In this document: positions 1 through 64,000 of the stretch, piece by piece
Position numbering within the stretch: position 1 is the stretch's first letter
How the letters are laid out: every line of letters begins with the position of its first letter
Assembly (NCBI GenBank): GCA_001972305.1
Contig: BDDD01000180.1
Span: 579,778-643,777 of the forward strand
DNA: 64,000 nt
Origin: Cephalotus follicularis
Lineage: Eukaryota > Streptophyta > Magnoliopsida > Oxalidales > Cephalotaceae
Direction of reading: 5' to 3'
The notes under the pieces: model-generated
What the model was told of the DNA's origin: nothing
The model's input: only the letters and a program-made list of their open reading frames with translations
Database searches by the model: none
Position numbers and translations under genes: made by a program

Positions 1-600
1 TCTTAAAGAAGTCGACGTCTTTATGTCAGAAGAGACTAAAACAAGGCTGCATTAACAAAATGTCATATCCAACATGCCCAAGACTTTTGCAACGGCTATA
101 AATGAGAATGAGGCTATAAATAGAGGTCAAGAAACAAAAACAAAGAGAGAAGAACACAACCCTTGATCATCTAACATCCAAGTTCAAATTTGCACATTTA
201 CATCAAGCTTTTTGTTTACACTTTTATATCCAACCTTTGAGAGGTTACTTGTAAACACACATTATCTTTACAACTCATTGTAAAAGAGGGGAGTGAACCC
301 TCATAAGGTGTTTGTTTGATTTACACCCGGAACCCAAAATCAATTGTAAGGTGGTTTGTTTGATTTGCACCCGTAAGCCGAAAATCAAAGGTGGCTAGAG
401 GATTCTAGTGGAATCTCAAGGAGATCTTGAGAAAGTGGACGTAGGCACGGTTTTGCCGAACCACTATAAATTTGTTTGCACTCCTTCTATCCCTTAACTC
501 TTTATTTAATTGTTCTTGTGTGATTATTTATGTTCATTGCTTAATTTGTATTTTCCGCATACATTGGTTTGTTAGTTTAAAGGTTGCCATACATACACAT
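1..600 (+). mobile_element. LTR-like fragment of a Ty1/copia retrotransposon
   Basis: No open frame of useful length is seen. The part at 420-475 (a GTGGACGTAGGCAC motif followed by GCCGAACCAC and TATAAAT) resembles the R-U5 end of plant copia LTRs. A short imperfect tandem repeat of about 42 bp lies inside (from 306 and from 350, each with TTTGTTTGATTT and a CACCCG core). The LTR start lies outside the window and no primer-binding site follows, so only one truncated end is present. The family assignment is inferred from motif style. Confidence 0.45.
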
Positions 601-609
601 TACTTTCAG

Positions 610-772
610 GCATTAAACGTGCTCACTTAATAGTTATTTTGGATGAAAAATTTGACGAGAGGCAATGGTGATGGATGGGGATGAGTTTGGGGGTAACTTT
701 GACACGAAAAAAAGTTCATGAGCCAAAATGACACAAGGTATAAAGTTCATGGAGTGATAATGGATTTAACCC
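610..772. repeat. One arm of a foldback MITE
   Basis: This segment matches the right-hand arm of the complete foldback elements at 8465-8811 and 19857-20200, sharing GATGAAAAATTTGACG, AGTTTGGGGG, ACTTTGACACGAAAAAAAGT and a terminal AATGGATTTAACCC. The opposite arm is missing, so it is a half-element. Confidence 0.65.
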
Positions 773-1722
773 AAAAATATAAATATATCAAATAACATGT
801 AAGAAAACTAAAAAACTTTAGGATATATATAGTTCGCAAGTTGATTGAAATTGTTATGATTAAATACCGAAGGAATCAAGGAAGAGAAGTTGTAGTAGTG
901 GGAGAGGCAAATTCTCAAACTTTTGCATCACGAACTTTTTTATCCAATGACATACATCAAATTATACTTGAATATGTTGGACTGAATTAGTTTAAGAAAA
1001 ATAAGATGGTGAAGTATGCTTGGTTTTTAGCAGAATAAAAATCATATATACTAAGTGAGCCTTAATAGCTAGAAGTAGAGTTGTACAAATATTAGGAGAG
1101 TCACCACCTCATAATTCAATTCTTATGTAAGAATCAAATTTTGAGGAAATTATCCTAATTAATATTGGCCTTTAAATCGTAGGGACAAAACCTTAAGATT
1201 GCTATCATCAGGGTCGCAACCTTATGACCGAAGGGATTAGGTCTTTTAAATCGAAGGAACTGGCCGTATTCGAGATGAATTCAGAATTTGGTTACGAGAG
1301 GGGAAGGTGTTAGGCACCCCCAGCTTGTCTAAACCGCAACTTAGCATTGTTTGATCATTCCATGATCTATTATTATCTTAAATAATAAATTTTCCTAAAT
1401 TTGCATCCATAATTTGTATCACATCCATTAAGTAGTACTAATGAAATATGTACAAATAAATATAAACGAAAGAATGAAATAAATAAATAAATACGATAAC
1501 CAAAAAGATAAATAAAAAAGGAAAGAAAAATAAGAAAAATAGATAAATGAATGTTATCACAAACTTAATTTTAACATATTATTAAAAAAATAATCAATTA
1601 TCTAATCTAAATGAAGATTTTATTGATTTAATTCTATGCTAACGTGATTATTATCGATTACATTATTTACGGATTACTAAAATACACCTACTTTCAATTT
1701 TATAATTACATTTTAGTTTATT
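773..1722. other. AT-rich non-coding stretch
   Basis: No gene is visible. A less AT-rich patch at about 1180-1330, with a run near 1290 reading GAGGGGAAGGTGTTAGGCAC, looks repeat-derived but I cannot classify it. The rest is A/T-biased with no long frame. Confidence 0.5.
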
Positions 1723-1899
1723 TACACTAACAACGTAACTAAAATTTTTTAAATGCAATATGAAAATCAAGACCTAAATACTAACGTAAGTATAAAATAT
1801 GACTCACGTATACACTAACAACGTAACTAAATTTTTTTTAAATGCAATATGAAAATCAAGACCTAAATACTAACGTAAGTATAACATATGACTCACGTA
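1723..1899. repeat. 88-bp direct tandem duplication
   Basis: Two copies begin TACACTAACAACGTAACTAAA at 1723 and 1811 and each ends near GACTCACGTA. They differ by one T-run length and one base, so the duplication is young. It lies just upstream of the LINE. Confidence 0.85.
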
Positions 1900-2149
1900 T
1901 ATCACATATTAAAAAAACTACACGCAATATTATGATGGAATGTAGAAATTGGGATTTCTAAAAATGGGTTAGAGAGAGAAGCTCTTCCTTCTCTCTAACC
2001 TTGCTGCAACCTAGCCTTCTTCTCTCTTCCCTTTTCCTTGTGTTGCCTTCCTTATCCCGTCCCCCCTTCTTTCTCCACTTCTCTAGCTCCCCTTTGGTGT
2101 CTCCCTGCTCCTTGGTTCCTTTTTTCTCATCCGTGCCGCAAGAGTCTCC

Positions 2150-3919
2150 ATGAAACCTGCTCGAGCGTTGAGAAGCTCTCTTCGTCTCCTGGTTCAACCT
2201 GCATTTGTGGGCTCTTCTTTGGCGCCCAGAAGTGTCGTTCCTGCTAGTGACATCCCTAAGGAGGTTGGAGTTTCTAACTCAAGCGTACCTGCTCAATATG
2301 CTTGTGAGAGAAACTCTACCTTACCTCTTCCTGTTAGTTTTGTTGAAGGAAGGGACATGTCTCAAGTGTCCTTAGTCTCCATGGTTCCAGAGTCGCAAGA
2401 TGTACTGGTAAATGTCTCTCATACGTCAGGTAAGAATGAAAGGAACAGCTCATCATGGACGAAAAGTTTTGTTAACCGCGTGTGTGCGGTGGCTAAGAAA
2501 GTGGAGGAAGTTTCTAGCGAGGACTTGGAGAAGGAAGACCTAGTGGTCCTGGAACCTTTACTTAAGGGTCCTTGTAACCCTATCTTATGTGATCCTAATT
2601 TTTCTTTTTAGGATGGAAAAGATGTGTCAGAGCCGGATGCTTTGGGAAGGTGTCCCAACAACCCCCTTTTACCGGAGAATACTAAGAAACCTAAGGGCAA
2701 AGAGATTATGGGTCAGGTCTCCTCAGAAAGTGAAACTCCTACCTCGATACCTGGACTTCCTCCCTCGTCACAAGGGGAACCTTCTTTGAAGACAAAACCT
2801 ACAAAACTAGCTCAGCCATGGAAAGATCTTTTTGCTCCTTCCAAGAATCTTGACTCATCTTTGGAGTTCTTTTAACCCCTTCTTGTGGATGGCGTCCTGC
2901 GGGCAAAGCCCCTTCCAGAAGTGGTAGCAAAGGGTGAACAGGAGTGGGAGAACACTTTTGTGGCCTTCCTCGTTGGGAAAAAACTTCCTGGAAAGAATGT
3001 TAAAGGCGTCCTTGAAAGGAAATGGAATCAGGTGGGACATTTTTCCTTTTATGTCGTAGGAAATGGGGTGTTCATGGTGAAGTTTGATAATGGACAAGCT
3101 AGAGATTGGGCACTGGACAATGGCCCGTGGGATATCTGGGGTTACCATTTGGCCATTAGGAAATGGAGCAAAGACATGTCGCTTGCGTTGGAGGACTGTA
3201 AGTCGATACAGATATGGGTGAAGCTATCAAGAGTTTCGGTTTAATACTGGACTAAGTTGGGGTTAAGCTATGTTGCAAGTGTTCTTGGGAAACCTCTACA
3301 CATGGATGCGAACACCACTAATAGGTATGATTTATCTTTTGCATGTGTCTGTATTGATATGGAAGCAACTAACTCATTCCCGGATAGTATTGTCCTAGAG
3401 CTTGACGATGGCCGCATAACAACAATAGGTGTTGAATACCCTTGGCGGCCGGCCTCGTGTACTTTATGTAAAGTTTTTGACCACTCGAATAGGACCTACC
3501 CAGAATCAATTAGGAGGGAATTGCTACCTAAACCGGTGGTAATGGCACAAAGGAAGCTGGATGATGCAGAAGGTTGGATCACTGTTAAAAGAAAAGGGAG
3601 AAATCTGGAACAGGTTCAGGAACCCAACCGTATTGATTTGCCCCAAGTAATCGAAGAGCAAGGACCGAGAGAGGAAGCTATTAAACAGGCCCCTAAGACG
3701 CCTGTAAAGAATGCACCGGGCCCCTTAGTCCAGTTCACAACCTCCACAGAGTTTGTTAGTGGAGGCCCTACAAGTGAGGTGGACGAGACAAGAAGTAGTG
3801 TGGAGAGGATAGGTGATACTGCTAGAGTGATGCTGGCTGGAAGTTCAAGTGGGCATAAGAAGAAAAAGAAGAAGGGTCGTGAGGGCCAAGGGGTACCAAT
3901 GACTCATTCATCCAAATGA
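2150..3919 (+). pseudogene. LINE ORF1 (DUF4283-type RNA-binding protein), broken
   Basis: In L1 elements ORF1 encodes the RNA-binding partner of ORF2. Pieces at 2150-2611, about 2590-2875, 2885-3244 and 3257-3919 lie in a common order separated by stops or frame changes. The 2885-3244 part contains a DUF4283-like core ([10 protein letters not shown], then [12 protein letters not shown]), typical of plant LINE ORF1. Downstream, CTLCKVFDHSNRTYP matches a CCHC zinc knuckle whose last cysteine reads Y. The tail is basic (KKKKKKGR). The ATG at 2150 is the first long-frame start. ORF1 and ORF2 overlap by four bases at 3916-3919. Confidence 0.8.
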
Positions 3920-6900
3920 ATAGAGTAGCCGCTTGGAATGTGAGGGGCTTGAATGACCCCTCAAAACAATGTGAGGTTAGGAATTTCATTAGCTCCAATA
4001 ACATTTCCTTGCTTGGCATTTTGGAGTCTAGGGTTAGGGAGCCTAACCTGGAGAAAGTAACTAGAAACATCAATAAGAACTGGAATTTTGTTTCTAACAA
4101 TTGTGTATCTATGTTGGGAAGAATTGTTATGATGTGGGACTATTCCCTTATTAATTTTGTTCCCATTTATGTAAATGATCAGGCGATTCATGGAGTGGTT
4201 ATACTTCTTAACAATATGTGCATCTTTGTTTCTTTTGTATATGGCATGCGTGATAGGAATGCTTGGCTAACTCTTTGGGAGGATCTAATTCATTGTGTTG
4301 ATCGGTTTAGAAATGAAACATGGGCAGTTTTAGGAGATTTCAATGTCACTAGATATAGAGGTGAGCATAGTACTAGTAGAAGGGTGACAAGGGCAATGCA
4401 AGACTTTAATAGTGCTATCACTAAGGCTGAATTGGAGGACATGAGCGGTGTGGGGTTCCATTTCACTTGGAGCAATATGAGAGTGGGTTCCGAGGCCATC
4501 TCAAAAAAAATTGATAAAGCCTTGGGTAATTGGTGTTGGTTTAAAATGGTGGGGGATTCATACTCCATGTATCATACTCCTAGGATATCAGATCATTCAC
4601 CAGTTTCTATCCAAATGAGAGATAGACAGCCTTACAGAGGAAGACCCTTTAAGTTCTTGAACTTTTGAGCTAAAAACGACAAGTTCCTGTCTATTGTCAA
4701 GCAGGAATGGGACAAGGCACACTTAGGCTCCCCTCTTGTAGTCATTCACAAAAAACTCAAGGGTCTCAAAAGCCAATTGCGGGAGCTTTGCACTAGACCG
4801 GATTCTAAAGTTAAGGAGCTTAGAACATTCCTACACTCAGTTCAAAATGAACTGAGGTGTGGGGTTTCAGATCCAATTGTGGTAGGGAAGGAAAGGCAGC
4901 TAAGGATAGAGGTCGGGCAGGCAGCAAGAATGGAAGAAGCATTCTTCAAACAAAAATCAAGAATTCATTGGTTGAAGGAAGGGGATTCCAACACTGCCTA
5001 CTTCCACAGGATGGTCAAGGTTCGACAGTCAAAGAACCACATTGTGAGGATAAGAGATGAGGCCGGGAATTGGGTGGAGTGGGAGAATGATATTTCTCAA
5101 GTGGCTGTAAATTACTTCAGCAAGATCATAGGGTCCCTTGATCAAGAAACATGCATCTACAACCTCAATGGTTATGCTAAGTGGATCACAAGTGAGCAAA
5201 CACGGTCCCTGGGTAGCCCTATCTCAAGACAGGAAGTAAAAGACGCCCTATGGTCACAAAATCCCAGCAAAGCACCTGGTCTGGATGGTTATACTGGACA
5301 GGGCAGCTTGGAGCCTTATGGGGGAATATTGCATTGATGCTATTTTAGATTTATTTGCTTTTGGATATATGCCGCAATGCCTTAATGCTACAATTCTAGT
5401 GCTTATACCAAAAGTTAAGAATCTGGAGACCATGGGAGACTTTAGACCGATCTCTTGTTGCAACTACCTCTACAAGACCATTGCCAAAATCCTTGCTAAT
5501 AGACTGAAGCATGTCCTCCAAGATCTTATTCATCCTGTACAGTCGGCATTCATCAAGGGAAGAAACATGAAGGATAATATCCTCTTGTCCCAAGAAATTC
5601 TCAAAGGCTACCATTCTAATAGAGGCGCTGCTAGATGTGCTATTAAAGTGGATATAGATAAAGCGTATGGTACCATGAATTGGGAATTTGTCCTGACAAT
5701 GTTGAAGAAGGTTGGTTGCCCAAGGAACTTTGTCACTTGGGTCTGACAATGTACTACTAATCCTATGTTCTTGGTGGTGATCAATGGAGGCTTACATGGT
5801 TTTTTCCCTAGTAAACGGGGGCTAAGGCAGGGAGATCCTCTATCCCCATACCTATTCGCGTTAAAGATGGACTTTTTATCTCATCTCCTACATCCGGATG
5901 TCCAAGGCAGGATGTTCAAGTATCACTTGAAATGCCAGGTGTTGGGCATCACCCACCTTTGTTATACCGATGACCTTCTCCTTTTATCGGCAGCCAAGAT
6001 GGAGTCTGTTAGTTGCCTTATGGAAGCAATGGATAGCTCCAAGAAAGCTTCAGGACTAACTGTGAGCACCCACAAGAGTATGATCTTCTTTTGCAATACT
6101 AATGCTAGAACTAAGGCTGACATTCTCTGAAGGGTACAGTTTAGAGAAGGTTCCTTGCCTATGACATATCTGAGGCTGCCACTTATAACAAAGAGACTAT
6201 CAAGAACAGATTGTGCTCCCCTGGTAGAACGTCTCATGGTTAGAGCCAATAGCTGGGTAAGTAAAGCACTCTCTTTTGCAGGTCGCCTTCAGCTTATTAA
6301 GGCTACCCTGGTGAGTATGCGGGTCTACTGGTGTAGTGCATTCCTTCTTCCTTCGATAATTGTAAAGGAGTGTGATCGTGTCCTTAGAAAGTTCCTTTGG
6401 GGCGGGCAAGGCCGGGGAAAGGTCAAGTGGACTGAGGTGTGCAAACCAATGGTGGAAAGGGGGCTTGTAATTAAGCATATGAAAACCTGGAATAGGGCCT
6501 TACTCCTTAAACAGGTCTGGAATATCTTGATGAATCAATCACTCTGGGCTAGATGGTGTCATGCATATCTTATTAAGCAGTCCAACTTCTGGGTTATGCC
6601 GACTAGACGCTTACGCTTTTTGTCTTGGAGACAAATTCTCCTACTCATGCCGGTAGCTAAGGATCATCTCATATATAAATGTGGGAGGGGTGATAAGTTC
6701 TCCCTATGGTTCGACCCATGGATGCATGGTGAGTCTATACATACTCTATATGGACATAGGGTTATCCATGAGACACGACTGGGCAGTTCAGCACTAGTCA
6801 AGGATGTGATTAGGGAGGGTAGGTGGAATTGGCCTTTAAACTCTTTGGACCTTGTTGAAATCTAGCAGAGGGTTCATGATATCCCCATCTCCCTTACCTC

Positions 6901-7520
6901 AAACAATATTTTCTGGGTCTCTACAAGTAACTCTTTCTCTACAATGCAAGCATGGCAAAGAATTCGAGTCAGGTCTGCTGAGGTTGATTGGCACAAACTG
7001 GTATGGCACCCGGTTAGGATACCGAAACATGCGTTTTGCTTATGGCTTGCGCTTAGGAGATCTCATAAGAACAGGGATAAATTGCTTGCTATTGGAGTGC
7101 TCCATACAGCCTCTTGCGTTTTCAACTGTGGAAAGGTAGAGTCCCTGGAGCATCTCTTCTTCCAATGCCCTTTCACCCTTAACATTTGGAAGGCTGTCCT
7201 AGCCATGTGTAATGTCCTAAGACCGATCGTTCAATGGATGGATGAAATAAAATGGATGCTAGACCATGATAGAGGACACAAGTTCCCGACGTTGGTGAGG
7301 AAACTTGGCTTTGCCGCTTCTGTATATCATTTATGGCTTGAAAGAAACTGAAGATGCTTTAAGAATCAATTTATTCCCGCTCAAGAGATTATTGACAGGA
7401 TTAAACATGATGTGGCATGGAAGATATGGTTGGGCCGGAAAACTAAAAGTTGTGAGTGGCACCATAGCCTATGTGTGAATTGGGGTATTCCTTTGGAAGA
7501 GATGATATAGGGTCTGGCCG
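3916..7520 (+). pseudogene. LINE ORF2: endonuclease, reverse transcriptase, zf-RVT; broken
   Basis: ORF2 makes the nick and copies the RNA at the target site. The first 250 codons (3916-4668) are an AP-endonuclease-like domain with WNVRGLN near the start, GDFNVT, and SDHSP at the end. Reverse transcriptase follows: FRPISCCNYLYKTIAK, QSAFIKGRNMKDNILL, then LRQGDPLSPYLFAL, and YTDD in place of the usual YADD/FADD. The 6944-7351 part has WLALRRSHKNRDKL and CGKVESLEHLFFQCPFT, the zinc-binding domain found after plant LINE RTs. Stops occur at about 4666, 5744, 6128, 6863 and 7349, with a frame change near 5300. The stop at 4666 sits where Trp is expected. Confidence 0.9.
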
Positions 7521-7806
7521 CATGGTATGGAAGGGGTTGGGTATGCTATGGATCATAGGTGTTAGGTGCTGGCAGCTTTGGGTGCCTATGTCAATATACC
7601 ACTTTGTTAGTTTATGCTCATCTCTATATGTGCTAATTGCTTAGTTGACGGATAGTGAAGTTTTCCTTGTAGGGTTAGCAAGGGGCCCTAGCATGCTTGT
7701 CCTTTTTCTGTAAACAAGATGAGAGTTCTTGTAATTAACTTTTTTCAGTTTATAACACTAAACCTGTTCCAAAAAAAAAAAAGAAAAAAAAAAGAAATGT
7801 AGAAAT

Positions 7807-8108
7807 GTACTTACCTATTTACCAAATAGTTTATCCACCAAAAACCTCAATTACTTGAGAGAAATTGATTGATTATGCAAACTTAACCATAAATCTAAAA
7901 AAAAACAAATTAATACTTAAAACAAATTTAAAATTTACCTCCAATAACTTGGTTTTCTTCTCCTTTAATTTTTTCTAGCGAAGACAAAATATGGTGGCTC
8001 ACTTGGAAACCAGAAGGCAGCAACTCATTTGAGAAACAAAAGATGGTGCCAAAAAATTGTGTATAAACAACAGCTCCCACACACAAAAAACTAGTTTGTT
8101 AATAAGGT
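7807..8108. other. Short AT-rich stretch between LINE and copia-1
   Basis: I see no gene or recognisable repeat here. Confidence 0.4.
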
Positions 8109-8409
8109 TGCACAAATAATTCTCTATGATACAACAAGTCTCTTGAAGAATTATAGTTTAGCAATAAACACATTAGTTTGTTTAATTTTAATCAAAACAA
8201 AACAAAGCCTCTAATGATCCACGAGATCGCAAGCATGCAAAGGGTGCCTAATAATTGGGCCACTCGCACGTGGGTATTATAGAGTGTCTCACACTCTATC
8301 TCAATTATTTAGTATCAATGATACTCTCATATATAAAGGGATCCTAAGGCTTATCTTTAAACGATGTGGGATATAAACACTATTTTATTCTCAAACAAAC
8401 TTTACAACA
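8109..8409 (-). repeat. 3' LTR of copia-1
   Basis: On the minus strand it begins TGTTGTAAAGTTTGTTTGAG directly after a purine-rich tract, and it aligns with the right LTR (21362-21891) through GTGTTTRTAT, the AGAGTATY block and CTTCAAGAGACTTGTTG. It is shorter than the right LTR. Confidence 0.7.
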
Positions 8410-8935
8410 ATCTCCCACTTTGTTTGAAAAATAAAATTTTCAAAAACATTTATAAAACATTTTAGGGATAAGTCCATTTTTGCCCCCTGAACTTTACACG
8501 TTGTGTCTCGTTGGCCCTCAAACTTTTTTTCGTGTCAAAATTGCCCCCAAACTCTTTTCCGTTGATCACCGTCAAATTTTCCGTCCAAAAACACCGTTAA
8601 GTGACACGTGGCAGGCAAAAATTACCGTTAAGTGACACGTGGCCCTCGCCATTGCCTGCCACGTGTCACTTAACGGTAATTTTGGACGGAAAATTTGACA
8701 GAAGACAACGGTGACGAAAGGAGAAGAGTTTGGGGGCAACTTTGACACGAAAAAAAGTTCGAGGGCCAACGAGACACAACGTGTAAAGTTCATGGAGCAA
8801 AAATGGATTTACTTAGTATCAATGATACTCTCATATATAAAGGTATCCTAAGGCTTATCTTTAAACGATGTGGGATATAAACACTATTTTATTCTCAAAC
8901 AAACTTTACAACAATCTCCCACTTTGTTTGAAAAA
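8311..8935. repeat. 121-bp direct duplication of the LTR end plus polypurine tract, flanking a MITE
   Basis: Copies at 8311-8431 and 8815-8935 are offset by exactly 504 bp and nearly identical. Each contains the last ~100 bp of the LTR, the polypurine tract and a few internal bases. The foldback MITE (8465-8811) fills the space between them. The repeat is far too long to be the MITE's target duplication. Confidence 0.9.
8465..8811. mobile_element. Foldback MITE, ~345 bp
   Basis: The element is almost entirely an inverted repeat. The left arm has GGGATAAGTCCATTTTTGCC and the right arm GCAAAAATGGATTTA. The inner parts pair through CACGTGTCACTTAACGGTAA and its complement. There is no coding capacity. 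The same family occurs at 19857-20200 and as a half copy at 610-772. Confidence 0.9.
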
Positions 8936-9520
8936 ATGGATATACAGCCAAAACATTCATAAGACAAATATACATACATAAAGGTATCTCTCAAGTTAAA
9001 TTTTTACTTAGTGCTAGTATCTCAAAATCCTATAAAATTCATTAGTAGCCTAAGCTTTAAACTAATTACTTTAAATGATGGAATAGGAAATAATGCACAT
9101 ATACTAATCTTCTATTTATATCAAAAGTTCAATTATATACATAGCACTGTTATGGCCATGTTCTCGTACCTGGGTTTATGAACTCTCTAGACAAGAAACC
9201 ATAACTCTCGTTAGAAGCGGCACCACTTCTAAGTTCATATAAGTGAAACTTGTACAATGCATCTTCGTTACATAATGCACTACTTCATCATTAAGCTTCA
9301 TTAAGAATAATATTCAACCTCTCACAAACGTAACAGACAATATTGATTTCTCTTCTTTGGGCTTAATTTATCGGTACCAAACATTCACGTGCAGTAACTT
9401 GTTTTTACCCTTTAAACCTTTTTTACTAATCATTTCCTAGTCAAAGGTTAGGTTTCTATTACTTGTGAATGCAATTTGAAGGTTTCAGCCCCATCTCATT
9501 TGATGTCATCCTTACTTCCC
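8936..9520. other. copia-1 sequence between pol stop and 3' LTR
   Basis: No frame is visible. This is the interval between the RNase H end and the polypurine tract, so it is probably the 3' untranslated part of copia-1. Confidence 0.5.
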
Positions 9521-10344
9521 TTATAGAGCTTTCGTAAAAGGATCAACCAAGTTTTTGCTTAACTTTACATAGACAATTGTAACAGTACCATCCTGAATCA
9601 ATTGTCTCACATACTCGTGTCTTAGAGTTATATGTCTAGACTTGCCATTGTAAGTGCCACTATAAGCCCTTGAGAATGTAGCTTGACTATCACAATAGAT
9701 AGAAATAGGAGGCATAGGACTAGGCCACAGTTTGATGTACGTCAACAAATTTCTAATCCATTCAGCCTCTTTTCCTGTTGCCCCTAAGGCAATAAGTTCA
9801 GATTCCATTGTTGAGTGAGAGACACATGTTTGTTTCTTGCTCGCCCAAGAAACTACTCCACCTTGTAAGGTGAATACCCAACCAGAAGTAGCCTGATTAT
9901 CTCCCACTTTTGCAATCCAACTAGCATCGGTGTATCCTTCTAATACAGCCGGATAATCATCATAGAATAAAGCTAGATTTTTGGTCTTCTTTAAGTAACC
10001 AAAAATTCTGCCTATAGCCTTCCAATGTTCGACACTTGGATTACTAGTATATTTGCTTAATTTACATACGAAATAAGCTATGTGTGGTCTTGTACATGCA
10101 TTGCATACATCAAAGACCCTATAGCACTCGCATACTCAAGTTGTGCTATCGCTCTTCCAGTATTACGTTCTAATTTAATACTGGGATCAAAAGGAGTGTT
10201 ACTTCTTTGAAGACAAGATGATTAAACTTATTTAACATATTCTCAATATAATGAATTTGGCTTAAAGCAAAACCTCCACTATGTTTCTTAACTTTGATAC
10301 CCAAAATAGTATCCACTTCATCCAAGTCTTTCATTTTAAACATG
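9521..10344 (-). pseudogene. copia-1 reverse transcriptase C-terminus and RNase H
   Basis: The RNase H domain (9521-9907) has GWVFTLQGGVVSWASKKQT, the ESELIAL acidic motif, CDSQ, and RHITLRHEYVRQLI before VDPFTKAL, the standard copia C-terminus. Upstream (to 10344) lies RT connection sequence with MKDLDEVDTILGIKV and ALSQIHYIENML. Stops and frame changes separate the pieces. The frame continues on the far side of the 835-bp insertion at 11189. Confidence 0.88.
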
Positions 10345-10353
10345 GATGATAAG

Positions 10354-11188
10354 CAATGGCGGAACCAAAAATTTTGTTCAGGGGGTATAGAGAACATGCT
10401 TATTTGAAAATTTTAGTTAATAACAAAAATAGTAAAAATGATATATTCAAAATAATATATATGTATATTACAAGAAAAAAGAGTATTCCTACACGCTCAT
10501 TGTTTCACAAAATAAAATAAAAATAGATATAAATTTGCCAAAGTACTATTCGACGAGTTTTCATAGCGTGGAAGTGTTTCATGATGTTTTTCATTGTCAA
10601 TTATTTTAAGTATACCTCTCTTAATAAATGCATGCAAGCAAGCTATCGTTCATTCATTCATTTCTCATTCGATTTCGTAATCGAGTCTTCACAAGTTTCA
10701 TAGATGAAATTAGAAACATTAAAACAAAAACAAAAAATTATTACTAATACCTATTCAAGAAGAGAAAAAATAAGCATGAATCCTTGGTATTATATTATTC
10801 ATGTCCTCTCAAAATGCCATTATTCCAAGACCAGTTTTTGCCACCATGCTCATGTAGACTGTTTTGTGCACTAGTAGTGGGGGAAACTAAATCCAGTAGA
10901 CAAAAGTCCCAAACTCTCCTTTAATTTTGTCGATGTTTAAAAAAAAGTCTCGTCTCTTTCTTTTTTTAATTGTTTTGGCTTTTATTTTTAGGTCTCTTTA
11001 GTTTACTGTAAACTTGAACAAATTCAAACATGAATTTTTACTCAGGGAAATCTTGTATTAGTAGCTCATGTGCAATTATACTTTTTCACACACACATATA
11101 TATATACACCAATAGTTGAGTGCACATATATTATCATTTTTTTTACCAAAAGTTGAGTGGGTGCTCGTCCCTTACTAGTTCCACCCCC
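10354..11188. mobile_element. Non-autonomous hAT/Mutator-like DNA transposon, 835 bp
   Basis: It is flanked by a perfect direct repeat GATGATAAG (10345-10353 and 11189-11197) and interrupts copia-1 RT. Left end CAATGGCGGAACCAAAAAT and right end AGTTCCACCCCC are imperfect inverted repeats. The GGCGGAACCA-type end is common to non-autonomous plant hAT elements. Eight bp (hAT) or nine bp (Mutator) of duplication are both compatible. The interior is AT-rich without a frame. Confidence 0.82.
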
Positions 11189-11494
11189 GATGATAAGAAA
11201 CTCTTTGTTTCACTCACAGCAATTATATTTCTTCCAAAAATAAGCATATCATCAACATATAAGCACATCAAAACAAAATAGTCTTTTGTAAATTTACAAT
11301 AAATTCACTTATTAGCATTGTTGTGTTTAAAGCCATTGTACAATATAACTAAATCAAACTTCTCATGCCACTGCTTTGGCGCTTGTTAAGCCCATAAAGA
11401 TATTTAACCAATTTACATACTTTATTTTCATTTCCAGGAAGAACAAATCCTTCCGGTTGCTCTATGTAAATTTCTTCATTTAAATCTCCATTTA
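11189..11494 (-). pseudogene. copia-1 reverse transcriptase palm fragment
   Basis: It encodes NGDLNEEIYIEQPEGF, then KVCKLVKYLYGLN, the conserved copia RT segment around the LNGDL and LYGL(K)Q motifs. It lies between the 835-bp insertion and the CACTA insertion. The preceding part of the domain is at 18186 and beyond. Confidence 0.88.
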
Positions 11495-11497
11495 AGA

Positions 11498-11655
11498 CAC
11501 TACAAAAAAAATAGGCTAGAGCGAGGGCAGTAGGCGAGGGCAACAGCGAGGGCACTTAGTCCCCTCGCCGTTGCACGCTTTTTATTTTTTATTTTATATC
11601 AGCGTGGTGGCGAGGGCACTAATGCGAGGGCGTGGCAAGGGCAATTAGTACCCTC
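11498..11655. repeat. CACTA-1 left terminal and subterminal repeats
   Basis: After the terminal inverted repeat come repeated GCGAGGGCA/GAGGGCA words and their complements (CCCTCGCC at about 11560 and 11651). Such arrays are transposase-binding regions in characterised CACTA elements; binding here is inferred. Confidence 0.8.
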
Positions 11656-11676
11656 GCCACCATAAAAAAAACCATA

Positions 11677-12180
11677 TTACTGGGTTCTCTTCTTCTTCCT
11701 CCCCATTTTCTCTTCTCTCTCTTCGCGCCCCGTAACCGTTCCCATCACGCCGCCCTTACCAGTTTCTTCTTCTCTCCACCATTATCGCCTCTTTCCTCTT
11801 CACGCCGCCCATAGCCTCTATCGTTTCCACATCACCGGAGTCGTTGCTCCACAAGCCACATCGGACTGCCGTTTTGCTCACCATGGCTAGATCACACTGC
11901 CTGTCAGGTATATATATAAATATAACCTTATTACCCAGGTCCTCTTCTTCTTTTTCCCCATTTTCTCTTCTTTCTCTTCGCGCGTCGTAGCCGCTCACAT
12001 CACACCGCCCTTGCCAGTTTCTTCTTCTCTCCACCATTATTGCCTCTTTCCTCTTCACGCCGCCCGTAGCCTCCATCCTTTCCACATCACCGGAGTCGTT
12101 GCTCCAGAAATCACGCCACATCGGACTACCATTTTGCTCACCATGGCTAGATCGCACTGCCGGTCAGGTGTGTATATAAA
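11677..12180. repeat. ~255-bp tandem duplication, CT-rich
   Basis: Two copies begin at TTACTGGGTTC (11677) and TTACCCAGGTC (11931). Both contain CCAGTTTCTTCTTCTCTCCA, CACATCACCGGAGTCGTTGC and CACCATGGCTAGATC, and end in a TATATATA tract. Frames read on either strand are by-products of this low-complexity repeat. I infer CACTA-1 5' untranslated sequence. Confidence 0.85.
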
Positions 12181-12184
12181 NTAG

Positions 12185-15100
12185 TGTCACACCCGTTCCC
12201 GACAACAACCGATAACCTACCGAGAACGGATGTGACTATCACGTGACAAGCCTCTTTTAGGAAACTCCACGTGATAGCTAAAAAATAGATGCGACAATCA
12301 CGTGGCAAGCCTCCTTTCGGAAACCACCACGTGATATCTTAAAACCTGAAAGGCCGTTTGAATCTATTTAATCAAATTTGAAACTCATAAGGTTAAAGTT
12401 TCCAAAACTTTGAAAATTTTTCTAACTCTTAAATTTTTACGAAAATCGGGCATGTAGTATCCGTTTATCGGACTATGCCCCCTGTAAAGAAAAACAAAGT
12501 TTATAAAAAAACACTCCCGAAAGAGGAATCAACAGTTTATAAAGTGGGCTCAGCCCTCAGCAACCATAAATGGGCTCAGCCCTCAGCAAAGCACAATTTT
12601 TAAAGCAGTAAATCATAAACATATAGGGCTCAACCCTTCAAAGCAAAACTATAAAAGAAAAACCGTTATATAAAAACATAAGTAAATGCGAAATTAAATG
12701 TTGATGTTGTGATAATATTATGCATGTGATGACATCCTGGTAGCATGCCATGCCTCCGTGGTCAAACATTTACAGCAACATACTAGCAATCATCTTGTCG
12801 CTATCTGGAAGGGAAAGAAAAAGGAAGGGGTTAGTCCAAATGACTAAGTGAGTAGAAACAATAAATACATCTCCCATAACTATATACTGAAAAAAAAATG
12901 GAGAAGTAACATAAGCTCAAAATAGAATAGAATGTAAATCTACAGTAAGAATGAAATCAAGAATCACAAAGGAAAATCGAGATCCTCGAAGGATATCAAG
13001 TTCCTCAAACGTTAACTCACAAAAAAAGAAATCAAGATACGCAAGCATAAACGAAATCCGAGAAGAAAATCTCGATACTCGACAATGGCTCCATAATATG
13101 AACATAGACATTAATAAAGCGCCACATTGAAACTGACATAATGTAATCAAATGAATAAGCAACAAAAATGAAATAATATAAATCCATAGAAACGAAGCTC
13201 AAATCTCAACGACGGAAATAAAAAGGGGCTCTAATATGAACAAGACTACAAGCACAAGGTAGAAGAAGGTACTTTATGGATGCAAACTCAATGCTCAAGG
13301 AAAGAGCTCCATAAAAGAACGCTCAAACTCATCAAATGCAATAACCTAAGAATCCATGAAACAATCTCAATGATCAAGTCAATATTATACAATACGATGG
13401 ACTCACAATGAATTAACCAAAGACTCATCAAGGAAGTCCACTGAACGAATATCAAAATCAAGACAGAAATCAAATACATAAGAGTCACAATAAATCCAAG
13501 TATCAGAGTATCAAAACTCAAAGATACGATCATAAATCAAATATCAAACATCAAGAATGTAATATGTGCCCAAAGAATCATAAACAACAAAATATAAGGG
13601 GATGCTGGTACCAATCTTGTCACTGTCTCATATCCCCGCCAAATCACATGGCGTCATATCATATCCCCGTCAAATCACATGGAGTCATAACATAACCGCT
13701 GCAGCAATAATATAGGCCAATAGGCTACAGGATGTGATCATCATCCATCATACACCGGTGCAAAGTGCCTATGGTAAGCATAACATCCAAACCTCGTACG
13801 AGGGGCCGACATATATCGTACGGACCCTAGCCCTCACTGAGAAAACCCGCACGCAACTCAACCTCATCCGAGGGACCCGCGTGCAATATATATCAACAAC
13901 CCAAACATAGTCCAATAGAAGGGTAATGGAGAAGCTCTGCTGCACTCACACTCAGCATACCATCATAGACAATAGTATGCCACAGATCCAGGTATGGAAC
14001 CTGGGGGAAGTTTCCACATAACACCCCATCATAGACCAATGGGTCTGCTAAGTAGAGTTGAGCGTCGAACATATACCATTCCTTGGACCTGTAGAACCAT
14101 ATGCATAATCCCGGTACCCAGCATCAGAGTAAAACATAGTAAAATAATATAACAAGTCACAAAGTCACAAGTGTGAGAAGGTAACCAAGTCACCCAGAAC
14201 ATCGAGCATATAACCGATCGGAATCACATCACAATCATGAATACGTTAACAGAAGACAACCGGGATACAAATCCCAACCAAGATCACATATCACAATAAA
14301 CCGGGCACATATGAAAACAACATGACTCTCAAGTAAAGAATTGCTCAACGACATCAACAACAAAGCTCAAGTATAAGAATGCGGAAACCAATCAAACTCA
14401 ACAAATTCGGCCCCCAATAGCCATCTCATGATGGAACCACAAAAGAACACATATCCAACAACAAAACTCAAACATGACGATATTGAGCTAGAATGAATAT
14501 AACAGTAGTAACAGAAATAATATATGCCCGCAGGAGCCAATGCGGATACAACATCACAAGGCAAAATGAATATACAATCACAAAGATCTCATATCAATAA
14601 AGAAGTTCAAACGAGAATACTCAAAGGGTTCCCGAATAACCAACAATGAAATCGTCATATAGCCATTCACATGGTGGAGTCAACAATAAGGTCTATCAAC
14701 AATATACAATTAAGAAGTACAATCAAAGCATGACCAATGCTGGACACATCAAGAAACAAGTCATATCGCAAGATGAAATCCAATAATAAAGGCTATCAAC
14801 GAGTCATGCCTTCAACAAACATGACATTTAAGAATTTCAATAAAAGAATCACCCTCATCATCAATGAATAGCAATAACAAATAAGATAAAGGAAGGAGAT
14901 GTTCTACTCACAAATTCAATGCCAATTATACCACGAACTAACCCCTCGAAGCTTGAATCGACTATCGGTTCCCGTCGTCGTTTAGAAACTTTATCATCCT
15001 TCGCACTGCATAAACAACACATATTCGTTACACCCTACTCAAAGGAAACATAATTGTCGTAATCAGAACTCCGGTCAGATTCCGGTCAACTTGCCAGAGT

Positions 15101-16399
15101 TTCGGCGACACTCAAAACAACCCCCCAAAACTGTTGATCAATACATTACTAATCAAAACTCATTTAAAGCCAAAAAGTTGTACACCACTCAATAATAATT
15201 TAACAGTGGGGCTTAAGCGTTTATATAATTGAATGGGACGACAGTTTGCTTAATAAATTTCCTTCTAAAGAATCCTTCACAACTTAGAAGTTTTCCTTGT
15301 AAACAATCGTCCCTCCTTTCAAGAACGGGACACTGACAAGTATGAATATTTGTTCTATGTTGTTACCATATGGTTAATTTTTGTGCCTTCCTTTTGAATG
15401 CACTTTCTTTATTTGGGAAAATATGGGCAAGCAATACACGGTCTTTGATAATCTTGCTTAAAATGGTTTTAACCACTACAAATCCATCAGTGGAATAACA
15501 ATAAAGGGTATAGGCTGGCCACCTCGTGTAAAGTTTAAGGGGTGCTAAAATTGCTGAATTATGAGCATAAATAAATGCAACACTGACTTAAAAAAAACAA
15601 ACAATACAAATTAAATTGATAAAGTATGCACAAAGATGCAGAGAGATTCCATTTCATCAGTGAAGGAAAGGTAACCTGCAGCTAAAACAGCACAGATACT
15701 TGCCAGTTACCAAAAACGCGCCATTCACGTCGGAAAACGCCCAAGCCAAGGTCAAAATAGGCAAAGCCAAGAAAATTAGCTCCATATATGGCGACTAATG
15801 GCGGTGGAAACGCAAGGCCAGTGGCCGTTCGGCGCAAAAGAGAAGAAAAAAAACAGGGGAAAATGGAGGAAGGAGGAGAAGAGGAGTACCTGGCAGTGGA
15901 GCTCGCCGTGTCTCCCTTTCCCCGGTGCCGGTGCCTTCGTCTTCTCCGGCGCCATTCTCCCTCTGTTTCTCTCCCGCTTTCTCTGCTCTCTCTCTTTCTC
16001 TCTATCGGCCGGAGACGCACGGGTTGCTGGTGAACGGTCGGCGCAACGCCATGGCACTGCTTCCTCTCCCTCTCCTTCGCGTTTTCTCGGCGTCTCCCCC
16101 TATCTCTCGCGCTATCTCTGTCTTCTTCATTCTCGGGCGCATGGTGCCCGAGTCTCCCTGTTTTTTTTCATTTTTTTTGTCTGGCGAGTCTAGCGCCTTC
16201 TACACGCGCCAGACCCCCTTTTTTTGTTTTTAAATTAACTAATAATATAATAATAGAAATGATGATAACAATAATGCGTTCAACGCATTTCTGTGATCCA
16301 CACACGTGTCTCTCCCCAAAAATCCAAATCATATGCTACCACTACTTTATGATTTTACGAAATAAACTTTACTAATCTAATCAGGACACGGATGTTACA
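12185..16399. mobile_element. Solo-LTR-like element A, 4.2 kb
   Basis: It starts TGTCACACCCGTTCCCG and ends GGACACGGATGTTACA, i.e. TG...CA, matching element B (44901-47680) at both ends. The two share an internal block (12440-12490 versus 45085-45130: GCATGTAGTATCCGTTTATC, then ACTATGCCCCCTGTAAA) and a purine/pyrimidine-skewed block near the right end. No reliable protein is encoded; frames at 15682-16233 are in low-complexity CT sequence. A clear 5-bp target duplication is not visible on the left, where an N at 12181 sits four bases from the start. A large retrotransposon derivative without coding sequence is an alternative. Confidence 0.7.
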
Positions 16400-17282
16400 T
16401 ATATATATATAGAGGGAGAGAGAGAGCAAAGTGAGGGTTCATTTTGCATTGTAATATTTGACTGGTTTCTGATTTCATTACTTATTATTTGCAACATACT
16501 TACTGTGCGTGCGGGTAATAATCGATTAAATAATTAAATTGTATGGAAACAAATCACTTATTGTGTAACATTGTATATAAGAATGATTTGAAGTGCAATA
16601 TAAATTCTGAGTTAAGTAAAAAGTCCATAGCCATTGTAGAATTTCATGATTCTGAATATAACTACATAGTGATAACATTCACTGTTGTAGGCAGTCCACA
16701 ATCCTAATAGAGATCTTCTAGGTTGTGAAGTTTAATCTCATAGATTATGTTTACCTTAGATTCCTGTTCATGAGTCGTTCAATAGGGGTGAATCATGAAT
16801 TTCCAATTCGAATAGTTCTCGCATACATACGTCCACAGTAGGATATATCGTTATTTTGCGTACATACTTTTTTTCATGAAAGTTTCGGTTACACTCCTTA
16901 AACATGTTCCTCAGACACATAATTAAACCGATTAATTCATCTTAATTCGTGTATTTGAGGAACTGTGGGGAGATGCTGCCAAAATTTTCTCGGAGTAAAC
17001 TATCCACGTGGGATAACGATATTAGTGGAGATACGTAGTAGAGAATGGGATAGGGCCATACCTTTTAGAGTTAGGTGGTGAGATACACTTCAGAGAATGC
17101 ATTTTCAAAAAAGAATACTCGAATCTAGCAATCTTCTACCATACTTGTAGAAAAAATGTTTGTGGATAGGAGTTGGATGCGTAGGCGGGTTGTCCGAGGT
17201 TATTAACGGAGGAATTTAACAGAGGTGTGTTCGGTTTTCTAGATTTTGCATTCTCAAATGGAAGGTTTGTCTGGAATAGTAA
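16400..17282. other. CACTA-1 interior without intact gene
   Basis: A TA/GA microsatellite (16400-16430) borders the LTR-like block. The rest has no long frame. It probably holds introns and decayed exons of the transposase gene whose tail follows. Confidence 0.45.
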
Positions 17283-17568
17283 GATAAAGTGATACCACAA
17301 GCACTTCGTACTCTATCAACAATGGGTAGTCAGAGTCACCCCTTCACTTCACAGCCACCATATGCTGGCCCTGGGACAGACGCAGGCTATCCGCGAGGAG
17401 GTCACAGAGCTTCGACAACAGATGTCTCAGATTCAGACGACGTTGGAGGCTCAGATGGTTCAAATAACTCAGCCGACTCAGATGATAGCCGCTCAGATAG
17501 CATCGCAGTTGGGGCGATCTAGATCTGACCAGAGTACGCCGCAGAACCGGTACCACCCCTCCCAGTGA
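17283..17568 (+). pseudogene. Tail of a Ptta/En/Spm-type transposase gene
   Basis: Two overlapping frames encode AGPGTDAG and then QQMSQIQTTLEAQMVQ with an Arg/Ser/Pro-rich end. The same series (AGPGKDAG, then QQVSQVQTTLKSFMAQ) ends the transposase in CACTA-2 at 61440-61680, so this is the orthologous C-terminus. The two pieces are in different frames, and most upstream coding sequence is gone. Confidence 0.7.
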
Positions 17569-17819
17569 TCTCCGGACTCGGAACGTAGCGATTCTTAATC
17601 ACTATTTGGTTGATTTTGTTGTTTTTGACACAATTTATAACTTTTTATTTGTAAACTTATTACACTTTTTATAAGTATGATATAAAGTTCAGTTGCATTG
17701 TTTTGCTACTTAGATGTGAATTAAAAGTTTGATTGAGTATTTATGAATTGAGTCCATAGGACAATTAAAATATGAACTGTCATTGTGGCTGTTGAAAAAT
17801 AAATTACAGATTTTGCTTG

Positions 17820-18182
17820 GATAGGGAATCTGCAGAATGACGAGGGTATGGAGAGGGAACCTCTCCTCGTCATGCCCTAGCAATATTGCAAGAATTTGAC
17901 ACAGCGAGGGCGTATCCCCTCGTCATACCCTCGCCATAGCGAGGACATGGCGAGGGGACATGCGAGCCACGAGTAGGTGCCTGCGAGGGTGGGAAACCTT
18001 GCCACACCCTCACAGGTTGCGAGGGCACCCTACGATGAGGGTAGGTTACCCTCGTCGAACCCTCGTCGTACCTTTGCAGCATTAATGGCAATGAGGGCAA
18101 CGATGAGGGTTATTTATCCTTGCTAACCGCGAGGGCTTGGAGAGGGAAGTGCCCTTGCCGTAGCCTATTTTTTTTTGTAGTA
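17820..18182. repeat. CACTA-1 right subterminal repeats and terminal inverted repeat
   Basis: Dense, mixed-orientation repeats of GCGAGGG and CCCTCG(T/C)C (about 20 words) run up to the terminal repeat at 18161-18182. The GC-rich character contrasts with the AT-rich surroundings. Frames here are repeat by-products. Confidence 0.85.
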
Positions 18183-18185
18183 AGA

Positions 18186-19840
18186 AAATATTTTTGAAAT
18201 CCATTTGATGAATGCAGAGATGATACATGGATGCTAATGCAAAAAGAATTCAAATAGATGTTATACGTGCTACAGGTGCATAAGTATCAAAATAATCTAT
18301 TCCTTCTTTTGTCTAAATCCCTTTGCTATTAGTCTAGCCTTAAAAGTTTGGATAGAACCATTAGTATTATATTTTCTTCTGAAAACCCCCTTACATCTAA
18401 TCGGGTTAAAACCTTGTGGTAAATCTAGTAATACCCAAAGTATTATTAGCCATAATTAAGTCCATCTCATCATTTATAGCCTCCTTTAAAAAATTAGCAT
18501 CTCTAGAAGATATGACATCCTTATAAGTTTTAGGACCATCTTCTAAATTCAATACTATAGGATATTTATTTACCACGTTATTGTTTCTATCTCCTTCGAC
18601 GAGAAAAACAATAGATTGGGATGATATAAAATCAGAACTCAAGTTCTTCTCTTTCCTAGCTCTAGTACTTCTTTTAATTTTAGGAATTTCTTTAGTACTA
18701 CTCTGTTCATTTACTGGTGTTTCTAATTCATTTGAACTGTTAGAGCTTTGAACATTATCTTTCATAATTTCAAAATTTGTAGAAATTTTATTTTCAAAAA
18801 ATTCTACATCTATAGATTCTACAGTTATATTAGATTCTAGATCAAAAAGTCTATAAGCTTTACTATTTTTAGCATATCCTACAAAAACACTTTTAATAGC
18901 CCTAGGTCCAAGTTTGGTTCTTTTAGGGTCAGGTAATCTATAATACGCCAAACACCACCACACTTTAAAATATGAAATATTGGGTTTTTTACCTTTCCAT
19001 AGTTCGTATGGACTTAAATTATTTCTTTTAATAGTTACTCTGTTATGAATATAACAAGCAGCTAATAAAGCCTCCCCACATAGGTTTAAAGGTAATTTGG
19101 CATTCATTAACATACAATTAATCATTTCCCTTAGTGAACGATTTTTTCTTTCAGCTAAACCATTTTGTTGAGGTGTATAAGGGGTTGAAGTTTGGTGAAT
19201 GATTCCTTGTTCTTCGTAAAAAACAGTAAAATCATTTAAAAAATATTCACTACCTCTATCAGAATGCAACACTTTAATTTTCTTTTCAAGTTGATTTTCT
19301 ACTTCAGCTTTATATATTTTAAAGATGGTGAATGCTTCATCTTTAGATCTCAAAAGATAAACATACAAAAATCTACTATGATCGTCAACAAAAGTTATAA
19401 AATAGCGTTTACCATCTCGAGTTAATAAACCATTAAACTCACAAATATCAATATGATCCAAGTCTAATAAATGTGTGTTTTTCTACTTCAGTCTTATATA
19501 TTTTAAAGATAGTGAATGCTTCATCTTTAGATCTCAAAAGATAAACATACAAAAATCTACTATGATCATCAACAAAAGTTATAAAATAGTGTTTACCATC
19601 TTGAGTTAATAAACCATTAAACTCACAAATATCACTATGATCCAAGTCTAATAAATGTGTGTCTCGTTTAACGCTAGGGAATGGTTTCTTAATCAATTTT
19701 GATTTAGTGCAGATTTCACACTTAGTGAGTTCATTATTGAAATTAATGTAGTCTAATTTCTTCATGTTCTTTAAATAATGAAAATTTAGATGTGCTAAAC
19801 GATCATGTCATAAAGAACAAGACTCAACAATATAAACAGA
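18186..19840 (-). pseudogene. copia-1 integrase and start of reverse transcriptase
   Basis: The integrase zinc-binding end (19680-19840) has HLNFHYLKN and CEICTKSKL. The catalytic core (18406-19461) has DICEFNGLLT, FVDDHSRFLYVYLL, HSDRGSEYF and NGLAERKNRSLREM, so the D-D-E residues are present. The core ends in FFENK and a Ser/Thr-rich linker. Past 18406 the RT N-terminus continues (FKARLIAKGF, then YAPVARITSI) to the CACTA junction. A 184-bp tandem duplication shifts the frame at 19295-19662, and a Trp position near 19813 reads TGA. Confidence 0.92.
19295..19662 (-). repeat. 184-bp tandem duplication inside integrase
   Basis: Copies at 19295-19478 and 19479-19662 are offset by 184 bp and nearly identical. 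Both encode the DICEFNGLLT to YKAEVE/YKTEVE part of the integrase. As 184 is not a multiple of three, the duplication destroys the frame. Confidence 0.93.
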
Positions 19841-19856
19841 AGACACATTATTACTA

Positions 19857-20200
19857 GGGTTAAATCCATTATTACCCCTTAAACTTTACACTTTGTGTCA
19901 CATTTGTCACCGAACTTTTTTTCGTGTCAAAGTTATCCACAAACTCTTCCCCGTCCATCACCGTTGCCTTCCGTCAAAATTTTCATCCAAAATCACTGTT
20001 AAGTGTGGGCTGGCACATTAGGTGATATGTCGTATTTAACGTGCCAACTCACACTTAACAGTGATTTTGGATGAAAAATTTGACGGGAGGTAACGGTAAT
20101 GGACGACGAAGAGTTTGGGGGCAACTTTGACACGAAAAAAAGTTCGGGGACTAATGTGACACAAAGTGTAAAGTTCAGGAGGCAATAATGGATTTATCCC
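19857..20200. mobile_element. Foldback MITE, 344 bp
   Basis: The left end is GGGTTAAATCCATTATTACC and the right end GGCAATAATGGATTTATCCC. Inverted-repeat arms of about 150 bp meet at a short loop around 20030. It lies between the protease and integrase parts of copia-1. Flanks are ATT-rich, so a target duplication cannot be told from low complexity. Confidence 0.9.
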
Positions 20201-21361
20201 TTATTATTATTATTGTTGATAATACTGAGTTGATACATGCCATTAGAGGCTTACCCCTTGCCTACAAATGTCCCATTCTTGGACAAAATAACCTTGCCAG
20301 ATTCAAAGGTTAATTTAAAACCTTTCTTACATAGCAAATCAAAAGAAACTAGGTTCTTCCTAATTTCGGGTACATACAACACATTAAGAAGAGTCAGTTT
20401 TTGACCAGAGGTGAATTCGAGTTCAACACTTCCCTTTCCAGCAACCTTTGCAAGAGTATGATTTGGCTTTGCACTTCATTCACATCAGTAGCATTTTTGA
20501 AGGTCTTGAATGCTAAATTGTCTTTACATACATGAATTGTTGCCCCAGAATCGAACTACCAACCAGTCTTCATAGTTGCCATATTGATTTCAGAAATCAC
20601 GGTCACAAAATGATGCTCATCCACCATATTTGCCTTCTCCTTATTAAAAAAAAGTATGATTCTTTTTGTGCCTATAATCTTTTGCATAATGTCATGGTTT
20701 CCCACAAACATAGCATGCACCCTTTTTCTTATTTGTTTTCTATACGCAGATGTTTCTGAATCTACTCTAATGTGATATCTTCTGACTTGTGCAAAAAATT
20801 CTTGCCATAATCTTTCCAAGATGGAGGCAGTTTGGCCATAATTATTCCAACTTGGAAAGTTTCTGGCAGAACAATTTTCTGGGCACGAATTTTGTTAACC
20901 AGTACTTGCAATTCATGAACTTGCTATAGGACAGGCTTAGTAGCAATCATTTTCAAATCCAGATATTTAGCAATTAAATACTTGTTTGTATGTTATTCCT
21001 CAGCATTATACTTGAATTCAAGAGCATTCCATATTTCTCTTGCAGACTTCATCTTGGTGAAAAGATCATACAGCCTATTCGAGAGGGTGTTGAGAATGTG
21101 GCCACAGCAGAGGAGTTCATCTTCTTCCTGCTTCTTCTGCTCCTTTGCTACTCGCTCAATTGCTTCGACACTTGGTTGTTCTCCCTCTACTGTAGGCATT
21201 GAATCCTCAAAAGGCTGCAAATCAGGGTTCAGGATGTACGAAATCTTCAAGCCAGTGAAGAGGAACATCATCTTGTTGTGCCAATGTGCATAATCATTCC
21301 TATCAAGTCGGTCTAATTTCACCATGTCTTGATTCATCACCTTTATTGATTTCGATACCAT
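20201..21361 (-). pseudogene. copia-1 gag and protease
   Basis: Gag (20993-21361) starts in the MVSKSIKVMNQD region and contains LDRNDYAHWHNKMMFLF, then REIWNALEFKY, the UBN2-type copia capsid. Next to the MITE the protease active site reads FDSGATIHVCKD. The residue expected to be Trp before FDSG is a TAG stop, and several frame changes separate the parts. The zinc knuckle between them is not clearly preserved. Confidence 0.85.
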
Positions 21362-21891
21362 TGTAGAAGATAAATTCTTAAAATTGGATACAACAAGTCT
21401 CTTGAACAATTGCAGTTTAATAATACTGAAATTCTTCCAGAGAACTTCTGACAAACAAAATGTATATGGCTGCACAAAAACGTATTTTCCTTTTTGAAAA
21501 GCAGAATAGAAGAAGAACAAGTTAAGTTAAAGTTAATATCGATATGGAATAAATACTGATTTGACTCTATATTAAAACAGACACAACTGTTGATTTATAG
21601 TTTTCAAATTTAAAACCGATGAAACTATTCACAACAGTTACGTAGTAATCAAAATTTAATTAACTAAAATAATATTTTATAAAATCCAAAAATAATAATT
21701 AAAATAAAATTAATTCGGATTTAATTAAACAAAACCTCTAATGATCACCACCCGCAAACAAGTCTCACATTTTATCTCAATTATCTAAAACCAATAATAC
21801 TCTCATATATATAAAAAAAGATCTTAAAACTTATCTCTAAACAATGTATAATACAAACACTACTGTATTTTCTCAAATAAACTTTCCAGCA
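21362..21891 (-). repeat. 5' LTR of copia-1, with primer-binding site
   Basis: On the minus strand the LTR runs from TGCTGGAAAGTTTATTTGAG (at 21891) to a terminal CA at 21362. One base further, 21349-21360 read TGGTATCGAAAT, close to the usual TGGTATCAGAGC initiator-Met tRNA binding site of copia elements. If this is right, the ATG at 21361 overlaps the binding site and the true gag start is probably a later Met. Confidence 0.65.
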
Positions 21892-22063
21892 TAAACTGTC
21901 TCAAACTTGAAGACACATCAATTTCTTTTACTTGCAAATCGTTGACTTTTGTTTCATTTCTCTTTGTTCATTGTCACCCGCTTTTTATTTTTTATTTTTC
22001 TTTTTTGGTACTTGCTTTTTCTTTTTCTATTTATTTTTTACCTTTCGATTCACTCTTCTCTTT
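21892..22063. other. Pyrimidine-rich target site of Tat-1
   Basis: A T/C-rich stretch without a frame. The same composition continues at 33091-33130, after the gypsy element inserted here. Confidence 0.6.
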
Positions 22064-22561
22064 TGTTGATGCAAAAATCATTTCCTCAACAGTATCCTAC
22101 ATGGAGGACTTTGATTTGTTAAGGAAACGCTGAGATATGCCCGAGAAGAAGGTTTAATGGTGATTATAGTCCCTGCACAAGTGAATAAACAGGTTGCAGG
22201 TTCAGGAGGTTGAACTCACGGGGACACTCCGATACTTAAGTTAGGCACTGCACAAAGAATTCAAGGTTCTTTAGAATGTAAAAATGGCTGACCTGGTTAA
22301 TGTCGTTGATTTTAGTATTTATAGCCATGGAATGTAACTGTTTAGCATGGATTTCAGAGTTGATGCGTATCCCCTAAGGAAATGTCCGAGGATCTCGGGT
22401 ATTTCCTCTGATCTCCACCGGATTTGGTGCTTACAGGATATTATGCGCTATGCTTTGAATGTGGTTACGCCTGTCCACGCGCCAAGGGCTCTGGTGGACA
22501 TCTGGTGTCACAACCTGATGACACGTTGCACTGCTTTCTAAGTAGATTTTTTACCATATCA
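22064..22561 (-). repeat. 3' LTR of Tat-1
   Basis: It is 498 bp, the same length as the right LTR and nearly identical to it. A few dozen substitutions between the two would allow insertion dating. Confidence 0.95.
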
Positions 22562-23223
22562 TATGCCCCCCTGGTTCTTCTTCTCTGGCCATGGCAGAGG
22601 AGGAGGAGCAGAGCTGGGAGCTGTGGCCCGGGAAAAGCTTCACTGTAGAGCTGAATTTAAACTAGCTGAGGAAAAAAAGGTAGGGGACACATGTGGCTTT
22701 GAGAGGGGCCTTGCCGTTCATAGATATGACAGAACCAATCTTCAGTTAGGCCTAACCTTGCAGCCTAAACCAAATATTGAAAAGTCATGATATGACAAGC
22801 GTCCTCTTTGCACCGTAACGCCTTTAATTAATTTCAATCATTGCGCAGAAGTTGAAGGGTTTTACACACCTGACACTTCAGTGCCCGCGCATAACCCTTT
22901 CGTTTCCAGCACCTAATTTGACAGGGCGATCTCCACCGTTGAGATCAAGAGAGATCCAAAGATCTGTAAACAGCCCACGGTTCTTTAAATACTCCCCTTT
23001 TCTTGGGAGAAGGTTCTTTACGCTTCCTTACTTTTTAGAATCCCTAAAATCTTTGCAAATTTCGTGCTCCCCCAACCTTCAAGTTCAACTTCTTTTTCGT
23101 TTCCTTCTTCACCCAGATTCTAAAGTGAATAGTTTTCCCCTATTTGCTCTTATTTTTTGTTTGAGTTCCCCAAAGTTTCACATGTCCACTGCATCCTCGT
23201 CTTCCTCTCTCTCTGAGAACGCC

Positions 23224-25973
23224 ATGGCCAGGACTAAACAAACCAGGAGGATTATTAGACATCCCGAGGACGTAGCCCGAGCATCCGCGGGGGTCACCAT
23301 TGCTGGGCATCCCCTCGATATGGAGGTGGAGATGGAGGCCTCAGCTGCCGGGGCTCCCAACGTCGCAACGACAGAGGCTGGGATTCAAATTTTTAGGACC
23401 CACTTTGGCCAGACCAAGATAGGCCTGAAGAAGCTGGCTGAGTTGGTCAAAGAGTACTCCATCCCTAGAAACCTGGACCTTGAGATCCCAGCAGATCCCC
23501 GGACGGTTACAGAGAGCAGACCTGGCTATTTTGCAGTCTTCCAAGACGCCCTAGAACATGGGTTGAGGCTTCCACTGCCTCCCTTTGCCAGGACCATCCT
23601 CGACCATTACCAAATCCATCCCTCGATGCTCCAGGCACAGTCTTGGGGATTTATCATTGGATTCCTAGTGAGGTGCTTGGAGTCCGGGGTGACCACCACA
23701 GTGAACCTGTTCAAGGAGTTCCACATCTTGAATGCTTCCCCAAACAAGCGTGGCTTCTACTTCAAATCCCGTGCCAAGATGATCAGGTTGTTGGCCGAGA
23801 ACACTAAGACGATCAAAAGCTGGAAGGAGAAATATTTCATGGTCAAGAACCACCCAGGCTTCATGCCCTATCCCTGGAGTGATACCCTGGGCACAGTAGG
23901 ACTAAACCAGAGGACGACCTTGACCGCGACCAAGAAGACTGACCAGGGGAAGCTTCTAGTTCTTACTCCTGAGGACGTGGTCGTGGTGGTGTTTGAGGAT
24001 CGCCTGCAAAGACTTGGGTTAAGTATGTCCCAGGGTCATCGGGCGAGGTTGGAGATAGAGGCGGAGGAGATTCCCATGGGAGCTGAGAGAGAGAGGGACC
24101 AGGATATCCAAGGTGAACTTGCATCCTCGGATACCGTTGAAGGGGAGAGCTGTACTTTGCTTTCCTCTGGAGTCTTGTATTGATTTTTGCTTCATTATTT
24201 GTTCTTGATGTGTTACTAACCACTTCCTTGCGATCTCTTATAGAGATGACAAATCAAGAATCAACCATGAACGTCGTCAGGGCTGCCCGGGAGCAAGTCA
24301 AAGTGGCGAATCCTAAGGAGCAGAGGCAAAAGGCCCTCTGGAAGAAAAAGTCCCTTGAGAGAAAAAAGGCTCTCGAGAAAACCACTGCTGGGTGCAAAGG
24401 GGGGCAGCCAAGGTGGCTGCTGATAAGGCCAGGGCCGAGGAGCGTGCTCGGAAGAGCGCCGAGGAGGCAAGGGCCAGGGCTGAGGCGGCCTAAGAGCATG
24501 CTCGAAAGGATGCTGAGGAGGCAAGGGCCAGAGTTGAGGTGTCCGGGGAAGCCAGGACTAGATCCGTGGCTGATGAGTCCGTGGAGGCAAGGTTCAATGT
24601 GATTGTGGAGGCAAGAACTTTGGAAACAAGGGCTGAGATTGCTCGGGACAAATGACCTAGTGTTGACAAACTCATTCGCCCGTCGAGGAGGCAGAGTACT
24701 GAGGAGGGAGATGCGCCTCGGGTCAAATCCCCCCATGAGGGCTCCTAGGACCCTGCCCTCACATATCCTTCCAAGGAGCTGGAGAGGGTCAGTAGGATTC
24801 TCAAAGGATTTGGCAGGTCAGGGGTGAGCTTGAAGACTCCAGGGGTCGACGTTGAACTGAGTAAGGCGGGTCTCTTTCCCCATGAGCTGGAAGTGAGGGA
24901 GGATTGGGACGCTTGCCACCTCTGGACTTACCTCTTCCAAAGTTTCTTCAGGGTTTGTAATCTTTTTCTAACCTTCTGCTATCCGTGAAACTTCAACTTC
25001 CCATTAACCTTGTATTCCTTTTTTCAAGGCATGGTGGATGCCCAACTCTTAATGGAGAGAACTGATTAGGAGAGCGCCCTGCTTGAGAAAATTGGGGCTG
25101 AAAACGCCGAGCTCAGGAGGTCGCAGGACGTGCTACGAGCTCAACTTGAGGATGTGATTGGGGTCCAGAAACATATTACTGCGGAGAGGGCTAAAGCCCT
25201 CCAAGATCTGACGAGGGAGAAAAAGTTGAGGCTGACCGCAGTCAACAGGGGCATCTCCCTTGACGAAAAGCTGAAGGCTTGCAATGACAAACTATAGAAG
25301 CTTCAAGAACTCATGGATGCTCAGACCAATGCTGCGGTGGAGAGAACCATCCTTGACTTCAAGGCTTCCTCAAAGTTTTGAGATGTTCAGGACAGGGCCG
25401 TGGAGAACTTCAAAGCTTCGACGACATTTCAGGATGCTATGACCAAGGCCGTAGACAATTTCAAGGCCTCTGAGGATTTCAACAAAGAGGTCCTCAAGAA
25501 GTTTTCGATCCTTTTTCGTCGGGGATTTAATTCCTGCTGGAACATGGTCGAATATCATCATGAGATTTTCTTTGGAGTCCATCATTTACGGGCCTGTGGT
25601 GACTGAATATGCCTTCTTTCCTGATGGAGTTAACGATGCCGAGGAGAGAGCTTTTTGAGCCTTTGACTAGGAGCAGAGTCATGCCCAGGAATCAGGTTGG
25701 TCATCCAATGGTAATGATATGGTTCTCTTCACTGCCCTTACAGAGGAGACCACCCTTGGGCCTTTGGACGTGGATCCTATCTCTCGCATTGATGCTGAGG
25801 ATCCTGCTCCTGAGTGCGTAGCCGTGGACCCTTCTGCGCTGGTGACAGAGGATCTCCATCTCGAGCCTATGGCTGAGGATCCTCCACCTCTTCCAACTGA
25901 CCAAAGAGACGAGGATCCTCCACCACCTCCTCCGACAGAAGAAGATGCTCCACCACCTCTCCCTGCTGTATAA
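23224..25973 (+). pseudogene. Tat-1 antisense gene (PF04195-like 'putative gypsy type transposon' protein)
   Basis: This plus-strand gene is antisense to gag-pol. I prefer the ATG at 23224 (context GCCATGGCC) to an upstream in-frame ATG at 23181, because the Tat-2 copy starts at the equivalent place. The protein begins MARTKQTRR, then has a conserved domain (about residues 55-215) with VTESRPGYFAVFQDALEHG, LRLPLPPFARTILDHYQIHP and QAQSWGFIIGFLVRCLESG. Likely introns are about 24152-24243 and 24953-25028 (GT...AG, second shared with Tat-2). The second half is Glu/Lys-rich coiled coil (AENAELRRSQDVLRAQLEDV) with repeated FKAS motifs, then an acidic proline tail (EDPPPPPPTEEDAPPPLP). Stops and frame changes after 24243 suggest the copy is broken. 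Function unknown. Confidence 0.75.
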
Positions 25974-26279
25974 GACATCCATTCAGGGGATGAAAACTAG
26001 AATATCTTTCTTTTTTATTTTTCCTTGCCTTGTACTTTTTTCTTACTTTTGTAATGTAACTTTCTTTTGATGAATGAAATGCAAAGCTTTTTTCATCTCG
26101 GGTGTCTTTTATTTTTTGCTTTGAATGCTCAGGCTTTAACTCATACTCACAACTCCCTTAGGATGATTGAACATAAGTAACGGAACCTGAACTTCAATTG
26201 AGTATCATTATTCCTCTTGGGGACTTTAACTTAGCCTAAATTATAGACTTTAAATCGTGGCCTTACAATTTTCAGGCCT

Positions 26280-26720
26280 AATTACACAAGCTCTGTAGTC
26301 CCCTTAGGACACCTTATTTCAAAGGCGCATAGGTAATAGAACTTAGTCTTTGCGAGTTCTGGCGTGTTCGCAGAGCAAGTCTCAAGTCTACTCGGGCAAG
26401 TTCTTATGGGTTTGCCGAGCAGGGTTTCGTCTAGTCCGTTATATTCTAGACCAGGTTGCCTGAGCTTACAGTCCACATAGGGACACTTATTTCAAAGTGC
26501 TCAGTCCAGCGAACTTGATCGTTGCGAGTTCTCATGGATTCGCCTCTCAAGACGCGATGTGGTTGTGGTCAGGCATTGAAATGCTTACTAGTATTTGCTC
26601 CCTTGGGAGTCTTATTGCTTCCTTAGAAGTCTTTTTGTATGTGTACTCTTAGGTGCTCCTCGAGGGAGTCTTTTTTGCTCCTCGTGGGGAGTCTTTAGTG
26701 CTCCTCGTGGGGAGTCTTTG
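26280..26720. repeat. Repeat array between convergent genes of Tat-1
   Basis: Two copies of a ~175-bp unit (CTTTGCGAGTTCT near 26350 and CGTTGCGAGTTCTC near 26520) are followed by short repeats with hairpin cores such as GCTCCTCGTGGGGAGTCTTT (26677 and 26699). The array lies where the plus-strand gene (ending 25973) and integrase (ending 26951) face each other. Equivalent arrays occur in Tat-2 and Tat-3. Confidence 0.8.
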
Positions 26721-26950
26721 GTGAATTGAGACCTTGGTCTGCTTGAAATACTCCATTGGGAGCATGGTCGGGCACGCCTATATTAAAGCTTCATGGTTGA
26801 GGGAGTTGATCGGAGGCTGTTCAAAGGTTTAAGGACATGAACATTGGGCCTTCGGTCCCTTGCAAACTTGGAACTATGATCTTTGTACACATTTTTTGAG
26901 AAAAAATTCAATCTTATTGACATCTTTGAATTTGTACATCTTACAAAGAA

Positions 26951-28309
26951 TCACCGGTAGTATTTCCTTAGATGCTCGGCATTCCAAGCTCTAGGAATCT
27001 CCCTGCCCCCTAGAGTTTCAAGTTTGAATGTTCCTGGGCGAAGCACTCTGTTGACCTTGTATGGTCCTTCCCAATTAGGGGCTAGCTTTCCTCTGGTACC
27101 TATTGGATCTGCAATAGCTGAGTTGCGTAGGACTAAGTCTCCTTTCCTTAGTGGTCGGGGGTGTACCCTTTTGTTATAGTAACGGCCCACCCTCTATTGG
27201 TATGCTACAACTTTGATAGCTGCCTTATCTCTGAGTTGTTCCACTAAGTCTATAAGGGTCCTCAGCCCTTCTTCGTTATTTTCTTGAATGAAATGTACAA
27301 CTATTGATGACTGTACACCAATCTCCACCGGTATCATAGCTTCAGCTCCAAAACAAATGCTGTATGGGGACTCACAAGTTGTGGTCCGAGGAGTGGTTCT
27401 ATAAGCCCATAGTACACTTGGTAGCTCCTCTGTCCATCTTCCCTTGCTATGCTCAAGGCGCTTCTTCAAGCCCGAGATGATTTCTCTGTTGATCACCTCG
27501 GCTTGACCATTACTCTAAGGGTAGGCCACTGAGGCTAGGCTGTGCTATATTCTCCATTCTTTGCAAAAATCGTGGAAAGCCTGGAAATCAAACTGCTTCC
27601 CATTATCTGAGACTATTACCCTCGGGACTCCAAATCTGTAGATGATTGATTACCATACAAATCATTCTGTATTCTTCTCTATGATCGTGGCCAGGGGTTC
27701 AGCTTCTATTCACTTAGTGAAGTAGTCCACTGCCACAATAAGAAACTTCCTCTGCCTTGTTGCCACTGGTAATGGTCCAACGAAGTCCATCCCCCACTAT
27801 GCAAAGGGCTATGGGGCCGTGATGGATGTCAGGGGTTCTAAGGGTCTTCTGCTTATATTGGTGTACCTCTGACACCTATCACACTTCCTCACAAAGTCTA
27901 TGACATCCTAATGCATGGTCGGCCAGAAATAGCCCTGCCTCAATAATTTGTGGGACAAGGTTCTGCCCCCCGTATGACTGCCACAGACTCTTTCATGGAT
28001 TTCCCTTAGAGCATAATCGGCCTCTAGGAGATTCATACAACTCAGCCAAGGATAGGAGAAAGACCTTTTGTAGAGGATCTCATCTCAAAGTTGGTACATG
28101 TTTGCTCGGTACACCAGCTTTCTCGCTTCTACGGGGTCCTCGGGAAAAACCCTGTTCCTCAGCCAATTGATAAATGGAGTCATCCAGTTCGGCTCCTGTG
28201 TTGCATCTATGTCAATCACGTCTACCTCCGAGACTGTGGGTCTATCCAGGTAGTCCATCAGTACTATTTTATTTCCCTGCAACTCCTCCACTGTTGCTAA
28301 CTTGGACAA
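26951..28309 (-). pseudogene. Tat-1 integrase
   Basis: The C-terminal part (26951-27190) has PRPLRKGDLVLRN, then LAPNWEGPYKVNRVLRPGTF. The middle has GRWTEELPSVLWAYRTTPR and SPYSICFGAEAMIPVE. In the region 27497-28080, read through several stops, the zinc-binding HHCC end (CDRCQRYTN) and catalytic segments (MDFVGP, VSDNGKQFD, NGQAEVIN) are seen. 28085-28309 links it to the second RNase H. No chromodomain is seen, as expected for Tat. At least six stops break the core. Confidence 0.9.
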
Positions 28310-28415
28310 TTGATCAGCTCGGGCATTTTCCTGCTCTGGGGACCTTCAAGACTCTTAATATTTGGAAGGCTATCTTCAAACTCTGAAAGTAGGCTAAGTA
28401 CTTAGCCATGGAATC

Positions 28416-29845
28416 TTATCTGGCTTCATACTCACCACTCGTCAAACCAACTACTAGCTGAAAATCAATGGAGGCATCTATTTTTTGAACCTCCAGGTGC
28501 TTTGCTATTGTCAGCCCGGCAATCAGAGCTTCCCACTCAGCTTCATTGTTTGTGGCCTTGAATCCAAACATCAGAGCATACTCTATGGTCCACCCATCTG
28601 GACTTATCAACACCAATCCTGCTCCACTGCCGGAGACGTAGGACGAGCCATCCACGGACAATCTCCACAACTCCTTCTCTTCTTCAGATGTATGATCTCC
28701 TATGAAATCTACCAAGACATGTGATTTTATTGTTGGTCTGGCTTCAAACTTTACATCATACTCGCCTAATTTGAACGACCACTTGATTAGCCTTCCCGAG
28801 AGGTCTAGCTTTGCTAGTACTTGTCTTATTGGTTGGTCGGATAGGACTTTGATGGTATGAGCTTGGAAGTATGGCCTCAACTTCCTTGCTGCTATGATGA
28901 GAGCATAAGCAAATTTTTCTACCTCGGGATACCTCCCCTCAGCATCGTTCAAGGCTTTGCTGACATAATATACTGGCCTTTGAACTTTCTCCTCTTCTCT
29001 GACAAGCACAACACTCACTGCGCCTAATGTTGCCGCAAGGTACAAATACAGGTCCTCCCGTCCTTAGGTTTTGAGATAAGATGAGAGGAAGTCAGGTATT
29101 CCTTCAACTTGTCGAAAGCTACTTGACATTCATCTGACCAAGAGAAACCCTTGGGATCTCTCAATACCTTGAAGAAAGGGAGACACTTTTCTGCTGACTT
29201 TGAGACAAACCTGCTCAGGGCTGCTATTCTTCCATTTAATTTATGTATATCTCTGATGGTTTGAGGAGGTCTCATGCTGTGTATTGTGGAAATTTACTCC
29301 GTATTGGCCTCTATTCCCTTGCTTGAGACCATGAACCTGAGGAATTTACCAGAGGTGACCCCAAAAGTACACTTGAAGGGATTGAACTTCATTTTATATC
29401 TCTTTAACACTCAAAAGGTTTCCTCCAAGTCTTTAATGTAGGGGCTCATTGCTGGCGTCTTGACGAGCATATTGTCAATATAAACCTCCATGTTTTTCCC
29501 TATCTGAGGCTCAAAGATCTTGTTGACAAACCGTTGGTAGGTTGCCCCAGCATTCTTCAATCCAAAGGGCATGACTTTGTAACAGTACATGCCTCTGTCA
29601 GTGATAAAGGCTGTCTTGTTCTCATCGGACCCATACAGGGGGATTTGGTTATACCCCGAGTAGGCACCCAAAAAGCTTAACATTCTATACCCCGAGGTTG
29701 CATCCACCAACTGGTCAATATTGGAGAGAGGGAAGTGATCCTTGGGACAATCTTTGTTGAGGTCTGTGAAGTCAATGCACATCCTCCACTTGTCATTTGC
29801 TTTCTTGACTAGGACCGGGTTTGCTAGCCAGTCAGAGTAGTGCAC
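28416..29845 (-). pseudogene. Tat-1 reverse transcriptase with two RNase H domains
   Basis: RT (29411-29845) has WRMCIDFTDLNKDCPKDHFP, GYNQIPLYGSDENKTAF and MPFGLKNAGATYQRFVN. Its catalytic box reads YIDN where YIDD is expected, so the enzyme would be dead. The thumb and connection follow at 29024-29275. The first RNase H (28620-29045) has RPVYYVSKALNDAEGRYP. A second, archaeal-type RNase H begins WRLSVDGSSYVSGSGAGLVL and has ATNNEAEWEALIAGL. The dual RNase H is diagnostic of Tat-lineage elements. There is a frame change near 29280. Confidence 0.93.
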
Positions 29846-30760
29846 TTCCTTGATGACGCTTGTAACAACTTGCTCACCTCGTCAGCTATCACTTGCTGCC
29901 TTTCAGGAGCGAAGTTCCTTTTCTTCTTCTTGGTCGGAGGCCTCATAGGATCCACACTTAGCTTGTGCACCATCACTTCTGGGCTGATCCCAGGGACCTC
30001 CTCTGTCGACCAAGCGAATACATCTTTATTGTTTCTGAAGAACGTTACAAGTTCCTCTTTCTCCACCTCTCTAAGTTGTGAGCCAACTTGGATAATTTTT
30101 TCTTCATTAACCTCTTCCAGGGGCACCTGTAACACTTCTTCCACAGGTTGTGGACGCTCGGGTTCCACGTCCCCTCTAAGCTCCACATTTGCTATGGACA
30201 AGGCCTTCTCCTTCCCCTTATCCATCACAGTAGTTTTGTAGCACTGTCTTACTACCTGCTGATCTCCTTTGACTTCCCCCATGCCAAACCTCGTTAAGAA
30301 TTTCATCACCAAGTGTCTCGTAGACATTATTGCCTCCAACAAATTCAAACCCGGACGCCCGATTATAGCATTATATGGGCTTGGTGTGTCCACTACCAGG
30401 AATGTCATCTATACCTGGGTCTGACGTGGGGTCGTGCCCTCATCCACGGACAGGTCGATGGATCCCAGAGGATGGACCATCTATCCTGCAAAGCCAACCA
30501 GTGGGGTCTTCACGGGCCTGAGATGATCGGTCGATATCTTTAGCTGATCAAATGCATGTTTATACAAGATACCGGCCGAGCTCCTGCTATCAATTAGGAT
30601 CCTCTTCATAGTGAAAAGTTTCACCAGAAGAGTTACCACCACTGGGTCATCATGAGGGAGACGTACTTGCTCGTAGTCTGCCTCGGAGAAGGATATCACC
30701 TTCTCATCTCCACCAGTCTTTATCCACTTGCTATGCTAAATCTGTTGCACTGCAAGGGAT
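29824..30760 (-). pseudogene. Tat-1 protease and protease-RT linker
   Basis: The retropepsin site reads ILIDSRSSAGILY; the glycine of the D-[ST]-G triad is Arg, which should abolish activity. It continues with a Tat-typical stretch, [14 protein letters not shown], and an acidic linker with [22 protein letters not shown] frame change near 29840 separates it from RT. Confidence 0.85.
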
Positions 30761-30899
30761 TTTTTTTTCCAAAGGCCTTTCTAGCATTTTTATGGTCGCC
30801 ACCAGACGCGACCCCTCTAGAGATGGTGTGGATAACACCTCTGGGTTGATGCTGCTACTCCTTCGGTTGCTGTGGAGCTTCTCCTCTACACTCCCTCCT

Positions 30900-32548
30900 T
30901 TGTTGAGAAGCATTCCTATCCACATACTTGCGTAGGTGTCCCTTGTGAATCAGGTATTCTAACTGATTCTTTAGCTGCCTGCACTCCTCGGTATAGTGTC
31001 CGTGGTCATGATGGTATCGTCAATACTTTTTAATGTCCCTCTTCTCAGCTAAGGATCTCATTGGTGCAAGCCATTGAATGGGGACCTTATCTTTCTCCAC
31101 CGCAAGTATCCTGGTATGAGACTCCAAGAGAGGGGTGAAATTGTTATAAGCCAGGATGGGCGCCCCCCTTTGTGACTCCTCCCTCCTAGAGAGCTTGTGC
31201 CTGAGGTCATCCTTATGGAGCTCATACCTCTCTTTCCTCTTCTCATTCTTGCCGGGAGCATTTCGTGAATACTCCCATTTCTCCTCCTGATGGTCTGACC
31301 AGGATGTTTTCAATTTCCTGGCTGCCATCCCTTCCTCGGCATTGATATACCTCTCTCCTCTTCTCAGCAGGTCCGCCATATCCACCGCGAGCTTCTTCAA
31401 CAGAGAGAAAGTGAAGGGGGAGTTGTTCTTCAACCCACTGTTCAGAGCTGCTAGAGCGAAGGACGGCTCTAGGTCTTTCACTGTGAGAGACTCCTTGTTG
31501 AATATGATGAGGTAGTCTCTTAATGATTCATCTTTCCCCTGCACCACGTTGATCAAATGGGTGGAGTTTCTCCTCTGTGTGGCGCTGTTGAGGAATTTGG
31601 TAACGAACAGCTCTGCAAACTGATTGAAATTTTTCATGGAACCCTCTGCCATGGTAGAATACCAGGACTGGGCAACTCCAGTCAATGTTACTGGGAATCC
31701 TCTACAAAGCTTGGCGTCCGAGGCCTGGTGCACCAACATGGTTTGGATGTAGGTGCGCACATGTTGGATAGGATCCGTGGACCCATCATACTGCTGGAGA
31801 CTCGGGAATCGGAATCCACTAGGGATACGCTCCTTCATGATCTCAGGCGTGAAGGGGTTGGCATTAATGTTGCGTATCTCGGCCAGATATCCCCTTGGCC
31901 GTTCGGCTCGTCGAATCCTCCTCTCCATCTCCGCAAGCTTTCTGTTCATTGCTTGCTCAACGTCCTCAATGTTCCTAGCCCTGATAGAAACCTGTGACTC
32001 CCCCGCCAGTGTGGCTGTGTGGCCCATCCTACTCCTTTGCACTGTACCAGTCCTACGCAAGGCATTGGAGTGCACACGCATCTCCTCAGCACCCCCTGGC
32101 AATCCACTTCCATCGCTTGGTGCTCGGAGTGCTCTGGCCGGGGATTGTTGTGATTCCGGGCAGTTGAGGACTCTGCCCTCTGAGATGTATTAATCTCAGT
32201 TCTACTCCTCATGGGTGTATTAACCCCTGACCGCCTTGGGGGGAGCATGCCCCTTGGCGGGTTTCGCCTTTGCCCACGGGGGCGTTGGTTCTCCTGGGCC
32301 TACCTGTGCGGTCCCAATTGTTCTCGGACCACCGGTTGAGCAGGTCCGACTTGATTTTGGTTGGCTAAACTGGTAGGCAATAAGTATGTGAGGCGCTCCA
32401 CTCATTGGAGTAACTGTGTGAATTGCTCCCCAGTAATGGGAGATTGCTCGACAGTGGCAACAACTTGGCTGGTTGAAGCTGGGTTGTTCCCAGTAGCAGC
32501 CTGGCTGCCATCAAGGGCAGAAGGGTTGTTATTCTTTCTCGGAGGCAT
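30900..32548 (-). pseudogene. Tat-1 gag
   Basis: The start codon is at 32548 (MPPRKNN), 24 bases from the end of the primer-binding site. The capsid core (31020-32102) has PFTPEIMKERIPSGFRFPSL, QYDGSTDPIQHVRTYIQTML, the SWYSTMAEGSM box and STHLINVVQGKDESLRDYL. A C-terminal zinc-binding-like [15 protein letters not shown] lies at 30900-31020. The N-terminal third is frame-shifted (32100-32400). Confidence 0.9.
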
Positions 32549-32572
32549 GATTTTGGTAGCTTTTTGCCGCGT

Positions 32573-32590
32573 TTCCCACAGACGGCGCCA
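32573..32590 (-). other. Primer-binding site of Tat-1
   Basis: On the minus strand TGGCGCCGTCTGTGGGAA starts two bases after the 5' LTR. TGGCGCCGT is the usual gypsy site, complementary to a tRNA 3' end ending in GGCGCCA (probably tRNA-Asp). Tat-2 has the same site. Confidence 0.85.
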
Positions 32591-32592
32591 AC

Positions 32593-33090
32593 TGTTGATG
32601 CAAAAATCTTTTCCTCAACAGTATCCTACATGGAGGACTTTGATTTGTTAAGGAAACGCTGAGATATACCCGAGAAGAAGGTTTAATGGTGATTATAGTT
32701 CCTGCACAAGTGAACAAACGGGTCGCAGGTCTAGGAGGTTGAACTCTTGGGGACACTCCGATGCTTAAGTTAGACATTGCACAGAGAATTCAAGGTTCTT
32801 TAGAATGTAAAAATGGCTGACCTGGTTAATGTCGTTGATTTTAGTATTTATAGCCCTGGAATGTAACTGCTTAGCATGGATTTCGGAGTTGATGTGTGTC
32901 CCCTAAGGAAATATCCGAGGATCTCGGGCATTTTCCCTGATCTCCACCGGATTTGGTGCTTACAGGCTATTATGCGCTATGCTTTGAATGTGGTTACGCA
33001 TGTCCACGCGCTAGGGGCTCTGGTGGACATCTGGTGTCATGACCTAAGGACTTGTGGCACTGCTTTTTAAGTAGATTTTTTCTCATATCA
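32593..33090 (-). repeat. 5' LTR of Tat-1
   Basis: 498 bp, TGTTGATGC...CATATCA on the plus strand, followed by the target duplication TCTTT. Confidence 0.95.
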
Positions 33091-34163
33091 TCTTTTTTTT
33101 TTTTGGTTTATTTCTCTTGTTTTTTTTTATCTTGCTACACGCCTCACTCTTCCGTCCATAGTCTTTTCTATTTATAAGCCTTACTTAGATAATTATTATT
33201 TGGGATAAATATTATCTAAATACTTATTATCTTTTATTATAATTATTCATAATTTTTTATTTTTTTTGTTTATCTCATATTTGCATTATCATTTATTCTT
33301 ATCATTTATCCCATACATTTATCAAACATCTCACTTTTTTATTTATCTTATGCTGTATCTCATTATTATTTTATTCTCATCACTTATCCTATGTATTTAT
33401 CAATTATACTATGTATTATCCCCTCAATCAATCTGTTATATTTTTAATCAATATTATTAAATAATCAAATTTGGTCTATTTGGATTACCTCATTTAAGCC
33501 CAACCCTAATCAATTTTAATTTTAATTTGTTTAGGCTCACAATTTAATTATATTCACTAAGAATTTTATTAAAGAATTAGATTTTTTGAGAGATAAATTT
33601 TTGTAAGTACTGACCGGTTTTCTTAATTTTTGTTGAATAGGTTGCGCAATTAATCTTCATTCTTGAAAAAGACTTTGTCATCATCGAACCTTGGTGGTGT
33701 ATTTAACTATTTTAGGTACAAAATGGAGTGTCAACAAACACTAAATAAGTGTTCGTAATAATGGATTTTTTTTTACAAAAAATTATTTAGATTATTCTTG
33801 CTATTTTTCTCTTTTTGACAAAATTAAGGGTAGGATGAAGATAAAAGGAGGTACAATTCCTTTGATTTAAATGACCGAGACTGAATATCGATTTCAAAAT
33901 TGAGGATATTACATTGGTAATAAATCCTCAAATTTTGAGTTCGATTCTTTTAAGATATTTATTTAGGTAGAGTGTGAGCATTTGATATTCTTTTTAGCTT
34001 TTATACACTTGTCATATTTTTATTAGATCTATGATTTATATTTTGTTAATCCAGCCGTTAGATTAGATACTATACTAGTGTAGACTCTTTATGCCAATTT
34101 TCAAATCAATCGGATATTTATAAATATCCGATCAAATAAGTGATTAATTGACTATATATGAGA
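33091..34163. other. AT-rich intergenic DNA
   Basis: Pyrimidine tract (33091-33130), then low-complexity TTAT/CATTTATC-type repeats to about 33430, then AT-rich DNA. No gene is seen. Confidence 0.6.
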
Positions 34164-34348
34164 AAGAGTAATGATTTTCGTCTCAAATGTTTATTCCGAG
34201 TTTGCGTTCCGAATGATGTGGCACTTGTTAATAAATGACACATAGATGATAATGTATACATGTTATAATATATGACGTGCATTAATAAATGCTATGTCAT
34301 TTGGGACAAAAATTCATGATAGAAATTAGAATGAATAACATTACTCTT
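34164..34348. mobile_element. Small MITE, 185 bp
   Basis: Terminal inverted repeats AAGAGTAATG and CATTACTCTT are perfect. Inner arms pair partly (TCTCAAATG with CATTTGGGA). No coding capacity. The target duplication is not clear. Confidence 0.65.
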
Positions 34349-35196
34349 AACATAATTGATCTATATAGATATAACACTAGATTTAATAATTAAAATTAAA
34401 AATTTAATCTTTAATATTATGAGATGACAAGTAAATAAGTTTACTTGTCATGTCCATTCATTATTTTCTATTTAGAAATGGGAGAATTATCTCCTATTTT
34501 AAAACTAAGTGATTAATGCGGAATATAAACTCATATTCAAAATTGTCTATTTATAGTTTACACAATGAAGCTTAAGGAAATTTTTGTATAATGGGATGTG
34601 ACTAAGCTAGTAATATTATTATTGCATGTGAATTTTAGTGGATTTACTTGAGGAAAAACAAAAAATGTGATGAATGTGGACATTGCAAAATCTGCCCCAT
34701 TGCCATTATTAAAGGATGACAATTTCATCCGTTTTTGCACTCTTTACTCCAACCTATTTAAAATGGGATGGGGACGGGAATAAAAAAATAAGTCTCGCAT
34801 CGTTTCGTTGTCATCCCTATTTGTTATCATCAAAGGTTTTAGAATCATGACAAGAGAACGAGGATAATGACAAATTCACTTTTTTCACCTAAAAGGGTAA
34901 TGAATGGTGGATATTGCTCGTAACATAACAGACTCGTGTCTACCAAGCAAGTTTCGTGAAACAATTACAACAATTAAATTGAGATAGAGCAACTAATTCT
35001 CATTTTATTTGTAGAACAAACGGATACATTGAGGTCATTGCATGCGCTCTCAATTGGGCTTTAAAACCCTATACAGCCCAATGGAGCGATAAAAACAGCA
35101 TCTCAAATTCAAAACTCACAAAACAAATGCACTAATTAATACTAGAAATTCATTCATAATTGGATTAGGGACATCCATTTGTGTAATAATATTGAT
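34349..35196. other. Downstream flank of the GASA gene
   Basis: AT-rich DNA with no frame. The GASA 3' untranslated region must lie in the right-hand part, but I could not pin a poly-A signal. Confidence 0.5.
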
Positions 35197-36119
35197 CTAC
35201 GGGCACTTGGGTCCTCCACGCTTGGTTTTCCAGTTGCTGTAACAAGGGCACGAATCTTTGTTCCCATAGAAGCCAGGAGGAACGCACAGGCACTTGGCAC
35301 AGCATTTTTGGCAGAAGAACATGCATGGTTTCTGGTATTGTGTCTTACTACATCTCCTTGTGCATTGTGATGGGCATTCTGCTCATTTCATTCCAAATCC
35401 AATACACAATTATTACATAATAATTAATATGACTTTTCACATACAGTCTTAGAGATTATAAAATGTGTGATTTATATATGTTAGATGTCAAATCTCTCTT
35501 ACCAAGTTTCTTTAATAAAATAGTGATACCATTATCTATAATAAAACTCATAATGCACTGATGAGTATGATGATTACTTACGGTAGCTCTTTAGACTCCC
35601 AGATCCATAGTTTCCCTGAAAAATATATATACATATATTTCTCATATTAAGGTAAGTTATAATATCCGAAATACATATAACATTATTCAGCAGTGAGAGA
35701 AGCATAAACTTACAATCCGAAAGTTTTACAAACTTTTTTATCCGGAACGATATTGTAACTTGCTATACATATATTGATGATAGTATGTAAATATGAATCT
35801 TAATGTTTTACATGAATAACACATTTCATTCACGAAGAGTTACCACATCATTCGTATTTGTAAAACTTTCAGTACTTCTAGCATTACTTTAAACTTACAC
35901 TTTCTGTGTGGTACCGAGTTCCATCTGCCATAACCTAAAAGGAAATATAGATTTAATTATTCAACAAACTAATAGACAAGCTTACTAGAAAGCATAGATG
36001 AAGAGCCATGCATGACACATTTCTGTGTGTGTATTAGAGCATGAACTTACCTCAGTTTCAATCATGGAAATGCCAAGGAGTAGTATGAGAAGAACACAGG
36101 CAAGCTTAGTCATGGCCAT
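35197..36119 (-). CDS. GASA/snakin family cysteine-rich secreted peptide, 106 aa, four exons
   Basis: GASA (gibberellin-regulated)/snakin peptides are secreted and act in growth, redox signalling and antimicrobial defence. Exons on the minus strand are 36051-36119, 35899-35934, 35582-35615 and 35197-35378, each bounded by GT...AG, total 321 bp including TAG. Exon 1 is a signal peptide (MAMTKLACVLLILLLGISMI). Exons 2-3 encode a short polar stretch (GNYGSGSLKSY). The last exon encodes the GASA domain with all 12 cysteines in family spacing, including CMFFCQKCCAKCLCVPPGFY and an end KCP. Length and exon layout fit the family (80-120 aa). A TATA box lies upstream. No defect is visible, so it should be functional. 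Which paralogue it is cannot be told. Confidence 0.97.
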
Positions 36120-36263
36120 TGGTACCAGCAGGCAAACAAACCTCTCTTAGGAGTTGTTGAGAAAGAGGAGAGAAAAAAGGAAACTGAGAGAGGTTTGATT
36201 CAATTGCCTAGGTAGCTAGTTTGGGCTTAATTTACTTGATTGAAGGAGCTAAGTCAGTCTTGG

Positions 36264-36274
36264 CTATATATAAA
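36264..36274 (-). promoter_or_regulatory. TATA box of the GASA gene
   Basis: The minus strand reads TTTTTATATATAGCC, about 145 bases before the GASA start codon. This would allow a 5' untranslated region of roughly 110 bases. Confidence 0.65.
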
Positions 36275-37110
36275 AAGATGAGTTTAAGGAGTTTTGGTCA
36301 ATACCAACATAATGGTAATATTTTGGAGGGTTGAAAACTAAATATAAGGTCCCTGGTTTGATGTATACATGTTGGGGGCATCATTACCCAAAATGTCCAT
36401 GATACCATGCGTAGTATCAGATAATTTTCCGTTCTTTCTTTGTTCTCAATCTATTGACTGTTTTTAACTCTCTTTTAAATCATAATTTTCTTTATAAGTT
36501 GAAAATTTTACCCAACTCTCAGGGATCGTAAAACTATTTTCAATAATCAAATCAATCATACACGGGTGATTACAACAATGAAGTCTGGTGATGTGGCAAT
36601 AAGTAACAGTGAGTATCTTTTAGAATATGTGGGCGTAGTACGAAATTGGTAGGAGCTGATGATTGACTAGGAACCACCGACGTTGTAGCATCCATGTGCC
36701 CCATATGGACTAAGCACATGACATGACCAAAAGATTGACAAAACAGACGGCAATGCGCACCTTGTGCTGTAACCCATCCCCTCTTGTCTGTTTCTTGCAC
36801 TGCTTGTGTCGTGATTTGTCAATCAAATTGTTTAAGTACATGGGAAAGCTGAGCGTGCGGGTGGATCCACGCCAACCTACGCTAGAGCAGTTTATTTTTA
36901 AGTGTCTAGCGTTAAAATGTAGTTGTTGCGGTGTTGGATAATGTTTTTTTTTCTTAATTATTTTAATTTTTTTTTGGATGTTCAATACATCGATCACATG
37001 TTATTATATACTTTATTATGTGAACTTATCTAAAAAATTTAAAATTGTTCAATCAATTGGATTTACAAAATATGCAGAATAGGAAAATATCTAAAAAATC
37101 CAAAATTATT
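36275..37110. other. GASA upstream intergenic DNA
   Basis: No gene is supported. Frames at 36570-36997 are short, overlap on both strands and have no recognisable domain. Confidence 0.5.
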
Positions 37111-37300
37111 TAACGGTTGAAATTACAAAATATACATAATAGATTAAAAAATTTCAGATTTTTTTGGTATTCGGCACACTGTCACGTGTCGCTACATGTC
37201 ACCCAAGTTTACCTAGTAAGGCATGTAGTAACATGTGACGGTGTGTCGAACACTCAAAGAATCCAAATTTTTTTAATATATTTTGTAAATTCAACCGTTA
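37111..37300. mobile_element. Foldback MITE, 190 bp
   Basis: Perfect ends TAACGGTTGA and TCAACCGTTA. Long imperfect arms pair through ATTACAAAATATA, TTCAGATTTTTTTGGT and CACACTGTCACGTG. The loop is around 37205. Confidence 0.8.
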
Positions 37301-37696
37301 GATTTGATGTTCTTGATTTGTAGATCATGCATTTTAATTTTCAAGTTAATCAGACATCAATAACTACTTCCAATATGTAAATTAAATTCTAAATGTGAAA
37401 AAAATTGACATGTTAAAAATAAAAATAGAAAAACCCTGTCCAGCGCCAGAATGACACCATTTTGACATTGAACGCTTAAAAAAAAGAAACAACGTCATCC
37501 CACTTGACACCCGCACACAACAATACGTGCCAAGTGTTCGTAACACCAATAGCTCCTAAGTAAATACCATTATATATATATCCTTGTTATACTTATTACT
37601 GTAACATGAGTTTTAGAGGATCTCACGTATCTTAATTCAAAATCATAATAATAAAAAATATAATATATAAAATATAACAAATTTAGGTTTTCTTGT
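37301..37696. other. AT-rich flank of Tat-2
   Basis: No gene is seen. The last five bases (CTTGT) are the left target duplication of Tat-2. Confidence 0.5.
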
Positions 37697-38208
37697 TGTT
37701 GATACAAAAATCATTTCCTCAAAAGTCTCTTACGTGGAAAGATTTGATTTGTTGAAGGAAAAGCTATGAATGCTCCGAGAAAGTAGTGTGAATGGTGGTG
37801 CGACTGTATTCCCTACACAAATGAGCAAACATATCGTAGGTCCATGAGGGTTTACTCCCGGGGACACTCCGATGCTTAAGTTAGACAAGGCAATGAAGAA
37901 TGCAATTGCAATGTGCTTTTTTGTGTGTAAAAATGGCTTACCTCTGTAAAATCTTTTATTCTGGTATTTAGAGTGTTGGGTTGTAACTGCTGAGCATGAA
38001 CTTAGGAGCTGATTGTTGTTCCCTTAAGGAAATGCCAAGGATCTCGAGATTTCCCTGATTCTCCACCAGATTTGGCGCTTAGCCATTATTATCAGTTATC
38101 TTTCCTGATTCTGAGCACTCGGCCACGTGTTTGTAGCCCTGAAGGACACTTAGCCTATTTTATCGGGGACACATGGCATTGCTTATGGACTAAATTTTTC
38201 TCATATCA
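37697..38208 (-). repeat. 3' LTR of Tat-2
   Basis: 512 bp, matching the right LTR. The adjoining minus-strand polypurine tract is GGAGGAGCATA (38209-38219). Confidence 0.93.
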
Positions 38209-38728
38209 TATGCTCCTCCGGTCTTCTTTTTTCTGGGCTTGGCAGAGGAAGAGGACCATTTATGGCCTGGCCCGATTCTGAGCGGGGCTTTAGCAGGTGT
38301 TTAAATCGTGATCTGGTTATTGGGCCTGCACTGCTCTACCCACTTTGATATTAACTCCAAAGAGGTAGAGCAAACGCCCGTAACGTGCTAGTCTTTTCAT
38401 CTTCCGTGCGTTTCCTCTTTGTCTTTAGCGCCAGACTTGATGGGCTTAATCTCTACCATTAAATCTTTTCGAGATCCAATATTCCAGACCCCTCGCCCTT
38501 TAAAAGGCATTGCCTTCCTTGAGAAGTCTCTTCACACTCCTTTGAATCTCTAGAGCCCCTGAACCTTGCTATCTTCAAATTTGCAATCATCCTTTCTCTT
38601 AATCTTCTCAAAGAAAATCCGGTGAGGCTCTTCTCTAGTTTTCATTTGTTTTTGAGAAAATGTCCGGTCTTCCTTAGGAATTTCCTTTCAACCTGCTCAT
38701 ATTCTCTCTCACTCTCCAGAAACTTCAA

Positions 38729-41086
38729 ATGTCCAGAACCAAACAAACTTCCAAACAGGTCGATGACTCGGTCGTGGCGAGTCGCCTGACTGAGGACGTG
38801 ACCGTAGCCGAGCGTCCCTTAGACGCTGTGGTGGAGATGGAGGCTACTGCCGTGGGTGCTCCCGTAGCTAGCTCTACAAGAGCGGGGACCCAAGGATTTA
38901 GGGTCGATTTTGATAAGAGCGTACTCAACCGAGAGAAGGTGAAGGGCCTGACAGCGAAGTATTGCCTTCAGAGAAGTCTAATCTATGGCATTCCCAACGA
39001 TCCAAGAGAAGTGACCGAGAGCAGACCTAGACTTTTTCCAGTGTTCCAGGACGCTCTTGAGCATGGTCTGAGGATCCCGCTCCCACGCTTCGCAGTAGAG
39101 GTCTTGGAGAATTTCAAGATCCACACCTCACTATTCCAGTCGCAATCCTGGGCCTTCATCATAGGATTTTTGGTGAAGTGCTTGGAATCAGATGCGGTCA
39201 CCACCGTCAGACTTTTCAAAGAGTTCCATATTCTGGCAGTTTCTCCGGGCAAGCGAGGATATTACTTCAAGTCCCACCCAAGATTGACCAAGAAATTGCT
39301 GGTAGATCCCACCAAGTAGGTCAAGGGTTGAAGGGGAAGGTATTTTCTAAACCGAGACCTCCCAAATTTTACCCCTTGCTGGTGGTCGGACTCTCTGGAC
39401 GTACAACATTTCAACAAGAGGTCAAATATGACATTGGCTGAGAGGTCCGCCCTATCTATGCTCTCCGCTCTAGAGCCCGAAGGGGTAAACCACACCTTCT
39501 GGGAGGATCACCTTCAAAGGGTTGGGTTAAGTATGACACCCGGTCAGAGACATCACATGGACGAGGAGGACTAGGTCCCAATAGGGGTAGAGAGAGATAG
39601 AGATGGTGATGTTACGGATGAACCTGAGGCCCAACGCGCGGTCGAGGGAGAAAGATGTATAAAGCCTTCGTTTCCTCCATCTTGGACATTTATATTTCTT
39701 TTGTTCTTTTTCCATTTTGTGCTATGCTTTTGATCTTGTAATTTCTATGTCTATTTGCAGTGATGGCTCCTAGGCGTAGCTTCGATGACATCCTGAAGGT
39801 TAAGAAAGTGGGGAAGCCAGCTTCTGCTGAGGGATCGAAGCAGAAGAAGAAAACTGCTACCGAGGGAGCCAAACAAAAGGAAAAGGACGATCAGGCCTGG
39901 GGGAGCACTAACATTGCTGCTGCTAAGAAGAAGGACAAGCGGACTATGGACGGACGTTCCCCGAGCGCTATTCCTATCCCTATGAGCAAGAAAAGCAGGA
40001 AGGGAAAGGAGACCGAGGAAGTTGCTGCTCTTGGCGCAAGCCCTCAAAATCCCATTTTGTTGCCTTCTCCTCAGGACGTCAACAGTATGATCGAAGAGCT
40101 GGAGTCCGTGGGGAATGCAAGTTTAAGCCTGAACACCAAGGGTTTCCTTTGCGCTCAGTTCTTTGTGTTTCTTCCCTGACGAGATTAAAACGAGGAGGAA
40201 TTGGACCAATGAGAAGTTGATCCAAAATTCCCTTCAGAGCCACTTTAGGGTAAGTGATTTCTTCTATCTTCTTTCCAACATGTCTTTCACTTTTCCCTTA
40301 ACTCATGCACTTCTCTGGCAGGCTCTGAATGACACTCACCTACTGGCGGAGAACTTCTTGGTCATACTCGAGAGGTATGACAAAGTGAGGGAAGAGGCAG
40401 CGAAACTTGAGGAGACCTCTCGCTCGGCCAAGGCTCACCTGGAGGAAGTTCTCAGGGTCCAGGAGTCTCTTGCTGAGGAGAAGAATAAGGCCCTCAAGGA
40501 GTGGGATCGGATGCAGAAGGACCTCTCCAACGTCGGCAAGTTATACCGCGGGGTGGAAGATAAGTTTGAGAGCTATCGCAAAAGAAACGAAGAGCGGTTG
40601 GCGAAGGCAGTGAAAAAAGCTCTAACGGAGTTCAAGTCCTCGGATGAATTCCACTGTTTGGTGGAAGCCTCCGTGGAGGACTACAATTCTTCGGAGGCTT
40701 TCGGTGATGAAGTTTTTAAGGAATCCATCGAATACTTCCTTCAAGGTTTCTACACTTGTCGAAATTGGTTCTCATCTCTACACCCCGAGGTTCCTTTGGG
40801 CGACGTCGTCTACTGTTCAGCTGCCAAGTCCTTCGAATTCTATCCTGAGGTCTATGAGGCAGAGGAAGAAAGAGTTGGGCTTGCTTTGGAAGAAGAGGCT
40901 CATCAAGAAGATGAGGCACAAGGAGATGAGTCTCCGGAGGTGACTATCCTCCCCTCGAATCCTGCCATAGATTCTACTTCTTTGGCTCCTCCTCCAATGT
41001 CCGATACTCCTCGGCCTCCAACCTCGGAACCCTTCAATGCTCCTCTTCCCAAGGATGATCAAGAAGCTCCTCCTCCAGGGGCTTAG
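38729..41086 (+). pseudogene. Tat-2 antisense gene (PF04195-like), intron-containing
   Basis: Homologue of the Tat-1 plus-strand gene. It starts MSRTKQTSK at 38729, with no earlier in-frame ATG in that frame. The conserved domain has VTESRPRLFPVFQDALEHG, LRIPLPRFAVEVLENFKIH and SQSWAFIIGFLVKCLES. Stops at 39317, shortly after, and near 39573 interrupt exon 1. Introns 39656-39760 and 40250-40321 have GT...AG ends. Exon 2 starts MAPRRSFDDILKVKK and is very basic, nuclear-signal-like (KKKDKR, KKSRKGKE). Exon 3 (from 40322) is a coiled coil (LEETSRSAKAHLEEVLRVQE), then FKSSDEFHCLVE repeats and a C-terminal Pro-rich acidic tail (PLPKDDQEAPPPGA). The protein has no known enzymatic motif. Confidence 0.78.
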
Positions 41087-41379
41087 CTTTTGTAGTCTTG
41101 TTTTTTCTTTCTTGTAATTTTATTTTAAGTAATGAGAAATGAGATCTTTTGGCATCTTTGGATTCTGCCTTTACTTTACGCTCTCTTTTTTTGCACTGTA
41201 TGCTTGAGTTATTTTCGAGTTCTTTTATTTCCCTCAGAAAATTCCTAAGTACTAGAAACAGACTAAAGCTTTATTCGAGCACTATAATTTTCCTTAGGAA
41301 TTTTAGCTTAGTCTAACTTATAGACTTTTTTCATGGTCTTACAATTTTCAGACCTAGTCACCCAAGCTTTCTAGTCCTC

Positions 41380-41945
41380 TTAGGACATTTTGTTTAAAAA
41401 TAGCTTAGGCAACGAGACTTGATCTTTACGAGTTCCTATGTGTTCGTAGAGCAAGTTTTAGGTATGCTCATGCAAGTTCTTACGGGTTTGCCAAACACGA
41501 TCTCGTCTGGTCCGTTATATTCTAGACTAGGTCTTCTGAGCTAGCAGCCCTCATGGGGACACTTATTTCAAAGTGCTCAGTTCAATGAACTTGATCGTTG
41601 CGAGTTCTTATGGATTCGCCTCTCAAGACACGATTTTGTTTTGGTTTGACAAGTTTTTATGGACTTACCGACCAGTGTTTGCTCCCTTGAGAGTCTTATT
41701 GCTTTCTTATAAGTCTTTTGTAAATGAACTGTTAAGTGCTCCTCGGGAGGAGTCTTTGTTGATAATTTTAGGTGTTCCTCGAAAGGATTCTTTAGCGCTC
41801 CTCAGGGGGAGTCTTTGGCACTCATCGGGAGGAGTATTTGGCACTCCTCGGGATGAGTCTTTGCCGCTCCTCGGGAGGAGTCTTTGCCGCTCCTCGGGAG
41901 GAGTCTTTGCCGCTCCTCGGGAGGAGTCTTTGCCGGGTCTTTATT
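41380..41945. repeat. Repeat array of Tat-2 with 23-bp hairpin tandem repeats
   Basis: Two ~175-bp units (CTTTACGAGTTCC near 41430, CGTTGCGAGTTCTT near 41597) precede degenerate to perfect 23-bp repeats. The last three, starting 41864, 41887 and 41910, are identical. Each contains CTCCTCGGGAGGAG, a perfect palindrome, so every unit can form a hairpin on either strand. Confidence 0.9.
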
Positions 41946-42244
41946 GACTTGAGACCTTGGTATGTTCGAGACTTTAATATGTATTTTGCGTTACTCCCTT
42001 AGGAGTTTTATGTATTCATAAGACTTGGAGAGCTTGGGTCCTGTATCAAGGCCTGCTCTGATATCTCCCTTGGGGGAATGGTCGGACATGCTTGTATTAA
42101 AGCTTCTCATTTGAGGGAGTTGATCGGTGGCATTTCAGAGGTTTAAGGACATGAACATTGGGTCTACGATCACTTGAAAACATGAAACTATGATCTTGAA
42201 CACATTTTTAAATAAAAAACTTGAACTATATTGATATCTTTCAA

Positions 42245-42440
42245 TGTAGAACTTACAATCACCATTGGTAGTACTTCCTCAGATGCTCGGCATTCCAAGC
42301 TCTAGGAATTTCCCTGCCCTCCAGAGTTTTGAGTTTGAATGTTCCAGGTCGGAACACTCGTTTTACCTTGCCAGGTTCTTCTCAGTTAGGGGCTAGCTTT
42401 CCTCTGCCCTGTAGTCTGGTCATGGCATCATGGTAACGGG
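42245..42440 (-). pseudogene. Tat-2 integrase C-terminal remnant
   Basis: It aligns with 26950-27120 of Tat-1 (integrase end, with AWNAEHLRKYYQ and VFRPGTFKLKTLEG-like codons). Sequence beyond about 42440-42500 jumps to the gag-protease boundary that sits at about 30800 in Tat-1, so ~3.6 kb of pol is deleted. Confidence 0.8.
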
Positions 42441-42499
42441 TTTTCAAGACTTTCTCCCTCGGTCCTAACTGTGAGCTACCTTGGAGTACTTCCTCGGGC

Positions 42500-44340
42500 A
42501 TTCGCCATTACCTTCCTCTAGAGATGGTGTGTATTACGCCTCTCAGCTGTTGTTCCTTGGCCTGTTGGGGAGCTTCTTCCCTACGCTCCCTTCTTTCCTG
42601 GGGAATATCTATGTCCACATATTTCCTGGGGTGACCCCTTACGAATCAGGTCCTCAATCTGATTTTTTAACTGCCTTCACTCCTCTGTATCGTGCCTGTG
42701 ATCACGATGGTACCGTCAATATTTTTCTGTATCTCTCTTCTCAGCCAAGGACTTCATTGGTGCTGGCCATTGGATGGGTACCTTGTCCTTCTCCATGGCA
42801 AGTATCCTGGTGTGCGTCTCTAAAAGAGGGGCAAAGTTGTTATAAGTAGGGATTTATGCCATCCCCCCCCCCCTTTGAGGATTCCTCCATTCTGGAGAGT
42901 TTGTGTCTTAGGTCATCTCTTGCAAGCTCTGACCTGTCTTTTCTCTTCTCCTTTGACTCCTGAGAACCTCGTGGGTGCTCCTGTTTCTCCACCTGATGGC
43001 CCGACCAGGAAGTCTTTTGCTTCCTAGCTGCCATCGCCTTTTCAGCATTCACATATTTCTCTGCCCTTCTCAGCAGATCTGCCATATCCTTAGCAGGCTT
43101 CTTCATAAGGGAGAAGGTGAAGGGTGAATTATCTTTTAATCCGCTTGTCAGAGCTGCTAGAGCAAAAGATGTCTCTAAGTCCTTCACCGTCAAAGATTCC
43201 TTGTTGAATCTAGTGAGGTAGTCTTTGAGGGATTCATCCTTCCCTTGCACTACATTGATCAGATGACTTGAATTCATTCTCTGGGTGGTGCTGTTAAGAA
43301 ACTTGGTAACGAACAGTTTTGTAAACTGCTCAAAGGTCACCACCGAACCCACTGCCAGGGTAGAATACCACGATTGGGATGCTCCTATTAATGTTGCTGA
43401 AAATCCTCGGCAAAGAATAGCGTCCAAGGCTTGGTGCACCAACATGACTTGTGAATAATAGCACACATGTTGAATAGGGTCTGAAGACCCGTCATACTCC
43501 TTGAGACTCGGGAACCAGAATCCGCCAGGGATACGTTCCTTCATTATCTCGGATACGAAAGGGGTAGCACTGATATTGCATACCTCGGTCAGGTATCCCT
43601 TTGACTTCTCGGCTCCTTGGAGCCTCCTCTCCATCTCGGCAAACCTTATGTTCATGGCTTTCTCCACATCCTCAATGTTTTTAGTCTTTCTAGAAACTTT
43701 TGAATGCCCCGCCAGTGTGGCTGAATGTGCTGACATACTCCCAAGCACCGTCTCAATCCTGCGCGATGCATGGGTACGTGCTCGGGCCTCCTCGGCACCC
43801 GCTGGGTGATCCACTTCCATTGGATCCTGGTCGTGTTGCTGGGGCCGAGGATCGTTGTTGTAATCCTTGGTAGTTGACGACTCCGCTCTCAGAGATGTAT
43901 TAATCTCTGGTCTCCTCCTCAGTGATGTATTAATCCCCAACCGCCTCGGGGGACATGTGGTCCTCCTCGATGGGTTTCACCTTGGTTTCTACTCCCAGAG
44001 ATGTTTGAACCTCTGACTACCTTGGAGGGTGTCTTGCCCCCCTCAGCGGATTTCGCCTTGTCCCTTGGGGCTGTTGGACCTTCGGGGCCGGTCTGCTCGG
44101 ACCAGATTGACCTCGGCTGACTGGTCGGGCAAGTCCGATATATTCATGGTTAGCTAGATTAGTTTCCAATAGGTTGGTAAGGAGCTCCATTCCTTGGAGC
44201 AACTGACTAAAATGCTCCCTTGTTATAGGAGCTTGCTCGATTGTGGCAACAACCCGGCCGGTTGCAGGTGGTTGATCTCCAGTTGCAGCCTGGCTGCTCT
44301 CAGCCGTAGAGTTGTTGTTGTTGTTTCTCCTTGGAGGCAT
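42500..44340 (-). pseudogene. Tat-2 gag
   Basis: The start at 44340 reads MPPRRNNNNNSTAESSQAAT. The capsid core (42840-43940) has PFVSEIMKERIPGGFWFPSL, KEYDGSSDPIQHVCYYSQV and SHLINVVQGKDESLKDYLT. There is a frame break near 43980. A 12-base C run at 42862 marks the end of the open frame. Confidence 0.9.
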
Positions 44341-44375
44341 GATTCTTAATATCTTTTCGCTGCGCTTCCCACAGA

Positions 44376-44393
44376 CGGCGCCAACTGTTGATA
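44376..44393 (-). other. Primer-binding site of Tat-2
   Basis: TGGCGCCGTCTGTGGGAA on the minus strand, two bases after the 5' LTR; identical to Tat-1. Confidence 0.85.
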
Positions 44394-44395
44394 CA

Positions 44396-44898
44396 AAAAT
44401 CATTTCCTCAACAGTCCCTTACGTGGAAGTGTTCGATTTGTTGAAGGAAACGCTATGAATGCTCCAAGAAGGTAGTTTGAATGGTGGTGCGACTTTATTC
44501 CCTGCACAAATGAGCAAACAGATCGTAGGTCCAGGAGGGTTTACTCCCGGGGACACTCCGATGCTTAAGTTAGACAAGGCAAGGAAGAATGCAATCGCAG
44601 GGTGATTTTTTGTGTGTGTAAAAATGGCTCACCTCTGTAAAATCTATTATTCTGGTATTTAGAGTGCTGGGTTGTAACTGCTAAGCATGAATTTTGGAAC
44701 TGATCGTTTTCGCCTAAGGAAATGCCGAGGATTTCAGGATTTCCCTTATTCTCCACCGGATTTGGCGCCTAGCCATTATTATCAGTTATCTTTCCTGATT
44801 CTGAGCGCTCGGTCACGTGTCTGTAGCCCTGGAGGACACTTGGCCTATTCTCCCAGGGACACGTGGCATTTCTTATTGGATAAATTTTTCCCATATCA
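44396..44898 (-). repeat. 5' LTR of Tat-2
   Basis: 503 bp, ending CATATCA at 44898, two bases before solo LTR B. Confidence 0.93.
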
Positions 44899-44900
44899 CT

Positions 44901-47680
44901 TGACACGCCCGGACCCAGCCCAGATGGAATCCGTCGCTCCCAAGACGAGACCAAGCCTCCCATCAGAGAATTACCTCGTAAGTTCAGCAGATCAGAGTTT
45001 TATAAATACATTTTTAAGCATATAATTTCTTCAAAACAGAAAAGTTTCTTGAAAAACTTGAAAATAATTCTAACTCTTAAATTTTACAAAAATCAGGCAT
45101 GTAGTATCCGTTTATCAGACTATGCCCCCTGTAAATAAAAAGACAGTTTATAAAATTCACACTCCCGAAGGAGGAAATCAGCAATTTATAAATGGGCCCA
45201 ACCCTCAGTAGACCATAATTTAAAGGAGAAAATAAGTATGGGTTGGGTTCCACCTCAACCATATTATCAAAACATAAATCAAAAATAGGGCTCAGCCCTT
45301 CTATACGAAACCAAAATATTTATATAAAACATAAATAATGTAGAATTTAAAATGTTGATGTAGTGATGGTATGCATATGTTGACTCTGGTAGGCATGCCC
45401 TTGTGGTCTCACCTCAGCAGACTGACTGACTTCAGCTGACAGAGCTCAACAGACTAACCTGTCAGAACTAAAAACAAAAACAGAGGAGGGGTTAATCCAT
45501 AGGACTGGTGAGAGGGAACAAAAGACTCAGCGGAGTTTTACTCGCATATAAAAATGTCTTTCCAGAAAAGATATAAAAGTATAAAACAACTGAAACAGAA
45601 TAAAAATCCAAAATCTGATTTATAAAACAGATTTAAAACAACTTAAACAGAATATAAATCCAAAACCGATTTATAAAACAGAAATTTTCAGAATCAACAG
45701 AAAGTCAGATCATTTCCTTAAAACAAATTAATATCCTCAGAAACTCAGATATAATATAGTATTTAAAAGAGTTTAAACAGAATAAATATATAAAGATACA
45801 ATGGGTCTACTAGGTAAGGTTGACGTCTGGGCCCCGTCGGGCCGAACGTCCAGCAGAAATAGTGGCAATGACACCGTCGTGTCAAAGTATCAATAGAAAG
45901 TCATACACGTGTAGACAAAGCCTTTCATGGGTATCAGATATGTAACTAATACAATACCGAGATTACCATGCATCTAAACATATTTAATAGATTTCAGAAT
46001 ACAGAATCTCCAATTCCTCAAAACAGACTTTAAACAGATTTAAACAGATACAGAATTCATCAAAGCCATCAAAATAGATTTAAACAGATACAGAAATCAC
46101 TTTCTTATCAAATACAGATATAGCTGAAAATAGCGTCATGCTATGACTATCATCATGCGAGCATTTGAAAACATTAAAAGAAAGTTTCAGACATTATAAC
46201 TTAAACAGATTTTCAGAAATAGAGTAAATCCAAATTCATTCAGATGCGAAAATAAATAAGTTAAAACGTTCATACATTCAAACCATTTAAAAGAACTTTA
46301 GAATAAAAAGGTTAAAGAAAGGCGTTCCACTCACAGAACAGATGAGCAAGTCCCTCGACTGGTCGCCTCCATGGCCAACCTCAAAGGCAGGATCCTCTGC
46401 CAACAGATAAACAAACAGATAGACATATACATATCAGACCAGACTCGACAATCAAACAGAACTCAAACACGTACTAAGACGCGAAATGCTTTATGCAATG
46501 AGATGCGTGCAGATGTCAGAAAACTATAACCAATCAAAATGGTCAACAGCAGTAGAAGTTTGATTATTAAAACATCATTTAAACCTTCAATTTAAACACA
46601 CTTTCGAAATCATTTAAAACTAGTCCAAGTGGTTGTCTAGATTATCCAATTCAAATCGATTACACAATTCAAGTTCTTATTTCCACAGAAACCGATATAG
46701 AAATACAGAATTCAACAAAAAACAGAACTAACGGAACATAGTTCAAAGTTTACCAAAAACAGACGGAACGCAGCAGGAATCTCGGAGCCGAACCGGAATG
46801 GATCACGCCTACGTGGAAAACGGAGTCAGAATGCTGTCAGAAATGGGCCGCCGGAGGGTGCCGGGGCGTGGGCCCATGCACCGCCGCTAACCGGAGCTTG
46901 TCAACCACGCGTGGGCCCATGCAAGGTCGGATCTTGAGCGTCGGAGGATGAGGATCACGGATCTGAGGCGCGTTGGTCACGGCGCCGCCGCGTCTGGCAG
47001 GAACGGGCATGTTGACCGTGGCTGCCTTCACCGTCGATCTGTGCTGTCGGCGTAATCACAGGTTGAGTCTGGTCGCGTTCGACTACCCGTGATGCCAGAA
47101 TGCCGAATCTGGGCTTGCCTTACCGTGACGGTCACCAGAGACGGCGGATCTACGCAAAACAGATGTGGAGAGAAAAGAGCTCGTGGCGTGAGCACGACGC
47201 GGTTGCAGACGCCGCGGTGGGGTACGGCGTGCTCGGGAGGTGACGGTGATCACGCCGGTGTCTTCGCCGACATAGTCTCGGCAGTGACACCGGTGGCAGA
47301 AAGAAAAGAGAGAGAGAGAGAACAGGAGAGAGAGAAATCCAAAAATGAGCCAAAAAAATGGCATCTCCCTATAAATATACCCAACCATAATGGACTGGGT
47401 TTATGTCCAAAAAAAAACCGATACGAACAGAATTTGGATGTTTAGGACATACCACTTGGCTTATTTTAAAAAAACAACAGTCATTTCAGTAAAACATCAT
47501 TTAATTTACAGTAAATAAAATTCATAAAAAAAGCAGAAAAATCATCAGAATAAATCATAAAAATTTATTAATGCCGTGATGCAAAAAAAATGAAAGCTAG
47601 AAAAATAGACTAACAGCTAGACAGACAAACAAAAGCCACGTAGGCTCACAGACACAGACTACTAGGACACGGATGTCACA
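44901..47680. mobile_element. Solo-LTR-like element B, 2.78 kb, with perfect 5-bp target duplication
   Basis: It begins TGACACGCCCGGACCC and ends GGACACGGATGTCACA. TCACT flanks it at 44896-44900 and 47681-47685. No primer-binding site, polypurine tract or retroviral protein is found, so the structure fits a solo LTR. The body is A-rich with many AAACAGA-type words. A GC-rich part at 46780-47330 yields only overlapping low-complexity frames. It belongs to the family of elements A and C. Confidence 0.85.
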
Positions 47681-47698
47681 TCACTTGTCAACCTCTCG

Positions 47699-48201
47699 TG
47701 ATAAAAAAAACATATATGATATAGACCACGGTTCTCCAGGTGTGGAGGTTTGATTTGTTAAGAAAAGCGTAGAATGCTCCGAAGATTGTACTGGATCTGG
47801 GTTTTCTGGTCTTTCAAAAAAACAAAAAGCGAACTATCAAAGGTCCAGGAGGTTTTCCTCCCGGGGACACTCCAAAAAAAAATTCAATAGTAGGTAAAGA
47901 AGATAATAAGTATATATGGTGAATTGATCGAAAAAAAAAAAGTCTTTCTTGGGAGCATTTATAGCTTACCTGCCGTAACTGCTAATATCAAAAAAATGAT
48001 TACGAGTCCCTAGGATAAGGTTGAAATTTTAGGCCATAAGAGTCCTAAAAAAAAGTCTTCACTTGGAAGGCCCAGCCATATCCTTATCTTGGAGTAGAGA
48101 AGTTAAAAAAAACACGATTCTGTCCGGTTTCATTGTGGGAACTCTTAGCTCCATGTGACACATAAAAAAACCATATTTTATGTAGGAATTTTTCCGTATC
48201 A
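47699..48201 (-). repeat. 3' LTR of Tat-3
   Basis: Aligned to 51814-52232. It retains a CCCGGGGACACTCC block, missing from the right copy but present in the Tat-1 and Tat-2 LTRs. The right copy has an internal deletion near 51960. Confidence 0.75.
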
Positions 48202-48204
48202 GTG

Positions 48205-48650
48205 GCCACCCTGCACCTTCTAAAAAAAACTCTGCAGAGGAGGGGGAGCATTTATGAGGTGGTCTTACTTGAGCAGGTCAAAAAAACTTGATTGGGATTG
48301 TTTTGGCTTATGTGGTTGCGGTAGACTTCAAGGCTTCAAAAAAATTTCAGGGAACAATAGATGAAGTCGTAGACCAATATAAGGCTTCTCCGGATAAAAA
48401 AAAGGAAGTCTTTATGGAGTCTGCCCTATATTTTCGTCAGGGCTTCTATAGTTAAAAAAATTTGGTGTCTGCTCTTCATCTTGAGGTTTCTCTGACTATC
48501 CGAGGGAAAGAAAAAAAAAGAGGGCAGAGCTTCCAAATTTGACTGTTCCGTCCTCTGCTGATGATGTCGAAAAAAATCCTTTGAGCCTTCTTTAGAGACC
48601 GTTGCTGCTCCTCAGTTCGAAGATGTTAAAAAAACTGCTTAGCTTATGTT
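48205..48650 (+). pseudogene. Tat-3 antisense gene, C-terminal remnant
   Basis: It aligns with the FKAS-repeat part of the Tat-1/Tat-2 plus-strand genes: VDFKAS, then DEVVDQYKASPD, KEVFMESALYFRQGFYS and VSALHLEVSL. The N-terminal half, including the RTKQT start and PF04195-like domain, is deleted. Six overlay runs add false lysines. Confidence 0.75.
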
Positions 48651-48875
48651 TTTCTATTTGCGTGGTACCTTTGTATTCCTGTAATAAAAAAACTGGCAAT
48701 GCAATAACTTTTTTTTTTGTTTCATTTAGTCTGGTTTCTCCAAAAAAAAACTATTTGAACTCCTCAATTCCCTTAGGAAAATTTGTATGAGAACTCCCAA
48801 CAAAAAAAGTACTGGCCTAATATTTTTTAGACCAGTCGCCTAAGCTTTAACCCCCATGAAAAAAAATGTGTGCAA

Positions 48876-49330
48876 GCGCTCAGCCAACGAGACTTGATCT
48901 TTGCGAGTTTTTAAATGAAAAAAAATCAAGATATGTTTTAGGTCTAGTCTGACAAGTTCTTATGGGTTTGCAGACAAAAAAATTGTATTGGTCAGATATT
49001 TTTTTAGACGAGGTCATCTGAACTATTTACCTCAAAAAAAGGCACTTGTATCAAAGCGCTCAGTCCAACAAACTTGATCTTTGCGAGTTATAAAAAAATC
49101 ATAGATCAAGATACGATTTAGGTCTGGTCTGACAAGTTCTTATGGGTTTAAAAAAAATGATTTCGTACTGGTCAGATAGTTTTTAGACCAGGTCGTCTGA
49201 GCTTTTTAAAAAAAGTAGGGGCACTTGTATCAAAGCGCTCAGTTCAACAAACTTGATCTTTGTGAAAAAAAACATGTTCACATATCAAGATACGATTTAG
49301 GTCTGGTATGACAAGTTCTTATGAAAAAAA
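48876..49330. repeat. ~180-bp tandem repeat, about 2.5-3 copies, in Tat-3
   Basis: The word GCGCTCAG starts at 48876, 49056 and 49235 (spacing 180 and 179). Each is followed by AACTTGATCTTTG, then TGACAAGTTCTTATGGGTTT. It is the same unit as in Tat-1 and Tat-2, in higher copy number. The spacing is not a multiple of 58, so the repeat is independent of the overlay. Confidence 0.85.
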
Positions 49331-49556
49331 AGACTAGGATTTGCTCCCTTGGGAGTCTTCTCTGATTGCTCCCATGAGAGTAAAAAAAGATTGCTCCATT
49401 GGGAGTCTTCTCCGATTGCTCCCGTGGGAGTCTTCTCTGAAAAAAACCGTGGGAGTCTTCTCTGATTGCTCCCGTGGGAGTCTTCTCCAATTGCTCTAAA
49501 AAAAGTCTTCTCTGATTGCTCCCGTGGGAATCTTATCTGATATGTAGGTCTTTAAA
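49330..49556. repeat. 25-bp hairpin tandem repeats of Tat-3
   Basis: About eight copies of a unit with GATTGCTCCCGTGGGAGTCT. The CTCCC(GT)GGGAG core can form a hairpin. It stands at the same place as the palindromic arrays of Tat-1 and Tat-2. Confidence 0.85.
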
Positions 49557-50199
49557 AAAAAAACTTTTTGGAAGATTTCGTATTGAAAAACAATTGTTTT
49601 AGAGAAGGGTTCAAAAAAAATGTACAACCTTAAAGTTTTACTAAGACCTGATGCTAAACATCGAGCTTTGGAAAAAAAACCTCTACCTCTGATATCTGCC
49701 TTCAAGTGCCAAGATTTGCCTTCAAGTACAAAAAAATGCGTTCAAGTACTAAGGTCTGCCTACGAGTACTGAGGTCTGCCTTCAAGCAAAAAAATCTGCC
49801 TTCACGTACTTGCTCTGGCCAAAGCAGACTTGGAGAGCTACTCGGAAAAAAATTTTGAATAAGCCTATATAAGGATTTATCCTCCATAATGTTGAGCCTG
49901 TATAAAAAAATGGAAAGCTCTAATCCTATTGCAAGGATCTGTTTTGACGGAACTTTTTGAAAAAAAAACAAAGATTTAATGACGTGAACATTGGACCTTC
50001 AGTCCCTTGCAAACTTGAAAAAAAAACTTGTGTTAAAGAAACATCATCTTTCTTAAATAGAATGAACATTTGGACACAAAAAAAATAGTACTTCGCTTCT
50101 GCAGACCAGACAAATATATCTCTATTATTTTTTAGAAAAAAAATCAGTTCCTCTTTCTCCACCTCTCTCAGCTGAGAACCATTCTTAGTCAATAAAAAA

Positions 50200-51790
50200 A
50201 ACCTCTAGGTTGTTGCTCATCTCCCTGCCGTGGAGCTTCTTCTCTGTGCTCAAAAAAAACATAATTTCTCAGATGACCTTGCGGATCAAGTCTTCTGTAT
50301 GATTTTTTAAAAAAAAACACTCTTCCGTATTATGCCAATGGTCATGATGGTATCGGCAATACTTGCTAAAAAAACCTTGTTTGCTGGGGATCTTAGAGGA
50401 GCTGGCCACTGGATTGGAACTTTATAAAAAAATATTGCAAGGATCATGGTCTGTGTCTCTAGGAGAGGGGCGAAAGTATTATAAAAAAAAATCGATGATC
50501 CCCTTTTTGGTGATCCTTCCCTCTTGGAGAGTTTGTGCCTCAAAAAAACTTTCAACAGCTCTGGCCCCTCTTTCCTCTTCTAGTTCTTTTCTTGATCACA
50601 AAAAAATCGCTCTTCTTTCTCCTGATAATCAGACTAGGAGGTCTTATGCTTTCTATTAAAAAAAGCCTCCTCTGCATTTACGTACTTTTCAGCTCTTCTA
50701 AGGAGGTCTGTCATAAAAAAAATTGGCTTCTTCATCAGGGAGAAAGTGAAAGTTGAGTTGTCCCTTAACCCACAAAAAAAGGCTGCCAAGGCAAAGGAAG
50801 GTTCCAGGTCTTTTACCATCAGTGATTCCTTAAAAAAACGAGTAAGGTAGTATATGAGGGATTCATTTTTTCCTTATACCACGTTGATCAAAAAAATAGA
50901 GTTCTTTCTCTGGGTGGTGCAGTTAAGGAATTTGGTGACAAACATCTAAAAAAATTGTTTGAAGTTTACCACTGACTTGGGGGGCAACATGGCGTACCAC
51001 GTCTGAAAAAAACCTGTGAAGGTTGTCGGAAGTCCTCAGCAAAGGTTTGCATCTGAAGCTTGAAAAAAAAGCATGATCTGAGTGTAGTACCTCACATGCT
51101 GTATTGAGTTAGAGGACCCATAAAAAAATCTGAGCGTTGGGAGTTTGAACCCTCTCGGTATAGGCTCCCTCAGTATCTTAAAAAAAAAGGGAGTGCAGTT
51201 TAGATTGCGCACCTCTAACAAGTAACCCTTCGTCTGCAAAAAAACTCTGAGCCTTTTCTCCATCTCTAAAAACTTCATATTCATGGTCTACTCTAAAAAA
51301 AATTGGTCCCTAGACTTGCAAGAGACATACGATCACCCTCCGGTTGGTCTGACAAAAAAATCGCTCGTGATACAGTCCTATGAGTCGCGTAGGAACGTAC
51401 ACGAAGCTCCTAAAAAAATGCGGAGTAGTATGAGTAGTCTTCCTCTATTGAATCTTGCTCTGATAAGTCAAAAAAAGGATCATAATTATAATTCCTTGTG
51501 CTGGAGGACTATGCTCTCAGAGATGTAAAAAAAACTGACCACCTTGGAGGGCACCTGGCCCCCCTTGACGGGTTTTGGCTGGCCTAAAAAAATTGTGATT
51601 GTTCTGGGGCTGGATGGCTTGGTCCAGCCTGATTCTGGCTGACAAAAAAATTTGCCAGCAGCGTAGTGCGCCTCCCCATCTCTTGGAGGAGCTGGTTAAA
51701 TAAAAAAATGGTAAGAGGAGCTTGACCGAGAGTGGCCGAAGGGTTGGTTCTCTTCAAAGAAAAAAATGAATTAATTGAAGCAAATCACGT
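50200..51790 (-). pseudogene. Tat-3 gag
   Basis: Interrupted frames at 50307-50555, 50634-50819 and 51036-51284 encode HKLSKREGSPKRG, VKDLEPSFALAAF and PRGFKLPTLRF followed by GSSNSIQHVRYYTQIML, matching Tat-1 gag in order. Many apparent FF or KK pairs are overlay runs, not gene sequence. A short linker remnant (REVEKEEL, about 50130-50180) precedes it after the pol deletion. Confidence 0.85.
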
Positions 51791-51813
51791 CGTTTTCCAC
51801 AGACGACGCCAAT

Positions 51814-52232
51814 TGTTAAAAAAAAAATCAACGTCACAATAATCCTCCACGTGTGGAGGTTTGATTTGTTGGAAAAAACGTAGGATGCTCCGAAGATTGT
51901 ATTGGATATGGGTTTTTTGGTATTCCCTGCACACAAAAAGTGAACTATCAAAGGTCCAAGAAGCTAATAAGTGTATATGGTGAATTGGCCGACTCCCCCC
52001 CCCCTAAAGTCTTTCTTATGGGTATTTACAGCTTACCTGCCGTAACTGTTAATGTCATGGAGATGATTACGAGTCCCTAATATAAGACTAAAATTTTAGG
52101 CCATAAGAGTCCTAAAAAGGAATCTTCACTTGGAATCTCTCCCACAGATTCTGGACGGTTATATTAAAAAAACTTTTGGTTCTAGGTGACACGTGTCAGT
52201 GCCTTATTTTATGTAGGAATTTTAAAAAAACA
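51814..52232 (-). repeat. 5' LTR of Tat-3
   Basis: It starts TGTT beside a primer-binding-like GACGACGCCAAT. Five consecutive overlay slots (51876-52108) are empty here, giving a clean copy to compare with the left LTR. An 11-base C run lies at 51994-52004. Confidence 0.75.
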
Positions 52233-52238
52233 ACATTA

Positions 52239-52334
52239 AACCACGATGAAGCATCCTTAAGCATTATTGTTGAAAGAGAAGAAAAAAACCACAATGAAGC
52301 ATCCTTAAGCATTATTGTTGAAAGAGAAGATTTC
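52239..52334. repeat. 48-bp tandem duplication
   Basis: Two near-identical units contain CCAC(G/A)ATGAAGCATCCTTA and GCATTATTGTTGAAAGAGAA at 52241 and 52289. No gene is identified. Confidence 0.85.
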
Positions 52335-53948
52335 ATGGTAAAAAAAACCGGTGATAACGACCCATCTCTAAGAACAATCTCTAAGAACAACTTATTTAAA
52401 AAAACTCATATCAACTTCTACTGAGACACCATTCCTTTGAGCTCTATTCCTTGAGCTTCCTTTAGATTCTATATTGTCAACAAATACTAGTTTTCGTTTG
52501 AAAACAACCCATTAAAAAAAATTTTCAATGAACGGAGTGCACTCTAAATACCAACATATGTGGAAGCAAGCAAAAAAATTCGATGCAATCATGAGTTCAA
52601 GGAATCCAACGTAATAAGTTAGTGAGCTAAAAAAAAAGCAAACCGGTATCTATCATAAAATCTTTTCTTTTAATGTGGTTTAATGTAAAAAAAAAAATAA
52701 GTGAGTTAAATTTTCTTTTTAAAAAAACTGCTCAGCGGTTTTGTTAAAAAAATTTTTTAAAAGATATTGTTATTAATTTTTTTTTTTAGAAAACCATTGT
52801 AATGGTTTCATTTTTGTTAAATTATGCAGTTTCAAAGTGGTTCTGCACGTCCAGAGTGGTAAAAAAAAAGAAAAAAAACTCAAAAATAAGCCTCATTCAG
52901 CACCATGTAAAATTTTTCTAAAAAAATTTTTTTCCCTTTCCTTTCTGTTCAACATGGACGAAGTTAGAATTTTTTCCAAAAAAAGACAAAAATTAAGCTT
53001 CACACAATTTTTAAACGAATTAATAATGTTGCATCAAAAAAATGATTGCCTTTTGTGTTTTGATATTAGAGAGAATGAAAGATGAAGAACATGAAAAAAA
53101 AAGAGAAAGGGAAAATAAGAGTTTTGTTGTTGAATTCTACTTTCTATTAAGAAAAAAAATAATATAGAGTATATTATTATTAATTTTTTTCACGTTACAG
53201 TTACCGATTAAAAAAACAAAGGCAAACCAAGCACCAATTCTACGGGGGCAATTGTCACAATACAATTAAAAAAACTTTCACTATACAATTGTACCATGAA
53301 AAAAAAAAGATAGACCATAATAAAAAAAAAAATTACGTATACTCAGTGCAATACACTTAATCAATACTATTTAATCATATAAAAAAAAAAAATAAAATTT
53401 ATCTATAGAATAGAAGATAAAATAATTAATTAATACTTATAAAAAAAATGCACTAATGAATTTTTTTCATAACAGAGGCAAGAGTGATGAAACTCTATAC
53501 ATATTTATTACCCAATTTTAACAGGGTAATTGCCCCTCTTACCACTATGGTGGCTTCGCCTATGTCCTCAAGTAATATATAGGAGCATCAGTTTACGTAA
53601 CTGCATACCCAATGGAAAAAAACCTTTTGTTGAGATTTTATAAATCCCAGTCACATTTACCGGCTTGGTTGCTAAAAAAATACGTGATTACATAATAAAC
53701 TTTATTAAACTCTACTTTCCAACTCGTGTAGAAAAAAATGCATATGGATATTAAGAGGTAATTTGCTGTAACTACACTTCGATTTGGTTAAAAAAATTGA
53801 ATACTGTTCTTGTTGTTGAAAGCCGAAAAAGGACCCCAAAACTCACTAAAAAAATGTCATATAGTAATGTAAAATAATATGAAATGATGTTACTCTATAG
53901 TCTAAAAAAAAAACAAGCATTAAGCAAAATAGTTACTTAGATAGGAAG
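52335..53948. other. AT-rich DNA without gene
   Basis: No domain is seen. Overlay runs are frequent and short frames here are lysine- or phenylalanine-rich artefacts. Confidence 0.5.
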
Positions 53949-54860
53949 ATGGCAGACCAGAAGAAAAAAAAGTTGCATGGGATGTGGGGAAGCCCAATCA
54001 CAAAGTGGAAATTGCCCTAAAAAAAAAAGGCATACTCTATGAGTACATTGAAGAAGATGTATCAAACAAAAGCCAGTTAAAAAAAAAATACAATCCCATT
54101 CACAAGAAAGTCCCATTACTTGTCCATGATGGAAAACAAAAAAAAGAGTCACTAGTAATCTTCGAGTATCTTGACCAAGCATGGACTGAAGCTCCAAAAA
54201 AACAGCCTCAACATCCTAACCAAAGAGCCAAAGCTCGTATTTGGGCAAGTTTTAAAAAAACAAGAGGTAATTAATATTACAAATTTCTCATCCTGGAAGA
54301 CATCTTATATGAAAAAAAAATATGTTACTAATATGAATGTTGACAACCTGACATATGTAACTCCCTTATAAAAAAATTGGTTCTTGAAGGACTCATTATT
54401 GTCACATTAAAATATTCTATTACTACCAAAAAAATTTGTTGGGTAGTTCAATCTCCGTGGTTTTAATATTTAGTGAGATTCACCAAAAAAAACTAAATAA
54501 AATCATGGATGAAATACTAGATTTTTCTCTTATTTTTTAAGAAAAAAAAACCTTTGAGTGGAGGTAGAATAGTTTGAATGCCAAAACAAACTCATATATC
54601 CAAAAAAAAAACTGGGTGCTTCCGAGATTTTTCTTTTACTTATTTGGCCAAATCATGAAAAAAAAATCATTATTGATTTGTATTATTGAAGGTGTTTGAG
54701 AATGCCGTACGGATAATAAAAAAAGATGGGGAAGTGCAAGAGAAGTGGATCAAGGAGATGAATGAAAAAAATGAAAAAAAAAGAACAGAACATGGAAGAT
54801 ATCTTTCAAAAGGGAATTCCTTCCTTTGATGGTAAAAAAATGGGTTTCTTTGACAAAATA
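53949..54860 (+). pseudogene. Tau-class glutathione S-transferase relic
   Basis: Tau GSTs conjugate glutathione to electrophiles in the cytosol. Exon 1 (53949-about 54268) starts MADQ and then LHGMWGSP. After a frame shift near 53990 it continues HKVEIAL, GILYEYIEEDVSNKSQL, YNPIHKKVPLLVHDGK, then ESLVIFEYLDQAW and ARIWASF: the thioredoxin-like domain with the ESL glutathione-binding motif. An intron (GT at about 54266, AG before 54691) leads to exon 2 (VFENAVR, DGEVQEKWIKEMNE, a second frame shift, EDIFQKGIPSFDG, MGFFD). The C-terminal helical domain stops about 90 residues early. The frame shifts are not explained by the length-preserving overlay, so I call it a pseudogene. KK pairs at 54022, 54080 and 54138 are overlay. 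Confidence 0.85.
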
Positions 54861-55790
54861 ATTATTGTATACTTAAGTATTTAACTAATATAAAAAAATA
54901 TAAGTCTAATAAGTGAAGACATAAGAGTTTGGCTTATTTGGACTAGAGTAAAAAAAAAGGTAAAACCTTAGTATAAATATAAGTGTGTTAGCTAGAGACA
55001 ACACTGCAAAAAAATCCAAACTTGATACGAAATGTGTATTCCTTTAAGCTATATATACTTATCACAAAAAAAATATCAAAAACCTTAACAATCTTAAAGC
55101 AATAATTTGGTTTATTTATCTGAAAAAAAAAGGTTATCGATGATAGGTGGATGTTTCGTTTTGCGTGCAATTTGGTTGTTCAAAAAAAGGAGCAGTTTGA
55201 TAATTATTCACGTCAGGAGCAAAACGGTCAAAAAGGTAAAAAAAAATTCCGGTCACCGTTTGAGGCAAACAAGGTACTGATCTTGTGGGTCTCGATAAAA
55301 AAAATCTGCTAGTGGTGTTGGATTTCCGATCCGGTGTTAGAATCATCTAGAACGGAAAAAAAAAGCGTCGGTGATCCAAAACTTTTGAACAGCTGTTCCG
55401 GCCGCCGGAGTTGAAAAAAAAGGCTCAGGCCGGTCGAGTTCAGTTCGTCGATCCACGGTGGTTCTTTTGCAAAAAAAACGGCGTCGAACCGTTGCCAGAC
55501 AGAGGAGTTTGGTGGTGTAGCCGTCGCGGAAAAAAAAACTTTTGCAGCCACCGGTGGCGTCGGTTCAGGTAGAGGAGTGACGCGGTCAAAAAAAGGAGGT
55601 TTGTCGGTCCGTTTGCGAGGTTGACTCCTGGAGGTCCATCGGCGCAAAAAAACCACGCGCACAGCAGTGAAAGTGAGGCTATTTTTTTCAGACTTTGAGG
55701 CTCAAAAAAATTGCTGTTTCTTCTGAAAATTCAAGTGCACTCGTTCTAATTATTATTTTATAAAAAAATTTACTGAAATGGATAAATATA
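54861..55790. other. Uncertain region, probably 5' part of a copia element
   Basis: 54861-55140 is AT-rich. 55140-55690 is GC-richer with Arg/Pro/Ser-type frames on both strands but no domain. Its position directly before a copia gag suggests an LTR or leader; this is inference. Confidence 0.35.
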
Positions 55791-56640
55791 GTCCCTTTGA
55801 GATGGTTAAACTATAATCGAAAAAAAGGTCAGAATACAACGCTTGGAGGAGTAAGACTCAATTCGAGTTGAAATCCCAAAAAAAATTCTATACTGTTTTG
55901 AGCAATTTGTCTGACACCACTGAAGATGTTTCTGAAAAAAAATGGTTAAGTGATGAGGACTGCTGTAGAGACTACTTGTTGAATTGTTTATCAAAAAAAA
56001 TAGTAGAAACCCATAGTAAGTTTAAGACTGCTAAAGAAATCTGGGACAACTAAAAAAATCAATTTCGAAAAGAGGAGGAGCTATATAAACCTCACATGGT
56101 GGATAAGTTAAAAAAATTCAAGTTCCGTGACAACATGTAAATCACACCTCAAGTTACTGATCTCGAGAAAAAAAGGACTAAGATGAACAATGAGAATATT
56201 GGTGTGACTGATATTTTCCTGGTTGAAAAAAAATTCAATAAGCTACATGCTGCATGGCATTTCTTCAAAACTGAAATGTATAGAAAAAAAGAACATGTGG
56301 GACTAGATGAGCTCAAACGATACATCTGTATCGAAGATGAGAAAAAAACTTGGAATAACTTGGAGTTAGTTAAGCAGCAATAGTCCCATACCAATGTTGA
56401 AAAAAAGTCCAAGAAATTTCCTAAGCATATCAAGTCACCTAAGAGTGAACCCCCGAAAAAAAAAGCCAAGAAAACTATCGATAAAAAGAAAAAGAAAACT
56501 AAGTGCTACAACTGTAAAAAAAGGGGTCACTGGAAAGCAGACTGTATCCTACCTAAGAAGCCTAGTGCTGACAAAAAAAAGAAGGAAGCTCAGATGCTAG
56601 TGGACAAGCCTGAGCCTCACAACTTTATTGCAAAAAAAAC
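55790..56640 (+). pseudogene. Ty1/copia gag relic with zinc knuckle (copia-2)
   Basis: Pieces in order: YNAWRSKTQFELKS, VLSNLSDTTEDVSE, FKTAKEIWDN, then DELKRYICIEDE and a lysine-rich stretch. CYNCKKRGHWKADC at about 56506-56547 is a CCHC zinc knuckle (C-x2-C-x4-H-x4-C). The stop after EIWDN at 56052 is made by an overlay run. Stops near 56138 and 56381 are not at overlay slots and look genuine. Protease and pol do not follow. Confidence 0.82.
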
Positions 56641-58171
56641 GGTGTTAGAAGCCCGGGAAGGGTCCCGGTCGATTTTGGGTCTAGGATGCAAAAAAATATA
56701 ATTTAAAATTTTCAAAACACCAAGATTCGCAAGTCTAGGTTCACACTAAAAAAATACTACCATAATCTAAAAGCCAATGATCACCGTTTAATGTTCAATT
56801 GAACTAAAAAAATCAAGCATACATCCACTATAATAAACCGAATATAATTCGATAACAATAAATAAAAAAAATTAGGAACCATACCGACGTTGGAGGCTCC
56901 ACCACTTTGCTGCTACGCGCTAAAAAAAGAAACTGCCGGTCACAGGAGCCAATGCCAGATCCAGGTCAACTCCCCTGAGAAAAAAACATGACATCATTGA
57001 ACTCCAAAAGCGCCGATCTACCCATTTCTGGCGGAGAAAAAAAAGGAAGCGCCCCAGAACGGCCAAGCACAGCTGGCAGTGGCGCAAATACATTGAAAAA
57101 AAACTTAGTGTGACCCGGTCAACTAGCCATCGACCGGCCGCACCAAAACAGGTAAAAAAACACCCGATCTTCATAAAGGTGGCTAAGAATCGCTGTGAAT
57201 CTCCATAGAACAAAAAAACACAGCGGTGGCGATTCGACCTAGCCCGACGAACACAGGTGCGGCCGCGAAAAAAAAACACCACAACCGACCTCCAAAACAA
57301 GTGATCTTCACATTGAAACCCAAGACCAAAAAAAACTCAGGACAGAACGGCAAGCCACGGCGCACAACACATCGACTCGAAAGAGAAAAAAAACAATTCA
57401 AAATCAAGCCAAAAACACACAGAAATCGCCTAATCTAATATCAAAAAAAATAGAGCCAAAGATTGGCTCCACCTACTGTGATAACCGGCGGCGGAAAGAG
57501 AAAAAAAAGGTGGGAGACGCAAACAGGCGTCGGTTCAAACCAGAGAGAAACGAAAGAGAAAAAAAAAGAGAAAGAGAAGAGGCGTAACGTGGATGAGAGC
57601 CCGCCTCTTTTCCCGGCAAAAAAAGCCAAGCGTGTCATCTTCTCAGACCGAAGCGCCCACCAGGAGAAAACGCACAAAAAAATGCATTTTCTCCCCTATT
57701 TTTGGCGCTACCCGACGCTATTTGGTGTGTCCAAAAAAAAAATTGACCAAGTCAATTATTTGGTCTCTTTCTCTTTTTGTTTTATTATAACAAAAAAATC
57801 TCTTTGTTTAATTATGTGCCATGCACATGGTATGTATCAACATACTCCCAAAAAAACTTCTCTTTAATATATCAATATGACAATACGATGGTAAAAAACA
57901 AACCACTAAAAAAAAATGAATATATACTAGTTAAAAACTAGATTTTTCACCAAGTTAGTATGTGTAAAAAAAGCGTCACTTTTCTAATAATCATGTGGGA
58001 CCCGAAAGCCCGGTTGGATTCCGAAAAAAAGACAAATTTTTTCAGAACATCCCAGAGTTCTGGTACGACCACCCTAATAGTAAAAAAATATTAGAATGAC
58101 CCCGGTATGACTTCCAATCATCCCTCGGATCCGTGTAAAAAAAAAATATCATCCGTTAACCGGTTAACTAG
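56641..58171. other. LTR-like or element-derived block without recognised gene
   Basis: It begins TGTTAGAAGCCCGGGAAGG after the gag relic. A GC-rich part (56880-57670) has overlapping frames on both strands with no domain, followed by AT-rich DNA. Its style (AT-rich start, GC-rich third quarter) recalls solo-LTR-like elements A and B, but I found no shared words. Every slot here is filled by the overlay. Confidence 0.35.
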
Positions 58172-58199
58172 CACTACAAGAAAAACTAGCAACCGCGAA

Positions 58200-58340
58200 A
58201 AAAAGGAGAGGGAAAGTAGTCCCCTCGCCGTTGAGCATTTTTTTAATTTTTTTTTAAAAAAAGCATGGCGAGGGCACTATTGCCCTCACCATTTTAAAAT
58301 GCATGGCGAGGGCAATAAATGCCCTCGCCGTGTGTAACAC
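58200..58340. repeat. CACTA-2 left subterminal repeats
   Basis: Alternating GGCGAGGGCA and TGCCCTC(G/A)CC words, same type as CACTA-1. Confidence 0.75.
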
Positions 58341-58561
58341 TCGGCCTTTTTTTTTCTTCTCTCTTTTTTTTCCTCTCCCTCTCCCTCACCGCTGCTAGCG
58401 TAGGAACTCGCTTTCTTCCTCTCTCTCACTGTCGGTCTCCTTCTCTTCATTTCTTCTCCTCCAGCCAACATCAAAGCTTGGATTTCAAAAAAAAATTTCT
58501 AGATCCAACCTCCATATATATATATATATAATTTTGTTATTGTGTAAAAAAACTGTATGTT

Positions 58562-59010
58562 ATATATTAGGCTGATTGTCCAATGAATCATAAATCTACA
58601 AATGAGTTTTGTATATTTCTTGGCAAGAATCCAATTTCATAGTGTGCTAAAAAGTAATCAAATGTGGTTAGATCTTCAACTTAAGTTGAAGACCATTGCC
58701 TCATTACAACAATTGCAGAAAAAAAATGGATTTTCTCACTTCATCGTGAGCTTTACTGTCTAATTCCATCTACACCAAAAAAAAGGTGTGACAATGTGTT
58801 TGAAATAAAGGTTACAATCAATCCAGGTTATCATGAAAAAAAAAAACACATTGAGATTAATAATCATTATGTTCGTGAGTTAGTTAAACAAAAAAAAAAA
58901 CAGATTATTTTTATTTCGTCTAAGGACCAAATGACTAACATCTTTACTAAAAAAAAAAGTTTCAACCGTTTCAAATTTCTTCAAGATATTATGCCTCAAC
59001 CGTCTAGCTA
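58562..59010 (+). pseudogene. copia RNase H C-terminal fragment
   Basis: Codons give FLGKNPISW, CDN, NPGYHE, KHIEINNHYVRELV, then FISSKDQMTNIFTK and SFNRFKFLQDIM, the usual end of copia pol. There is no RT upstream or LTR downstream, so it is an isolated fragment inside CACTA-2. Overlay runs sit at the catalytic-site flanks. Confidence 0.8.
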
Positions 59011-60640
59011 AAAAAACGCTGATAACATGGACAATTTAAATTCAAATTGTGCCTTCAATATAGGATAAAAAAAACTCCAATATTTTCATGTTTTTCAATC
59101 TCCTACTTTATAGGATTGCATTATTAAAAAAACAAAGTCATTGTAATCATACATAATGTAACTATTATTATATACTAACAGTGAAAAAAATACAAAAAAT
59201 TCTAGAATTTTCATTTGTTATTAACTGCTTTAATAACAAAAAAAAAAAGAGAACTTGTGGGAGTTACCAATAGAATAATGGTTAGTTCAAGTAAGAAAAA
59301 AAAAAATTATCGAGTGAGCAAAATTTCAAGTCAAAACTATATATGGCGGAGTATATAAAAAAAGAACATTACAACTGTGTAAGTTTATATGTTGCACTAC
59401 GGGTCTATTAAAATAAAAAAAACGCACTGAAAGCGTGCAATCAAAGACTTGTGGCACCAACACAGTAGCCTTAAAAAAAAACTATGGGAATGGGACAGTA
59501 AATATTGTTGCTGTTATTTTATCATGTTTTAAAAAAATTTATATTTGCACATTACATATTAGATTCCACCACCAATAATTTGTGTTCTAAAAAAATTGAG
59601 GCTGGCAACTGGAGTTTCAATAAAGACCTTATGGAGGGTTGAATTAAAAAAAAAATTAAAAACTCATAATATGTTAGCTATTATATCTCTATTGCTATTA
59701 GTTTAAAAAAACTTACAGTCACCTATTTTGTGCTAGCATTCTTCTACTAATGATAGAGTAGCAAAAAAAGTTCATTATGTGTGTGACTTTAAAGCTTTGA
59801 ACAAATACATTAAATACGATAAAAAAAGTCAAGACGACATGGATATTGATAGCATAGATTAAACTGTAAGTTAATAGTAAAAAAAATGTAGTAAATATTG
59901 TTTGCAATAGTATTCTTAATATTCTAATTTGGCATGAAAAAAAAATTTGATAATATATAGTAGGACAACTGTATGTTGTTTGTATCATTTTTAAAAAAAA
60001 AGAGTTTTAGCAGATATGACGCGTAGGGTCTCGCGTTCCTCTATTCCTGGAGAAAAAAACACACCATCCGGATCTACACGTCCCTAGTCGGACTCCATGG
60101 AGTTAGACACAAAAAAACAGGATACCGATGTTCACAGTGCTAGTAAGAAAATTTGTTATCTCACGATAAAAAAAATTAAACTGTTTTTCGTATTGTCAAA
60201 GCTTTTTTGTTATATTTTGTTATACAAAAAAAAAGTCAAACGTAACCATGTTTTTTAATCAGGCTCCCACCAGCAATGGACGAGAAAAAAAAGTAGGGGG
60301 GCGGACTTGCCCCCCAGGGGGTGAAGGATTCTAGGCCTATTCAAAAAAACAGTGCCAATGGGTAAGTAACTAGTAATTTAAGTACATTTTTTTTAAAACT
60401 AAAAAAACATGTCGGTGATAATATTTGTTTAATTGCATGTGTTTTGAGGAGATGGACGTGAAGAACACCATAGCGTCCATCATCAGGGGCATAATACTGT
60501 AACCATGGACCACGTGGAGCCAGTGGCCCGATTCAGAGAAGGAACTACTGTGGGAGAAGCTATTGGTGAGTAAAAAAAAAATAGTTAACAATCAATATTA
60601 TTCATGATATTTTTATTTTCGTTGTTTGACATAAAAAAAT
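59011..60640. other. CACTA-2 interior, no clear gene
   Basis: AT-rich. The stretch 60010-60150 (TATGACGCGTAGGGTCTCGC onward) and 60280-60330 could be 5' exons of the transposase, but no motif is certain. Confidence 0.4.
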
Positions 60641-61680
60641 TGTAGGACTACTACCACTTTCTGCCATCTGATGCACACAACAGGCTTGCAAAAAAAAGTT
60701 ACGTACAAGAGAATTACCCAAAGTGGATGCGTAACTATAGAAAGAAGGAAAAAAAGAGTGCTGGTGTGCGTTATATGAGCCCTGAGTGTAGGCAGCATGG
60801 CCCTACAAAAAAACCACAACCAGTGTGGGATGAAATGGTGAACATGTGGATGTTCGAGGATTTTAAAAAAAGGGTAAGAACAAATACCTCCAATAGGGCG
60901 AACAAAGCACACACCACCTACAAAAAAAATAGTTACACGATGGAAAGACAACTGCAGATTGGGGTAAGTAATAAACTTAAAAAAAAATTATGGTGATTAA
61001 TAAACTTAATTTGTGTTTAAAACTAATTTGAAATACCAAAAAAAATGCAGGAAGCCAAGGGGAAATGATTGGGGATGTATACTACGACACCCATCGAAAA
61101 AAAAGGAATGATACTCTTCCACCTCGTATTATAATGGAGAGGATGGTGAGTCACAAAAAAAAATGAGTATGTTAATTACCCTTTATATGTCAATCACTTA
61201 ACTGATTAATCTAAAAAAATTTTATAGGAGAAGTACCGGGCTGCTGTCGGGTCAGATACTATGGAGGGGCAAAAAAATACTAGTAGGCTGGCCCCCTTTG
61301 ACATCTTGGCATGGACAAAGGAGACAGGAAAAAAACGGAAGGGCAAGATCCTTGGATTGGGGAACAACATGACTTCCTCGAAGATGAAAAAAAAAGCACT
61401 TAGAGGTACTCAATCAGGAGTGGGAGGTCAGAGTCAACCATTCAAAAAAAAACCATCAGAGGCTGGCCCAGGGAAGGACGCAGGTGTTCACGAGTAGGCC
61501 TCAAAAAAACACCAGCAGGTGTCCCAGGTGCAGACAACGTTAAAGAGTTTTATGGCTCAAAAAAAAAAGATGATGGGCACTCAGACGGGATCTCGGTCCA
61601 GACGCAGACCATCTGATCAAAAAAAATCGCAGAGCCGGCACCCCGCTCCCAGCCATCCCCAGACTCGGACCATAGCAAAA
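60640..61680 (+). pseudogene. Ptta/En/Spm plant transposase (PF03004-like), 3' exons
   Basis: This family is encoded by CACTA elements. Exon a (to about 60961) has DYYHFLPSDAHNRL, ENYPKWMRNYRKKEKKSAGV, YMSPECRQHGPT, VWDEMVNMWMFEDF and NRANKAHTTY, ending before GTAAGT. Exon b (61050-61145) has GEMIGDVYYDTHR and NDTLPPR, ending before GTGAGT. Exon c (61230-61497) has EKYRAAVGSDTMEG, RLAPFDILAWTKETG and KGKILGLGNNM. A glutamine-rich tail (QQVSQVQTTLKSFMAQ) follows. Exon ends are clean, so before the overlay the gene may have been largely intact; roughly one codon pair in nineteen is overwritten. Confidence 0.83.
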
Positions 61681-61899
61681 AAAAGTCGTAGTTTGTTGAG
61701 TTTGACACATTTTAAGACTGTTTGTAAACGTATTACACTTTTTATAAATATGCTATAAAGCTCTTTTACATTGTTTTGTTAGTTTAATGTGAATGAAATG
61801 TGTCGTTTGGTAGTTATGGATGGAGTTCATTAGACAATTATAAAATATAAACTGTTATTATGGCTACTGCTGAAATGAATTACAGGTTTTGCTTTGATA

Positions 61900-62276
61900 T
61901 AGGGAATGGATTCTGCTGATAATTCCATAGGCAGAATCTACAAAATTGTGAGGGCATAGCGAGGGCGAGCCCTTGCATTGCCCCTCGCTGTGTCCTCTCA
62001 ATTCTGTAGAAAATTAAAATGGTGAGGGTAGATGCATGAACGAGTGGTAGACGGTGAGGGGGTGCCTGCCCTAGCTATACCCTCGCTATGGCAAGGGAAA
62101 TCTACGGCGAGGGGGCGTGCTCTCGTTGTACCCTCACTAACCCCTAGACAAGATGATGGCGAGGAAGTAAACGGTGAGGGTTTTTTCCGCTCTCCATAAA
62201 AAAAACGTTGAGTCAACGGTGAGGGGATGACGAGGGGAAGTGCCCTCGCCGTTGACAAAAAAATTTTAACGTAGTA
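61900..62276. repeat. CACTA-2 right subterminal repeats and end
   Basis: Repeated GGTGAGGG, GCGAGGG and CCCTCGC words in both orientations, ending near GTAGTA at 62276. Eight overlay slots up to 62142 are empty, so this is the original sequence. Confidence 0.75.
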
Positions 62277-63571
62277 CTTTATCCAGTCATCGCCATATGT
62301 GTCATGTATCCTATAAAAAAATTAGCTCTGACCGTGACCTAGGGTTCGGAATAATGTCACCCCTAGGTAAAGAAAAAAAAACTATAAATTCATGTACGCA
62401 TTGAGACTGTTGGCAGACCTCTCCGAAAATCCCATTTCCAATCTGCCTATACCTGATCAGAATTTTTAAGTCTCAACAGACATAAATAATATAGAGCTGA
62501 TCACCCTTCATACGAGTATGACGATTCCTTATTGCGCACTCGCCCATACATCTCAATGAAGCTCTCACAAGGCCCAAAGACAACCCTTTTGCCAGCATGT
62601 GGCTAGTGCTGGGGAAGGCAGAAATCAAAACCAATCGGTTACAACACAACGCATGCCAGCTGCTCAGGTCTAACGATACAACGCAATCCACGAATGGTCT
62701 ACTAATCACCATAGACTATACACTACTGAGACTATAGGAATCCTATCGAGATAGGTATGACTTTCCAAATAGGTTTCCAAAAAAAGGTCAGTTCAGTCTC
62801 ATGCTCTCTAGCACGAACCCTGCATCAGCTTTAAGGTAAACCCAAATGGTAATGAGATGGTCCATCCCCCATAAACAAAAGGGCAAGCATAATACGGCAA
62901 GTCTTTACGGTTCATCAATTTTCCTGAGAAAGTAAACTTATGACTTAGAACATTCGTTAGAAGGGAGTAAGGATCTCATTCTCATAACCTCCTAGGCATG
63001 AGATCCAACCCTTTTACGACAAAGCACTATATGTGTACTCAGTCAACATTAATCAACTGATCCATTTAATATGGGTTGGGATATACATATAGCGGGTTGC
63101 CATTGTTGATTGAATATGCACTATAAAACACGAAAAGGAATTTAGATTGTATAAATAGAGAGTGTAATATACACACATGCAACAGCCTCGCGCTTAAAGA
63201 GATATCTCCAGACGAGGATCGTATGTCATATATATATATACCAAAAAAAGGAACGGAAGCAAGTGAAGATAAGTAACAGATAAAATGATAAAATAACGTA
63301 AAAAAAAAAAGGTAGGAGAGATGAGTAATAATAATGACTAGAATTAAATTTATTGAATAAAAAAATTTAATACTGAAAAAGTTAAATGGAAAAGAATCCA
63401 CACTTAACCGACGGTAAAAAAAACTGGTAGGGGGATCTTCTCAATACTAGAAGTAAATAACGTAAAACGTTTAAAAAAAAACTCTGTCAGGCGGATAAAC
63501 CGACCATGTTGAGGGATCTTAAACAAAATTGAAAAAAAAAAATGCTTGATGAAAATTAACTTTCTCCACAC
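62277..63571. other. Unassigned DNA between CACTA-2 and element C
   Basis: No domain is recognised. The less AT-rich stretch 62320-63060 looks like untranslated or LTR sequence of a retroelement. The rest is AT-rich with a short TA tract near 63230. Confidence 0.4.
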
Positions 63572-64000
63572 TGACACGCCCGGACCCAACAAAAAAAAAA
63601 TCTGTCGCGCCCGCTACGAGGCCAAGTGTCACACCCCGTAATTCGGTGAAAAAAAATTGACGAGCATATATGGTAGTATCAGTATTAAACATACATTCCA
63701 GCATAAAAAAAAACAGTATAAAACAGTATGCGGAAAAATAGTTAATAAGCCAGAATGTATAAAATAAAAAAATTCGCACGCATCCCATACTACGTGCGGT
63801 ACAAGTTAACAATATCCTTAGCAAAAAAAATACAACAGTAAACAAGGTGTGATTCATTCGTTCATTACAGTACAATTCATTAAAAAAATAACCACCTTAA
63901 AACTATAAACAGAAGCTTTCAGAAGCTTCGGCAGCAAGCAAAAAAAGTCCTCGCTCAATCTGTAATGGTAGGGGTTAGCCGTTGTCCTCACTTGGCTAAG
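63572..64000. mobile_element. Solo-LTR-like element C, left part
   Basis: It starts TGACACGCCCGGACCCA exactly as element B, then diverges. A second LTR-like start TGTCACACCCCGTAATTCGG lies at about 63627 and resembles element A. The element runs out of the window. Confidence 0.65.

Follow-up and report, generated by a model that had tools for sequence, protein, structure and literature searches.

A 58-base lattice of seven-A runs in the 3' tail of a contig is almost certainly an assembly artefact

Introduction

Towards its right-hand end, the window (the whole stretch of 64,000 nucleotides that we analysed) carries runs of seven A (A7) at intervals of 58 bases, which raises the question of whether this lattice belongs to the genome or was written into the assembly. 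An earlier note, made by reading the letters alone, had proposed an edit in assembly coordinates. The window covers positions 579778-643777 on the forward strand of contig BDDD01000180.1 (C180), and 643777 is the final base of that contig. The window is thus the last 64 kb of C180, and the lattice is its 3' tail. To characterize the lattice we fixed its extent and phase, compared it with collinear DNA elsewhere in the assembly (1,577,397,061 bases in 9746 contigs were searched), and translated and scanned the elements that it crosses.

Results

We tabulated every run of at least six A's after position 45000 to fix the start and phase of the lattice. It occupies 47352-63946 on the forward strand, the terminal 16.6 kb of C180, with a period of 58 bases and 247 of its 287 slots filled. 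Counted from 47816, the start given in the earlier note, an exact A7 is present at 208 of the 279 slots 47816+58n; when a phase step of one base is allowed, 242 of the 279 are filled, which equals the earlier estimate by eye of about 242. The abrupt start at 47816 did not hold up. Among the 824 slots at the lattice phase before that position, five are filled (47352, 47410, 47468, 47526 and 47584), so that the true start is 47352 and eight earlier slots are added to the count. The periodicity is specific to this region and to this letter: a scan of periods 20-300 found no periodic A7 in the left 47.3 kb of the window (best fill 0.018), and no T7, C7 or G7 lattice was found in the lattice region (best fill 0.053).

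The phase, which the earlier note had described as exact throughout, is so in most of the lattice. The offset is 0 in 190 of the 207 early slots and again in all four slots after 63766, and between these parts, over 59357-63713 on the forward strand, 53 of 76 slots hold their run one base early, at offset -1. The register slips somewhere within 59190-59357 and is restored within 63713-63766. Across the 190 early filled slots, the core consists of exactly seven A's, and the flanks have background composition (A 0.22-0.34). We also asked whether the lattice could be a tandem repeat; its units are not alike, and the highest base frequency at any spacer position is at most 0.39 among the same 190 filled slots.

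A DNA search showed that a second contig, C1980, is collinear with most of the lattice on the reverse strand, in several pieces of 84-93% identity. In window coordinates these pieces cover 47000-47728, 47725-50500, 50400-51965, 52124-53496 (84%), 53491-57385, 57000-62084 and 62079-63626; for 63627-64000, no C1980 match is among the matches listed. We read 3000 bases of C1980 for a base-by-base comparison and know the remaining pieces by their coordinates and rounded identity. In this comparison, window 47725-50526 aligns to the reverse strand of C1980:262001-265000 over 2802 bases with no gaps, and C1980 carries ordinary 7-mers at all 47 filled slots compared (A at 73 of 329 positions). Filled slots account for 256 mismatches and 73 matches; outside them 2446 bases match and 27 do not, and each of these 27 falls inside 47725-48501. 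From 48502 to 50526 the two contigs differ nowhere outside filled slots. Since no gap separates them over 2802 bases, seven bases were substituted at each filled slot and the spacing was kept. The earlier note had reached the same reading from a pair of LTRs, and the original words that it deduced from the other LTR at 47816 (ctgcaca) and 47990 (atggaga) are identical to the 7-mers found in C1980. The identity of 90-91% in other C1980 pieces is close to what the overwrite alone would cost, with 7/58 x 0.78 giving 9.4% mismatch. A similar profile is seen against lattice-free paralogues within the window, where identity is 0.26-0.40 over the seven slot positions (offsets 0-6), compared with 0.60-0.81 for the remaining offsets 7-57; these alignments are distant and carry some gaps beside the slots (12 letters at offset 2 and 16 at offset 57).

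Only the two one-base steps disturb the contig coordinates of the grid, although it passes through sequence of several kinds: glutathione S-transferase (GST), gag, transposase and LTR-like. We scanned nine translated pieces of the lattice region against Pfam. The clearest match is a GST N-terminal domain stretch at 53945-54274 on the forward strand (GST_N, E 5.2e-12). Six filled A7 slots, of which the GST_N match contains three, leave its frame uninterrupted; the GST assignment proposed earlier is confirmed. Copia-type gag remnants with the lattice, weakly supported by Pfam, lie at 55817-56701 on the forward strand (zf-CCHC above and Retrotran_gag_2 below the cut-off). For the CACTA element noted previously, we found a possible trace in a CACTA-like transposase fragment with the lattice at 60646-60996, also on the forward strand, where Transposase_24, a plant transposase family, matches below the cut-off (E 7.5e-05). 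Three of the nine pieces gave no Pfam match, and 58685-59011 gave only an implausible weak one. The window holds no closed open frame of at least 150 amino acids (ATG, GTG or TTG start) after 43940.

Unfilled slots are strongly clustered, forming 23 runs where 69.9 are expected (z -11.6), and several of the clusters coincide with breaks in the C1980 alignment. Three unfilled slots at 47642-47764 lie at a break where C1980 has about 1 kb extra (at 47725), five at 51876-52114 lie at the break 51965/52124, two at 53500-53564 adjoin the break at 53491-53497, where C1980 is longer by about 5.26 kb, and eight at 61736-62148 span the break at 62079-62084, where C1980 is longer by about 1.13 kb; all of these are on the forward strand. 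With a tolerance of 29 bases, which was picked after inspection of the data, all four internal C1980 breaks lie near an unfilled slot, and 2 of 287 circular shifts (identity included) do likewise. At zero tolerance two of the four breaks touch an unfilled slot, a value reached by 16 of 287 shifts, and if the end of the C1980 match (63626) is taken as a fifth break, four of five lie near an unfilled slot (4 of 287 shifts). Other parts of the lattice depart from this pattern. Six and seven unfilled slots, with a single filled one between them at 62779, occupy 62432-63192 on the forward strand, where the C1980 alignment is continuous. Conversely, six filled slots at 63627-63946 on the same strand have no listed C1980 match, contrary to a tie between the lattice and C1980. 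All 12 slots over 47816-48501 are filled despite the 27 differences from C1980 in 47725-48501, and 21 of 23 are filled in 52124-53496, the piece that is only 84% identical.

To find further lattices, we searched the whole assembly for three consecutive exact A7 runs at period 58 with non-A neighbours on both sides, a pattern that is blind to largely repaired lattices, other periods and other run lengths. There were 34 forward matches and no reverse ones; 27 lie in the C180 tail and the other seven in a second contig, C7392, and in both contigs the lattice reaches the 3' end. The C7392 lattice covers 32503-42775 of 42,820 bases on the forward strand, and 55 of its 178 slots are filled over 10.3 kb. 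This tail too has a partner, C194, which is collinear with C7392 over 32027-38145 at 89% identity. C7392 38145-40000 consists mostly of one repeat family, and the top-scoring copy matches it at 91% identity. Fill amounts to 18 of 98 slots in 32503-38145, aligned to C194, 16 of 32 in 38146-40000 and 21 of 48 beyond. Arithmetic on the match positions gives a lattice phase modulo 58 of 33 in C180 and 23 in C7392. We reject an anchoring of the grid to the contig start or end, as both phases and end distances differ between the two contigs. Damage confined to the window file is rejected as well, because the lattice is present in the assembly copy: C180:625778-635777 and window 46001-56000 show 0 differences across 10,000 bases.

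Discussion

In our judgement the lattice is almost certainly an artefact and not a biological feature. We prefer a fault to biology because nearly the same DNA is present in C1980, where the slots that we compared hold ordinary letters. The earlier proposal of a non-biological edit in assembly coordinates is thus supported by the grid, the kept spacing, the unrelated elements crossed and the absence of the lattice from C1980 over 2802 bases. A real feature of the genome, whether a tandem repeat that it acquired or a series of phased A-tracts, has the regular spacing in its favour and nothing further. It would have to accommodate a length-neutral substitution that cuts through a coding frame and through elements unrelated to one another, spacers that share no sequence, and a collinear contig whose compared bases lack the lattice, and we regard it as exceedingly improbable. 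A-tract phasing, satellite and slippage origins were each rejected on the kept spacing, the unlike spacers and the ordinary C1980 words.

As to the cause, we lean slightly towards a software fault, in which a fixed-stride overwrite took place before final polishing and was later partly repaired. In at least two contigs, seven of every 58 positions along the 3' tail would have been set to A, before the last round of consensus or polishing. A would be a natural default in a program that codes it as zero in two bits or takes it first when a vote is empty. Polishing would afterwards have removed A7 mainly where reads were placed uniquely on the damaged contig, for instance at haplotype-specific junctions, and would also have made one one-base deletion and one one-base insertion, giving the phase shifts. 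Elsewhere, C1980 or further copies of the repeats may have attracted the reads, which would have let the damage persist. The substitution, the fixed grid, its place in contig tails, the lattice-free collinear contig (over the bases read) and the clustering of unfilled slots are established; the order of the steps, the repair and the choice of A are what we infer from them. Repair is the simplest account of the empty slots near C1980 breaks, and an overwrite with repair is also favoured by the fill of C7392, which is lower in the C194-aligned stretch than in the repeat stretch. Against it, such a step is not attested in any program or record, and the values 58 and 7 are left without explanation. 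Further points against it are the filled slots of the divergent 47816-48501 and of the piece with 84% identity, together with the empty slots of 62432-63186, where C1980 does align. If the overwrite had instead been confined to DNA matching C1980, the traces would look much alike, yet 62432-63186 and the six filled slots at 63627-63946 disagree with such gating.

Two other origins were weighed against overwriting followed by repair. A single faulty read per contig tail, of an accurate long-read type, could have carried the periodic A7, been used uncorrected and blocked the join of C180 and C1980. At 16.6 kb (C180) and 10.3 kb (C7392), the lattices have plausible read lengths, and they run to the contig ends; an overlap at about 90% identity to C1980 would probably have been rejected by the assembler. 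We nonetheless consider this origin unlikely: read chemistry of random speed would not be expected to hold a grid to within one base across 16 kb, and period, run length and strand are common to the two tails. The collinear partners available for much of both tails (C1980 and C194) and the unfilled slots near internal C1980 breaks would also suit a redundant tail that was marked or masked on purpose, since under a full grid every word in common with the partner contig is shorter than 52 letters. Such masking would hardly leave empty slots over the aligned 62432-63186 and six filled ones at 63627-63946 where no C1980 match is listed, nor is the grid reset at the C1980 insertions. We know of no tool that masks tails with such a grid, and judge this origin to be quite improbable, somewhat more so than a faulty read.

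The software fault that we favour has partial likenesses among known systems. In default-base fill, where 2-bit storage or an empty-vote consensus turns an N or a no-call into A, unknown or lost bases likewise become A on one strand and the spacing is kept; such fill follows missing data, whereas the lattice here is laid out on a fixed 58-base stride. The pairs C180/C1980 and C7392/C194 resemble uncollapsed allelic or overlapping contigs in being collinear with insertion differences. Ordinary uncollapsed pairs show scattered variants and indels, while here one member is also latticed, as judged from the 3000 bases of C1980 that were read. The papers listed by a literature search on a 58-base spacing do not deal with assembly artefacts, to judge by their titles and the opening parts of their abstracts, and further literature searches gave no paper. 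That an unreported fixed-stride bug writes A7 every 58 bases into tails with a near-identical partner contig, and has likewise damaged other public assemblies, is an idea that we put forward tentatively and on the whole doubt; if it were true, other public assemblies from the same program would carry hidden damage.

The overwrite affects roughly a tenth of all positions in the terminal 16.6 kb of C180 (247 x 7 of 16,649). Gene and repeat annotation in this tail should be distrusted, and the lattice has no bearing on biology. Three consecutive exact A7 runs at period 58 can serve as a one-line quality test for other assemblies, and C1980 offers a collinear stretch against which the C180 tail can be checked.

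Blocks dense in A occur in the same assembly (C32, C11, C40, C16 and C4). A link between these and the lattice was set aside and the blocks are treated as a separate oddity, because the two that we measured lack a period of 58. At the other end of C180, the first 6 kb contain five scattered runs of at least seven A's and two of at least seven T's.

Comparison of the collinear contigs

Within the stretch of C180 (the contig that holds the window) that was compared base by base with C1980, its collinear counterpart in the same assembly, all 27 of the 27 differences outside the lattice slots fall within 777 bases (window 47725-48501), and the 2025 bases that follow window 48501 contain no difference from C1980 outside the slots. 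This clustering in the compared sequence suggests a two-haplotype mosaic within the contig. C1980 also carries about 5.26 kb of extra DNA at window 53494 and about 1.13 kb at window 62080, both possibly insertion polymorphisms. The window sequence is unambiguous except for a lone N at 12181.

Strand bias and A-dense blocks

A is favored over T on the stored strand, since a pattern count across the whole assembly returned 3517 forward versus 219 reverse matches to a loose triple A7 at period 58, although most of this count may stem from a few blocks. By base count, A makes up 83.5% (1868/2236) of a block in C32 (7700-9935 of piece L016, C32:250001-260000) and 80.5% (1224/1520) of one in C11 (4266-5785 of piece L014, C11:1300001-1310000). 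Both A-dense blocks lie mid-contig, have sharp edges and are strewn with single T, C and G; a 58 period was looked for in the two and none was found. Shorter A-rich blocks resembling them occur in C40 (about 49578-50212, pieces L021/L022), C16 (about 472400-472690, piece L019) and C4 (1420-1690 of piece L001).
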